Assembly (NCBI GenBank): GCA_028641055.1
Contig: CM054063.1
Coordinates: 175,632,697-175,696,696, forward strand
DNA: 64,000 nt
Reading direction: 5' to 3'
DNA from: Alopecurus myosuroides
Taxonomy: Eukaryota; Streptophyta; Magnoliopsida; Poales; Poaceae
The position numbers and the translations under genes were made by a program. Below, piece after piece: positions 1-64,000 of this stretch; the stretch's first letter is position 1; each line of letters begins with the position of its first letter. The notes under the pieces are model-generated. The model was not told the origin of the DNA, made no database searches, and was given only the letters and a program-made list of their open reading frames with translations.

Positions 1-1932
1 TTTTTCCTTGGTTACGACAGCAATATCGTCCACGTAAACATGGACGTTTTTTCCAATCTGACTATGCAAACAACGTTGCATGCAACGCTGGTAGGTTGCT
101 CCTGCGTTCTTCAGGCCAAAAGGCATGGTTACGTAGTAATACGTCCCGTACGGGGTTATAAAAGAAGTCTTGATTTGATCTTCCTTTTTCATGCGTATTT
201 GGTGGTACCCGGAGTATGCATCCAAAAAGCATAGAAGCTCAGAGCCTGCAGTGGCATCTATTATTTGATCGATTCGCGGCAGCGCAAACCTATCTTTTGG
301 ACATAACTTGTTTAATCCTGTGTAATCTATACACATTCTGAGGGCAGTTGTGTCTTTCTTCGGTACTAATACCGGATTTGCGGACCAGTCAGTATGGATT
401 ACCTCCTTGATGAAATCCGCTGCTAAAAGCCGGATAATTTCCTTGCCAATAGCCTTCCGTCTTCTTCCGTCAAATCGACGGAGACCTTGTTTGACGGGTT
501 TTGATCCGGGAATAACCTTGAGTTGGTGCTCAGCAAGTTCCCTGGGTACGCCTGGCATGTCAGCTGGACACCAAGCAAAAATGTCCCAGTTCTCACGGAG
601 GAACTTGGTGAGCTCGCCTTCCTATTTGTCGGTCATCCCAGTCCCTACAACGACGAATTTTGTCGGATCTTTGGGATCTAGGATTACCTGTCTTGTATTC
701 TCGGATGCCTTGAAGCTATCTGTTGGCTTCCGAGTTTCTTTTCCTGCCGGCATTTCTTTCGGCGATACCTCCTTGGCTAACTCCTTCAGTTCTTCCTGAG
801 CTATAACTCTCTGAGCGCAAAGGGCGTTTTGCTTCTCCAACTCGTTTGCCAGCTTGAAATCACCGGCAATGGTGATTACTCCTCCTTTGGGTCCTGGCAT
901 CTTCAGCTTGTTGTAGATATAGCAAGATCTTGCCATAAACTTGGCGAAAGCCGGACGTCCGAGTATTGCGTGATACACGCTCTCGAACGGCACAACTTCG
1001 AAGGATACTTTTTCCTGACGGAAGTGATCTTTATCTCCGAAGGTGACATCTAGGGAAATTTCTCCTAGGGATCGTGCTTGCCTGCCAGGAACGATGCCAT
1101 GGAAGCGTATATTGCTGTAGTTGAGCTGGGACTCGGATATCTTCAAGTGCTTCAGTGTATCCAGGTACATTATATTGATGCTGGATCCTCCGTCCATCAG
1201 CACTCTTCTTAGCCTAGTGTTTTGAACAATAGGGCTTACAACAAGAGCTTGTGTGCCGGGTTCAGGGATATTTCCGGGATGATCAGACTGATCCCAGATT
1301 ATCGGTGTGTTGGAATACTTCAAGAATTTTGGGGTTGCAGGAACAACCGCGTTTATTTCTCGAAGTGTCCTTTTGGCCACCTTTGCTGACGGGGTTGCTA
1401 GGAAAGTTAGCATTGCTTCTCCGTCAACTCTCGGAAATTTGGGTTCGCCTTTTCGCTGTTGTTCCTGGATTTTATCATCAGTGTCCGATTCACTGTCTTC
1501 TTTTTCAGCTTCTGGCTTTTGTTTGGCAGGTTTCCTCTTAGAACCCTTCCCTTTATTTCCGGATCCTGCATTGCCTTTCATATGCTTGTTTAGCCGGCAT
1601 TGCGCGTTTGTGTGGGTTGGTTTCCCAAACTGAGAGTGGTGGACGCAGGGTTCCGACTTAATTCTCTCCCATTCTTCAGGAGTGTAATTGATGGGATACG
1701 GACTGCGGCCCTTCCACTTGTTCCCTTTTTCTCCTCCAAAGGCTAAGTTAACCTCCTTGGGCTTTGTCGTTGACTCCGGAGTTCCTTTTTTATCAGAACG
1801 AGGTGTTTTCTTGGCCAGTATTAGTGACTCAATATTGCCTCCTCTTGCTCTGATATCGTCTTCGGCTGCGGCATGCTCATTAGCGGTTGTAAGCATAGAT
1901 CCGAGATCTTTGTGCTTTTTAGAGCCAACCAT
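1..1932 (-). pseudogene. Element A gag C-terminus, protease and N-terminal RT (broken, truncated by window)
   Basis: This frame encodes the end of gag, with a degenerate Cys/His cluster (CVHHSQFGKPTHTNAQC). A retropepsin-like domain follows, with active-site motif VLMDGGSSINIMY and flap-side motif ILGRPAFAKFMA. An in-frame TAG at 622-624 ends this ORF. The same frame then continues open to base 1 as reverse transcriptase: MCIDYTGLNKLCPKDRFALPR, FLDAYSGYHQI, FGLKNAGATYQRCM and the catalytic YVDDI near bases 28-42. Upstream, this frame joins gag by a frameshift near 1.89-1.92 kb, because the gag frame ends in the wrong register. Protease processes the polyprotein and RT copies the element RNA in the virus-like particle. 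The copy is a pseudogene through one nonsense codon plus one frameshift. Confidence 0.85.
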
Positions 1933-4061
1933 GAACGGTACAAGTCCGGTTTTAGGCCATTGACGAAAGCATGCATTGCTTGTACGTCAGTTACTCCAGA
2001 GCAACTATTCTTCATTGCAGTCCATCTGGAGATGAAATCCACGTATGGTTCGTCTTCAAATTGGGTGCAACGGTTCAGCTGGTTGATGCTATTTGGGCGT
2101 TTGTATGTTCCTCGAAAATGCTGAGTAAATACTCTCGCCATATCATCCCAACTGTCGACAGTTCTTGATGGTAAACCATTAATCCAATCTCTGGCTCCGT
2201 CTAGCAACATTAGGGGAAGAAACTTGACAGCTTCCAGGTCTGTCCCGTTGTTGATCTGGACGGCTGTGTAATAATCTGAAAGCCAGGTATCCGGGTTTGT
2301 ACTGCCGGTATATTTTTGGTAGGTTGGACCAACTTTGGCAAAGCCAGAATGCAGGGTTATCCTTCGGATCCTGTCTGTAAAACACTTAGGACCAAAGTAT
2401 AGATCATCCTTTTCTGCTCTATCAACATGTGCAGAATATCTCCCGGCTGAATGGACAGAAGGGGATCTGCTCCTTTCTTTTCCATTGTTACGCGGACGCG
2501 TTTTTCCGAGGTTATCTCTATCTCTTCCGTTGTCACGCCCTCTGGGATTAGGTGGAGTCCTGCTCCTGTACCTTTCCTTATCTTTGGGCGGTGTCCGAGA
2601 TCTTTCACGCCTGTGAGGTGTATCGTATCTTCCAGCTTTTTCAGCTGGGTTTCTCGGAGGTGGCATTATTTTGCCGTCATTCCGGTGTTTGTCTTCCCGA
2701 TCGTGTGGTTTATATCCATCTTTCGGGAGATGAGGTCCGGTTCTAGACGCTGCGTCCCGGTTGTCGGGGTTTTTCTTGTCTTTTCTCGGATCCTCTTTTT
2801 TATCCGAATCTCCGGGTTCTTCCGGTCCAGGTGCTCCAGCAGCGCAAGTAACAGTTTTGCAGAGGGCGGAATTATCATGCAGCCTCCCTGATCTCTCTTG
2901 TCCTCGCTGTTGCTGCTGTAATGCTTTTCCTAGGAAAGCATACACCCCTTGGAGTTTTTCCCCGTTGGAGTACAGATCGTTATTCAGGATGGCGAACGCT
3001 GCTTCCGCGTTTTCAGCTGCGGTTTTGTATATTGGTTCGCCCTTGGCATCTTTGCCGTTTAACTGCTTTTGCCAAGATGGGTTATAGAACCTTTCTTTTG
3101 GCGGCAGTTCTTCCGGTTTTGTAATTCCGGGTAACCTTGTAGGTTTTAAGACAGATCTGTGCTTTCTCTCGTACTCCTCAATTTCTTCCTTCATAATTTT
3201 GATGTCATTATGGGTTTGTTGGAGGTGTTGCCGAGATCTAAGCAGTTGTTGCTGTTGCCGTTGGAAAGCTTGTCTCCTGGCTTCCAGCATCTCAGGGGGT
3301 TCATTGGGTCCCACTGGAGTTTGTAATAGTTCTTGCTCTTCCAGTTCTGTCATTGGCGGAGCAGTGATTTCCTTAGATTTCTTTTCCGTAGGCTTTGTGC
3401 CACTAATATCTCCGACTTCCAGGTTTTCATCAGCGAGATCAGCTGACTTTTTCTTCCGGAGTTTGTACTGGAGTTTTTTAGAAGCACGGTGCTTTTTCTT
3501 GGAAGACGGAGGTTTTTTGACAGGTTCATCCTCTGTCATCTCCTTGACATTAGGAAATATCGGAGAAGTTTCTCCGTCTTCCCTCTCCCCTGCTGGTGGA
3601 GGGGTTTTAGGGCTTTCCTGGCTATCGGCACCCGTTGTATCAGCTGGTTTTGCCATTAGCACTTCATGGAATCCCTCTTGAAAGGACTTAACTTTTCTTA
3701 CGAAGGCATCATCATCTTCGTCTTCGGATTCGAAGTTATCCGATCCGGTTTCCGACTCCAATCTCGCCTCAATGGCGGCAAGCACGGACTCTGTTTCCGA
3801 GTTCATCGTCTGGTTGACAGATGTCGGATCTTCCGTCTCTGTGACGGGTATTGGTTCTTCCGTCTCTGAGACGGGTGTATTGTTGTCTGCCTCTTGCACG
3901 GGATTTCCGTCATCCGTGTTTTCGGCGATCTCGGATTGCACCATGCCGATAAAGTGTGTATCACCGTTTTGTCGGCGATCTGAGCAAAATCCGGCATCAT
4001 AGTCGTCTTCGACTGGGTATAGGGCGGGTGGGAGATAATTGCTTTCACCGCAAAACCCCAT
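1821..4061 (-). pseudogene. Element A gag (frameshifted at its 3' end)
   Basis: The frame is open back into the LTR (to 4439), but that extension crosses the PBS and LTR. The first ATG inside the internal domain is at 4061, so I use it. The N-terminal half is Glu/Asp/Lys-rich and low in complexity, then an Arg/Ser/Pro-rich stretch (repeated RSRTPP) leads to the conserved gag core: PKCFTDRIRRITL, NPDTWLSDYY, ARDWINGLP, FTQHFRGTYKRP and the VNGLKPDLYRSW region. Gag forms the particle shell that packages element RNA. After that region the reading should switch frame near 1890-1915 into the overlapping ORF that carries the protease, so the last ~30 residues here are out-of-frame read-through. This could be a programmed shift, but the same family of proteins in element B has no such break, so I favour a mutation. 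Confidence 0.8.
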
Positions 4062-4265
4062 TGCTTCCGCGGTTAATCCGATAAAGATATTAGCAGATCC
4101 AATCGGTAAAACGCAGGCACGTACCAGATGGTTTTGCGCCGGGATGTAGGATCCGTTGTCGAGGAAGCGCCCGACGTCGTTGTCGAATTCCAAGCTTCCG
4201 ACGGTGATCGATCTTCCGATTCCGCCTAATATCCCAGATCGGAACTTCACGCCTGACGTCGTTTT

Positions 4266-4282
4266 CCCCACGGTGGGCGCCA
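4266..4282 (-). other. Primer-binding site of element A
   Basis: Two bases inside the 5' LTR, the minus strand reads TGGCGCCCACCGTGGGG. The same 17 bases sit at the same place in elements B and C. It is complementary to the 3' end of a tRNA finishing in GGCGCCA; I do not assign the tRNA species. Confidence 0.8.
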
Positions 4283-4284
4283 AC

Positions 4285-4867
4285 TGTCGAGACATCGTAG
4301 TAGTTTTCATAGACTGGGGTGCCATGAGACTACGGTAGAGACGTGGGGTAACGGGATAGCGTAGTAAACACAGAACACGGGATTTACCCAGGTTCGGTAC
4401 GTCGCGACAGTACGGCGTACCTACTCCTGCACTTCTCACTATGAGGGACTAAAGCCCGTATAATAAGGTTACAATGTAAGGGAATAGATCTAGCTACTCG
4501 TCGAGGATGAACTTCCCGGCGAGTTGCGCAAAGCTTAAGCTAGAACCTAGAACCTTGGAACTAAAGGAACTTATTGAACTTATCAAATCTATCTCCCGTC
4601 CGGCTTTATATAATAGCCGGATTAGGGCTTACAGAACCAGAAACCTAGAAGACTACGTTTAACTTGTAACTTGGAAAGTAAGGAATCCGTCTTCTCCTCC
4701 AAGCCAGATCACGCGGGCCGTGATCCGGGTTCTTCTAGAATCCGGCTTCTACGCGTTGGACTACTGGGCCGCCCAATGGACCTAAACCCATTACCTTGCA
4801 GGCCACCCTGGTAGTCCAGCTCTTTTGTCTACCATCTTCTATACCCCTATTCGGTATATATCCGACA
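4285..4867 (-). repeat. 5' LTR of element A
   Basis: The 583-bp LTR is bounded by 5-bp inverted ends (TGTCG...CGACA). The PBS abuts it at 4282, and D1 sequence resumes at 4868. A TATA-like TATATAAA lies on the minus strand at 4605-4612, at a suitable place for element transcription. The partner LTR is outside the window. Confidence 0.82.
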
Positions 4868-5509
4868 GCCCGCTAGTGTCGAACTTAATTAGGAAAAGGG
4901 TCTTGTCCTCCGATCCATGATGAGCGCACTAACCGCATGTGGGAAGCGAGTATGGGCGCCCCCCGCAATTCTGATTCGATTCGCATCTCGTCCAAATCGC
5001 CACACTTAGTTCGGGCTTTCCATTTGATGCATGCATATGCAGGTGCGAGCCCTTGGCGCCAGGGTGGAACTTTTGTAGTCGGCATTTAGGGCGGCGTGGT
5101 CTTCCAGTGCTATGAGGGTCCCTCTTTTCTCCGTGGGGGCTCGATTAGCCGCGCACGCACAGCACGTGGTTCTTTGGGCTTGATGCGAAGAAGAGTTGGG
5201 TTGTGTTGAGTGGCCTGCTTGGTGGGTTTGCTCCCCGCCTGGCGGGTTATTCTTACGTGTACGGCCAAATTGGTGCATCCCTGCAGGGTTAAATCTTCTC
5301 GAGAAGCCGTGTTGTCCGCGGTTATGGATGACTTGGTGAAAGTGCTGGCTAACAAGTACCCAGACAACTTACACCTAATGATAATAACTTGACTAGTAAT
5401 ATAGATTACCTCCACCATAAAAATGAATGTCACCTTAATCAACCGTGTGAGTTTCCTTGGGTTGCTTCCTTAGTAGGGGGTAACATTCGATGAGTATTGT
5501 TTGGAGAGT
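4868..5509 (+). repeat. D1 5' LTR, first fragment (between insertions A and B)
   Basis: This stretch is nearly identical to 20322-20959, which is the same part of the D1 3' LTR. It is cut on the left by element A and on the right by element B. The last five bases (AGAGT, 5505-5509) are the target-site duplication of B. No coding function is supported; the short ORFs here are shared by both LTR copies but resemble nothing I know. Confidence 0.85.
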
Positions 5510-5984
5510 TGTCGTGGGATAATCACGACAGACGTTACCGGGGGTAACTTGTCTTGGGGCAAATCGACTCTGGTGTTTGGGAGAGGGTTTAGCTCAAGGG
5601 AAAACATGATTATATGCGATCTGGTAGCCGGCAATCAAGTCGCCGAGTCTCCGATCTAGATATATTAACTCAACTCTCGTATTACACTGGATACTCGATA
5701 CCTAGCGATATTGCTCGAACTCTTGGATCTCTCTCATCTAACCCTAGGGGCCGGCTTATATAATATCCGGACCCCCTGGCCTACTCTCCAAGGCGTACTC
5801 TGAATCCTACTCGGACACTGCTTACAAACCCTAAACTTCCTTATCGTAACCCACAATCCGGGTTACGAGGCCTACGTTCCTGGGACTTCTAGAAACTCCT
5901 TTATCTTAAGCCGGGTCTTGCGCCGCGTCCTTTGGGCCGAGTTACTCCCTGGCGTTGGCCTACCGGGTTATCATCCCTCCAGCA
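5510..5984 (-). repeat. 3' LTR of element B
   Basis: 475 bp, starting TGTCGTGGGATAATCACG on the plus strand and ending CCTCCAGCA. It pairs with 18279-18753. A TATATAA motif sits on the minus strand at 5756-5762. Confidence 0.93.
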
Positions 5985-6373
5985 GTAGTCCCCAGAATAG
6001 CTTGGGCTTCATGAGATCCACCTTGAAGGGCACGCTATTCCCTGCAAAAATAACAAACACACAAGTTCATAGAGGCCGGGTTAAGTTGCTTTGATAAACA
6101 GCTAGGCCTAACTCCATGGTGGCCATATAGTAACCCGGCTTTCTCCAAGTCCAGTGTTTACTTTTCCGGATCAACGCCCCTGATGCAAACGCCAAAGATC
6201 CGGCTTACTTTACTTGTTTAATCAGTCAAGGTATCGCGGAGAAGATTTGTTTCTTATCCATTCCGGATATCTTGTCCAGCACTTAAAGCATATCTCAGAA
6301 AATCCGGGCGGGTATCCCTTATCCCGAAATTTCCGGTTCCCGCCTGTTGGACTAGGTTTATCCGCCCGTACCT
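5985..6373. other. Gap between 3' LTR of B and antisense promoter
   Basis: This 389-bp spacer has no ORF of note. It includes the minus-strand end of the internal domain, where a polypurine tract is expected (only a weak CTGGGGACTAC is seen), and sequence upstream of the antisense TATA box. The equivalent spacer in element C (41441-41820) is similar in length and partly conserved, so promoter elements may lie here. Confidence 0.5.
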
Positions 6374-6382
6374 TATAAATAG
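6374..6382 (+). promoter_or_regulatory. TATA box of the antisense gene, element B
   Basis: TATAAATAG lies in the plus orientation, about 390 bp inside the 3' LTR and about 570 bp upstream of the coding start. The identical 9-mer is at the matching place in element C (41821-41829). It is followed in both copies by a CT- and GC-rich leader with a GTAAGC splice donor (6642 here). Confidence 0.65.
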
Positions 6383-6942
6383 GTACCTAGGGGATAACCT
6401 AACCCCCAACAGTCCATTCCAACTCCTTCTTCCTCCCCATCTCTTGCGCTTGCGCAACACCACCACGGGAACCTCGAGCTCACCGCTGGAGCAAAGCCGT
6501 CGCCGGCTGCGTTCGTCCTCGAACCGTTCCGCGCCGCCGCCAAGCTCCGCCGCTGCGCCCTCATCTTGCCCGCCGGGAATCGCAAAGGGACATTCAGATT
6601 GCGCCATCTGCCGCCGTCGGGCTCTACTCCAATCTCCTCCGGTAAGCTTCTTGCTCCCATTGAATTAGCCTCACAATTTCTTGATTCGTTCTAGATTGGA
6701 TCTAGGTCAACCGCGGGTCATTTCTTACCCCACGCCAGCTTAGGTCGCATAAACTCATACTAGCTCATCCAATGGCTTGAATATAGGCTCCACTTCATTC
6801 TCCTATCGCTTGTAGTCATAAATTTCACCACGAATTTGAAGATGAAACTTCTAATCTAGGCTCGGGCCGCCCAAATTTTCCGCACTTGCCATTGATACCC
6901 GGAAAGTCCGCCTCTTCCGGTTCATTTACTTGCAGTAGATAC

Positions 6943-9900
6943 ATGGGAAATCAACCTTCTTCCGCAAACGATCATCAATACGTAAGTCCCCCATAATTTC
7001 TGTATTGCTACTCGATACCCGGATAACCTGTAATTTTCACCCCGTCCAATGATACCCGGATAATTCATAGTCCTCATGCCTTCTTTTGATACTGCTTGCA
7101 TATATCCGGATAACCCCTGAATTCCGAGTCTTATGTCTTGCACCTTTTTGTCTTGTGCTTTGTAGACTGAACCCATGGCTCCCAAGAAGCAAGGGAAGCA
7201 GCAGGCCAAAGCAAGGACAACCCAATCAATATCCGCCAACTGGGCGCGATCCACCGTCACCAAGGCCAAGCTAGAAGAGCTGGCCGAGTTAGGGGTCCTC
7301 CCCCCTCAAGAAGATATCCATTGGAGAGTGTCGGGTGATGAGACCCGGCCTACACCTGCTACCGATGAGGTAATCTGCTTCATTGAGCATGTGACCCGGG
7401 GGTTTCGCCCTCCGGGTCATTCTTTTTTCCGCGAGGCCTTGAGCCACTATGGCCTCTGGGTGTTCGACATAGGGCCTAACTCTATGTTGAACATTACCCA
7501 CTTTATCGTCCTTTCCGAGTCATATTTGTGCATTCCGCCAAATTTGGCTTTCTTCATTGAACTCTTCTAGTGCAAACCGTGCCGCGAAAGCGGTGATGGG
7601 GCACATCTTGCTTGCGGCGGGGTTTCCATCCAGCGCCGTAAGAATTCCCCAATGCCGACTCTTAACCTGAATTCTCACGTTAAGCATTGGCAACTTTCCT
7701 TCTTTTACTACCGAGACACCTTCCCACCCAGCAAAAGGAAACTGCCGGGTTACTCGGAGGGCCTTCTAGATATCTCCGAATCTTTCAACGCCTTTGCCCC
7801 TGAGTCGGACAGGGAGGCCACCCAACCACTCCTCTCAAAAATAGCCGCCCTTTCCGCCCAAGGTCTCCTTGGGCTCAACCTAGTCAAAACTTGGGTGAAC
7901 TTTCGCATACAACCCAACTCCATCCGCCCCAAACTGATGTGCGAGTATTCGGGGGCACTCTACGGATTCCCTCCGATACTCTTCCAAGAACTACCCGGCC
8001 GGTGATACCAACAAGACCATCAAGAGCTTCTTGACGGAGAAATTGGAGGTAATCCGGAACATAGCCGGGTTGGAACCATTTACTCGCGAGAACCCAGCTC
8101 CTGAGGTAAAATCCGGTTCTCATACTTTTACCTTCACACCTTTCTCTCGATACAACTACTGATCCTTACCCTCGTGCCTTTGTCTTAGGCTGATAACGTC
8201 TTTTGGAACATCGAAACGCCCCCTAACTCCGAGAGTCCAGAGGAGGAAGAGGACGTAGTCAACTCGGAGGAAGGTACATTCCGGGTCTCACTTAGATTCT
8301 TCAAGCTCATTGCTGTTCATTCTCTGTTTTTCCGACAATATACCTTGGCAACTTTCAGAGCCAGAGGACAAGGACGAAGAAGAAGAAGAAGAAGCGGAAG
8401 GCAAGGTGGAAACAGCAAGCGATGAAGATGAAGCTGAGCCGACAGTCAAGGTCGGAGCAAAGAGGAAACCCCAAGGGGTCGTCTTTAAGGTGCCATACCG
8501 TTCCCTTGCTTCTAAACCGTACTCCTTTGCTAACATGTGCGAGCTAAACTGAGAGTTGTCTAACTGGCCGTACTTGAAGGATCCGCCCGTGACCAAGCGC
8601 AGAATGACCTGGAACTTTCCGGGTGAATCCGCACTTAATCCGGGTATTCCATCGTCCCCTCCTCGATGCGCCGGTATCTTTCAATCCTTTCCCAAATATC
8701 GAATTCTTTTTCTTTTCGAATCATCCTTTAATAGGGCAGTTCCATGCTTTATTCTCTTGATATTTATCAGCTTCATCCGGGTCCAGCAGCGCGTTTCCCT
8801 TGGATTTCGCGGTGAATCCCGGGTAAGGTTCTTCTCCTGATGTTCCATCACTTTTCCATAATTTTCTCCAGTCTACATGCTAACCGCTTTTTTATACTGT
8901 CCACAGAGCCACGGTCACAATCAGTGACCAAGAAATATGGAGACCGATGACCCGGGTAAGGAGAACCTGATTGATGACATGACGGCTGCAGCTGGAGGCG
9001 AAGAGGAACAACAAGCGCCACCAACACACCCGGCTGATTAGGAAGACGAATACCTGATAGCCTCACATGCACGCGAGGAGGAAGAGGCCGCCGACCTGGG
9101 CATGGGAGGAGGCGACCCGAGCTCCGATATCCGGACGACTCGGGTGCCTTCCCCTGCCAAGGAGAAAACCTCCAATCCGGGTCATCAAGACCTCGGGTCT
9201 TCCAACTTGGGCAACCATTCCTTCGACCAAATGATGAACGCCCTCCTCGCCATGAAGGCCTCAGAGTGCAGCATGTTGGAACGCATGGCCGTGGAGCATC
9301 AGGTACGTTAGCTGGTATCTCAGTGTCCACCTAGTCCCCAAGTTCCGAGTCTAACTAGTCAAAGTTACACTCGGTACTCCTTGCAATACTCGGCTGATTG
9401 CGATATCCGACTAATGTTTAACCTTCCATTCTTAGGCACAGGCGTCTCGGTCCGAGGAGATTTTGGCCAAGACCAAGCAGCTCCTGGACACCGAGGTAAA
9501 GCTAAGAGAAGCACTTGAGTCCGAGGTGGCAGCCTTGGAGAAAGATGTCACGAAATACAAAGAGAAATACACCACTGCTCAAGCTGCGCTGAAGAAGCTA
9601 TCAGCCCAAGTGGCCGACACTTATCGTGTCCTCGTTGGTGAGATTTCTCTACTTACTGGTTCGTGCCTTGGTTTCTTGTTTTCTTGATACATGATACCCG
9701 TAATACTTTGATGTAACCTTTGTTGTTCATATTGCAGCTTCCAACCTTGCGCCTTCAGAAGAAGATGATATCGAAAAGGTAAAGAGATTGAAGAATGTCC
9801 TCCGGAGGTTCTGTGCCGGCACCAAGTGGATACTAGACGCCATTCAGTGGCCGACTGAACTCTATCCGGGTATGGAGACCCTAATCCATGCATGCTCTAC

Positions 9901-10426
9901 CGTCCCTGCATGGATTGAGCTCTGGAAACGCTCGGCATGCCGGGTTGGGATGACCCGGGGACTTATGCTGGCGAAAGCTTATTTTCCTAAGCTTGAGCCG
10001 GCAACGGTGGTGGCCGGATTTCCAGAATTCAAGGCAGATGGCTCGAGATTTTCCCCCAAGGATTTCAAAGCCGTACAATCCGAGGTACGTCACTCGGCAA
10101 CTGCTCTTGCCGACAGTATGGACTTGAGTAGGTTTATGTCTCCATACGATGCTAAGGACAAAGCTGTGAAGGAAGATACGCCCGTGCCCTTCGACATTTT
10201 AGAAAAGTGGAATGCTGACTCGGCCAGGAGGAGGGAGGAAGCTGCCAAGAGGGAAGCCGAATTGGAATCAGCACCAACTTCCTCTACGCCAACTGTCCGT
10301 CCACCTGTTCGTCCTGATGCTGAAAAACCGGATAATGATGCTAGGAACTCTTCTAAGAAGCAAACCCAAGAACAAGACCCGGAGGGCAAGGGTAAGGATG
10401 TGGACCCGACTCAGGAGGCCAAGTAA
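6943..10426 (+). pseudogene. Antisense gene of element B (PF04195-like, seven coding exons, broken)
   Basis: Comparison with the intact copy in element C gives these exons: 6943-6981, 7166-8105, 8189-8273, 8359-8822, 8907-9302, 9436-9637 and 9738-10426. All introns are GT-AG and the phases match C. Exon 1 (39 nt), exon 3 (85 nt) and exon 6 (202 nt) have the same length in both copies. Exon 2 carries the putative gypsy-type transposon domain (PF04195-like: HVTRGFRPPGH, LSHYGLWVFDIGPNSMLNI). Exons 3-5 are acidic and low in complexity, exon 6 is coiled-coil-like, and exon 7 holds CAGTKWIL and CRVGMTRGLMLAKAYFPKLE. Breaks: a stop at 7568-7570, a frameshift near 7950-8000, a stop at 8550-8552, a one-base loss near 8934, and a stop at 9039-9041. 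The function is unknown. The gene is convergent with pol and does not overlap it. Confidence 0.82.
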
Positions 10427-11578
10427 ATTATTACCTGATGCCATCCTAATACCTTGTTCGCTCGATGCCCTTGTAAAGACAGATATTCTTTTTATAGTGC
10501 AGATGTGCACTTTTGATACTATCATCGCATCATGTAAATACATTATGAAGCTTTAATAGCTTTCTTGGCCCTTCCGGCCTTTGGATATTCGATATCTATC
10601 TGCCTTTGAGCTTATTTACTCTTGATACTCCGATTTACTTTATGGTTCCTTTTGTGAGACTCGGTTTCCGGGTCACATGGGTTTTGACAGGTGAACTTTT
10701 CTCTAAGTCCCCAAGTCCCCAAGACTCAGTTTTTGGGTTTTTGAGCTTGCTAGCTAAGCAACTTTCTCTTTTTCAAAATACCCAGTCCCCAAGGCCCGAA
10801 ATTCCGAGTCTAGGGTGTGAGGTTTCTCAAAGAAAACAGGTTGTTTCTGCTAAGCCCAAAACCTAGAGCCGTTTCACGTAGGTTTTGAAGTTATGCTTAA
10901 TAGACTTTGAGTTTCCGGTTATTAACCCTGTACTCTGCATAACTTGTGGTTTAGATGACCCTTTTGACTCTCTTGTACTGTAAGCCGGCTTTCGCGTGGA
11001 TACCATGTTGTTACATCTGTACGAAAACAGGGTCAGGCAAGTCCCATTGGGCATCATGGCTGATTGTAATCGTAAGCGAGCAAATCATGCCACTTTAGTG
11101 CGAGTCACATCGAGCTTAAGTAAGAAAAGTCAAGAAATTTGGCTCCTTTGTCCGGTTATAAGATTGCAGCCGTACTCATTTGCGAGTAATCGGCCCTTAT
11201 AACTCATAGGCATCATGGCCGGGTCTTTGAGTTTGTAACTGTGCTATTCAAGCAATCAGCCCCCAAGACCTAAATACATGCAACATACTGAAGAAACTAA
11301 TGTACTAAGAAAACAATAAATAATACTTACCTGGAGGAAAAATAAAAACATAACAGAAAAAATAAAACTTGATAAAACATGTGAAAAAGACATATTGCTT
11401 AACCATCTCTTTATTGATATGAGAAAGTTAGGTCAGCAAGACGCCTCATTAAAAAACCTCCAGTCCCCTTAGGTACCCTGGATAGGAAAAGAGTGCGTCT
11501 GAAACCTGCTGCCTGTTACATCGTGTAATTCCACTTGTGAGTCTGGTCTATACTAGGTATAGTAGGGACGCAGCTGAG
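10427..11578. other. Conserved non-coding spacer between antisense gene and integrase (B)
   Basis: This 1.15-kb stretch holds the 3' side of the plus-strand gene and of pol, which converge. The part at about 10885-11265 is strikingly similar to 46280-46665 in element C, seemingly closer than the exons are. It contains a short ORF from ATG 11005 whose frame is not kept between the copies, so I read this as conserved RNA or DNA, not protein. Confidence 0.6.
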
Positions 11579-14500
11579 CTACGTTCCATGGTCTTTCTCT
11601 CTCTTGCATAGATGAAGTGGTATCAGTGTGTCGTTAACCGTAGCCAACTCTTCCCTTGCATCTATCAAGTAATACGATCCATTGTGCAGATTCCGGCTTA
11701 TGATAAACGGTCCTTCCCATGGCGGTGATAACTTATGTTTTCCTTCCTTTGACTGTACCAGGCGCAGAACCAGGTCTCCTTCCTGGAAGACCCGGGTTTT
11801 CACGCGCCGGCTATGATATCTCCGTAGATCCTGCTGATATATGGCTGATCTTTCCAGTGCTTGTTCCCTTTGTTCTTCTAGCATATCCACGGCGTCCTGC
11901 CGAGTCTTCTCGTTCTCCGCCTCGACGTAAGCCGACACTCGAGGCGAGTCATGGATGATATCACTCGGCAACACCGCCTCTGCACCATAAACCATGAAAA
12001 ACGGTGTCATCTGAGTGGATCTGTTATGTGTTGTGTTGATACCCCAAACCACTGCAGGTAATTCTTCGACCCATGCACCAGCAGCTCTGATACACGGAAC
12101 TCGCAATCGTGGCTTTAATCCACGAAGCAACTCTTGATTTGCCCTCTCCACTTGTCCATTAGCCTGTGGATGGGCCACTGAAGCTATGTCAAGCTGGATT
12201 CCATTGTTTCCACAAAATTTCTCCATCTCGCCAAGGGACATATTGGTTCCATTGTCGGTAATTATGCTATGGGGATACCCAAACCGATAGATAATCCTTT
12301 TCAGGAACTTGACTGCTGTAATTGCTTCACAGTTGGTAACTGGCATAACCTCAACCCACTTGGTAAATTTGTCAATGGCCACCAAGAGGTGCGTCTTTTT
12401 GCAAGGTGACATTTGAAAGGGGCCAACCATATCCATACCCCAAACAGCAAACGGCCAAGTTAACGGGATAGTCCGTAGTTCCATAGCCGGCACATGGGTT
12501 TGGCGAGCGTACCTTTGACATCCGTCACACCTTGCAACCAAGCGCTCCGCGTCTGCTAGGGCCGTGAGCTAGAAAAAACCATGTCGATAAGATTTGGCCA
12601 CCAGGGATCTTGTGGATGCATGATGCCCACAATCACCTTCATGGATTTCCTTGAGGATCCGTCGGCCTTCTTCTGGTGCTACACAGCGCAAAAAGACTCC
12701 TGCTGCACTTCTCTTGTATAACTCTCCGTTGATGATAGAATATCCTTTTGCTCACCTCAGAATTTGTCTTGCTAGTACTTCCTGCTGTGGTAACTCGCCC
12801 CGTGATAGGTAGGCCAAGAACGGCTCTGTCCAGTCGGGAACAGCACGTACTGCGGCCACGAGCTCCAAATCCGGGTCTTGATTTGCCAGTTCTTCCTCAG
12901 ACTCGGTTTTAACTGATGGTCGCCGTAGTGCATCCAGGAAAACATTAGGTGGAACCGGCTCTCTGCGCGAGCCGAGTCTGGCGAGTGCATCCGCTGCCTC
13001 GTTTTTTCTTCTGTCTATGTGCTCCACCTCGTACCCGGAGAAACACCCGGCAACTCTATCAACCTCTCTGCGGTATGCTGCCATAGTTGCATCTTTTCTA
13101 TCCCAAGTTCCTGAGACCTGCTGTACCACAAGGTCCGAATCTCCAAAGCATCGTATCCTCTTAATATTCATCTCCTTTGCTACCTTTAAGCCGTGCAATA
13201 AGGCCTCATACTCGGCCACGTTGTTGGAACAATCAAAGTGAATCTGCAGCACGTAGCTCAACTTGTCTCCTTTGGGTGATGTTAGTACCACTCCAGCTCC
13301 TGACCCCTCGTATTGCTTGGAGCCATCGAAGTGCATGATCCAAGACTCGGAGTTTGGAGCCATGGTGGGCATGCCTGTGTGCATCCAATCGTTAATAAAA
13401 TCGACTAGGGCTTGAGATTTGATTGCTGACCTTGGCTCATAGTTGATGTGATAATCCCCCATCTCGATCGCCCACTTGGCTATTCTACCTGTTGCATCCG
13501 AGTTTCTGATGATATCCGACATTGGTATAGAACTCACCACTGTTATGGGGTGTTCCTGAAAATATGGCTTCAATTTCCGGCTGGCCATGAAGACCCCGAA
13601 AACCAGCTTTTGCCAATGTGGATAACGCTGTTTTGCTTCTGATAGTACCTCACTGACGTAGTAAACCGGCCTCTGGACCGGGTATTCTTTTCCATCTTCT
13701 TTTCGCTCGACAACAACCACCGCGCTAACCGCCCGGGGCCCTGCTGCAACGTACAGTAACATAGGCTCTTTAGGACCCGGAGCTGCTAGGACTGGTGCCT
13801 CAGATAGCTGCTTTTTTAGTGCATCGAACGCCTCGTCCGCCTCTTGATCCCATACGAATTTATCAGATTTTTTCAGGAGCCGATACAAGGGTATTGCCTT
13901 TTCTCCGAGTCTGGATATAAACCGGCTGAGTGCTGCTACGCACCCTATGAGCTTCTGAACATGTTTCAAATCTTTCGGCTTTTTCAGACTCTGGATAGCT
14001 TTGATTTTGTCCGGGTTTGCTTCAATTCCTCTCTCAGAAACGATAAAGCCGAGTAATTTCCCGGCTGGAACTCCAAAAACACACTTTGTCGGGTTGAGTT
14101 TCATCTGATACCTTCTCAAGTTCTTGAACGTTTCCTTTAGATCGTCAATAAATGTCTCCGCCTTTCTGGTCTTGATCACCACATCGTCTACATAAGCATG
14201 TACGTTGCGTCCAATTTGGTCCTCGAAGCACTTCTGAATACACCGTTGATAGGTTGCGCCAGCGTTCTTGAGTCCAAATGTCATTGTCTTGTAACAAAAG
14301 GCCCCAAAAGGGGTTATGAACGATGTTTTCTCCCAATCCTCCTTCTTGAGCTTGATTTGATGATACCCGGAATATGCGTCCAGGAAACATAATAGGTCGC
14401 TTCCAGCTACTGCGTCTATGATCTGATCTATCCTTGGTAGGGCAAACGGATCCTTTGGGCAATGCTTGTTGAGACTCGTGTAATCAATGCACATCCTCCA

Positions 14501-17500
14501 CTGATTGGTCTTTTTCATCACGAGAACCGGATTTGCTAACCAGTCCGGGTGAAACACTTCCATAACAAAGCCGGCTGTCAACGGCCGAGCGATTTCTTCC
14601 TCTATAGCCTTCCTTCTTTCCTCATTCATCTTTCTCAAGCCCTGCTTCACAGGTCTGGACTTGGGATCGACGTGCAAACTGTGCTCTGCCAATTCTATGG
14701 GGATACCCGGCATATCGCTAGGCGTCCAGGCGAACACGTCCTGATTTGAATGAATGAACTCCACAAGTGCTTTCTCCTGCTCGCTGTCCAAGTTAGATCC
14801 TATAGCAAATTGCTTGGAGGGATCACCCTCGACAAAAGCTACCATCTTGGTGTCCTGTGCTGCCTTGAATTTTGCTCTCTCATCTTCAGTATTTGGTCTT
14901 TTTAACACTGTTCTGTCATCCGGGTCTACTTGAGACCGGTAATACTTGAGTTCCTCTTTTCTGCAAGCTTGCTCCGCCATGGCTGCATCTCCTTCATCGC
15001 ACTCAGCTGCTATATCCCGGCTCCCATGTATGGTGATGGTCTGCTTGGGCCCCGGGATTTTTAGTTGTAGATACACATCACACGGCCTGGCCATGAACTT
15101 GGCATAAGCCGGCCTTCCGAATAGCGCGTGATAAGGACTGCACAACTTAACCACCTCGAAAGTAAGCCACTCGACTCGATAATTATCCTTTGATTCTCCA
15201 AAAGCTACCTCCAATGTGATCTTTCCCTCGGGGCACGCTGAGTGACCCTGCACAATCCCGTGAAAAACCGTTGAACTCTTCTGTAGCTGAGACTCCTTGA
15301 GACCCATGCGTAGAAAGGTTTCCCAATACAAGATATTGATGCTACTTCCACCGTCCATTAGGACCTTTTTTAGCTCATAACCATTAACCTGAGGTGCCAC
15401 CACCAATGCTAAGACTCCCGGGTGTTCTATCCTTTCCGGGTGATCTCTTCTGCTCCATGTTACGTCCTGCTCTGACCATCTCAGGTATCTCGGAACAGCC
15501 GAAGAAACCGAGTTTACCGCCTGTTTCAGTATCTTTTTATCCTTGTTAGAAATTCCCGTGGTATGCACGTGATATTCTCCCAATTGCTTGGGGTTAGCTT
15601 GGAAACCTCCAGCTCCCCCTTGGTTGTTACCCGGATTTCCGCCTGCCGGGTTACCGGCTGGGGGTGGGCCGTTGCCCGGGTTTCCACCCGGACCCGGTCC
15701 TCCTCCCCGACCTGCACCTCGCATGGCCTTGTTTATCTTCTCGTTCTTCCATCTCTGTAGGTCCGCGCACTGCTCCAATGAGTGGTTAGCCGGCCTACCG
15801 TTCCTGCTGTGCTTTGGATACGCCATTCTGAAGATATCCCAATTGTTACCCGGCCTCGGTGCCCCTTGATAATTTCCTCCATTGTGGTTTCCAGCATTGA
15901 AATTTCCTTCCGCCCTAGGTCTCGAAGACCCGGCTTCTGTGCTAGCGACAAACTCGGAGCCTCCCTCAAACGGGCGCTTGTTCTGGTTGTTCCCATTGTT
16001 ACCTCCATTGTTACCCGGCGTTGATCCATTGCCGGTTCTTCCACTATTATTTGCATTTGCTTTTGGTTTCTTGTCATCAACATCCTCTTCTGTAGTATCC
16101 GTTGCAGCGTGTTTATTGCATGCATCCATTAGCTCTCCCATCGTAACCTCTGAAGCATTTCGACTAGACTTCATGCGTGTTAACTTTTGCACTAAAGTTA
16201 TGTACTTGCACGTCTTCGCCATAGTTTGTAGCGCATCTTTGGGCTGAATATCGGTAGATGAGTGAAGTATCTCCATAACCCGGCGCACCCAGCTGCGCGC
16301 CGATTCTCCTTTCTTTTGTACACATCGCTCTGAGTCATCAATAGTAAATAGCTTTCTGCACGTCCCATGAAAGTGCTTGATAAACGCAGTTTTCAACTCC
16401 TCCCATGACTTGATAGATCCTTCCGGTAAATTAGTGAACCATAACTTTGCTGCTCCTTCTGACATCATCAAGTACATGAACTTGGCTTGAAGATTTTCTG
16501 ATGCATTGCGAATCGACATAGCCATCTCATAACTGCTCAACCATGTTTCTGGATCCATAGTCGGCTCGTAATTCACAACTTTACCCGGTTCCTTGAACTT
16601 ATCCGGGTAAGGCTCAGCTCTGATGTTATCCGACAGACATTTAGGCCCAGCGAGATTAGTCGGAACTGGTCTCACCCGGGAAACATGTGATCCTGCGGGA
16701 GGTGCGGCTGGACGCGGTACGGCTGGTGGCCCATGCACCGCAGACCCGACCGCGACCCTCCTGGCTCTGGAACTATCCACGATAGCTTGTGCTGCTGATG
16801 CTGCTGGTACTACCTGAACGCGGGGAGGAGGCGGCATTTGCTGCTGCTCTTCCCTCCGCCGTGCTGAACTTGTCTGGATATTGCCGGTATTGCCTCGTTG
16901 CTGGCTGATATATGGTGTCCCATGCATTCCACTTCTGTGATCCGGGTAATTAACTTGCTGCGCTACCGCAGTGCGCAATAGATCTATCGCCCGCCGGGTT
17001 TCCTCTGCGTGGGGTGACTCTCTCATGGGGATTTGATTTAATGCGAGCGTTGCTGCATACACATTATCCATGGGGTTGTTGTAATGACCTGCTGGTGTGC
17101 GAAATCGTGATTGTGGTGGTGGTGGTAATGTATTGCCGGCAGCGACTCCAGTCTGCAATGTGGGTAACCCGGCTTGTATGTTTGCCGGCTGTGCTCCTCC
17201 AGTTGCAGGTTGCTGTACGGTTCCTTGGTTTGCTGCCGGAATCGGTTGATCCTGAGGTGTGATAAATAGGTTGGCCGGGTTTATAACTCCACCCGTTGCT
17301 GGTAACATGGTTTGGTGCCTTTGACGCACCCTGGTTGTCTCTTCTCGGAGCCGGGTTTCCAATGCATCGAGCTCACGTTGGCGGGTGGCCATCCCCTGCC
17401 TTTCTGCTTCTACTTGCCTCCTCTGTTGCTCCAATGCACGGCGGGCTACGTCCGGATCTCTGACATGTTCCGCCGCGTTTTTCGGAGTAATAACTGTGGC

Positions 17501-18214
17501 TAAAACGGTTGGATCCAGAATCAAGTTGTTGTTGAATAGGGCCGGGTGTTGCGGGTTTGAAGGACCCGCCCCTGGTGTTCGGTTTGCCAGATATCCAAAC
17601 ATGTTTGCCTGCAACTCGCTGTCCGCCGCGTGGCTGGTAACCAATGCCGATTCTCCGTCAACTCGGGTGAGAACCGGGTTTCCGTCAACCGGACCTTGCC
17701 GCTGGGCCAATGCTGGTGCTGTTCCGACTGTGGCCGCGGTCACGTTCCCCTGATTAAGATTGATCGTCGGGGCCGTGTAAACCGCAACCTGGCGTGTAAT
17801 GCTTGGCGCAGATTCGTACTCTTCCTCTTTGCTGCTATTTTCCTCGTACCGGTTCTCCCGCAGATGCAGGATGGACTCGGTATCATCTTCTCTCATGACC
17901 CGGCCACGCGGGGTCCATGCTGGCTCCTCCGGCTGTTCCCTCTTCGTGGGGGGCTCTTCTGTCGGATATACCGTCCCGACCGATTCTTCTCCATCTGATT
18001 GAACGTGGGTAGCTTCCCCTGACACAGAATCAAATCCGAAATCGTCAGGGATTGAACCAGACGTACGTACCATGCCGATGAAGACGTTGATCTGGCCGAT
18101 TGTCACGACAGATCCGGATTCGAGCAGATCCGACTCTGGCCCCCAGCCGGAATCGTCCACCATCTTCTCTCCTTCGAGGTCGGTGTAGATCTCGCCGATG
18201 ACAAGGTTCTCCAT
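11579..18214 (-). pseudogene. Element B gag-pol polyprotein (two nonsense codons before integrase)
   Basis: A single frame is open from the PBS (18277) to a TGA at 12752-12754. The first ATG is at 18214. Residues here count from 18277. The gag core (GPKCLSDNI, PETWLSSYE) is near 545-720, a degenerate zinc-knuckle region with Gly/Asn-rich repeats near 800-900, and protease VLMDGGSSINI near 976. RT has FLDAYSGYHQI near 1294 and YVDDV near 1362; the RT-linked RNase H is near 1500-1600. A second RNase H near 1645-1775 keeps its acidic residues (HFDGS, AEYEAL, FGDSDL, AADALA). The TGA replaces an Arg codon and a TAG (12569-12571) replaces Trp; both are transitions and neither shifts the frame. Integrase follows (11579-12541), with Asp37, Asp96 and Glu132 in DD(35)E spacing. 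Its last ~15 residues are out of frame relative to element C. The second RNase H marks the Tat group. Confidence 0.9.
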
Positions 18215-18259
18215 GTTCTTCCGAGCTTCTCCCGTGATGTAAACACCCTTGGACGTAGG

Positions 18260-18276
18260 CCCCACGGTGGGCGCCA
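18260..18276 (-). other. Primer-binding site of element B
   Basis: The minus strand reads TGGCGCCCACCGTGGGG, two bases inside the 5' LTR and identical to elements A and C. It primes minus-strand DNA synthesis from a tRNA ending GGCGCCA. Confidence 0.82.
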
Positions 18277-18278
18277 AC

Positions 18279-18753
18279 TATCGTGGGATAATCACAGCAG
18301 GCGTTACCGGGGGTAACTTGTCTTGGGGCAAATCGACTCTGGTGTTTGGGAGAGGGTTTAGCTCAAGGGAAAACATGATGATATGCGATCTGGTAGCCGG
18401 CAATCAAGTCGCCGAGTCTCCGATGTAGATATATTAACTCAACTCTCGTATTACACTGGATACTCGATACCTAGCGATATTGCTCGAACTCTTGGATCTC
18501 TCTCGTCTAACCCTAGGGGCCGGCTTATATAATATCCGGACCCCCTGGCCTACTCTCCAAGGCGTACTCTGAATCCTACCCGGACACTGCTTACAAACCC
18601 TAAACTTCCTTATCGTAACCCACAATCCGGGTTACGAGGCCTACGTTCCTGGGCCTTCTAGAAACTCCTTTATCTTAAGCCGGGTCTTGCGCACCGTCCT
18701 TTGGGCCGAGTTACTCCCTGGCGTTGGCCTACCGGGTTATCATCCCTCCATCA
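18279..18753 (-). repeat. 5' LTR of element B
   Basis: 475 bp, pairing with 5510-5984. Its inner terminal TG has mutated to TA (18279-18280). A TATATAA motif lies on the minus strand at 18535-18541. The outer end CCATCA is followed directly by the target duplication AGAGT. Confidence 0.93.
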
Positions 18754-19353
18754 AGAGTAGTTGTAGTTGGTTCTGATACGCTATCTTATCCCTTTCTTTT
18801 AGCCGGATGTTGTAGCGCGTCTCTGTAGTTAGTTAGTGCAGCCCGCTGCCGCTTCTTTGCAATAATCCCTTCCTTTCCGTTGTACCCAAAGTATTCGTAT
18901 CTTGTGATGATTGGTTACGCTGGTATCTTGTGAGTATGGTTTATCCACTTGCCAGTACTTAACCGTACTGACCCACGAATCCTTTTCGTGGCTGCATATT
19001 CCAAATTGCAGTCAACAGGTTTGAAGTCTGACGACGTTAGCTTGGGAATCCCTCCGGCTTGGCCTGGGCAGGGATTGGACGCCATCGGTTATCTTCAGGA
19101 CTCTTAGTCCAATTTGTATTTTGTCCGTAGTCGGACGCTATGTTGTTTCTTCCGCTGCTATTTGGATCTTTGTATTGTATCAGTTGTATCCTTGACTCGT
19201 TTGAGTCGTCTTGTATATACCACCTCTGTTGTTGTTGTGGATTATTCGTGAACTGTTGTAATGTTATCACAAGTGGCAACCTGAAATCGGTTATTATGTG
19301 GATTTTGGCGGAAATGCTGAAATCTGCATAGTGCCCGATCTCGGGGCGTCACA
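18754..19353 (+). repeat. D1 5' LTR, second fragment with its 3' end
   Basis: This continues the LTR interrupted at 5509 (18754-18758 is the duplicated AGAGT) and ends GGGGCGTCACA at 19353. The PBS follows two bases later. It matches 20955-21555, the end of the D1 3' LTR, nearly base for base. Confidence 0.88.
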
Positions 19354-19795
19354 AATGGTATCAGAGCATGGTTTCCGATTCCCGAAGTTGTTTCGATACG
19401 AATGATTTCTAGAGTGTCAAAAACTATTTCTGCTAAACTATTTTGGAAACATCTCAATAGGATTCTTGTTTTCTCCTTATCTCTATTCTACTTCTCCTCC
19501 TATCCTATTTGTTTTGGAGTCTACTCTCGTACCTATCTTTCAAAGTTTTAGGATCCTACGTGGGTGGACGTTTTCTGAGCCTTTAACCTAATAGGTTCGA
19601 TCATCGGAAGATTCCTGGTGGAAGAACATCGTCATCAACCCGAGCAAGAATCTCTTGTTAGTGGTGTCGAGAAGCCTTTGTTAGTGGTGTCGAGGAGATC
19701 AACTGGAAGCATGAAGAATTGATAGTCGAACTTCTCTCCCCTCCCGGGTTAGTGGGTGGATTGCGAGGGCACAATCCCTTGTTAGTGGTGTCGTC
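19354..19795 (+). other. D1 internal region with iMet primer-binding site (442 bp, no genes)
   Basis: TGGTATCAGAGC at 19356-19367 is the classic PBS complementary to initiator tRNA-Met. The rest has no ORF of note. It holds three copies of a 15-16-mer (cTTGTTAGTGGTGTCG: 19654, ~19677 and 19778), the last at the junction with LTR sequence. D2 has an almost identical internal region (54236-54704) ending in the same bases, so this gene-less form predates both insertions. Confidence 0.8.
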
Positions 19796-21555
19796 TATTA
19801 AACATGTCATGCATCCATATCTTGATCATAATGGATCTTTTGCCGTAGAAGTAATTGTTGCATCCGGTGTTTGTTCTAGTTCGTTGCTTCTTCGCGGATA
19901 GGACGTTGAGATGATGTGAGCAACGGCAAGTTCTTCGGATGTACCTCTATTTGCTGGATTCCAGGCAAGTATACTCACTTGCTACTTATGGCTGCCTTTC
20001 ATCACTTGTTACCGATTCTTCCCGTTGCCTTTATTCTAGCCTTATGATTCGATGCTTGTGTCTCGATCCTATTATATGTTTACCTTGCAACCATGATATA
20101 GCCTTCCTTCCACTTCCTATTAACTGTTGTTTGTTTACCCTGTTGGCCCTTGTGTCGTAGTTGCATGCTTAGTGTTGTTTGCGCTCAAGTCTTGTTGTCC
20201 GTCTTATCACCTGTTTAGTTTGATAGTTGGGTTTCAATTTAATCAACAACATGTTAATGTTTTGGGTAATAATAATTTGATGATAAGGCACCGGCAGGAG
20301 GCCCGGCGTAGTTTTGAGGCCTGCTAGTGTCGAACTTAATTAGGAAAAGGGTCTTGTCCTCCGATCCATGATGAGCGCACTAACCTCATGTGGGAAGCGA
20401 GTATGGGCGCCCCCCGCAATTCTGATTCGATTCGCATCTCGTCCAAATCGCCACACTTAGTTCGGGCATTCCATTTGATGCATGCATATGCAGGTGCGAG
20501 CCCTTGGCGCCAGGGTGGAACTTTTGTAGTCGGCATTTAGGGCGGCGTGGTCTTCCAGTGCTATGAGGGTCCCCCTTTTCTTCGTGGGGGCTCGATTAGC
20601 CGCGCACGCACAGCACGTGGTTCTTTGGGCTTGATGTGAAGAAGAGTTGGGTTGTGTTGAGTGGCCTGCTTGGTGGGTTTGCTCCCCGCCTGGCGGGTTA
20701 TTATTACGTGTACGGCCAAATTGGTGCATCCCTGCAGGGTTAAATCTTCTCGAGAAGCCGTGTTGTCTGCGGTTATGGATGACTTGGTGAAAGTGCTGGC
20801 TAACAAGTACTCAGACAACTTACACCTAATGATAATAACTTGACTAGTAATATAGATTACCTCCACCATAAAAATGAATGTCACCTTAATCAACCGTGTG
20901 AGTTTCCTTGGGTTGCTTCCTTAGTAGGGGGTAACATTGGATGAGTATTGTTTGGAGAGTAGTTGTAGTTGGTTCTGATACGCTATCTTATCCCTTTCTT
21001 TTAGCCGGATGTTGTAGCGCGTCTCTGTAGTTAGTTAGTGCAGCCCGCTGCCGCTTCTTTGCAATAATCCCTTCCTTTCCATTGTACCCAAAGTATTCGT
21101 ATCTTGTGATGATTGGTTACGCTGATATCTTGTGAGTATGGTTTATCCACTTGCCAGTACTTAACCGTACTGACCCACGAATCCTTTTCGTGGCTGCATA
21201 TTACATATTGCAGTCAACAGGTTTGAAGTCTGACGACGTTAGCTTGGGAATCCCTCCGGCTTGGCCTGGGCAGGGATTGGACGCCATCGGTTATCTTCAG
21301 GACTCTTAGTCCAATTTGTATCTTGTCCGTAGTCGGACGCTATGTTGTTTCTTCCGCTGTTATTTGGATCTTTGTATTGTATCAGTTGTATCCTTGACTC
21401 GTTTGAGTCGTCTTGTATATACCACCTCTGTTGCTGTTGTGGATTATTCGTGAACTGTTGTAATGTTATCACAAGTGGCAACCTGAAATCGGTTATTATG
21501 TGGATTTTGGCGGAAATGCTGAAATCTGCATAGTGCCCGATCTCGGGGCGTCACA
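19796..21555 (+). repeat. D1 3' LTR, lacking its first ~2.5 kb
   Basis: It ends TCGGGGCGTCACA at 21555 and matches the 3' part of the D2 LTRs (about 52195 to 54235). The expected LTR start TGTAACACC is absent: the internal region joins LTR mid-sequence at TATTAAACATG. The LTR was therefore truncated here, or D1 is a subfamily with a shorter LTR. The next five bases, CATTA (21556-21560), would be the target duplication in host element F. Confidence 0.78.
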
Positions 21556-22174
21556 CATTACTTTTGATGATAATAATATTGATTTCGATGATTGCAATAT
21601 CTCTGAATTTATTATGTTTCTACAAAAGCTTGCTAGAAGTCCCAATGCTAGTGCCATGAATATGGCCTTTACTAAACATATTACCAATGCTCTCATGAAA
21701 GTTAGGGAAGAAGAGTTGAAACTTGAGACATCTATCGCTAGAAAATTAGATGATGGTTGGGAGCCTATCATTAAGATAAAATTAAATTATTTTGATTGCA
21801 ATGCTTTGTGTGATCTTTGTGTTATTATCTCTGTTATGCCTCAAAAGCTTTATAATATGCTTGATTTACCACCGTTGGAACACTGTTATTTGGATGTTCA
21901 TCTTGCTCATAATGCTAAGAAGAAACCTCTTGGTAGAATTGATGATGTTATTATTATGGTTAATAATAACCTTTCCCATGTTGATTTTATTGTTATTAAC
22001 ATTGAATGCAATGATTTTTGTCCTATTCTTTTGGGAAGACCTTTTCTTAGAACCGTTGGTGCTAATATTGACATGAAAGAGGGGAGTATTAAATATCAAT
22101 TCCCCCTCAAGAAAGGTTTGGAACACTTTCCTAGAAACAAGATGAAGCTACCTTTTGACTCTATTATTAGATAA
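21556..22174 (+). pseudogene. Element F protease region (Athila-type, 5' truncated, altered active site)
   Basis: The open frame continues upstream into the D1 LTR, but only the part from 21556 is F sequence; D1 has cut off the rest. The visible product ends a gag-protease polyprotein: a helical stretch (FIMFLQKLARSPNAS, TKHITNALMKVREEELKLE), then a retropepsin-like domain with ALCDL...ISVMPQKLYNMLDLP and the conserved ILLGRPFLRTVGANIDMKEG. The family normally has D-L-G-A-S at the catalytic site. Here the Asp is kept but the next residues read L-C-V-I-I, so activity is doubtful. The frame stops at 22172-22174 and no RT follows before the 3' LTR. F therefore looks like a gag-PR-only, non-autonomous Athila-group element. 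Confidence 0.75.
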
Positions 22175-24955
22175 AAATATGATGTTGATGCTTCTTTATA
22201 TGAAAATACTTGAGTTTCCCTTTTAAGCCTAGCTGAAAGGCGTTAAAGAAAAGCGCTACCAGGAGACAACCCGTTTTATTTCATTGTTTTCAATCTGTTT
22301 TATTTCGTTTTCTTTGGTTTGATTTTCACCTAGGTGTTGTCTATTTCCTTAGCAACCCTACTGTATCTTTTTATTTGAGTTTTTGTTGATCCAAGTAAAG
22401 CCTCTAGTGGAAAGTTGAGCCTATATTTCGGATTTCTGCGCAGGAAACAGATTTCTGCTGTCCACTGTAAATTCCGTTAAAAACCACAGAAAAATCAAAA
22501 TGACCTGAGCTTTTTTTTTTCTTAATTATGAGTTATATACGCAACTTTTCTTATAATACTACTTTTTGATTTGAGAAACATAAGATTTTTGAAAAAATCG
22601 ATATTTACCTGTTGTTCTGTTTTGACAGATTTCTGTTATTTATCGCATTTGCATCTTAATCTCTTTCTTTTGGTGTTCTTTTGAGAAAAAGAGTTTTGAA
22701 AGAAGTTGTGACAGTAGCTAATGTATTTTTGAGTGTTAGACTTGTTTTGAAACTGAACCATGTGAGTTTATTATTTCAATTGCACTAACGTTGCTAATGA
22801 AGATTGTGTGAATTTTGGTGTGAAGGAAGTTTTCAAGGTTCAAGAGAAGAGGATGATATGATGTGATCAAGAAGAGTGAAAATCCTAAGCTTGGGGATGC
22901 CCCGGTGGTACATCCAAGAAAATTCCAAGAAGACTCAAGCATATAAGCTTGGGGATGCCCAAGGCATCCCCTTCTTCATCAACAAAATTATCAGGTCACT
23001 TCTAGTGAAAGTGTATTTTAATTCGGTCGCATCTTATGTGCGTTACTTGGAGCCTCTTTTATTTTTTTTTTCAGTTTGATTTTTCTTTTGCTTTTACTTT
23101 CATTTTTTTTACTTTTTCAATAAGCTTGGTTGGACCCCAGCATTCTTTTATTGGAGAGTGACACGCTCCACTTTTTCTTGGGAATGTATTCTTAATCTCT
23201 GTCTAGCTGCTGCATTTATTTAGCTCCTGTTTTGCATGCATCTCTAATTAGAGCTGTTAGTTTTAGTAGTGTTATGTGAGTACCTCATGTTTGCTTTCTG
23301 CATCATAAAGAGTATTTTTGTTAAAGCATGTTTTGTATGGTCCTTGTTGGGAGAAAGAAAACTGCTGCTTGAAGTAGAATTTATAACAGTGCTAGTAGAA
23401 GCTTGTATAGACTGTGGCTAGGACTTTTTCATGTCATGCTAAATGTTATTTTAGTTCTAGAGCCTTATGGTTATTGAGTAGCATGATTAGCCTCAAATAG
23501 CTGAGAGTGTTTAATATGTATTGAAAGATTCATGAGTTGTTCTTGTCATAGTAAAGCATCAATATATGGTATTCTCTTTCGAATGTTTTATTTGGTTGAC
23601 TCGGTGCATGCTCACACGATGTTTATGGCTACAAACCAGTCACGAATAGCCTCCATGACCACTTAGTTTTTGAACTTTTGATATTGCTTATGTTTTAATT
23701 AATGATGCTTATGCCGCTATGCAGGATAATGGCTCTTATGCTCTCTTGGTTTGTCGCTCCCAATCTTTTGCTAGCCTCCACCTGTACTGAGTATGAGGTC
23801 TACTCGTGCATCTAAACTCCCTTAAACCAAAGTTTTTCCCATTGTGTCCACCCTACCTACCTACATGTGGTATTTAACTGCCATTCCAAAGTAAATTTCT
23901 CATGTGTTACCTTTAAAACCTTCAAAATTACTCATGCTTTATGTTCCTGTTTTTGCTCATGAGGACGTAAATAGAGAATCTTTATCTCACTTGTAGATTG
24001 GATTTCACACCCTGGACTAGTGGCTTCATACGCTTATCCAAATGATAAAAGAGCTTGCAGCGGGGTGCCCAGCCCCAAATTAATGCAAACAGATTCTCTT
24101 CACTATTTTTACCCCTGATTTATCAGTCAAAGCATAATTATGTAAACAAAAGAGAAAGAGGGATGACCTTCTACACAAGTTGCGTCCTTCACCATGGGAG
24201 CAGCTCTTGTGAATCCAGTTGGCTTGTGACGTACTGTATTTTCTGTTTACCATTCGTTGACATTAGCATACATCTCTCAAAATATAGACACTCCTCCACG
24301 GTATGTGATTGTTGGCATGCACTCGAGGATTCGGTTAGCCATGGTTTGTTAAAGATGGATGGGAGGAGCGTCAAACTTTTAATACCTCTGTTTAATAAAA
24401 TAAAAGCTATAGCACATGAGTGATCCCTGCTTCCCTCCGTGAAGGGACTTTCTTTTACTTTTATGCTGAGTCTCCATCTTCTAACTTTATGCACAGTTGA
24501 GAGAGCATTTTTTCCATTCTGAGTTCTATGTGCATTTGTCCCATAAGCATCAATAATTACTTCATGATGTGATATTATTTGTTCTTAAATTATTTGTTCT
24601 AGTCTTCCTCATGAACTTTGAAGGTTTCCTGGCATTTATGGTTTGCCCCACTCTTAAGGACTTTCAAAAATCTCACTTTGCCATGATTTCTCTATACTTG
24701 AAACAAACGTTTACCTTTTTTTGCATTATTATTCATGATCCTTTATTTGAGTTACTCTTCATGATGCAAAGTAATTGCTATGCTTTATTATTAAAGTTTT
24801 ATTTATCATGCCTGTGTTTAAAGTTTTATGATCTCAACGTGCATATGGTTTTACATTAGATTGATCAAGTTTATGTTAGTAGCATGTCACCTCAGAAATT
24901 ATTGTTTTATCGTTTACCTACTCGAGGACGAGTAGGAACTAAGATTGGGGATGCT
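22175..24955 (+). other. Non-coding 3' internal region of element F with PPT
   Basis: These 2.8 kb between the protease stop and the 3' LTR are AT-rich with no credible gene. It holds two copies of the 13-mer AAGCTTGGGGATG (22887-22899 and 22945-22957), which resemble the polypurine tract. The real tract, AAGATTGGGGATGCT (24941-24955), touches the LTR. A perfect hairpin CTACTCG-AGGA-CGAGTAG (24918-24935) lies just upstream of it. Confidence 0.7.
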
Positions 24956-25595
24956 TGATATGTCTCCAACGTATCTATAATTTCTGATGCTCCATGATCA
25001 TATTTTGCCAATTGCTACTTGTTTCCTCCCTTATTTATAGCATTTTTATATGTTTTCCTGGACTAACCTATTAACAAGATGCCAAGTGCCAGATCCCTGT
25101 TTTCTGCTGTTTTTGGTTTCAGAAAAGTTGTTCTGCAAACATTCTCGGAATTGGACCCCACAAAGCCCGACGTTCCTATTTTCCCCGGAAGCATCAAAAA
25201 CACCGAAGAGGAGTCGAAGACGGGCAACAGGGGGGCCACACCATAGGGTGGCGCGGGTCCCCCTGGCTGCGACACCTATAGGTGTGGGGCCCCTAGAGCT
25301 CCACCGCCTCTGCCCTTTCGCCTATTTAAGCCCCCCGGATGGAAAACCCTATAGACCTGATCAAAAGTCCCCAAAACGTTCTGCAGCCTCTGTCACCGTC
25401 AACCCTAGATCAGGGGGTTCTGAAGCTGTTTCCGGCACCCTGCCAGAGAGGAGATCATCACCGGAGGCTTTTACATCACCATGCCTGCCTCTGGAGTGAT
25501 GCAAGAGCAGTTCATCCTTGGACAACGGGTTCGTAGCTGTAGCTAGATGGTTGTCTTCTCCTCGTATGCCTCCATGTTTAAATCTCGTGAGCTGC
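24956..25595 (+). repeat. Element F 3' LTR, first fragment
   Basis: It starts TGATATGTCTCCAACGTATC, a typical Pooideae Athila-group LTR start, directly after the PPT. It is interrupted by element E, whose target duplication GCTGC is 25591-25595. The LTR resumes at 32475. Confidence 0.88.
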
Positions 25596-26993
25596 TGATG
25601 CATGTAAAATGCATACATGAACTTTGCATGTTATTACTTGTTTTTGCTACATATTAGCAACTTATATTCATGTTTTATAATGATTTGGGGGATTTTCTAA
25701 ACAATCCCCCTTCTTTTGGTTCTAACCCTGTTTTTCCAGAAAACGTACTTTTTAGTGTTTCAGACTTTCCGGGAGCTTCGGGGCTCCAAAAAGGGCAAGG
25801 CCAAAGAGCACGGTTCAGAATTTTCGAGACGAAAACCATGGGCCAAAGTAGAGGGCCAAAAGTCCAACCAGGTGGCAAATATGACCCTCCACGCGGCCAG
25901 ATTCCTTGGCCGCGTGAGAGGCCCCCTTTTTGCCCCCGTGGCTCTGATGCCGTCGATCTTTCTTCTCCCGAGTGTCTCGTGACCTAAAAACGACTATATA
26001 AAGGGTCCCCTGGCCTTTGCGAGGAGGAGGCGGCGCCGAGAGACGAAACCACGAAACAGAGAGACAGAAGGCTGCCGCCGGAGAAGATCGGAGGGGGGAA
26101 ACACCGCGGGGATCACCCCCGGAGGGCTCCAGCCCCCTCCGGCGTGTTCATCATCAACATCTACAGCAAGATCAGCTCCATCTCTCCACTGTAATCTCTT
26201 GGCAAAACACGATGTATGATGCAATACTATATTCCCTTGATGTATTCTGTCTCCCCGTCTATGTTTGAGTAGTGAATTGTTCTTGGCAATGGTGAAATAG
26301 TTCGTTGATTGGTTGCATACAAGTTTGTTATCTTCTATGATTGTCTTTATGTACAATATTTGAGTGCACGCATATGTCGGGGAATGCATGTAAGGTGATC
26401 ACCGGTAGCATAATGGAGTGGTGGTGACGTGGGAGTGACAGTAACCTGAGACCGAGCCACAAAGTTAAGTTATTGGGGGATATATATAGGGGACCTTAGA
26501 ACGTAAGGCTATGGTGGGACTTTATGTCTTAATCAATCTTGTGCAGTCATTTACTTGGCCACATGATCCATCATAAGGGTTTGTAGATCATTTACTTGAC
26601 TATACCTATTCATGGCTCCTTCCTAGAAGAAACAACTAAGACTAAAACATGTGCTTCACTAATTGTGACAACCACACGAACGAAACACCTATTGCTAGAA
26701 CACTTGCTCCCTTGAGATACTTGAGATATTTGCTGCTTGATACTTGTGAAAATTGCTTAGAAACTTGCATTTTAAACTTGCTTCAGTAGTTACTAGACAA
26801 ACCACACTCCACGTCACTTGCTTTTAATTAGTTAGTTCCTTTTAGTCAAACTTATTGCTTTGCATAAACAGCCATATAATAGGGTTATAGGGCTTTAGAA
26901 AATAGATAGCTTACCTTCAGCTCCTCGTGGGTTCGACACTCAAATACTTATCGAAAGGTACTACAATTGATCTCCTGCACTTGGGAGTCATCA
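25596..26993 (+). repeat. 5' LTR of element E
   Basis: 1398 bp, TG...CA bounded, pairing with 31070-32469. A TATATAAAGG box at about 25994-26003 lies upstream of a GC-rich transcribed leader. The PBS follows ten bases after the LTR end. Confidence 0.92.
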
Positions 26994-27003
26994 AGCACTT
27001 TTC

Positions 27004-27021
27004 TGGCGCCGTTGCCGGGGA
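27004..27021 (+). other. Primer-binding site of element E
   Basis: TGGCGCCGTTGCCGGGGA, the site typical of plant Athila-group elements and complementary to the 3' end of tRNA-Asp. Confidence 0.85.
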
Positions 27022-27097
27022 GCGTTGTGCTAAGCTTTTATTCTTGTTTGCATTGCATACTAACATATAAACCTAAAACACAAAAAAAAATTATAAA

Positions 27098-27865
27098 ATG
27101 GAAAACAACCAAACAATTTTAGAACTGTATAATATCTACCTTGAATTAGGACATGAAGTGTTTGAGGAGAAATTGAAAAATTATTTGCACAACAATCATA
27201 TTTGTGGTAGTACTAATTCTTTGAACACCTTTATTGCTAAGGAAAACCTTGAGCTTGGGGAAGTTTGTCTTGATGAATATGATATTTTTAGTCCCCCTAC
27301 TATTGAGGATAAAAATGATATACTTGCTGATTCTATGGAAAGTTTTAAGCTTGGGGAAGTTGGTTTTGATGAGCATGATATTTCTAGTTCCCCAAGCTTG
27401 GAGGAGAAAATTCACTTTGATGATACTATGCCTCCTATATATGATGATTGCAATGAAAATTATGAATGTTTAACTCCCACTATCACTAATGAGGATTTTA
27501 CTTATGTGGAGAGTAGTGATTCTCTTATGCATGTGGCTCATGATAAGAATGTTTTATGTGATATTCATATTGTTGAATCTATTCATGATGCCACTGAAAA
27601 TTATTATGAGAGAGGGAAACATGGTTACACATATTTCAACAATATTAAGTTTCCCCTCTTTATGCTGAAAGTATTGAAGTTGCACTTGATCTACCTTTCT
27701 ATGCTTGCTATTATGTGCTTCTTTTATTTGTTTCATTACAAAATCCCAATGCATAGGAAATGGGTTAGACTTAAAAATAAATTGTTTAATATTTTTTTGG
27801 TGTGTTCCTTATGCTTTAATTTCCTATTCAGTTTGAGCACACATTTATGTCTTTACAACATGTAA
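27098..27865 (+). CDS. Element E sole ORF: 255-aa acidic protein with C-terminal membrane segments
   Basis: The ATG at 27098 lies 77 bp past the PBS, where gag normally begins. The product is not a recognisable gag, protease or RT. Residues ~1-175 are acidic and Asn-rich and contain an internal duplication: LGEVCLDEYDIFSPP is followed by LGEVGFDEHDISSSP about 36 residues later. The C-terminal ~85 residues hold two hydrophobic stretches, KVLKLHLIYLSMLAIMCFFY and LFNIFLVCSLCFNFLFSL, with a basic loop between (HRKWVRLKNK). This suggests a two-pass membrane hairpin. Athila elements can carry an env-like ORF with membrane segments, but that one lies downstream of pol, so homology here is a guess. 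The frame is intact. Function unknown. Confidence 0.6.
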   Translation: MENNQTILELYNIYLELGHEVFEEKLKNYLHNNHICGSTNSLNTFIAKENLELGEVCLDEYDIFSPPTIEDKNDILADSMESFKLGEVGFDEHDISSSPSLEEKIHFDDTMPPIYDDCNENYECLTPTITNEDFTYVESSDSLMHVAHDKNVLCDIHIVESIHDATENYYERGKHGYTYFNNIKFPLFMLKVLKLHLIYLSMLAIMCFFYLFHYKIPMHRKWVRLKNKLFNIFLVCSLCFNFLFSLSTHLCLYNM

Positions 27866-30800
27866 AATGCCTTTACCTACTGTTATGTATCATTTAGTTT
27901 AAGATTTTCATTTTATAAATTTTTTGGGAAAGTAAATGAGAAGGATGAGTAATGGAGAAGTTGGGGTCGACCTTGAACATGTGTTGTTCATGCCAATGAA
28001 ACCATTGCAAAGTCTCTATCATTAAAACTTTTTCCAAAGCTAAAAACAATAAAAAATATTAGTCCACTACTGTAACATCACATTTCTGTCTTATTTCTCA
28101 TCTTAAATGGCAAGAATAATCTTATATGAGAGATAGGATTAAACAATAGTAATTAGCTGTCAAGAAAACAGATTCCTGAACTTCACTGTGAAAAATGTTT
28201 AAAATCACAGAAGTGGAATTTTGACCTGGTAATTTAAGAAATCAATATTTAGTTATCACTACATATTTCATTAGTTTTAAGTTTTCTTATTTGAGCAACT
28301 TAAGTGCCTCCAAAAATTCACTCTTTACGGGCTGTTTAGTTTTTGGCAGATTGTGTCTTTATTTTGCATTGCTCTCATTACTTGTGTTTTGTGTGGTTCT
28401 TTTGATCAAGGAGCAATTCACAACTGTAGTAACAGTAGTTAATATTTAGAATCAACTCATGATGTGTCTTTGCTGTACCTATGTGGATTTTATTTATGGA
28501 GGCACTAACCCCTCTAATCAAGTTTTATGTTGAGATTTGTGTAAGAACAATTTTTCAGGAGGAAGAGTCGAGTGAGATGAACAAAGATCAAGAGGGACAA
28601 CCAATCAAGCTTGGGGATGTACCCCTGGGCTCACCCTACATGTATCAAATAAGTACAAGAATCCAAGCTTGGGGATGCCGAGCCACCTCACTCCAACCAT
28701 CATGATGTTAAGTAAGTAAAGCCTAGCTATATGGCCATAAAGAAAGCGCTTTACGGGAGGCAACCCGGTTGTTTTTGTTTGGATTTTCCTAGTGTCCTCT
28801 TGCTGTCTCAAGAGGTTAGTTTTTTTTGTTTTAATTCTGGAGTTTTCAATAAAGAGTCAAGTCAAACCCATTTGGACTTATAAGTTTCTATCCTAGTGCA
28901 TGAAATTTCTGTTTCAGCACGAGTCTGCTCACCGTATGATTTTATGTTTTTTATTGGTATGTCGGATTGAGCTAATTTTGTAGTATGTTCTGCAACTTTT
29001 CGTCCTCTGTAAGCGCAAAAATTGGCTTTATTGTTTGACGAGTCTAGCTTAGGGAAAGACGTTCGTTTTGCTTCTGTTGCTTTTCTGGACAGATTCTGCC
29101 TTCTTTTGTTTTATGCATTCTTTGGGCTTGGGAATCGAATTTCCATGATTCTTTCAAGAAATAGAGTGAACATACAACATAATGAACCTTATTTTCTATC
29201 TACTGGAGCATTTGATTTGTAATTTTGCACAACAAGCATGTGATTTGTTTGTCCTTGCTAATCTCACCCCACAGAAAAAGAATGGGAGAAACATGTTTTG
29301 TGAAGTTTTTTCACAGGGAATAGAGGAGCTGCGCCTCAAGACATCCAAGAATGGTGAAATACATAATCTTGGGGATGTGATGAACACCCCACTGGAGCTA
29401 CACTTTTTTGGTTAGCACACGTCTACTTTCTGTTTTTCTAAGCAAAGCATTTATCGTAGAGACTTGAAGCGTCTAGTTTTTGTTTTTATTTTTGTTTTGA
29501 TAAGACCACACCCATCATTTTATATGAGATTGAGCTACTGGAGTTTGGGGTTGGAATTTATTGGATGCTATTATTATGACTTGGAATAGGGATGTCATGG
29601 TTGATTTGAAGAGCTACATATGTTTGCATGATTTATAGGCTTTTTATGTGTAGAAATTTGCAACAATGTTGTCTTGAGGTATCTCTTATTCATGTCCTTG
29701 ATATTAATTGCTGGTTTATTTAGTTTGTCATGAAATGAGTAGTTATATGGACATATGCATGCATAGTAGCTGGTCAACTATCTCCCTCTTGCTAGCCAAA
29801 AATTTAAAAATTCCAACAAGTAAAAACTTGTTTCCAACACTCCTTAGCCAAGTATTTCCAGTGAGTCCACCATATCTTCCCATTAGCTTCATTGCTATTC
29901 CGAGTATGTTCACCATGTTATTGTGTTATTTATCTTCTAAATTAAGATATTCACTTTATTAATTGTCATGGGTTGAACTTGGGATAGGACTCTCACGAAC
30001 TTTTGAAGGCACACTTTACTTTTTATGCATCTAATAAACATGACCCAATAATGGGAGCCACAAGTTTTGCGTTTGACAAGTGTGTGGTTGGGAGCTAGCT
30101 ATAAACGTGTATCACCGGAAAGCTTTCAACATTGCACAAAATCTTACATTTGGTTGATATCATGTACTTTTGCTTTTGGACTCCTGCCATGCCGAAATGA
30201 AATAGAGGAATAGTAAGTTTTGATGAGTAAGTATCTATATGAATAGAGAAACGCATTAGGCCGCTAACCCAAGCCATGCTTTATCATGGTGGAAATTTAC
30301 TTACAGCTTGAGCGACTCTACAACACATCCTACAATAAAATAAGAAGCTATGCATAATAGTGAAAGAAAATAAAAAGGATGATGAGTCTACTCCGTTTAT
30401 TTGTCTTGTCATTGTGACATGGGCTTGTTTCCATGTCATGGGTAAAGAGGTACCTCTTTGCGGTTCTCTATGATGTCATTAATACTTATTATGATTGTAC
30501 AAAGCTTATTAGGAATCTTAAGTTGAGTAATCATGGAGTAGGTTTTCACACTCACGGGGCATGAGGCTTTGAACCACCTTGTCATTCACATTACTTCAAC
30601 ATTCACCATTTAAGATGCTAGTGATAAAGGGGCAATGAGAGTCCTAGATCAATGGATACCACATTTCAATTAGTAATTTTAGTTGAATAATTTAGAGGCT
30701 AAATAAGACTTGATCATGTTTTACCTCTACTCAATTTTCTCCAAAGTGTCCACCATATTTTCTATTTTCCATTGTGCTATTCTTTGACCAATATAGGATT

Positions 30801-31055
30801 TTATTTTTCATTTTGTGTATGCATTTGGTCCATAGTGCTTTTATTTCATTATACACTTTGTGAACTTTCATGAAGCATCTCTGCTTCCATATTTGATATT
30901 TCTTACAACATGAATTGTATATTGCTACTCATTTCTAGTATTAATCATTTGATTATATGTAGCATGAATAATCCTCCTTGATATCCCATGATTGTTTCAA
31001 TATGCAAAGTCCATGTTAGTTTTATCACCTTCATACTCGAGGACGAGCATGGGTT
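27866..31055 (+). other. Non-coding internal region of element E
   Basis: 3.2 kb, AT-rich, with no supported gene. It contains PPT-like repeats (28607-28620, 28665-28677, 29365-29378) and, before the real tract, an imperfect hairpin ATACTCG-AGGA-CGAGCAT (31033-31050) matching the one in F. Confidence 0.65.
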
Positions 31056-31069
31056 AAGCTTGGGGATGT
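31056..31069 (+). other. Polypurine tract of element E
   Basis: AAGCTTGGGGATGT abuts the 3' LTR at 31070. It is where plus-strand DNA synthesis would be primed. Confidence 0.75.
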
Positions 31070-32469
31070 TGATGCATGTAAAATGCATACATGAACTTTG
31101 CATGTTATTACTTGTTTTTTCTACATATTAGCAACTTATATTCATGTTTTATAATGATTTGGGGGATTTTCTAAACAATCCCCCTTCTTTTGGTTCTAAC
31201 CCTGTTTTTTCCAGAAAACGTACTTTTTAGTGTTTCAGACTTTCCGGGAGCTTCGGGACTCCAAAAAGGGCAAGGCGAAAGAGCACGGTTCAGAATTTTT
31301 GAGACGAAGACCATGGGCCAAAGTAGAGGGCCAAAAGGCCAACCAGGTGGCAAAGAGGACCCTCCACGCGGCCAGATTCCTTGGCCGCGTGAGAGGCCCC
31401 CTTTTTGCCCCCGTGGCTCCGATGCCGTCGATCTTTATTCTCCTGAGTGTCTCGTGACCTAAAAAAAGACTATATAAAGGGTCCCCTGGCCTTTTCGAGG
31501 AGGAGGCGGCGCCGAGAGACAAAACCACAAAACAGAGAGACAGAAGGCTGCCACCGGAGAAGATCGGAGGGGGGAAACGCCGCCGGGATCACCCCCGGAG
31601 GGCTCCACCCCCCTCCGGCGTGTTCATCATCAACATCTACAGCAAGATCAGCTCCATCTCTCCACTGTAATCTCTTGGCAAAACACGATGTATGATGCAA
31701 TACTATATTCCCTTGATGTATTGTGTCTCCCCGTCTATGTTTGAGTAGTGAATTGTTCTTGGCAATGGTGAAATAGTTCGTTGATTGGTTGCATACAAGT
31801 TTGTTATCTTCTATGATTGTCTTTATGTACAATATATGAGTGCACGCATATGTTGGAGAATGCATGTAAGGTGATCACCGGTAGCATAATGGAGTGGTGG
31901 TGACTTGGGAGTGACAGTAACCTGAGACCGAGCTACAAAGTTAAGTTATTGGGGGATATATATAGGGGACCTTAGAACGTAAGGCTATGGTGGGACTTTA
32001 TGTCTTAATCAATCTTGTGCAGTCATTTACTTGGCCACATGATCCATCATAAGGGGTTGTAGATCATTTACTTGACTATACCTATTCATGGCTCCTTCCT
32101 AGAAGAAACAATTAAGACTAAAACATGTGCTTCACTAATTGTGACAACCACACGAACGAAACACCTATTGCTATAACACTTGCTCCCTTGAGATACTTGA
32201 GATATTTGCTGCTTGCTACTTGTGAAACTTGCTTAGAAACTTGTATTTTAAACTTGCTTCACTAGTTACTATACAAACCACACTCCACGTCACATGCTTT
32301 TAATTAGTTAGTTCCTTTTAGTCAAACTTATTGCTTTGCATAAACAGCCATATAAGAGGGTTATAGGGCTTTAGAGAATAGATATCTTACCTTCAGCTCC
32401 TCGTGGGTTCGACACTCAAATACTTATCGAAAGGTACTACAATTGATCTCCTGTACTTGGGAGTCATCA
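31070..32469 (+). repeat. 3' LTR of element E
   Basis: 1400 bp, closely matching 25596-26993 apart from scattered substitutions and small indels. It is followed by the target duplication GCTGC (32470-32474). Confidence 0.92.
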
Positions 32470-32474
32470 GCTGC

Positions 32475-33401
32475 CTATCATGATCGAGATTCATCTTATG
32501 TAATTCTATATGTTGTATTTGCTGGATCCAATGAATATTGAACTTATGCCAAGTTGATTATAGTCTTTATTTGCATATGCTATTTGTGATCTTGCATGCT
32601 TTCCGTTGCTAGTTGTTACTCTGGCCAAGTAGTTGCTAGTGACTCCAAGAGGGAGTATTTATGCTCGATAGTGGGTTCATGCCTCCTTCTCGCATTGCTC
32701 GAGTGACAGAAATGTGAAGCGGGAGCATGTGATGTTGCCATTAGGGAGAAAACAACGATGAGATTGCCCGTGTGCATAATCATTGCTTACATTACACACT
32801 TTGTTTAATGCAATTATATGTTGCTTGCAACTTAATACCTAATGAGGTTCAGATGATAACCTGAGGGTGGATTATTAGTCATAGATGCAGATGGGTGTCG
32901 GTCTATGTATCTTGTTGTAATGCCCGCACTAAATATCATAGTAATTTTCATGTCATATTGTGCACTACGGTGCAACCTCTATTTTTCAATTGCCTAGCTG
33001 TAATTTGTTCACCCAGCATGCTATCTTTTATGGAGAGACACCACTAGTGAAACTATGAACTCCGGTCCATTTTCCACACTCTTAAACAAACCACAACAAT
33101 TTCCTGCTTTCTTTATTTACTGCAAGCATACACTGTTTTCCACACTATACGTCTAATCTTTGTTTTCAGCAAGACCGGTGAGATTGACAACCTCACTGTA
33201 CCGTTGGGGCAAAGTATTTTGGTTGTGTTGTGTGCAGGTTCCACGTTGTTGCTGACACCGGTGAAGTGCCAACACCACCGTCAGTGGCATCGAACTTCTG
33301 AAGGTCCTCTTTCTCCTACTGGATTGATAACCCTGGTTCTTAACTAAGGGGAAAGATCCTACCGATGTGATCATCATACCCTCCTCTTGGGGTTCCCAAC
33401 A
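32475..33401 (+). repeat. Element F 3' LTR, second fragment with LTR end
   Basis: This continues the LTR interrupted at 25595 and ends GGGGTTCCCAACA at 33401. The intact LTR would be about 1567 bp. MULE-derived sequence follows immediately. AAGCA (33402-33406) would be the target duplication of F; its partner is not in the window. Confidence 0.82.
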
Positions 33402-33636
33402 AAGCACATCAAAGGTGTAAAGAAACTGAAAACTTTCATTCCATTGACCATTAATCCTGTCAAGAGCCATTTCTTTAGCTTTGAAAATCCCCATGTAAGG
33501 AATTACAATCTTATACTTCTGAAAAAGCTTCCCTTGGAGTGTTGTTGGACCAAAACGAGGTTTTTCTCTCAGCCAATCCAATATTGCATCTGCCACCCAT
33601 CGAGTTTTTGCTAGTTTGGATTTTTTTCCTTCCCCG
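33402..33636 (-). pseudogene. MULE (Mutator-like) transposase fragment
   Basis: Minus-strand translation gives KTRWVADAILDWLREKPRFG, then TLQGKLFQKYKIVIPY, ALDRINGQWNESFQ and LYTFDV. This pattern matches the segment just upstream of the catalytic MULE domain in plant MuDR-like transposases. Only ~78 codons remain. Flanking sequence translated in the same frame belongs to the LTRs of G (before) and F (after), so the fragment is cut on both sides. The longer 172-codon open frame (33153-33671) is therefore an accident of read-through into two LTRs. No terminal inverted repeats are visible. This is the remnant of the DNA transposon into which F, and probably G, inserted. Confidence 0.7.
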
Positions 33637-35130
33637 TGATACGTCCATTTTGCATCACTAATTTGTATCATAATTTTCTGTTATTCATCGATATATTTCA
33701 TGTTATGATGCATCCCTTATGTTATTTTATCTTATTTTGCATGTTTTATAATTTTTGGAGAATAAACACCGGGACCAGGAATCTGATGGAAAAAAGCACC
33801 GTCAGGATACCATATTTCAGAAGATCAGAATAAGTGGGACACACGGGGTGTCCTAAAAGTATAGAGGAGGAACCCAGCCAGAAGGAGAGCCAAAGGGGGG
33901 CCACCATGGGGTGGCGCCCCCCTTGGCCGCGCCACAAGGGGTGTGGCCACCCTGGCCCACCTCTGGGGGTATTGTTCGCGTGCTTGGCCCCCAGGAAACC
34001 CTAAGCCTCATACCATCGTCGAAGAGTTATTCCGCCGTCGCCTCGGGGCGGAAAACACCCAAGAGAGAAAAGCTCTCTGGCAGGGAGAAATCTGGCGGGG
34101 AAATTCCTCTCCGGAGAGGGGAAATCGCCACCATCGTCACCGTCATCACTCCGGGCATCATCAAGATTGTCATCATCATCATCATCACCACCAGCACCAT
34201 CACCCTCATCATCCACCGTCATCCCCCTGTAACAATTAGGGGCTTCTATCGTTGTTTTGCATTAGATCTCTCTCCCGGTGTGGATTATTTGTCATTAGTT
34301 GATTCTTGTGATATTTATCAGTGTTTGCACTTTATGACCAGATTGATATGATACATTATATCACCTCTGATTATGATCCGTATGATGTCTTGTGAGGAGT
34401 TAGTGTTGTTCTTGAGGACATGGGAGAATTCAAGTTGTTAGTAGTGAAGTAATGTTGAATAATATTTAATGTTTCATATTTAAGTTGTGGTGTTATTCTC
34501 CTAGTGGTGTCATGTGTACGTCGACTACATGACACTTCACCATTTATGGTCCTAGGGGGATGCATCGTGTATTTGGCTACTAATTGTGGGGTTGCCGGAG
34601 TGACAGAAACCTAAACCCCCGTTAGGAAACCATTACACGAGGGAGCGTAGGATCCCGGAGTTTAAAGCTGTGGTTAGATTTATTTCTTAATTACTTTCTT
34701 GTAGTTGCATATGCTTGCAAGGGGTATAATCACAAGTATGTATTAGTCTTTGATGGTATGGTACATTAGCGTAGGTTCACCCACACAACACTTATCAAAA
34801 AACCTTACATTATTCAGCTGCATGGAACAAAAGCACTTCAAAGAAACCTCCCGTGTGTCCTCAAGAACGTTTGTTAATCATAAGTAAACCCACCCGCTTG
34901 TCCTTTGCTAAAGAAAGGATTGGGCCACTTTCTGCAATTATTTCTACTGCATTTTATTTTACTCGCAGTTTATTTATCTGCAATACCAAAAACCCCTACA
35001 AATTATTTTCCAGTATTTACAGTTATTCCTTCATCGAAACTGTTTGTCAACACCTTCTGCTCCTCGTTGGGTTCGACACTCTTATTTATAGAAAGTACTA
35101 CGATACACCGCCTATACTTGTGGGTCATCA
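33637..35130 (+). repeat. 5' LTR of element G (Athila-type)
   Basis: 1494 bp, starting TGATACGTCCATTTTGCATC and ending TGTGGGTCATCA. A CAT/ATC-rich microsatellite lies at about 34165-34225 in the GC-rich transcribed part. The PBS follows at 35142. No matching 3' LTR is in the window. Confidence 0.85.
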
Positions 35131-35141
35131 AGACTATTTTC

Positions 35142-35160
35142 TGGCGCCGTTTCCGGGGAG
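35142..35160 (+). other. Primer-binding site of element G
   Basis: TGGCGCCGTTTCCGGGGAG is a one-mismatch variant of the Athila-group tRNA-Asp site in element E. Confidence 0.8.
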
Positions 35161-35245
35161 TGAAGCGCTATTGGGAAGTGGAATTGATAAAGGAAGCTTC
35201 TGCTGTCAGTGTTGTTTTTATTACTGTCTACTGCTTTATTACACT

Positions 35246-35572
35246 ATGTTTGGGTCTCCTTTGAGTCCTTATTTGCGGGCACTGCTGCCATTGCTAGGGT
35301 AGTAAGTGACCCATCGCCTGATGATTTGGATCCTTATAAAATACCTATAAATATTGTTAAACATGTTAGGAATAACTCCAATTCAGGCGATGGAACTGTC
35401 CATCCTGGTGATCATTTGCTCTTTTTACATGAATTATGCGAGTTTTTCAAGTGTGCAGGTATTACAATGAGCCAAGTGAATAGGAAATTATTCTCTATAT
35501 CATTGACAGGCCGAGCCGCTGAATGGTTCAAACTGCTGAAAAATAGCCAGACTATTGGATGGGAGGAAATAG
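35246..35572 (+). pseudogene. Element G gag, N-terminal fragment
   Basis: An ATG at 35246 opens MFGSPLSPYL. The conserved gag continues in another frame from about 35280 (IARVVSDPSPDDLDPY, HPGDHLLFLHELCEFFKCAG, KLFSISLTGRAAEWFKLL, NSQTIGWEEI), so there is a frameshift near 35279. The match to plant Athila-type gag stops at about 35572, where tandem-array sequence begins in the middle of the domain. The rest of G is missing. The longer open frame to 35844 is array sequence and should not be read as protein. Confidence 0.75.
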
Positions 35573-38500
35573 CGGGGCTATGGTTTATCCGGAGAGAGGG
35601 CTCCCGATCGTATGAATGCCACCAAATCCCATTGCACGCCATACCATGTGTGCTAGAGTGTGGCATGGGTCTTGGATGCCCAGATTCCCTCGCTCTCTGT
35701 GTTAGGGTTTCACCGGTGTCGGATTCTCTCTCGCGGGTTCCAAGACTAATTAATGAGAGCCCGAAACTCCCGGGTGTGACAGAACAAGGGGAATATTGCA
35801 AAGAGGTGGGCCCTACCATTATCTTGGGTGTTCCTTGGGCCTAACCTAACACAACCAAACAGTTAGTTCCACTTTGCTACCCCCTTACGGCTCACGTAGA
35901 TGCAGCAGAACAACAATTCCATCTTTTTCCCCACCGGGGCTATGGTTTCTCCGGAGAGGTGGCTCTAGATCGTCTGAATGCCACCAAATCCCATTGCACG
36001 CCATAAAATGTGTGACAGAGTGTGGAATTTTTCTTGTATGTCCAAGATTCCCTCGCTCTATGTGCTAGGGTTTCACCGGCGTCGGATTCTCTCTCGTGGG
36101 TTCCAGCACTAATCAATGAGAGCCCGAAACTACCGGGTGTGACGGAACTGGGGGAATCTTGCCAAGAGGTGAGACCTACCATTATCTTGGGTGTTACTTA
36201 GGCCTAAACTAACACAACCAAGTAGTTAGTTCCACTTTTCTACCCCCTTCCGTCTCTCGTAGATGGGGTAGAACGACAGTTCTGTCTTTTTCCCCAGCGG
36301 GGCTATGGTTTCTCCGGAGGGGGGCTCCGGATCGTAGAATGCCATTAAATCCCATGGTATGTCATACCATGTGTGTGTTAGAGTGTTTCATGGTCTTGTA
36401 TACCCGAGATTACCTCTCTCTGTGTGTTATGGCTTCACCGGCGTCGGATTCTCTCTAGCGTGTTCCAGGACTACTTAGAGCCCGAAACTCCCGGATCTGA
36501 CGGAGCTGGGGGAATATTTCCAAGAGGTGGGCCCTACCGTTGTATTAGGTGTTTCTTAGGCCTAACCTAACACAACCAAGAAATTGGTTCCACTTTGCTA
36601 CCCCCTTCCGGCTCATGTAGATGGGGCAGAACGACAATTCTGTCTTTTTCCCAGCGGGCTATTGTTTATCCGGAGAGGGGGCTCCAGATCGTCTGAATGC
36701 CACCAAATACACACCACGTGTGATAGAGTGTGGCATGGGTCTTGGATTCCCAAGATTCACTCGCTCTCTGTGTTAGGGTTTCACCGGTGTCGGATTCTCT
36801 CTCGCGGGTTCCGAGACTAATTAATGAGAGGCCGAAACTCCCGGGTGTGACGGAACTGGGGGAATCTTGCCAAGTGGTGTGCCCTAACATTCTCTTGGGT
36901 GTTACTTGGGCCTAACCTAACACAACAAAATAATTATTTCCACTTTGCTACCCCCTTCCCGCACACGTAGATGGGGCAGAACGTCAGTTTCGTCTTTTTC
37001 CTCAACGGGGCTATTGTTTCTTCGGAGAGGTGGCTCCAGATCGTCTGAATGTCACCAAATCCCATGGTATACCATAACATGTGTGTTAGAGTGTTTCATG
37101 GGTCTTGGATAACCAAGAGTCCCTCGCTCTCTGTGTAAGGGCTTCATCGGCATCAGATTCTCTCTAGCGGGTTCCGTCACTACTTAGAGCCCGAAACTCC
37201 CGGATTGGATGGAACTAGGGTAATCTTGCCAAGGGGTGGTCCATAAAATTTTCTTTGGTGTTCCTTGGGCCTAAGCTAACACAACCAAACAGTTGGTTCC
37301 ACTTTTCTACCCCCTTTTGGCTCACGTAGAGGGGCCAAAACGGCTGTTCCTCCGGATCGTCTGAATGCCACCAAATCCCATGGTATAACATACCATGTGT
37401 TTTAGAGTGTGTCATGGGTCTTGGATGCCCAAGAGTCCCTCGCTCTCTGTGTTAGGGCTTCACCAGCATCAGATTCTTTCTAGCGGGTTCCAGGACTACT
37501 TAGAGGCCGAAACTCCTGGATTTGACGGAACTAGGGAAATCTTGCTAAGAGGAGGACCCTAACATTTTATTTGGTGTTTCTTGGTCCTTATCTAACAAAA
37601 ACAAACAGTTGGTTCCACTTTGCTACCCCCTTTCGTCTCACGTAGAGGGGCCAGAACGGCAGTTTGTCCTTTTCCCCCAACGGGGCTATCGTTTCTCCGG
37701 AGGGGCTCCAGATCGTATGAATGCTGCCAAATACCATGGTATGACATACCATGTGTGTTAGAGTGTGCCATGTTCTTTGATACCCGAGATTACCTCTCTC
37801 TCGGTGTTAGGGTTTCACCGGTGTCGGATTTCTCTCTCGCGGGTTCCAGGACTAATTAATGAGAGCCCGAAACTCCCGGGTGTGACGGAACTGCGGGAAT
37901 GTTACCAGGTGTGCCCTACCATTCTCTTGGGTGTTCCTTGGGCCTAACCTAACACAACCAAACTGTTATTTCCACTTTTCTACCCCCTTCCGGCTCACTT
38001 AGATGGGGCAGAACGACAGTTCCGTCTTTTTCCCCACCGGGGCTCTGGTTTCTCCGGAGAGGTGGCTCCAGATCGTCTGAATGCCACCAAATCCCATGGT
38101 ATACCATACCATGTGTGTTAGAGTGTTTCATGGGTCTTGGATTCCCAAGAGTCCCTCGCTCTCTGTGTAAGGGCTTCACCGGCGTCGGATTCTCTCTAGC
38201 GGGTTCCATGACTATTAGAGCCCGAAACTCCCGGATTTCACGGAACTAGGGGAATCTTGCCAAGAGGTGGACCCTAACATTTTATTTGGTGTTCCTTGTG
38301 CCTAAACTAACACAGACAAACAGTTGGTTCCACTTTGCTACCCCCTTCCGGCTCACGTAGAGGGGCCACAACGACAGTTCCGCCTTTTTCCCCAGCGGGG
38401 GGGCTATGGTTTCTCTGGAGGGGGCTCCGGATCGTATGAATGCCAAAAAATCCCATGGTATGACATAAAATGTGTGTTAGATTGTCATGGTATTGGATAC

Positions 38501-39309
38501 CTGAGATTACCTCGCTCTCTGTGTTAGGGTTTCACCGGTGTCGGATTCTCTCTCGGGGGTTCCAGGGCTAATTAATTAGAGCCCGAAACTCCCGGGTGTG
38601 ACGGTACTGGTGGAATCTTGCCAAGAGGTGTGCCCTACCATTATCTTGGGTGTTACTTGGGCCTAACCTAACACAACCAAACAGTTAGTTCCACTCTTCT
38701 ACCCCTTCCGGCTCACATAGATGGGGCAGAACGACATTTCCGTCTTTTTCCCCAGCGGGTCTATGGTTTCTCCGTAGAGGTGGCTCCAGATCGTTTGAAT
38801 GCCACAAAATCCAATTTGCACGCCACACCATGTGTGCTAGAGTGTGGAATGGGTCTTGGATGGCCAAGATTCCCTCTCTCTGTGTGTTACGGTTTCACCG
38901 GTGTCGTATTCTCTCTCGTGGGTTCCAGGACTAATTAATGAGAGCCCGAAACTCCCGGGTGTGACGGAACTGGGGAATCTTCCCAAGAGGTGGGCCCTAC
39001 AGTTCTCTTGGGTGTTCCTTGGGCCTAACCTAACACAACCAAGCATTTAGTTCTACTTTTCTAGCCCCTTCCGACTCTCGTAGATGGGGCAGAACGACAG
39101 TTCCGTCTTTCCCCATCGTGGCTATGGTTTCTCCGGAGGGGGCTCCGGATCGTCTGAATGCCACCAAATCCCATGGTATACCATACCATATGTTATAGAG
39201 TGTGTCATGGTTCTGGGATGCCCAAGAGTCCCTCGGTCTCTGTGTTAGGGCTTCACCGGCGTCAGATTCTCTGTAGCGGGTTCCTAGACTACTTAGAGCT
39301 TGAAACTCC
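35573..39309 (+). repeat. Satellite-like tandem array, ~358-bp units (left block, ~10.4 copies)
   Basis: Landmark ACACAACCAA (or close variants) recurs at 35851, 36214, 36572, 36922, 37281, ~37597, 37954, 38312, 38673 and 39035, giving spacings of 350-363 bp with one short unit. Each unit runs GGGGCTATGG...CCCTCGCTCTCTGTG...CCCGAAACTCCCGG...TACCCCCTTCCGGCTCA. Two variants intermix: one has TAATTAATGAGAGCCCG and ends CGGGTGTGAC, the other has TACTTAGAGCCCG and ends CGGATTTGAC. Many units carry the 8-bp dyad CATGGTATGACATACCATG (for example 37735-37753). There is no coding potential. I do not recognise it among named Triticeae satellites. Confidence 0.9.
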
Positions 39310-40598
39310 TGTAACACCTGGGGTGTTCCCCCCTGAGTAGAGTTGGTTGTTTTTCTTTTGCTTGCATCACATGCATCATATGCATTGCACCATGTTTTCA
39401 CCCCAACTGAAAAAATTCAAAAACAATTAAAACTTTCACACATGTCTAAAATTCCAATTGAAAGTTGCAAAGTAAACCACTCAATTGTTTTTCAAAAAGT
39501 TTGAACTTGAATTTATTTAAATTGCCTGCTAAATAAAAATTTCCCTTTTGTTAAAAACCCTAATGGCAAATTAAATTTCAAATCAATTCCTTCTTAATGG
39601 GCATGATCAAATTGTGGGTTTAAAAATTAAAATCTTGCAAACAATTTAAATTCAATAATGTTTTCATAATTGCTTGAGCTTATTAAATAAAATTTGTTGA
39701 TTTCCAAAAAATTCCAAATCAAACTAATATTTGAAATTCAACTAACCATTTAAAATCAAACTAATATTTCAAATTTTGAAATCAATGCTAACATTGCTTT
39801 TATTCCCTGTTTTGCAAATTAATAACAATTATTCCTAAAAGAAACACCCCAAAAAATCTATTCTTTCTCTCTTCCCTTTTCTTTTCTTACAAGCAAAAAA
39901 AAAAGGGGAAGGAAAAATAAGTAAAGGGAAAAGGTGGGCTGAGGCAGCCAGCCCTTCTTTTTTTTCCCTCAGCCCACTACCCAAAGCCCACTCTAGCCAG
40001 CCCACCACTAGTCGCTTTCTTCCACCTCGACGTCATCCTCCTGTATGATCACCTCCACCACCGTAGATCATCTCCTCTCCCCTCCCGATTGCTGCCGTAC
40101 TGAGCTCCTCTCTCCATAAAACAACCCCCTTCCCCCTCTGCTCGCCCTAGAACCTCCCATCTCCCAGCTAGCGCCGCCATCTCTCCTTTTTCTTCCCCCC
40201 CGATTCCTTCTGTTTCTGAACTCTGAAACTACACCTCCACCGCCGCCGTCAGACCTCGCCGCCCGCCGTCGCCCTGGCCACCTCCGGGGCCAACCGTGGC
40301 CGGGAATGGAACCCCGAGGGCCCGGCCTCCCTCCTCGTCGCCTCCACCGGGCCGGAGAGGCCCTGGGAGCCCCCTCCCGCGCCGTCGACGGCGACAGACG
40401 CCGCATCCTCGTCATCTGCAACCCTCTGATGTACGACGTCGAGCGCCCCGGTGAGCCCTCTGCTCCTCCTCCCCTCTGCTTCCTTGGCGCACACGCTCAC
40501 GAGTCCCACACCATCAACCCACCTGCGCCTCGCTGCCCGCACCACCCCCCACGTCCACGCGGCAGCGCTGCGCTGCCTCCGATCGCCGCAGTTGCAGG

Positions 40599-40624
40599 TA
40601 ACTGAAACTGTCGAGTTTCAGTTA
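40599..40624 (+). other. Perfect 11-bp hairpin in D2 LTR 1
   Basis: TAACTGAAACT, a GTCG loop, then AGTTTCAGTTA. The same hairpin is unchanged in LTR 2 (55987-56012). It lies just before the tRNA-like segment. Confidence 0.75.
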
Positions 40625-40682
40625 ACAGTCGCTGAGATTCTATTTCCTCCGTCAGAAAAGCATACAACCACAACGATCAGAT

Positions 40683-40740
40683 CAGCGCAGTGGCTAGTCC
40701 ACCCTGCGCGCGAGCCATCGATCCCGGGTTCGATTCCCCT
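40683..40740 (+). other. tRNA-like / SINE-like segment with pol III A and B boxes (LTR 1)
   Basis: CAGCGCAGTGG (40683-40693) fits the A-box consensus TRGCNNAGTGG but for its first base. GGTTCGATTCC (40727-40737) is an exact B box, in a T-arm-like context CCCGGGTTCGATTCCC. The A-to-B spacing of about 34 nt suits a tRNA. I do not see a full tRNA with a pairing acceptor stem, so a tRNA-derived SINE head or tRNA relic is more likely than a working tRNA gene. Confidence 0.55.
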
Positions 40741-40959
40741 TGGCCGCGCGGAAGGCCACCCCTTTTTCGCTATTTTTCCACCGCGAGGTCTCCGGCCCCA
40801 CCTGTCGGCGCTGGGCCCGCTCGTCAGCCTCCTGGGTAGCCACTCTCCTAGTGAGAAGCGCCCCAGATCCAGATCGGATCTGGAACTTTTCCGTTCCACC
40901 CCCTAGCCTTTCCAGTTTTGCCCTGTAACCCTTCCACTCTCTGTTTCCAACACGCCTAG

Positions 40960-41440
40960 TGTCGTGGGATAATCACGGCAGACGTTACCGGGGGTAACTG
41001 ATCATGGGGCAAGACGACACAGGCGTTTGGGAGAGGGTTTAGCTCAGAGGAAAACATGGTGCAATTCGATCTGGTAGCCGGCAATCAAAGTCGCCGAGTC
41101 TCCGATCTTGATATAACAACTCAACTCTGGGATTACACTAGACGCTCGATATCAAGTGATATTGCTAGGGTTCTTAGATCTCTGTCTAAACTAGGCCTGG
41201 GGGTCGGTTTATAAAGCACCCGTACCCCCTGGCTTACCCTCCAAGGCGCACCCTGGATCCTACCCGGACACGGCGCACAAACCCTAACCTTCCTTTACAG
41301 TAACCCACAATCCGGGTTACCAGGCCTACAAGTTTGGGCCCTCCACTAGTTTCCTTATCCTTAGCCGGATCCTGCGCAGCGTCCTTTGGGACGGGTTACT
41401 CCTTGGGAGTTTGGCCTACCGGGTTATCATCCCCCCATCA
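40960..41440 (-). repeat. 3' LTR of element C
   Basis: 481 bp, TGTCGTGGGATAATCACGG to CCCCCCATCA. TTTATAAA at 41208-41215 is the likely TATA box of the element strand. Confidence 0.93.
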
Positions 41441-41820
41441 GTAGTCCCCAGAATAGCCTGGGCTTCATGGATCCTCCTTGAAGCGCTCGCTATTCCCTGC
41501 AAAGATATCTAACACACATGCATATGGAGGCCGGGTCAAGATGCTTTAATATTCAGTTAGGCCTTACTCCATGGCGGCCATGTAGTAACCCTGGTTTTTC
41601 CTCCAAACACTTTGGTTTAATTTTCCCGGTCCAAACCCTTATAAAAATGCCAAGATCCCTATACTCGATAATCGATCCTGATATCACGGAGTGGATCTCC
41701 TTCTTCCTCTTGTCCAGATGCTTTGCCCAATACTTGGCGCATATCTTGCAGAATCCCCGTGGATAACCATCACCCCACGATTTCCGGCTTCTGGCCGTTG
41801 AGATAGAACCACCCTCGCCT
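41441..41820. other. Gap between 3' LTR of C and antisense promoter
   Basis: This 380-bp stretch has no credible ORF and matches the spacer at 5985-6373 in element B in place and partly in sequence. It likely holds upstream elements of the antisense promoter. Confidence 0.5.
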
Positions 41821-41829
41821 TATAAATAG
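41821..41829 (+). promoter_or_regulatory. TATA box of the antisense gene, element C
   Basis: TATAAATAG, identical to 6374-6382 in element B. The transcript would start near 41850. A leader splice donor CCG|GTAAGC is at 42082/42083, conserved in B. The matching acceptor seen in B (TTGCAG|TAGATAC) reads TTGCGG in C, so use of the leader intron in C is uncertain. Confidence 0.65.
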
Positions 41830-42385
41830 TACTCAGAGGGTAACCCCAAACCCATCACTACACCTCAGCTTCCCCTTTCCTTCATCGCTCCGTACACCCT
41901 CGCAGCGCCACCGCAAGGAGCTTGCGCTCGCCATCGAAGCTAAGCCACCGCCGGCCGCGCTCGCCCTCGAGCCATCTCGTGCCGCCGTCGCGCTAGACTG
42001 TCGCACCTTCGTTCCCCGCGCCAAGAGCCGCAAAGGGGCATTCGAGCCACGCCGCTTAATTTAGCCTCTTGCAGCCTCTCCGGTAAGCCTCTTGCAGCCG
42101 TTTAATTTAGCCCCGCAATTTTTCAATTTATCCAGGATCGGATCTAGGTCAACCCGTGAGTCTTTTTTCCGATTGCATCAAGCTAGATCGATTTGATGCT
42201 CGCCAACTCCTTTAACCACCTGCTAGATAGTTACAACTCATCCTCCTACCATTACTAACCACCAAATCTTCTGTAAAATCGCTCACAAACTTTCCTACCT
42301 AGATCCATTCCTCCTTGATTTTCCGCTCATCGCGTTAACACCCGGAAAATCCTCCTTTTCCAGCTATTTTGCTTGCGGTATACAC

Positions 42386-45300
42386 ATGGGCAACCATCCA
42401 TCTTCCTCAAATGCTTTTCCATACGTAAGTGACCAATAATTTCCACAATTGTACTTAACACCCGGATACCTTGTAATCTCCACTTCATAGCGTGATACCC
42501 GGATAATGCTTAGCTTCATACTTTCTTGTTACCTTATACTCGGATAATCCAACACTTCCGAGTCTTATTTCCTATGCCTCTTTTTCTTGTGTTTTGCAGG
42601 TTGATCCCATGGCTCCCAAACGACAAGGAAAACAGCCGACTCAAGCGAGGACTACCCAAACCATATCCGCCAACTGGGGGCGTTCCACAACTACAAAGGC
42701 CAAGTTGGACGAGCTAGCCGAATTAGGAATTCTCCCTTCTCAGAAGGACATTCACTGGAGGGCGCCGGGCAACGAGACCCGGCCCACACCTGCTGATAAC
42801 GAGGTAATCTGCTTCGTAGAGCACGTGACCCGGGGATTCCGTCCTCCGGGTCACCCTTTCTTCAGGGAGGTCTTAAGCCATTATGGCCTCCGGGTATTCG
42901 ACATAGGGCCTAACTCCATGTTGAATATTACCCACTTCATCGTTCTATCCGAGTCGTACTTGTGCATGCCGCCAAGTTTGACTCTCTTCATCGAACTATT
43001 CCAGTGTAAGCCGTGCCGCGAAAGTGGTGACGGAGCACTTCTTACTTGTGGCGGGGTATCCCTCCAACGCCGCAAGAATTCACCGATGCCAACCCTCAAT
43101 TTAAACTCCCACGTCAAACATTGGCAGCTGTCTTTCTTTTATTGCCACGATACCTCCCCAGACGGCGAAAAGAAACTGCCGGGTTACTCGGAAAGCCTCC
43201 TTGAACCTTCCGAGTCTTTCAACGCCTTTGCACCAGACTCGGACAGGGAGGCGATCCTTCCCTCATTAGCCAAGATAGCCATCCTCTCAGCCCAAGGCCT
43301 CCTCGGGCTAAATTTAGTAAAAACATGGGTTGATTTTCGGATCCAACCCAACTCCATTCGCACCAAATTGATGTGCGAGTATTCGGGGCACACCACAGAT
43401 GCACTCAGATACTCCACCAAGAGCTTTGCGACCGGCGATACCAACAAGACCATCAAGGGCTTCTTAACAGAGAAGCTGGAGGTGATAAAGGGCATCACCG
43501 GGTTACCCCCGTTTACTCGGGAAAACCCGGCTCCGGCGGTAATACCCGATATTCACAACTTATTTCCACATTTTGACTTGATAGAGCTTCTAACCCTTAG
43601 TCTCATTCTTTTGTCTTAGGCTGATGACCCTTTCTGGAGAGTTGAACCCTCCCCCCCCTCCAGAGACCCGGAAGAAGAGGACGAGCCGGCTGATGATAGT
43701 GAAGGTATTCACACAGAATTTGTATATCTTTACTTGTATTATTTTCCTCCCATTTACCTTTTTTCCAACGAACACACATCCGGTTCGCAGGGCTGGAGGA
43801 CGAAGGTGAGACCAACGAGGATGACCCGGAGGCAACCGAGTCTGACCAAGAGGCAACAGTTGGAGGCAAGAGGAAGGCCTGGGGGGCAGTGTCCAAGGTT
43901 CCTTTCTCCTCATTATCCTCTGAACCTTACTCCTTTGACGCCATGCGACGACTTAACCATCAATTATCAAATTCGTCGTGCTTGAAGGATTCTTTCCCAG
44001 CCAAACGCAGAGTAACTCGGAGCTCCCCGGGTGAAGATCCCCTTAATCCGGGCATCTCTACCCCCTCGGTCCCTCGTGCCAGCGCTCCTCCGTCTCGTCC
44101 TTCCGACTCTCCTCAACGCCACCCTTCTCCTAACCATCCACGTGCTGGGCAATTCCGGGTTCCATTAGTGGTCCCTGTGACGACCTCATCTGCTTCTAGC
44201 GGCGAGCTCCCGCCGGACTACACCGTGAATGCCGGGTAAGTTTTTGCTACATGATTTCCTTTTACGTCTGACAAAGTTCCACTCAAGCCACCGTCATCAC
44301 TAATAACTGCCTTTTCTCATCTTTCTTTCAGCACTCAAGTCACCGTCAGTGACCCGGAAAACGTGGAAACAGATAACCATCGGGTGGAGAAGCCGACTGA
44401 TAACGCAGACACCGCGACTGGCGGTGATGCGGCGAATAACCAGGAACAAGGCCCTCTGAACAATCCGCTTCCCCGAGCCGCCGGATCTCCTTCCTCATCG
44501 GAACCAGTAGACGAGGAGATCGAGGTTCTAGATACAAGGATGGGTTCTCCCAACCCGGGTACTCAAACTGTCCGGGTCTCGACTCCAAGGGCGGGGAGAG
44601 CCCCCCCACCAGGTGACCAAGCTGCCGGCTCTTCCGGTACTCGATCCGAGGAACTGACGTTTGCCCAGATGCTGGAAACCCTGCGCACTTTAAGGGCTAA
44701 TGAAGAAAACATCTTGGGGGATTTAATAGCCAAACACGAGGTAAATCCGACTAATGTTGCTTGTGCCCTTGTCCAGTCCCCAAGTTCCGAGTGAATTGAT
44801 TCATAATTTGCTTGGGACTTTATTATACAGGCGACTGATAACTTGCTCCTCTACCCGACTGATCCTTGTTTGCATGCATGCAGTCTTTCGTGACTCAATC
44901 TGAGGAGAAACTGGCAGACGCCACCAAGCTCATCGAAAAGGAGGTAGCTTTGCGTGAAGCAGCCGAAGCTGAGGCCAGGAGGAATAGGCTGATAATGAGG
45001 AAATATAGGAAAAGGGCTCACAAAGCAGAAGATGATCTAACAAGCCTTTCCGTCCAAATATCAGACACATATCGTGCTTTACTTGGTACGTTTCCTCCTC
45101 CGGTTTTACCCTTTTGATAGATAGCAACGGTTTTCCCGACTTACGTTTCCATTTCTTCAGGCCCGGACGAAACCATGCCGGAAGAGGATGACATCGCCAA
45201 GCTGAAAACCATGAAGAGTGTTCTCCGACAGCTATGTGCCGGAACCAAATGGATCCTTCAGGAATTACGGTGGCCGGGTAAAGGACATGTTGATCTGAAG

Positions 45301-45810
45301 AGGATGCTGGATGCCTTCTCCACTATTCCTGAGTGGATTTGGCACTGGAAACGCTCGTCTTGCCGGGTTGGAGTGACCCGAGGGCTTGCACTCGCCAAGG
45401 CTTATTTCCCCAAGCTCGAGCTAGTGAAGCTTATGGGCGGCTTCCCAGAGTTCAAGCTTGATGGATCCAAGTTCTCAGTGAAGGATTTTCAGGCCGTCCA
45501 GAAGGAGGTCCGTTACCCGGCCAGCGTGATTGCTGACGACCTGGATGTTAATATCCTTGTTCCAGCATATGATGTTGCCGGTGAAGCAATTAAGTCAGAT
45601 CTTCCCGAGCCGTATGATATGCTGGCTCGGTGGAAGGAGGAAGCTGCTGCGTTGAGGGCGGAGGCTGCAAAGAAGCAAGCTGAAGCCGGCTCTGCCCCTG
45701 CTACCTCAACACCAGTCGTTCCACCTCCTGCACGGGCTGGTACCGCTGATCCGGGTGCTGCTGCTACCACCAATGATGGCAAGGGCAAGGCCAAGATGAA
45801 CGCCGAGTGA
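42386..45810 (+). CDS. Intact antisense gene of element C: seven-exon PF04195-like protein (922 aa)
   Basis: Inferred exons are 42386-42424, 42600-43538, 43620-43704, 43791-44235, 44332-44740, 44884-45085 and 45161-45810. The six introns (75-175 nt) are all GT-AG, and phases 0,0,1,2,0,1 chain into 923 codons with no internal stop. Exon 1 encodes 13 residues starting MGNHPSSS, a possible N-myristoylation signal. Exon 2 carries the gypsy-type transposon domain (PF04195-like): CFVEHVTRGFRPPGHPFFRE, LRVFDIGPNSMLNI and LSESYLCMPPS. Exons 3-5 are acidic and Ser/Pro-rich, and exon 6 is heptad-like coiled coil (EKLADATKLIEKEVALREAA). Exon 7 has CAGTKWIL, CRVGVTRGLALAKAYFPKLE and an Ala/Pro-rich tail. 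The gene lies between integrase and the 3' LTR, opposite and convergent to pol. Related Tat elements are known to carry antisense ORFs here. Biochemical role unknown; PF04195 is only a similarity label. Confidence 0.82.
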
Positions 45811-46875
45811 TATCTGATCTCTAATGCCTCTTCTTATGCACCGGTCGGTCAACATGTTGTTTAAACAGTTATATTTTGGGTGGTGCGCCTGTGCACCTTT
45901 GATATCTTTTCGCCGGGATTTTGTAATGCACGCTAAGGTCTTGATATACTCTATGCCTCTTCCGACCTTTTTAAGTTTATCCATTATTGAGCTCATCTGT
46001 TCTCGATATCCGGCTTTCTTTATTGTTCCTTTTGTGAAAACTCGATTTCCGGGTCTCATGGGTATTGACAAGCGGATTTGCTTCTAAGTCCCCAAGTCCC
46101 CAAGACTCGGATATTTGGGTTTTTGGAATTCTACAAGTAAGCAATTTTTTCTCTTTTCAAGATTTCAAGTCACCCGGACCCGGATCTCCAAGTCTAGGAC
46201 ACTTGATCTTGAAAGGGGAACGACCTGCCTACTGCTAAATTCACAAGGATCCCTGAGTTGTTTCACATAGGATTTGAAGTTATGCTTAATAATCGTTGAG
46301 TTTCCAGCTGTTTAGCCTTGTACTCTGCATAACTTGTGGTTTAGATGACCCTTTTGACTATCTTGTACTGTAAGCCGGCTTTCGCGTGGATACCATGTTG
46401 TTACATCTATACGAAAACGTAGCCAGTCAAGCCCCGTCGGGTTTCGTGACTGACTGTAATCGTAAGCGAACAAATCATGCCACTTTAATGCGAGTCACAT
46501 CGAGCTTAAGTAAGAATAGCCAAGGAATTTGGACTTCTTTGTCCGGTTATAAGATTGTAGCCGTACTCGTTTGCAAGTAATCGGCCCTTATAACTCATAG
46601 GCATCATGGCCGGGTCTTTGAGTTTGTAACTGTGCTATTCAAGCGACCAGCCCCCAAGACCTAGATATACGCATCATACTGAGAGTACATAACCTGATTA
46701 GAACCATCTCTTTTCTTGATAATCACCTCTTTACTTGATATGAAAAATCTAGGTCAGCAAGCCGCCTCATTAAAAACCCGTCCAGTCCCCAAAGGTACCC
46801 TGGATAGGAAAAGAGTACTTCTGAAAACCTGCTGCCTATTACATCGTTCAATTCCATATGCCAATACAATTTTTG
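45811..46875. other. Conserved non-coding spacer between antisense gene and integrase (C)
   Basis: It holds the 3' flanks of the two convergent genes. The segment at about 46280-46665 is nearly the same as 10885-11265 in B. A 64-codon frame (46386-46580) matches one in B only until a one-base indel, so I do not call it a gene. Confidence 0.6.
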
Positions 46876-49800
46876 CTAAGTATAATATGGACGTAGCTGA
46901 GCCACGTTCCACGGTCTGTCTCTTTCTTGCATAGATGAAGTGGTGTGAGCAGTGTCATTAACTGTGGTCGACTCTTCCCTTGCATCTATCAAGTAGTATG
47001 ACCCATTATGCAAATTCCGGCTTATGATAAACGGTCCTTCCCAGGGTGGTGATAACTTGTGCTTTCCTTCGTTTGACTGTACCAGGCGCAAAACTAGGTC
47101 TCCTTCCTGGAAGACCCGGGTTTTCACGTTCCGGCTATGATACCTTCGTAAATCCTGCTGATATATGGCTGATCTTTCCAGGGCTTGTTCCCTTTGCTCT
47201 TCTAACATATCCACGGCGTCTTGCCGGGTCTTTTCATTCTCCACTTCGACGTATGCTGACACTCGTGGTGAATCATGGATAATATCACTCGGTAGTACTG
47301 CCTCCGCGCCATAGACCATGAAGAAGGGTGTCATCTGAGTAGATCTATTAGGCGTAGTATTGATGCCCCAAACCACAGAAGGGAGTTCTTCGACCCATGC
47401 GCCAGCTGCCCTGATACAGGGGACTCGTAATCGTGGTTTTAACCCGCGAAGCAATTCTTGATTTGCCCTCTCCACTTGTCCGTTGGCCTGCGGATGAGCT
47501 ACTGACGCGACGTCAAGTCGGATTCCATTGTTGCCACAGAACTTCTCCATCTCACCAAGGGACATGTTGGTTCCATTGTCGGTAATTATGCTGTGGGGAT
47601 ACCCGAACCGGTAGATAATCCTCTTCAGGAACCTGACTGTTGTGGCTGATTCGCAATTAGTAACTGGCATAACCTCAACCCACTTGGTAAACTTATCAAT
47701 AGCCACCAAAAGATGTGTCTTCTTGCATGGTGACATATGAAAGGGGCCAACCATGTCCATACCCCATACAGCGAACGGCCAAGTTAACGGGATCGTCCGT
47801 AACTCCATAGCCGGCACATGGGTTTGGCGAGCGTACCTTTGACATCCGTCACACCTTGCTACCAATCGCTCCGCATCTGCTAGAGCCGTGAGCCAGAAAA
47901 ATCCGTGTCGATAAGCTTTAGCCACGAGAGATCTTGTGGATGCGTGATGTCCACAGTCGCCTTCATGTATTTCCTTGAGAATCTGTCGGCCTTCTTCTGG
48001 CGCTACGCAGCGCAAAAAGACCCCTGCTGCGCTTCTCTTATATAGTTCCCCGTTGATGATAGAATATCCCTTTGCTCGCCTCAAAATTTGCCTTGCTAAT
48101 ACCTCCTGCTGTGGTAGCTCGCCTCGCGACAAGTAGGCCAAAAACGGTTCTGTCCATTCGGGAACAGTACGTACGGTAGCCACAAGTCCTGAATCCGGGT
48201 CTTGGTTTGCCAATTCCTCCTCTGACTCGGTTTTAACTGATGGTCGCCATAATTCATCCAGGAAAACGTTAGGTGGAACCGGCTCTCTGCGCGAGCCGAG
48301 TCTAGCGAGCGCGTCGGCTGCCTCATTCTTTCTTCTGTCTATATGCTCCACCTCATACCCGGAAAAACATCCTGCAATCCTATCAACTTCCCTGCGGTAT
48401 GCTGCCATAGTTGCGTCCTTTCTATCCCAAGTTCCTGACACTTCCTGTACTACGAGGTCCGAATCTCCGAAGCACCGTATCCTCTTGACGTTCATCTCCT
48501 TAGCTGCCCTTAGGCCGTGCAATAGGGCCTCATACTCGGCCACGTTGTTGGAACAGTCGAAGTGGATTTGTAGTACGTAACTTAGTTTATCTCCTTTGGG
48601 TGACGTTAGCACCACCCCAGCTCCTGATCCCTCGTATTGCTTAGATCCATCGAAGTGCATGATCCATGATTCGGAATTCGGAACCGTTGTAGTCATGCCT
48701 GTATGTGTCCAGTCGTTAACGAAATCAATTAAAGCTTGAGATTTGATTGCTGACCTGGGTTCGTAGTTGATGTGATAATCCCCCATTTCTATCGCCCATT
48801 TGGCTATTCTTCCCGTCGCGTCCGAGTTTCTGATGATATCCGACATTGGTATTGAACTAACCACTGTTATGGGGTGTTCTTGGAAATACGGCTTCAATTT
48901 CCGGCTAGCCATAAAGACCCCGAACACCAACTTCTGCCAATGTGGATAGCGCTGCTTTGCTTCTGATAATACCTCGCTGACGTAATAAACCGGTCTCTGA
49001 ACCGGGTAACCTTTCCCGTCCTCTTTGCGCTCTACAACAACTACTGCACTGACGGCTCGGGGGCCAGCTGCCACGTATAGCAACATAGGCTCTTTAGGAC
49101 CCGGCCCCGCTAGTACTGGTGCTTCAGATAACTGCTTCTTTACTGCCTCAAACGCCTCATCCGCCTCTTGATCCCACACGAATTTATCTGATTTCCGCAA
49201 GAGCCGGTACAAGGGTATTGCCTTTTCTCCGAGTCTGGATATGAATCGGCTCAAGGCTGCTACGCAGCCCGTGAGCTTTTGAACATGCTTCAAATTTTCC
49301 GGTTTTTTCAGACTCTGGATGGCCTTGATTTTATCCGGGTTTGCCTCGATTCCTCTCTCGGAAACTATAAAGCCGAGTAATTTCCCGGCTGGAACTACGA
49401 ACACGCACTTTGTCGGGTTAAGCTTCATCTGGTACCTCCTCAAGTTTTTGAACGTCTCCTTTAGATCATCGATAAACGTCTCCGCCTTCCTGGTCTTGAT
49501 GACCACATCATCCACATAGGCGTGGACGTTGCGTCCGATTTGGTCCTCGAAGCACTTTTGAATACACCGTTGGTAAGTTGCACCGGCGTTCTTCAATCCA
49601 AACGTCATAGTTTTATAACAGAAGGCCCCAAAAGGGGTTATGAATGATGTTTTCTCCCAATCCTCCCTCTTGAGCTTAATCTGATGATACCCGGAATATG
49701 CGTCCTGGAAGCATAATAGATCGCTTCCAGCTACTGCATCTATAATCTGATCTATCCTTGGTAGCGCGAACGGATCCTTTGGGCAATGCTTGTTGAGACT

Positions 49801-50478
49801 CGTAAAATCAATGCACATCCTCCACTCATTGGTCTTTTTCATCACTAGAACCGGGTTTGCCAACCAATCCGGGTGAAATACTTCCATGATAAAGCCGGCT
49901 GCCAATAGCCGAGCGATCTCTTCACCTATGGCCTTCCTTCTTTCCTCATTCATTTTCCTCAAACCCTGCTTCACGGGCCTGGACTTGGGATCCACATGCA
50001 AACTGTGCTCGGCCAGCTCTGTTGGGATACCCGGCATGTCGCTAGGTGTCCAGGCGAACACGTCTGCATTCGAACGAATAAACTCCACAAGTGCCTTCTC
50101 CTGTTCTTTTCCCAGGTTAGACCCTATGGTAAACTGCTTAGTGGAATCACCTTCGACAAAATCTATCTTCTTGGTGTCTTGTGCTGCCTTGAATTTTGCT
50201 CTCTCATCCTCAGTATTCGGCTTTTTCAAGGCTGTTCTATCATCCGGATTTACTTGAGACCGGTAAAATTCGAGTTCTTCCTTTCTGCATGCTTGCTCGG
50301 CCATAACCGAATCTCCTTCGTCGCACTCGGCCGCTATATCCCGGTTCCCATGTATGGTGATGGTCCGTTTAGGACCCGGGATCTTTAGATGTAAATACAC
50401 GTAGCACGGCCTAGCCATGAATTTGGCATAAGCCGGTCTTCCAAACAGTGCGTGATAAGGACTGCGCAATTTGACCAC
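46876..50478 (-). CDS. Element C pol: protease C-terminus, RT, RNase H, second RNase H, integrase (1200 codons, open)
   Basis: The frame is open from just below the TGA at 50521-50523 to the stop at 46876. The first codon of the listed span is GTG, so there is no true start; this is the continuation of gag-pol. Order: end of protease (FGRPAYAKFMARP), RT (MCIDFTSLNKHCPKDPFALP, YSGYHQIKLK, YVDDV), RT-linked RNase H (YYVSEVLSEAKQRYPHWQKL), second RNase H (HFDGSKQYEGSGAG, AEYEALLHGL, FGDSDLVVQ, NEAADALARLG), then integrase. Integrase has an HHCC finger (HEGDCGHH...CDGC) and DD(35)E catalytic residues (WGMDMVG, ITDNGTNM, GQVERANQ), ending RPWNVAQLRPYYT as usual for gypsy integrases. The Arg and Trp codons that are stops in B are intact here. 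One RT residue differs from B at FQDAYSGYHQ (B has FLDAYSGYHQ). Confidence 0.88.
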   Translation of the reverse strand: MVKLRSPYHALFGRPAYAKFMARPCYVYLHLKIPGPKRTITIHGNRDIAAECDEGDSVMAEQACRKEELEFYRSQVNPDDRTALKKPNTEDERAKFKAAQDTKKIDFVEGDSTKQFTIGSNLGKEQEKALVEFIRSNADVFAWTPSDMPGIPTELAEHSLHVDPKSRPVKQGLRKMNEERRKAIGEEIARLLAAGFIMEVFHPDWLANPVLVMKKTNEWRMCIDFTSLNKHCPKDPFALPRIDQIIDAVAGSDLLCFQDAYSGYHQIKLKREDWEKTSFITPFGAFCYKTMTFGLKNAGATYQRCIQKCFEDQIGRNVHAYVDDVVIKTRKAETFIDDLKETFKNLRRYQMKLNPTKCVFVVPAGKLLGFIVSERGIEANPDKIKAIQSLKKPENLKHVQKLTGCVAALSRFISRLGEKAIPLYRLLRKSDKFVWDQEADEAFEAVKKQLSEAPVLAGPGPKEPMLLYVAAGPRAVSAVVVVERKEDGKGYPVQRPVYYVSEVLSEAKQRYPHWQKLVFGVFMASRKLKPYFQEHPITVVSSIPMSDIIRNSDATGRIAKWAIEMGDYHINYEPRSAIKSQALIDFVNDWTHTGMTTTVPNSESWIMHFDGSKQYEGSGAGVVLTSPKGDKLSYVLQIHFDCSNNVAEYEALLHGLRAAKEMNVKRIRCFGDSDLVVQEVSGTWDRKDATMAAYRREVDRIAGCFSGYEVEHIDRRKNEAADALARLGSRREPVPPNVFLDELWRPSVKTESEEELANQDPDSGLVATVRTVPEWTEPFLAYLSRGELPQQEVLARQILRRAKGYSIINGELYKRSAAGVFLRCVAPEEGRQILKEIHEGDCGHHASTRSLVAKAYRHGFFWLTALADAERLVARCDGCQRYARQTHVPAMELRTIPLTWPFAVWGMDMVGPFHMSPCKKTHLLVAIDKFTKWVEVMPVTNCESATTVRFLKRIIYRFGYPHSIITDNGTNMSLGEMEKFCGNNGIRLDVASVAHPQANGQVERANQELLRGLKPRLRVPCIRAAGAWVEELPSVVWGINTTPNRSTQMTPFFMVYGAEAVLPSDIIHDSPRVSAYVEVENEKTRQDAVDMLEEQREQALERSAIYQQDLRRYHSRNVKTRVFQEGDLVLRLVQSNEGKHKLSPPWEGPFIISRNLHNGSYYLIDAREESTTVNDTAHTTSSMQERDRPWNVAQLRPYYT

Positions 50479-50520
50479 CTCGAACGTGAGCCACTCAACT
50501 CGATAATTATCCGTCGATTC

Positions 50521-50892
50521 TCAAAAAGCAACCTCCAAGGTGATCTTTCCCTCGGGGCTCGCCGAGTGACCTGGCACGATCCCATGAAAGATTCTCGAAC
50601 TTTTCTGTAACTGGGACTCTTTAAGACTCATCCGTAAGAAGGTTTCCCAATAAAGGATGTTGATGCTACTTCCACCGTCCATCAGGACCCTCTTCAGTTC
50701 GTAACCATTAACCTGTGGAGCGACCACCAATGCCAAGACTCCTGGACGCTCTACTTTTTCCGGATGATCTCTTCTACTCCACGTTACCTCCTGTTCTGCC
50801 CATCTAAGGTATTCCGGCGCGGCCGACGAAACCGAGTTTGCCGCTTGCTTTAATGTCTCTTTGTCCCTGCTAGAAGTTCCTGTAGTATGCAC
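50521..50892 (-). pseudogene. Element C protease N-terminal part, ended by a nonsense codon
   Basis: This is in the same frame as pol and is homologous to element B residues ~900-1020. It contains VLMDGGSSINILYWETFLRM, with the protease active-site Asp. It ends at TGA (50521-50523) where B has a Gly codon (a G-to-T change). The part upstream is the junction of the gag deletion, so no initiation signal for this frame is present. Confidence 0.8.
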
Positions 50893-50906
50893 ATGATATT
50901 GTCCTT

Positions 50907-51113
50907 TTAAATCAGGTGACGTACCATACCGACGAAGATGTTGATCCGGCCGATCGTCACCATAGATCCGGACTCGAGGTGATCCGACTCTGGCCCCCAG
51001 CCGGAATCGTCCACCATCTTTTCTCCTTCGCGGTCGATGTAGATCTCGCCCACGACAAGGTTTTCCATGTTCTTCCGAGCTTCTCCCGTAATGTAAACAC
51101 CTTTGGACGCAGG
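50907..51113 (-). pseudogene. Element C gag N-terminal remnant
   Basis: The frame just inside the PBS gives the family gag N-terminus (KNMENLVVGEIYIDREGEK, DSGWGPES, IGRINIFVGMVR). It then breaks off at HLI and a stop near 50907. In B the same start continues for ~830 more codons to the position that reappears in C at 50892. The gag core and nucleocapsid region have been deleted. Confidence 0.78.
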
Positions 51114-51130
51114 CCCCACGGTGGGCGCCA
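51114..51130 (-). other. Primer-binding site of element C
   Basis: TGGCGCCCACCGTGGGG on the minus strand, two bases inside the 5' LTR, as in A and B. Confidence 0.82.
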
Positions 51131-51132
51131 AC

Positions 51133-51613
51133 TGTCGTGGGATAATCACGGCAGACGTTACCGGGGGTAACTGATCTTGGGGCAAGACGACACAGGCGTT
51201 TGGGAGAGGGTTTAGCTCAGAGGAAAACATGGTGCAATTCGATCTGGTAGCCGGCAATCAAAGTCGCCGAGTCTCCGATCTTGATATAACAACTCAACTC
51301 TGGGATCACACTAGACGCTCGATATCAAGCGATATTGCTAGGGTTCTTAGATCTCTGTCTAAACTAGGCCTGGGGGTCGGTTTATAAAGCACCCGTACCC
51401 CCTGGCTTACCCTCCAAGGCGCACCCTGGATCCTACCCGGACACGGCGCACAAACCCTAACCTTCCTTTACAGTAACCCACAATCCGGGTTACCAGGCCT
51501 ACAAGTTTGGGCCCTCCACTAGTTTCCTTATCCTTAGCCGGATCCTGCGCAGCGTCCTTTGGGCCGGGTTACTCCTTGGGAGTTTGGCCTACCGGGTTAT
51601 CATCCCCCCATCA
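51133..51613 (-). repeat. 5' LTR of element C
   Basis: 481 bp, pairing with 40960-41440. TTTATAAA lies at 51381-51388. It is followed by target duplication CCTAG (51614-51618). Confidence 0.93.
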
Positions 51614-54235
51614 CCTAGGTCCCTGCTTTTGACAGTTTGACCCCTGGTTTTCAAAGTTGAATAACAAATTCATATTAACTCCAAATTGCACAAATTTTAT
51701 ATGTATCCCAATGAAAATTTCATGAACTTTTCAAATATAACATTTGTTTTCTGTTTTTGCACATTTCAAATTGTTTCAAATTTCAAATTCAAACAAATCC
51801 TCTTAATTTTGGTTAATTCCATAAATAATTCATACTTAATTCAAATAACCCAAATAAATTATGTTTTTCAGTCCAAATTCAATGTACTTTCTGTTTATCA
51901 ACTTGGTTTTTCATTTTGTGCAATTAAAATTAATGTTATTTAATAATTCTTAAAAATGACAAACTAAATGGCATAATTAATAACTTTCAAATGGTTGCTC
52001 CAAATTAAATAATCAAAACATGAACTCCATCCAAAATCAAATGCCACACTTGAGTATCAACTTTGTTTTCTGGTTTGCAACAATTAATTTGAATAATTGT
52101 TTCACCTCTTACTTAATGCTTCTTAAATTGGTAATATGCTTAACTAAATCATTTAAAAATGTTTCTCAACCAATAAAATATGTTTTCCAATCAGATCCAT
52201 GTTATTAACATGTTCATGCCATCCATGCTCATGTTTGCATTTTGTATGTTGCATCTTAGTTTGTGTTATGCATGTTCACCTATTAAATAAATATGGAATG
52301 TGTTGGGGTATTAAATTCAAATCATGCCCTATTCCATTTAATATTGGATAGATCACCTCTACCTTGTTTAAACCTGTTAATCAACATTTAATATTGGTGG
52401 TTAGCTAAACAACTTGAACCAATTCCTATTTCTCCGGACTCCGGTTCCGATTAAATTGCTTAAGTTGTTTCCCCTGTTGCATCTTGCCATGCCATGCATA
52501 TAAAATGGGATCATGCTGGATCTTTTGCCGTAGTAGTAATTGTTGCATCCGGTGTTTGTTCGAGGTTCGTTGCTTCTTCGTGGATAGGACGTTGAGATGA
52601 TGTGAGCAACGACAAGTTCTGCGGATGTACCTCTACTTGCTGGATCTCAGGCAAGTATACTCACTTGCTGCCAAATGGCTGCCTTTCATCACTTGTTACC
52701 AATTCTTTCCGTTGCTCTTATTCTAGCCTGTTGATTCGATGCTTGTGTCTCGATCCTATCATATGTTTACTTGCAGCCCTGATATAGCCTTCCCTCCACT
52801 TCCTATTAACTGTTGTTTGTTTACCTTGTTGGCCCTCGTGTCGTAGTTGCATGCTTAGACTTGTTTGTGCTCGAGTCTGGTTATCCTTTGTCGTATCACC
52901 TGTTTAGTTGATAGTTGGGTTTCAATTCAATCAACAACATGTTAATGTTTTGGGTATTAATAATTTGATGATAAGGCACCGGCAGGAGGCCCGGGTTAGG
53001 GTTTTGGAGCCGGCTGGTGTCGAAACTAGGAAAAGAGTCTTGTCTACTGATCCATGATGAGCGTGCTCACCGCATCCGGGAGGTAGTATGGGACCCCCCT
53101 CGACTTAGACCTAATCTGCAGCTTGTCCGAAGAGCCACACTTAGTTCGGGTGTTCCATTTGCTCCTTGCATAATGGGTGGATCCCCCATGGTTACTGATG
53201 ATGATGATGATGATGCATATAGGGTGAGGCCTGTAGTGCCGGGGTGTTGTGTCCTACGGGATTTTTGCACACCTGCGCTGAGTATTCGGCTGCGTGGCTG
53301 GGACCTTATAGCTCCGTGGCTCCTAGGATGGGTTGTAGAGATGGTTTGGGTCGTGTCAAGCCAACCTGAGTTTTAGTTGGTGGCTTGAGTGTGTACGGGT
53401 ACTGGAGCACACCCTGCAGGGATAAATCTTCTCGAGAAGCCGTGTTTTCCGCGGTTATGGATTACTGGGTGAAAGTACTGGCTAACAAGTACTCAGACAA
53501 CTTACACCTAATTAATAATAACTTGACTAGTAATAGGCATATCGTCACAATAACCTGATGTCACCCTAATCAACAGTGTGAGTTTCCTTGGGTTGCTTCC
53601 TTAGAAGGGGGTAACATTGGATGGGTTTGTTTGGTGGTTAGTTGTAGTTGGTTACGATGCGCTATCTTATCTTCTTTCTGTTAGCCGGAAGTTGTAGTGT
53701 GTTTCTGTAGTTGGTTAGTGCAGCCCGCTGCCGCTTATTTGCAATAATCCCTTCCTTTCCGTTGAACCCAAAGTATTTGTATCTTGTGATGACTGGCTAC
53801 GCCGGTATCTTGTGAGTATGGTTTATCCACTTGCCAGTACTTAACCGTACTGACCCACGAATCTTTTTCGTGGCTGCATATTCAACATTGCAGTCAACAG
53901 GTTTCAAGTCTGACGACATTAGCTTGGGAATCCCTCCGGCTTGGCCTGGGCAGGGATTGGACGCTCTCGGTTATCTTCAGGACTCTTAGTCCAATTTGTA
54001 TCTTGTCCGTAGCCGGACGCTAGGTTGTTTCTTCCGCTGTTATTTGGATCTTTGTATTGTATCAGTTGTATCGTTGGCTCGTTTGAGTCCTCTTGTATAT
54101 ATCTTTTCTGTTGTTGTTGTGGGTTATTCGTGAACTGTTGTAATGTTATCACAAGTGGCAACCTGGAATCGGTTATTATGTGGATTTTGGAGGAAATGCT
54201 GAAACCTGTATAGTGCCCGATCCCGGGGCGTCACA
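51614..54235 (+). repeat. D2 LTR 1, right part with LTR end
   Basis: This continues from 40959 (51614-51618 is the duplicated CCTAG) and ends CCCGGGGCGTCACA. It is AT-rich to about 52450. The 3' portion from about 52515 matches the D1 LTRs. A GAT microsatellite at about 53196-53215 has six units, against five in LTR 2 (about 57926). Confidence 0.9.
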
Positions 54236-54704
54236 AATGGTATCAGAGCCTTGGTTCCGATTCCCGATATTGTTTCGATACGAATGGTTATCGAAGCAAC
54301 GGGTCCGCAAAGCCTGTAGGATAACCTAGCTAACGGTCGTTGTTTCTAGAGTGTCAAAACTATTTGTGCTAAAACTATTTTGGAAACATCTCGATAGGAT
54401 TCTTGTTTTCTCCTTATCTCTATTCTATTCCCCTCCCATCTTATTTGTTTTGGAGTCTCCCTCTCAATCTTTCAAAGTGTTAGGATCCTACGTGGGTGGA
54501 CGTTTTCTGAGCCTTTAACCTAATAGGTTCGATCATCGGAAGATTCCTGGTGGAAGAACATCGTCGTCACTCCGAGCAAGAATCCCTTGTTAGTGGTGTC
54601 GAGTAGATCAACTGGAAGCATGAAGAATCGATAGTTGAACCTCTTTCCCCTCCCGGGTTAGCAGGTGGATTGCGAGGGCGCAATCCCTTGTTAGTGGTGT
54701 CGTC
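54236..54704 (+). other. D2 internal region with iMet PBS (469 bp, no genes)
   Basis: TGGTATCAGAGC (54238-54249) is the initiator-Met PBS, two bases after the LTR. There is no ORF and no recognisable polypurine tract before LTR 2. It ends TTAGTGGTGTCGTC, the same bases as the end of the D1 internal region at 19795. Confidence 0.85.
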
Positions 54705-55986
54705 TGTAACACCTGGGGTGTTCCCCCCTGAGTAGAGTTGGTTGTTTTTATTTTGCTTGCATCACATGCATCATATGCATTGCACCATGTTTTCACCCCA
54801 ACTGAAAAATTCAAAAACAATTAAAACTTTCACACATGTCTAAAATTCCAATTGAAAGTTGCAAAGTAAACCACTCAATTGTTTTTCAAATAGTTTGAAG
54901 TTGAACTTACTTAATTGCTTGCTAAATAAAATTTCCCTTTTGTTAAAAACCCTAATGGAAATTAAATTTCAAATCAATTCCTTCTTAATGGGCATGATCA
55001 AATTGTGGGTTTAAAAATTAAAATCTTGCAAACAATTTAAATTCAATAATGTTTTCATAATTACTTGAGCTTATTAAATAAAATTTGTTGATTTCCAAAA
55101 AATTCCAAATCAAACTAATATTTGAAATTCAACTAACCATTTAAAATCAAACTAATATTTCAAATTTTGAAATCAATGCTAACATTGCTTTTATTCCCTG
55201 TTTTGCAAATTAATAACAATTATTCCTAAAAGAAACACCCCAAAAATCTATTCTTTCTCTCTTCCCTTTTCTTTTCTTACAAGCAAAAAAAAAGGAGAAG
55301 GAAAAATAAGTAAAGGGAAAAGGTGGGCTGAGGCAGCCAGCCCTTCTTTTTTCCCTCAGCCCACTACCCAAAGCCCACTCTAGCCAGCCCACCACCAGTC
55401 GCTTTCTTCCACCTCGACGTCATCCTCCTGTACGATCACCTCCACCACCGTAGATCATCTCCTCCCCCCTCCCGATTGCTGCCGTACTGAGCTCCTCTCT
55501 CCATAAAACAACCCCCTTCCCCCTCTGCTCGCCCTAGAACCTCCCATCTCCCAGCTAGCGCCGCCATCTCTCCTTTTTCTTCCCCCCCCGATTCCTTCTG
55601 TTTCTGAACTCTGAAACTACACCTCCACCGCCGCCGTCAGACCTCGCCGCCCGCCGTCGCCCTGGCCACCTCGGGGGCCAACCGTGGCCGGGAATGGAAC
55701 CCCGAGGGCCCGGCCTCCCTCCTCGTCGCCTCCACCGGGCCGGAGAGGCCCTGGGAGCCCCCTCCCGCACCGTCGACGGCGACAGACGCCGCATCCTCGT
55801 CGTCTGCAACCCTCTGTTGTACGACGTCGAGCGCCCCGGTGAGCCCTCTGCTCCTCCTCCCCTCTGCTTCCTTGGCGCACACGCTCACGAGGCCCGCACC
55901 ATCAACCCACCTGCGCCTCGCTGCCCGCACCACCCCCCACGTCCACGCCGCAGCGCTGCGCTGCCTCCGATCGCCGCAGTTGCAGG

Positions 55987-56012
55987 TAACTGAAACTGTC
56001 GAGTTTCAGTTA
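55987..56012 (+). other. Perfect 11-bp hairpin in D2 LTR 2
   Basis: Same sequence and loop as 40599-40624 in LTR 1. Confidence 0.75.
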
Positions 56013-56070
56013 ACAGTCGCTGAGATTCTATTTCCTCCGTCAGAAAAGCATACAACCACAACGAGCAGAT

Positions 56071-56128
56071 CAGCGCAGTGGCTAGTCCACCCTGCGCGCG
56101 AGCCATCGATCCCGGGTTCGATTCCCCT
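56071..56128 (+). other. tRNA-like / SINE-like segment with pol III A and B boxes (LTR 2)
   Basis: A box CAGCGCAGTGG (56071-56081) and exact B box GGTTCGATTCC (56115-56125), unchanged from LTR 1. Just downstream, LTR 1 reads TTGGCCGCGCGG and this copy TTGGCAGCGCGG. Confidence 0.55.
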
Positions 56129-58965
56129 TGGCAGCGCGGAAGGCCACCCCTTTTTCGCTATTTTTCCACCGCGAGGTCTCCGGCCCCACCCGTCGGCGCT
56201 GGGCCCGCTCGTCAGCCTCCTGGGTAGCCACTCTCCCGGTGAGAAGCGCCCCAGATCCAGATCGGATCTGGAACTTTTCCGTTCCACCCCCTAGCCTTTC
56301 CAGTTTTGCCCTGTAACCCTTCCACTCTCTGTTTCCAACACGCCTAGGTCCCTGCTTTTGACAGTTTGACCCCTGGTTTTCAAAGTTGAATAAAAAATTC
56401 ATATTAACTCCAAATTGCACAAATTTTATATGTATCCCAATCAAAATTTCATGAACTTTTCAAATATAACATTTGTTTTCTGTTTTTGCACATTTCAAAT
56501 TGTTTCAAATTTCAAATTCAAACAAATCCTCTTAATTTTGGTTAATTCCATAAATAATTCATACTTAATTCAAATAACCCAAATACAATATGTTTTTCAG
56601 TCCAAATTCAATGTACTTTCTGTTTATCAACTTGGTTTTGCATTTTGGGAAATTAAAATTAATGTTATTTAATAATTCTTAAAAATGACAAACTAAATGG
56701 CATAATTAATAACTTTCAAATGGTTGCTCCAAATTAAATAATCAAAACATGAACTCCATCCAAAATCAAATGCCACACTTGAATATCAACTTTGTTTTCT
56801 GGTTTGCAACAATTAATTTGAATAATTGTTCCACCTCTTACTTAATGCATCTTAAATTGGTAATATGCTTACCTAAATCATTTAAAAATGTTTCTCAACC
56901 AATAAAATATGTTTTCCAATCAGATCCATGTTATTAACATGTTCATGCCATCCATGCTCATGTTTGCATTTTGTATGTTGCATCTTAGTTTGTGTTATGC
57001 ATGTTCACCTATTAAATAAATATGGAATGTGTTGGGGTATTAAATTCAAATCATGCCCTATTCCATTTAATATTGGATAGATCACCTCTACCTTGTTTAA
57101 ACCTGTTAATCAACATTTAATATTGATGGTTAGCTAAACAACTTGAACCAATTCCTATTTCTCCGGACTCCGGTTCCGATTAAATTGCTTGAGTTGTTTC
57201 CCCTGTTGCATCTTGCCATGCCATGCATATAAAATAGGATCATGCTGGATCTTTTGCCGTAGTAGTAATTGTTGCATCCGGTGTTTGTTCGAGGTTCGTT
57301 GCTTCTTCGCGGATAGGACGTTGAGATGATGTGAGCAACGACAAGTTCTGCGGATGTACCTCTACTTGCTGGATCTCAGGCAAGTATACTCACTTGCTGC
57401 CAAATGGCTGCCTTTCATCACTTGTTACCAATTCTTTCCGTTGCTCTTATTCTAGCCTGTTGATTCGATGCTTGTGTCTCGATCCTATCATATGTTTACT
57501 TGCAGCCCTGATATAGCCTTCCCTCCACTTCCTATTAACTGTTGTTTGTTTACCTTGTTGGCCCTCGTGTCGTAGTTGCATGCTTAGACTTGTTTGTGCT
57601 CGAGTCTGGTTATCCTTTGTCGTATCACCTGTTTAGTTGATAGTTGGGTTTCAATTCAATCAACAACATGTTAATGTTTTGGGTATTAATAATTTGATGA
57701 TAAGGCACCGGAAGGAGGCCCGGGTTAGGGTTTTGGAGCCGGCTGGTGTCGAAACTAGGAAAAGAGTCTTGTCTACTGATCCATGATGAGCGTGCTCACC
57801 GCATCCAGGAGGTAGTATGGGACCCCCCTCGACTTAGACCTGATCTGCAGCTTGTCCGAAGAGCCACACTTAGTTCGGGTGTTCCATTTGCTCCTTTGCA
57901 TAATGGGTTGATCCCCCATGGTTACTGATGATGATGATGATGCATATAGGGTGAGGCCTGTATTGCCGGGGTGTTGCGTCCTGCGGGAGTTTTGCACACT
58001 TGCGCTGAGTATTCGGCTGCGTGGCTGGGACCTTATAGCTCCGTGGCTCCTAGGATGGGTTGTAGAGATGGTTTGGGTCGTGTCGAGCCAACCTGAGTTT
58101 TAGTTGGTGGCTCGAGTGTGTACGGGTACTGGAGCACACCCTGCAGGGATGAATCTTCTCGAGAAGCCGTGTTGTCCGCGGTTATGTGATGACTTGGTGA
58201 AAGTACTGGCTAACAAGTACTCAGACAACTTACACCTAATCAATAGTAATTTGACTAGTAATAGGCATATTGTCACAATAACCTGAACGTCACCTTAATC
58301 AACAGTGTGAGTTATCCTTGGGTTGCTTCCTTAGTAGGGGGTGACATTGGATGGGTTTGTTTGGTGGTTAGTTGTAGTTGGTTACGATACGCTATCTTAT
58401 CCCCTCTTTTAGCCGGAAGTTGTAGTGTGTTTCTGTAGTTGGTTAGTGCAGCCCGCTGCCGCTTATTTGCAATAATCCCTTCCTTTCCGTTGAACCCAAA
58501 GTATTTGTATCTTGTGATGACTGGCTACGCCGGTATCTTGTGAGTATGGTTTATCCACTTGCCAGTACTTAACCGTACTGACCCACGAATCTTTTTCGTG
58601 GCTGCATATTCAACATTGCAGTCAACAGGTTTGAAGTCTGACGACCTTAGCTTGGGAATCCCTCCGGCTTGGCCTGGGCAGGGATGGGACGCTCTCGGTT
58701 ATCTTCAGGACTCTTAGTCCAATTTGTATCTTGTCCGTAGCCGGACGCTATGTTGTTTCTTCCGCTGTTTTTTTTGGATCTTTGTATGGTATCAGTTGTA
58801 TCCTTGACTCGTTTGAGTCCTCTTGTATATATCTTTTCTGTTGTTGTGGATTATTCGTGAACTGTTGTAATGTTATCACAAGTGGAAACCTGGAATCGGT
58901 TATTATGTGGATTTTGGCGGAAATGCTGAAACCTGCATAGTGCCAGATCCCGGGGCGTCACAAAC

Positions 58966-59603
58966 GCTGCCTCAGCCCACCTTTTCCCTTTACTTATTTT
59001 TCCTTCTCCTTTTTTTTTGCTTGTAAGAAAAGAAAAGGGAAGAGAGAAAGAATAGATTTTTGGGGTGTTTCTTTTAGGAATAATTGTTACTAATTTGCAA
59101 AACAGGGAATAAAAGCAATGTTAGCATTGATTTCAAAATTTGAAATATTAGTTTGATTTTAAATGGTTAGTTGAATTTCAAATATTAGTTTGATTTGGAA
59201 TTTTTTGGAAATCAACAAATTTTATTTAATAAGCTCAAGCAATTATGAAAACATTATTGAATTTAAATTGTTTGCAAGATTTTAATTTTTAAACCCACAA
59301 TTTGATCATGCCCATTAAGAAGGAATTGATTTGAAATTTAATTTGCCATTAGGGTTTTTAACAAAAGGTAAATTTTTATTTAGCAGGCAATTTAAATAAA
59401 TTCAACTTCAAACTTTTTGAAAAAACAATTGAGTGGTTTACTTTGCAACTTTCAATTGGAATTTTAGACATGTGTGAAAGTTTTAATTGTTTTTGAATTT
59501 TTCCAGTTGGGGTGAAAACATGGTGCAATGCATATGATGCATGTGATGCAAGCAAAAGAAAAACAACCAACTCTACTCAGGGGGGAACAATCCAGGTGTT
59601 ACA
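58966..59603 (-). repeat. Inverted copy of the first ~640 bp of the D2 LTR
   Basis: Its reverse complement matches 54705-55337 closely, from TGTAACACCTGG (at 59603 reading left) to the GGTGGGCTGAGGCAGC motif. The junction with LTR 2 lies within ~3 bases of the LTR end, at the point where the PBS would start. It forms the right end of the D2 insertion next to the target duplication ACTCC. Confidence 0.9.
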
Positions 59604-62545
59604 ACTCCCGAATTTTATGGAACTAGGGGAATCTTGCGAAGAGGTGGACCCTAAAATTTTCTTTTGTGTTCCTTGTACCTAACCTAACACAGCCAAACAG
59701 TTGGTTCCACTTTGCTACCCCCTTCTGACTTACGTAGAGGGGCCAGAACGGAAGTTCCGTCTTTTTCCCCAGCGGGGCTATGGTTTCTCCGGAGGGGGGC
59801 TCCGGATCGTATGAATGAGACTAAATCCCATGGTATGACATACCATGTGTGTTAGAGTGTGGCATGGTCTTGTATACCAGAGATTATCTCTCTCTCTGTG
59901 TTATGGCTTCACCGGCGTCATATTCTCTCTGGCGTGTTCCAGGACTACTTAGAGCCCGAAACTCCCTACCATTATATTGGGTCTTACTTAGGCTTAACCT
60001 AACACAACCAAGAAATTTATTCGACTTTTCTACCCCCTTCCGGCTCATGTAGATGGGGCAGAACGACAATTCCGTCTTTTTCCCAGCGGGGCTATGGTTT
60101 ATCCGGAGAGGGGGCTCCGCATCGTTTGAATACCACCGAATCCCATTACACGCCACACCACGTGTGATAGAGTGTGGCGTGGGTCTTGGATGCCCAAGAT
60201 TCACTCGCTCTCCGTGTTAGGGTTTCACCGATGTCGGATTCTCTCTAGTGTGTTCCAGGACTACCTAGAGCCCGAAACTCCCGGATCTGACGGAGCTGGG
60301 GGAATCTTTCCAAGAGGTGGGACCTACCATTGTATTGGGTGTTCCTTCGGCCTAACCTAACACAACCAAGAAATTGGTTCCACATTGCTACCCCCTTCCG
60401 GCTCATGTAGATGGAGCAGAACAACAATTCCGTATTTTGCCCAGCGGGGCTATGGTTTATCCGGAGAGGGGGCTCCGGATCGTCTGAACGCCACCAAATC
60501 CCATTAAAAAACACACCGCGTGTGATAGAGTGTGCCTTGGTCTTGGATACCCGAGATTACCTCGCTCTCTGTGTTAGGGTTTCACCGGTGTCGGATTCTC
60601 TCTCGCGGGTTCCAGGACTAATTAATGAGAGCCCGAAACTCCCGGGTGTGATGGAACTTGTGGAATTTTGCCAAGAGGTGTGACCTACCATTCTCTTCGG
60701 TGTTCCTTGGGCCTAACCTAACACAACCAAATAGTTATTTCCACTTTGCTACCCCCTTCCAGCTCACGTAGATGGGGCAGAACGACAGTTCCTTTGTTTT
60801 CCCCCATCGGGCTATGGTTTCTCCGGAGGGCGCTCTGGATCATCTGAATGCCACAAAATCCCATGGTATACCATACCATGTGTGTTAGAGTGCGTCATGG
60901 GTCTGGGATGTCCAAGAGTCCCTCGCTCTCTGTGTTAGGGCTTCACCGGCGTTGGATTCTCTCTAGCGGGTACCAGGACTACTTAGGGCCCGAAACTCCC
61001 GGATTTAACGGAACTAGGGGAATCTTGCCAAGAGGTGGACCCTAACATTTTCTTTGGTGTTCCTTGTGCCTAACCTAACACAACCAAACAGTTGGTTCCA
61101 CTTTGCTACCCCCTTCCGGCTCACTTAGAGTGGCTAGAACGACAGTTCCGCCTTTTTCCCCAATGGGGGGATATGGTTTCTCCGGAGGGGGCTTCAGATC
61201 GTATGAATGCCACTAAATCCCATGGTATGACATACCATGTGTTTCATGGTCTTGTATACCCGAGATTACCTCTCTCTCTCTGTTAGGGCTTCACCGGCGT
61301 CAGATTCTCTCTAGCGTGTTCCAGGACTACTTAGAGCCCGAAACTCTCGGATCTGACGGAGCTGGGGGAATCTTTCCAAGAGGTGGGCCCTACCGTTGTG
61401 TTAGGTGTTTCTTAGGCCTAAAATAACACAAACAAGAAATTGGTTCCACTTTTCTACCACCTTCCGACTCATGTAGATGGGGCAGAACGACAATTTCGTC
61501 TTTTTTCCAGCGGGGCTATGGTTTATCCCGAGAGGGGGCTCTGGATCGTCTGAATGCCTCCAGATCCCATTACACTCCACACCACGTGTGATAGAGTGTG
61601 TCATTGGTCTTGGATGCCCAAGATTCACTCGCTCTCTGTGTTAGGGTTTCACCGGTGTCGGATTCTCTCTCGCGGGTTCCAGGACTAATTAATGAGAGCC
61701 CGAAACTCCTGGCTGTGATGGAACTGGGGGAATCTTGCCAACAGGTGTGCCGTACCATTCTCTTGGGTGTTCCTTGGGCCTAAACTAACACAACCAAATA
61801 GTAAGTTCCACTTTCTACCCCCTTCTGGCTCACGTAGATGGGGCAGAATGTCAGTTCCGTCTTTTTCCCCAGCGGGGCTATGGTTTCTCCGGAGAGGTGG
61901 CTCCAAATCGTATGAATGCCACCAAATCCCATTGCACGCCATACCATGTGTGCTAGAGTCTGGCATTGGTGTGGGATGCAAAGATTCCCTCTCTCTCTAA
62001 GGGCTTCACCGGCGTCGGATTCTCTTTAGCGGGTTCCAGGACTACTTAGAGCCCGAGACTCCCGGATTTAACGGAACTAGGGGAATCTTGCCGAGAGGTG
62101 GACCCTAACATTATCTTGGGTGTTCCTTTGGCCTAACCTAACACAACCAAACAATTGGTTCCACTTATCTACCCCTTTCGGCTCACGTAGAGGGCCAGAA
62201 CGGCAGTTCCGCCTTTTTTCCCAGCTGGGCTAGCTATGCACGGTTTTTCTGGAGGGGGGCTCCGGATCGTATGAATGCCACCAAATCCCATGGTATGACA
62301 TACCATGTGTATTAGAGTGTGTCATGTGTGTTAGGGCTCCACCGTCAGATTCTCTCTGGTGGGTTCCAGGACTACTTAGAGCCTGACTTCTTTCTCTCTG
62401 TGTTTCTCTCTCGAATTTACATGCCCTATTAGCTTGAAACTACTGGAACAGAGAAATGGGAGGGAATCTTGTGAAGAGTTGGGTCATACCATTGTCTTGG
62501 GACTTTCTAGTGTCCACCCTAACACATCCAAGCAAGTAGATAATC
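59604..62545 (+). repeat. Satellite-like tandem array, right block (~8 copies, decayed right edge)
   Basis: This resumes the array at the exact base where D2 inserted. The landmark recurs at 59699, 60004, 60362, 60723, 61080, 61428, 61790 and 62143 (spacings 348-362, one unit shortened to 305 by a deletion). The unit after 62330 is diverged and carries unrelated sequence, but GGGAATCTTGTGAAGAG and ACACATCCAAGCA near 62463-62535 are recognisable as the unit's end. The array fades out by about 62545. Confidence 0.88.
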
Positions 62546-63605
62546 ATTTATATAAAAAGGCACGATATCACTAAATAATCAACACAATTCAGATAAGCTT
62601 GGTTTTCAAAAAATTGAATCTGCATTTTTTCTTTCAAAAAAATCGGGGAAATTGTTTTTATTCTGTCAGATCAAACGGATGGAGTATTTTGTGGTTAAGT
62701 TATTATTATTCTGTATTAATAGTTTTTCTTTCCATTTCAAATTATTTATCTTCTCTTTTGTGAAATGTTTTGGGCAACTGGCGCCAGGCCCGCCCTTTAT
62801 TGCGCGGGAGACGCAGCGTCAACCCCTTCGAGAAGGCGCGCCCTTTAATTGCGCTCAGCTACCCCTCTCTCTCTTCTAGTCATATCACTCGCTCTATCTC
62901 TCTCACCGCCTTCCTGAGCTTCCCCTCTCTCCGTCGGCGGGATTTCTTCCGCCGGGACATCGACGGCACCGAGGCGACCATCCTCGGCGGGAAACGAAGG
63001 CCAGGCCTCCTCTTCCTCCCTTGGCAGGCAGGATCTTCATCGGCTTTTTTTCAGATCACCGCGTGTGTCATCCCGTCCTCTTCGAGGGCTTTGGCAATGG
63101 CGCTAAGATGATATCTATCCCTCTTATCCCTTGTATGTATCGTACATCTGTAGATTGAGCTCGATTTGTCTGCGTAGCATGACATGCACGGTAGATCTAC
63201 ATGTTTTTACCGTTCATTATGCGTCTCTGCTTCGTATTTTATCCCGTAGACGTGGTTTTTTTCTATGGCTTAAGTTTGGGATATCCGGCACGCTTAGTTC
63301 ATATATTTCCACCATGATTTTGATAGGTTATGGTTTAATTCCGTACCCGATTTGGGTGCTTCAGTTAGATTAGGCTTAGATTTGGGGGGTTTTTTTGGGG
63401 TTCACGGCTTAGATTTGGTATTTTTGCAAGGTTATTTCAATTTTGGCCAATTATTAACATTTTGGCTAATGATTTACCGAGGCCTGGTGCTAGTAGTGAC
63501 TATACTTGTTGTGCTTAGAAATTCTGAGGTCAGATTCATTTTTTCTGTGCATTTTCCATTGTTCCATCTGTTTTTCTTTTGTGTATCCTAATTTATCAAC
63601 ATGAT
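62546..63605 (+). other. Unassigned sequence, possibly 5' flank and leader of a gene to the right
   Basis: An AT-rich 200 bp is followed by a GC/CT-rich block (about 62780-63110, with CTCTCTCTCTTC and CCGTCGGCGG stretches), then T-rich intron-like DNA. This resembles a plant promoter, 5' leader and first intron. However, no ATG-initiated ORF of note exists, and open frames here begin with TTG or end quickly. Two near-identical 15-16-mers, CGCCCTTTATTGCGC and CGCCCTTTAATTGCGC, lie about 50 bp apart near 62790 and 62842. I see nothing firm. Confidence 0.3.
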
Positions 63606-64000
63606 GAATGTCCTCCTAGTTATATGCCGATGATTAAATTAGGCCATGGTAAAGGCTGAGAGAGTGTCTATAATACCTTGTAGTGTATACAATTTGAGTA
63701 TTTGTATTCGTATATGCTATTACAGGCTCCCGCTTGGCCTTGGTTTGCATGGCAATGATATTTGAGGCTCGTATTCCATTTTCTTCTATTGTTCCACATT
63801 TCTTTACCTTGAATGTCCTCCTTGTTATATGCCGATGATTTAAACTAGGACATGGTAAAGGGAAAGAAAGTGTCTATAATACCTTGTAGTGTGGACAATT
63901 TGAGTATCTGTATTCGGACATGCTATTATAACCGCTCCTTTTTTCCCTTGGTTTGCATGGCAATGATATATGAGGCTCGAATTACATTTGTTTCCACTTT
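63606..64000 (+). repeat. 205-bp direct tandem duplication (second copy cut by window end)
   Basis: GAATGTCCTCC begins at 63606 and again at 63811. Both copies share TATATGCCGATGATT, GTCTATAATACCTTGTAGTG, CAATTTGAGTAT and TTGGTTTGCATGGCAATGAT in the same order. Divergence is moderate, so the duplication is not recent. No coding potential is seen. Confidence 0.8.

Follow-up and report, generated by a model that had tools for sequence, protein, structure and literature searches.

A predicted seven-exon antisense TRP28 gene and an ACCCGG word array in a gag-less Retand-type retrotransposon of Alopecurus myosuroides

Retand elements are abundant across many flowering plants. The window analysed here, 64,000 nucleotides of the Alopecurus myosuroides genome (assembly GCA_028641055.1, contig CM054063.1, positions 175,632,697 to 175,696,696), contains a gag-less Retand-type LTR retrotransposon, element C, delimited by self-BLAST, pol domains, and LTR and PBS edges, and a relative with gag, element B. 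Both carry a gene on the strand opposite pol. The features are as follows, in window coordinates.

40953..51613, minus strand: element C
40953-41440 and 51126-51613: LTRs of element C, 488 nt, 98.8% alike
46876..50520, minus strand: pol of element C (RT, RNase H, second RNase H (RVT_3), integrase)
50904..50919, minus strand: gag-deletion junction of element C, ~2.5 kb missing relative to element B
41821..41829, plus strand: TATA box TATAAATAG of a putative promoter specific to the antisense gene
42386..45810, plus strand: antisense gene, 922 aa, ~101 kDa, pI 5.65
42386..42424, plus strand: exon 1, 39 nt, ATG start, donor GTAAGT
42600..43538, plus strand: exon 2, 939 nt, 289/313 residues confidently folded in prediction
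43620..43704, plus strand: exon 3, 85 nt, with a C-run, length varying among copies
43791..44235, plus strand: exon 4, 445 nt, P/S/T-rich
44332..44740, plus strand: exon 5, 409 nt, acidic
44884..45085, plus strand: exon 6, 202 nt, charged and proline-free, a coiled coil as judged by eye only
45161..45810, plus strand: exon 7, 650 nt including the stop, conserved C-terminal domain
42807..43010, plus strand: PF04195 Transposase_28 (TRP28) match, aa 83-150, E 4.8e-20
40953..51125, both strands: 44 ACCCGG/CCGGGT sites in coding and non-coding DNA
5512..18750, minus strand: element B, LTRs 470 nt, 97.9%
6943..10426, plus strand: antisense gene of element B, with the same seven-exon layout
6943-6981, 7166-8105, 8189-8273 and 8359-8822, plus strand: element B exons 1-4
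8907-9302, 9436-9637 and 9738 onward, plus strand: element B exons 5-7

The original prediction described seven exons and six GT-AG introns chained in phase antisense to pol. We reproduce this chain, with all six introns GT-AG in phases 0,0,1,2,0,1 and joined exons of 2769 nt, that is 922 amino acids plus a stop; the 923 codons given earlier include the stop. Element B was rightly said to have the same exon borders, exons 1, 3 and 6 being 39, 85 and 202 nt in both elements. A GT follows each of its exons 1-6 and an AG precedes each of exons 2-7 (6/6 introns). The element B copy is disrupted in exon 2, where it has an in-frame stop and its length differs by one base. In the diverged relatives (element B, L068 and L069; dS 0.95-1.8) exon borders are kept while introns change, with splice dinucleotides kept at 12/12 positions in L068 and 11/12 in L069 and with differing intron lengths. 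Across the 21 copies surveyed below, 120/126 donor-acceptor pairs are GT-AG, and four of the six others come from L039 and L046, which are rearranged here. Upstream of the antisense gene, TATAAATA is present in 21/21 copies checked, and the TATA box of element C is also found in element B (at 6374), L068 and L069.

The pol ORF of element C has the domain order RNase H (449-582), RVT_3 (PF13456; 623-740) and integrase (842-1010), and an additional RNase H of archaeal type, lying between the first one and integrase, is described for Ogre and Retand alike (PMC6317226). Two features of Retand are thus seen in element C: the archaeal-type RNase H preceding integrase, a feature also of Ogre, and the antisense TRP28/PF04195 ORF between pol and the 3' LTR. 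By this domain order the element belongs to the Tat/Retand group (Tat clade, Ty3/gypsy), in line with the Tat-group comparison made earlier. The gag had been called dead; it is absent, but it is not simply dead in one copy, because at least 40 genome copies, element C included, have the same deletion junction. The gag-less lineage has therefore multiplied, and the loss of gag is not a local accident.

We measured selection on the antisense gene from codon changes. Between elements B and C, dN/dS in the correct frame is 0.11 for exon 2 and 0.27 for exon 7, compared with 1.1-2.1 in wrong frames. The copy set (n=21) includes 20 further copies, the best of 127 exon-2 places, two of these places having been left out (match three bases shorter). 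Copies were chosen by exon-2 protein score, which biases the counts for exon 2 in favour of constraint; exons 3-7 played no part in the choice. An 18-copy set excludes L039 and L046 (rearranged) and L037 (11% diverged), and L054 was dropped as the window's own copy. Among these 18 close copies, private variants give a ratio of 0.49 (S=123, N=136) and shared variants 0.17 (S=110, N=42), which, with a dN/dS between subfamilies of 0.15-0.22 (B-C 0.22; relatives L068/L069 0.15, 0.22), bears out the suggestion of selection on the gene in its source copies. Per exon, the shared-variant ratio is well below 1 in each of exons 4-7 (exon 4, 0.29; exon 5, 0.33; exon 6, 0.05; exon 7, 0.10). Keeping L037 in gives 0.18 shared and 0.70 private. 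A second sample found by exon 6, the best 10 of 40 scored places (3,244 candidates; L055 and L050 are one and the same place), gives 0.18 shared and 0.46 private over exons 4, 5 and 7; at least 15 of the 40 exon-6 places pair with exon-2 places (87/127 exon-2 and 38/40 exon-6 places compared). These codon-level measures point to a protein product and show purifying selection in the large exons.

Many copies are nonetheless broken. Only 5/21 are fully open, and the 16/21 with a premature stop or shift could suggest that unrelated ORFs have been joined and that the seven-exon chain is a product of chance or decay. The borders common to four diverged lineages and the strong frame-specific constraint contradict such a chain, and we give it very little credence. 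In 13 of the 16 broken copies the exon-3 length differs, mostly at the C-run, which may be due to decay, to an assembly error or to a weakness in the gene model; outside exon 3, the exon indels among close copies are 4/4 not multiples of three. The antisense unit might also act as RNA, through dsRNA or antisense interference, with the open frame as a by-product, since antisense transcripts regulate Ty1 and other elements (PMC7264820, PMC12786077). This too is highly improbable: in the large exons dN/dS falls far short of 1, splice borders are kept despite intron divergence, and codon-level constraint contradicts an antisense RNA without protein. No processed (intron-free) copy of exons 5-6-7 was found among the 40 scored places (of 3,244 candidates), and the exon 6|7 junction sequence has no genome match allowing up to 3 mismatches. 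The introns can persist because the genomic RNA that is packaged comes from the opposite strand, on which these GT-AG signals are not splice signals, so that they survive a round of retrotransposition. Placing a gene antisense is a simple route to intron retention in a retroelement.

Antisense TRP28 ORFs in Retand elements are already known. Vicient 2025 (PMC11963269) describes them, with gag-less clusters mostly in Poales, and proposes a DNA-binding and regulatory role. The gene reported here resembles those ORFs in being antisense, between pol and the 3' LTR, PF04195-bearing and in a gag-less element. That study scores single ORFs (>=600 bp, shorter if TRP28 lies inside), and its main text does not use the word "intron"; unlike the ORFs it describes, the present gene has seven exons with conserved borders, measured selection and a cognate-looking word. 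Neither the spliced structure of such a gene nor the motif array, a new observation here, was found in the literature searched.

The PF04195 match predicted for the product is confirmed by profile search (72 bits against a curated cut-off of 26.2) and is its sole Pfam match above cut-off. The exon-2 product is confidently folded in prediction when an alignment of 56 sequences is supplied (pLDDT 88.9, pTM 0.89; pLDDT 37 without a deep alignment). Profile and structure searches yielded PF04195 and a confident exon-2 fold, but no match among solved structures and no recognised DNA-binding fold in PDB fold searches. As a query against the protein database, the 922-aa product found no relative, the exon-2 product 7 and its alignment 55; plasmid records gave no match. 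Judged by eye, 11 of the 12 listed relatives reaching the exon-2 border carry valine (a GTN codon) either at this border or at the next residue, and have nothing in common past it. The twelfth, P0008, is an annotated model from an Alopecurus aequalis record in which the exon-2 border is joined to the exon-3 counterpart; again by eye, it joins homologues of exons 2, 3, 4, 6 and 7, and is missing an exon-5 counterpart as well as part of exon 2. The expectation that automated annotation would mishandle the gene is thus borne out in this one case.

ACCCGG, first flagged by a 7-9-mer hunt in non-coding DNA that was later replaced by 6-mer counts, is the most over-represented 6-mer in elements B and C (44 observed vs 5.2 expected in C, 63 vs 6.0 in B, one LTR counted). 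The sites fall on both strands (20/24 in C, 28/35 in B), and no regular, nucleosome-like period was found in their spacing. The wider set ACCCGG, ACTCGG, AGCCGG and ATCCGG has 108 sites in element C (40953..51125). None of 1000 synonymous shuffles reached the observed ACCCGG count in each of B gag-pol, C pol and the antisense CDS, which rules out a codon-usage or protein-sequence effect in these three sets; in B's short integrase ORF alone the count is not significant (90/1000 shuffles reach it). Motif sites are intact in 94% of copy-sites, compared with 77% for CpG controls. Two control stretches of the window, 13.9 kb and 7.35 kb long, hold one and four ACCCGG sites respectively (5 vs 4.1 together) and show no enriched word when pooled, and element A has no clear word (ACCCGG 6 vs 2.1, rank 65).

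A scan of ACCCGG variants finds positions 1, 4, 5 and 6 fixed and tolerance mainly at positions 2 and 3, with C or T at position 3, G and T accepted at position 2 in B, C, L068 and L069, and A accepted weakly at position 2 in B and C only. The tolerated word may be given the rough name ANYCGG, and its tolerance pattern suggests reading by a protein. A decayed repeat is disfavoured, as neither ACCCAG nor ACCTGG, the words that CpG decay would leave, is enriched in B and C; in L069, all three position-4 variants, including ACCTGG, reach ~2x expectation (5-6 vs 2.4). RNA self-pairing is likewise disfavoured, the wobble word GCCCGG not being enriched and the non-pairing AGCCGG being so, although the enriched variants ACTCGG and ATCCGG would be wobble-compatible. 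L068 and L069 have the same ACCCGG word as B and C, with similar tolerance. Because these two have the history of the whole element in common, the reader of the motif could be integrase or a host factor.

The interpretation that we favour, with about even confidence, is that of a selected, predicted-spliced antisense Retand gene whose protein would bind ANYCGG and counter silencing. The gene is likely transcribed from its own internal TATA promoter, and the predicted splicing of the seven exons would give a probably nuclear protein. This protein, rather than integrase or a host factor, would read the ANYCGG array, and the reading would protect the element from CG/CHG methylation, as VANC does for VANDAL. 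Three roles had been guessed at the outset, silencing escape, RNA export and integration control; of these, silencing escape appears to be the best supported circumstantially, given the motif array.

VANC proteins of VANDAL DNA transposons (Hosaka 2017, PMC5735166) are described as having conserved and highly variable parts and introns, as here, and as reading a short word that is enriched in their own family, scarce elsewhere and different from family to family. Similarly, the present word is enriched in elements B and C and rare in the window control stretches. Element C, however, is an LTR element, and the VANC21 word is reported to be mainly non-coding, often in one-orientation tandem repeats and without CG, whereas ACCCGG also lies in coding DNA, on both strands and with irregular spacing. 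Kinship was judged by Pfam scan only, with PF04195 alone above cut-off; on this basis the product would work like VANC rather than belong to the family. If it reads ANYCGG, it would be an LTR-retrotransposon counterpart of VANC systems, would give PF04195 a function and could explain silencing escape of a large element family.

A different reader is improbable: the gene would be selected, but ANYCGG would be read by integrase, Gag or a host DNA-binding protein. Since the motif and the antisense protein are both inherited together with pol, their co-variation cannot single out the antisense protein, and no DNA-binding fold was recognised in the fold searches. On the other hand, relatives of the antisense accessory protein are predicted to bind DNA (PMC11963269), and a host reader hardly explains, suggestive as the case is, the word TACYCG in L064, whose TRP28 is distant.

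Somewhat unlikely, but the more credible of these two alternatives, is that the protein of the spliced, selected gene serves integration targeting, cDNA nuclear import, transcription activation or RNA export via ANYCGG. The same gene and motif evidence fits, and a whole-element array on two strands would fit a role in packaging double-stranded cDNA or importing it. Maize Grande gene23 (Gomez-Orte 2013, via PMC7264820 and PMC11963269) is likewise an antisense accessory gene of the 3' internal region; it has its own promoter and a nuclear protein, both putative here, and the review passages describe no motif array. Coverage of the whole element, synonymous sites included, nevertheless exceeds what a promoter or attachment site needs.

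Beyond the silencing-escape reading of this one gene, and with less than even confidence, we envisage a Retand sequence-specific chromatin system in which a TRP28 protein with a fold not in the PDB and a family-specific CG word would co-evolve, the protein being made from a multi-intron antisense gene whose strand would guard it against losing introns. The element would rewrite its own synonymous codons to place the word every ~200 bases, and gag-less lineages too would keep both protein and word. A multi-exon TRP28 gene under strong purifying selection is kept even in the gag-less lineage, and ANYCGG offers a directly testable word on both strands, beyond protein-sequence and codon-usage effects. 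A change of word where TRP28 is distant is suggestive: L064, a distant PF04195 element, appears to favour TACYCG, with a best z of 8.5 (null maximum 7.6) that lies inside the range of top z values from five stretches of unrelated real sequence (6.6-8.9), and still has ACCCGG at 9 vs 2.7. Simple repeats reach z 10.5 and 11.1 in L066 and L067, and CACCCGA in L067 is a weaker hint of a different word.

Spliceable introns are also described in the plant LTR retrotransposons Ogre and EVADE (PMC12786077, PMC6317226), where they serve gag-pol transcripts (subgenomic RNAs, partial splicing), whereas the six introns here are antisense. HTLV-1 HBZ, a nuclear regulator, is likewise an antisense accessory gene in a retroelement (PMC11963269, PMC7264820); the HTLV antisense promoter lies in the 3' LTR, whereas element C has its TATA box in the internal region, 381 bp from the edge of the LTR. 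In blackgrass, PF04195 stands at the top of the eccDNA domain list (PMC10606437).

Very probably the antisense gene of element C, a gag-less Retand-type Ty3/gypsy LTR retrotransposon, is real, spliced and selected, judging from its conservation among genomic relatives. The seven-exon chain of the original prediction was confirmed in place, with six GT-AG introns and 2,769 nt that encode 922 codons plus a stop. The gene sits in the interval separating pol from the 3' LTR. The pol domains are RT, RNase H, a second RNase H (RVT_3) and integrase, in an order also described for Ogre and Retand (PMC6317226).

5512-18750: element B, a gag-bearing relative with its own copy of the antisense gene; LTRs 470 nt, 97.9% alike
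40953-51613, minus strand: element C; LTRs 488 nt, 98.8% alike
42386-45810, plus strand: antisense gene of element C
43651-43658: C-run in exon 3, of variable length among copies (exon 3 of 84, 85 or 86 nt, rarer others)
4868-5509, 18754-21555, 39309-40963 and 51614-59603: host repeat copies around B and C

In a Pfam scan, the single domain of the product over the curated cut-off is PF04195 (Transposase_28, TRP28; residues 83-150, E = 4.8e-20). The computed protein has 101 kDa, a pI of 5.65 and several basic clusters; by analogy with review accounts of Grande gene23, these clusters suggest a nuclear location.

Sequence comparison indicates that the intron borders are kept across four lineages, namely C, B and the diverged genomic relatives L068 and L069. 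GT-AG donor-acceptor pairs are found in 120 of 126 cases in 21 copies close to element C and in 6/6 in element B, and the splice dinucleotides are kept in 12/12 (L068) and 11/12 (L069), while intron lengths vary (C 175/81/86/96/143/75; L068 182/82/87/83/122/93; L069 159/97/77/83/165/94). Exon 1 (39 nt) and exon 6 (202 nt) are constant in length across the four lineages, and exon 2 measures 939 nt in C, L068 and L069, with one extra base in B. The motif TATAAATA, a putative promoter element of the antisense gene, located in element C 565 bp 5' of the ATG, within the element and outside the LTR, is found in all 21 copies, B, L068 and L069. Among distant relatives known as proteins alone, 17 of 56 were inspected by eye and 12 reach the exon-2 border. 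Eleven have a valine (GTN) there, one residue later in three, with nothing common past the border; one of these, the database protein P0005, continues by eye into a stretch like exon 3. The twelfth, P0008, an annotated Alopecurus aequalis protein, has joins that by eye match exon borders 2|3 and 6|7.

Selection in source copies, as originally proposed, is borne out both between lineages and among copies. The dN/dS between B and C is 0.22 overall (exon 2 0.11, exon 7 0.27), compared with 1.1 to 2.1 in the wrong frames of exons 2 and 7; C gives 0.15 against L068 (dS 0.95) and 0.22 against L069 (dS 1.77), with exon 4 alone at 0.54 in the latter. For variants among copies, ratios are given relative to the neutral expectation from introns and flanks. 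In 18 close copies, variants shared by at least two copies gave a ratio of 0.17 (S=110, N=42) and private variants 0.49 (S=123, N=136; Fisher p about 1e-6), as predicted by selection on source copies followed by relaxed evolution after insertion. These copies were picked by exon-2 protein score, so exon-2 counts are biased; the remaining exons gave 0.20 shared versus 0.56 private. A second sample of ten, picked by exon-6 DNA (the window's copy and nine others, one also in the first sample), gave 0.18 and 0.46 for exons 4, 5 and 7, classes that are not clearly different (Fisher p 0.05).

The frame is open through the final stop in only 5 of 21 copies. Exon 3 differs from 85 nt in 13 of the 16 broken copies, mostly being 84 or 86 nt, at the C-run. 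Since the blackgrass assembly is reported to be built on PacBio continuous long reads (PMC10108218), assembly error is possible, as is slippage or decay after insertion; just possibly, the run is a regulated frame. Outside exon 3, the 18 copies hold four exon indels, none a multiple of three.

The loss of gag, also originally proposed, holds for element C, which lacks approximately 2.5 kb holding gag in B, but it is not a single-copy event. A 261-bp probe spanning the deletion junction matched at full length and 98-100% in all 40 scored places, the best 40 of 4,161 candidates; this gives at least 40 copies including the window's and, being best-scoring by design, no family share. For at least 15 of these places, an exon-2 or exon-6 match found separately stands at element distance. 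Because the junction recurs in this way, the gag-less form is, on sequence grounds, a multiplied lineage retaining the antisense gene, presumably trans-mobilised. Vicient (2025) lists 7 of 63 clusters without a GAG domain and two more without GAG and AP.

Elements B and C also share the word ACCCGG, which is the most over-represented of approximately 2,040 6-mers in both (C 44 versus 5.2 expected, B 63 versus 6.0) and evenly split between strands (C 20/24, B 28/35). Taken one by one, C pol, B gag-pol and the antisense gene each have it as their top-ranked word. It is near background in two other window stretches (1 in 13.9 kb, 4 in 7.35 kb), and element A (1-4860), which has gag and runs off the edge of the window, has no comparable dominant word. 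The best word reaches z of 16 and 22 in the two elements; simulations of the same elements never exceed 6.4, and the top words of five other real stretches score 6.6-8.9. Protein sequence or codon usage was rejected as the cause, with synonymous shuffles giving 6.5, 2.2 and 3.9 occurrences versus 32, 13 and 19 seen (0/1000 each). Counting all single-base variants in B and C, G and T are tolerated at position 2 (A weakly) and T at position 3, with no clear substitution at positions 1, 4, 5 and 6 and no enrichment of CpG-decay products. Of the copy-sites of the word, 94% are intact versus 77% for CpG-bearing controls, and 10 of 13 sites in C pol are also in B, versus 35/85 for 47 control words pooled. 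The array resembles the footprint left by a protein that binds double-stranded DNA, with the rough consensus ANYCGG.

The word is unchanged in L068 (32 versus 2.5 expected; TRP28 identity 86%) and L069 (20 versus 2.4; 79%), both tolerating G/T but no A at the second position and T at the third, a pattern absent from pooled other DNA; in L069 all position-4 variants are at about twice expectation. At 30% TRP28 identity, the distant element L064 has TACCCG (13/1.6 observed/expected) and TACTCG (15/1.9) on top, tolerant at position 4 only, with ACCCGG still at 9/2.7, and L067 has CACCCGA seven times versus 0.5 expected, possibly a third word. This would fit co-evolution of word and TRP28, seen in few elements and with the integrase travelling with TRP28. 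The word is absent from the host-gene-like PF04195 loci L061-L063, L065 and L066.

By analogy with VANC, the anti-silencing proteins of VANDAL DNA transposons, the antisense product would be an anti-silencing DNA-binding protein. We put the chance that it reads ANYCGG at about even; that the purpose of such reading would be anti-silencing is a more tentative suggestion. VANC likewise comes from an intron-bearing transposon gene, combines constant with variable segments and reads a short word over-represented in the family that encodes it (PMC5735166); for the antisense product, word reading is a prediction. Sunflower Retand elements reportedly lose CG methylation locally while CHG stays high (PMC12844716), which would agree with a CG-bearing word, though in another species. 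For blackgrass itself, eccDNA data suggest activity: PF04195 tops the domain counts in two tables (PMC10606437).

Antisense TRP28 ORFs are already known, and a 2020 review called for study of antisense and spliced transcripts. A December 2025 review describes plant LTR elements as generally intronless and names Ogre and EVADE as exceptions. Our literature search, with subscription papers (including the gene23 paper and Steinbauerova 2011) outside it, showed among the matches listed no earlier spliced or intron-bearing antisense retrotransposon gene and no earlier report of the ACCCGG word.

Three of the host-gene-like loci (L061, L063, L065) cluster within approximately 2 Mb (G000:C1:541.7-543.7 Mb), with L062 and L066 as further PF04195 loci; GCC/CGC words abound in L061 and L063, as they do in host genes. 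All five are possibly domesticated or ancestral TRP28 genes. In L064 (1-1342 and 2951-3949) a PF04195 frame and a gag-like frame lie on the same strand, whereas in B and C the order is antisense; two adjacent elements or a sense-strand arrangement may account for the L064 layout. B and C have both inserted into copies of a related host repeat, which spans several kb and occurs in tandem-like copies, and two arrays of a satellite of approximately 358 bp (35571-39309 and 59592-62326) lie on either side of the repeat hosting C.
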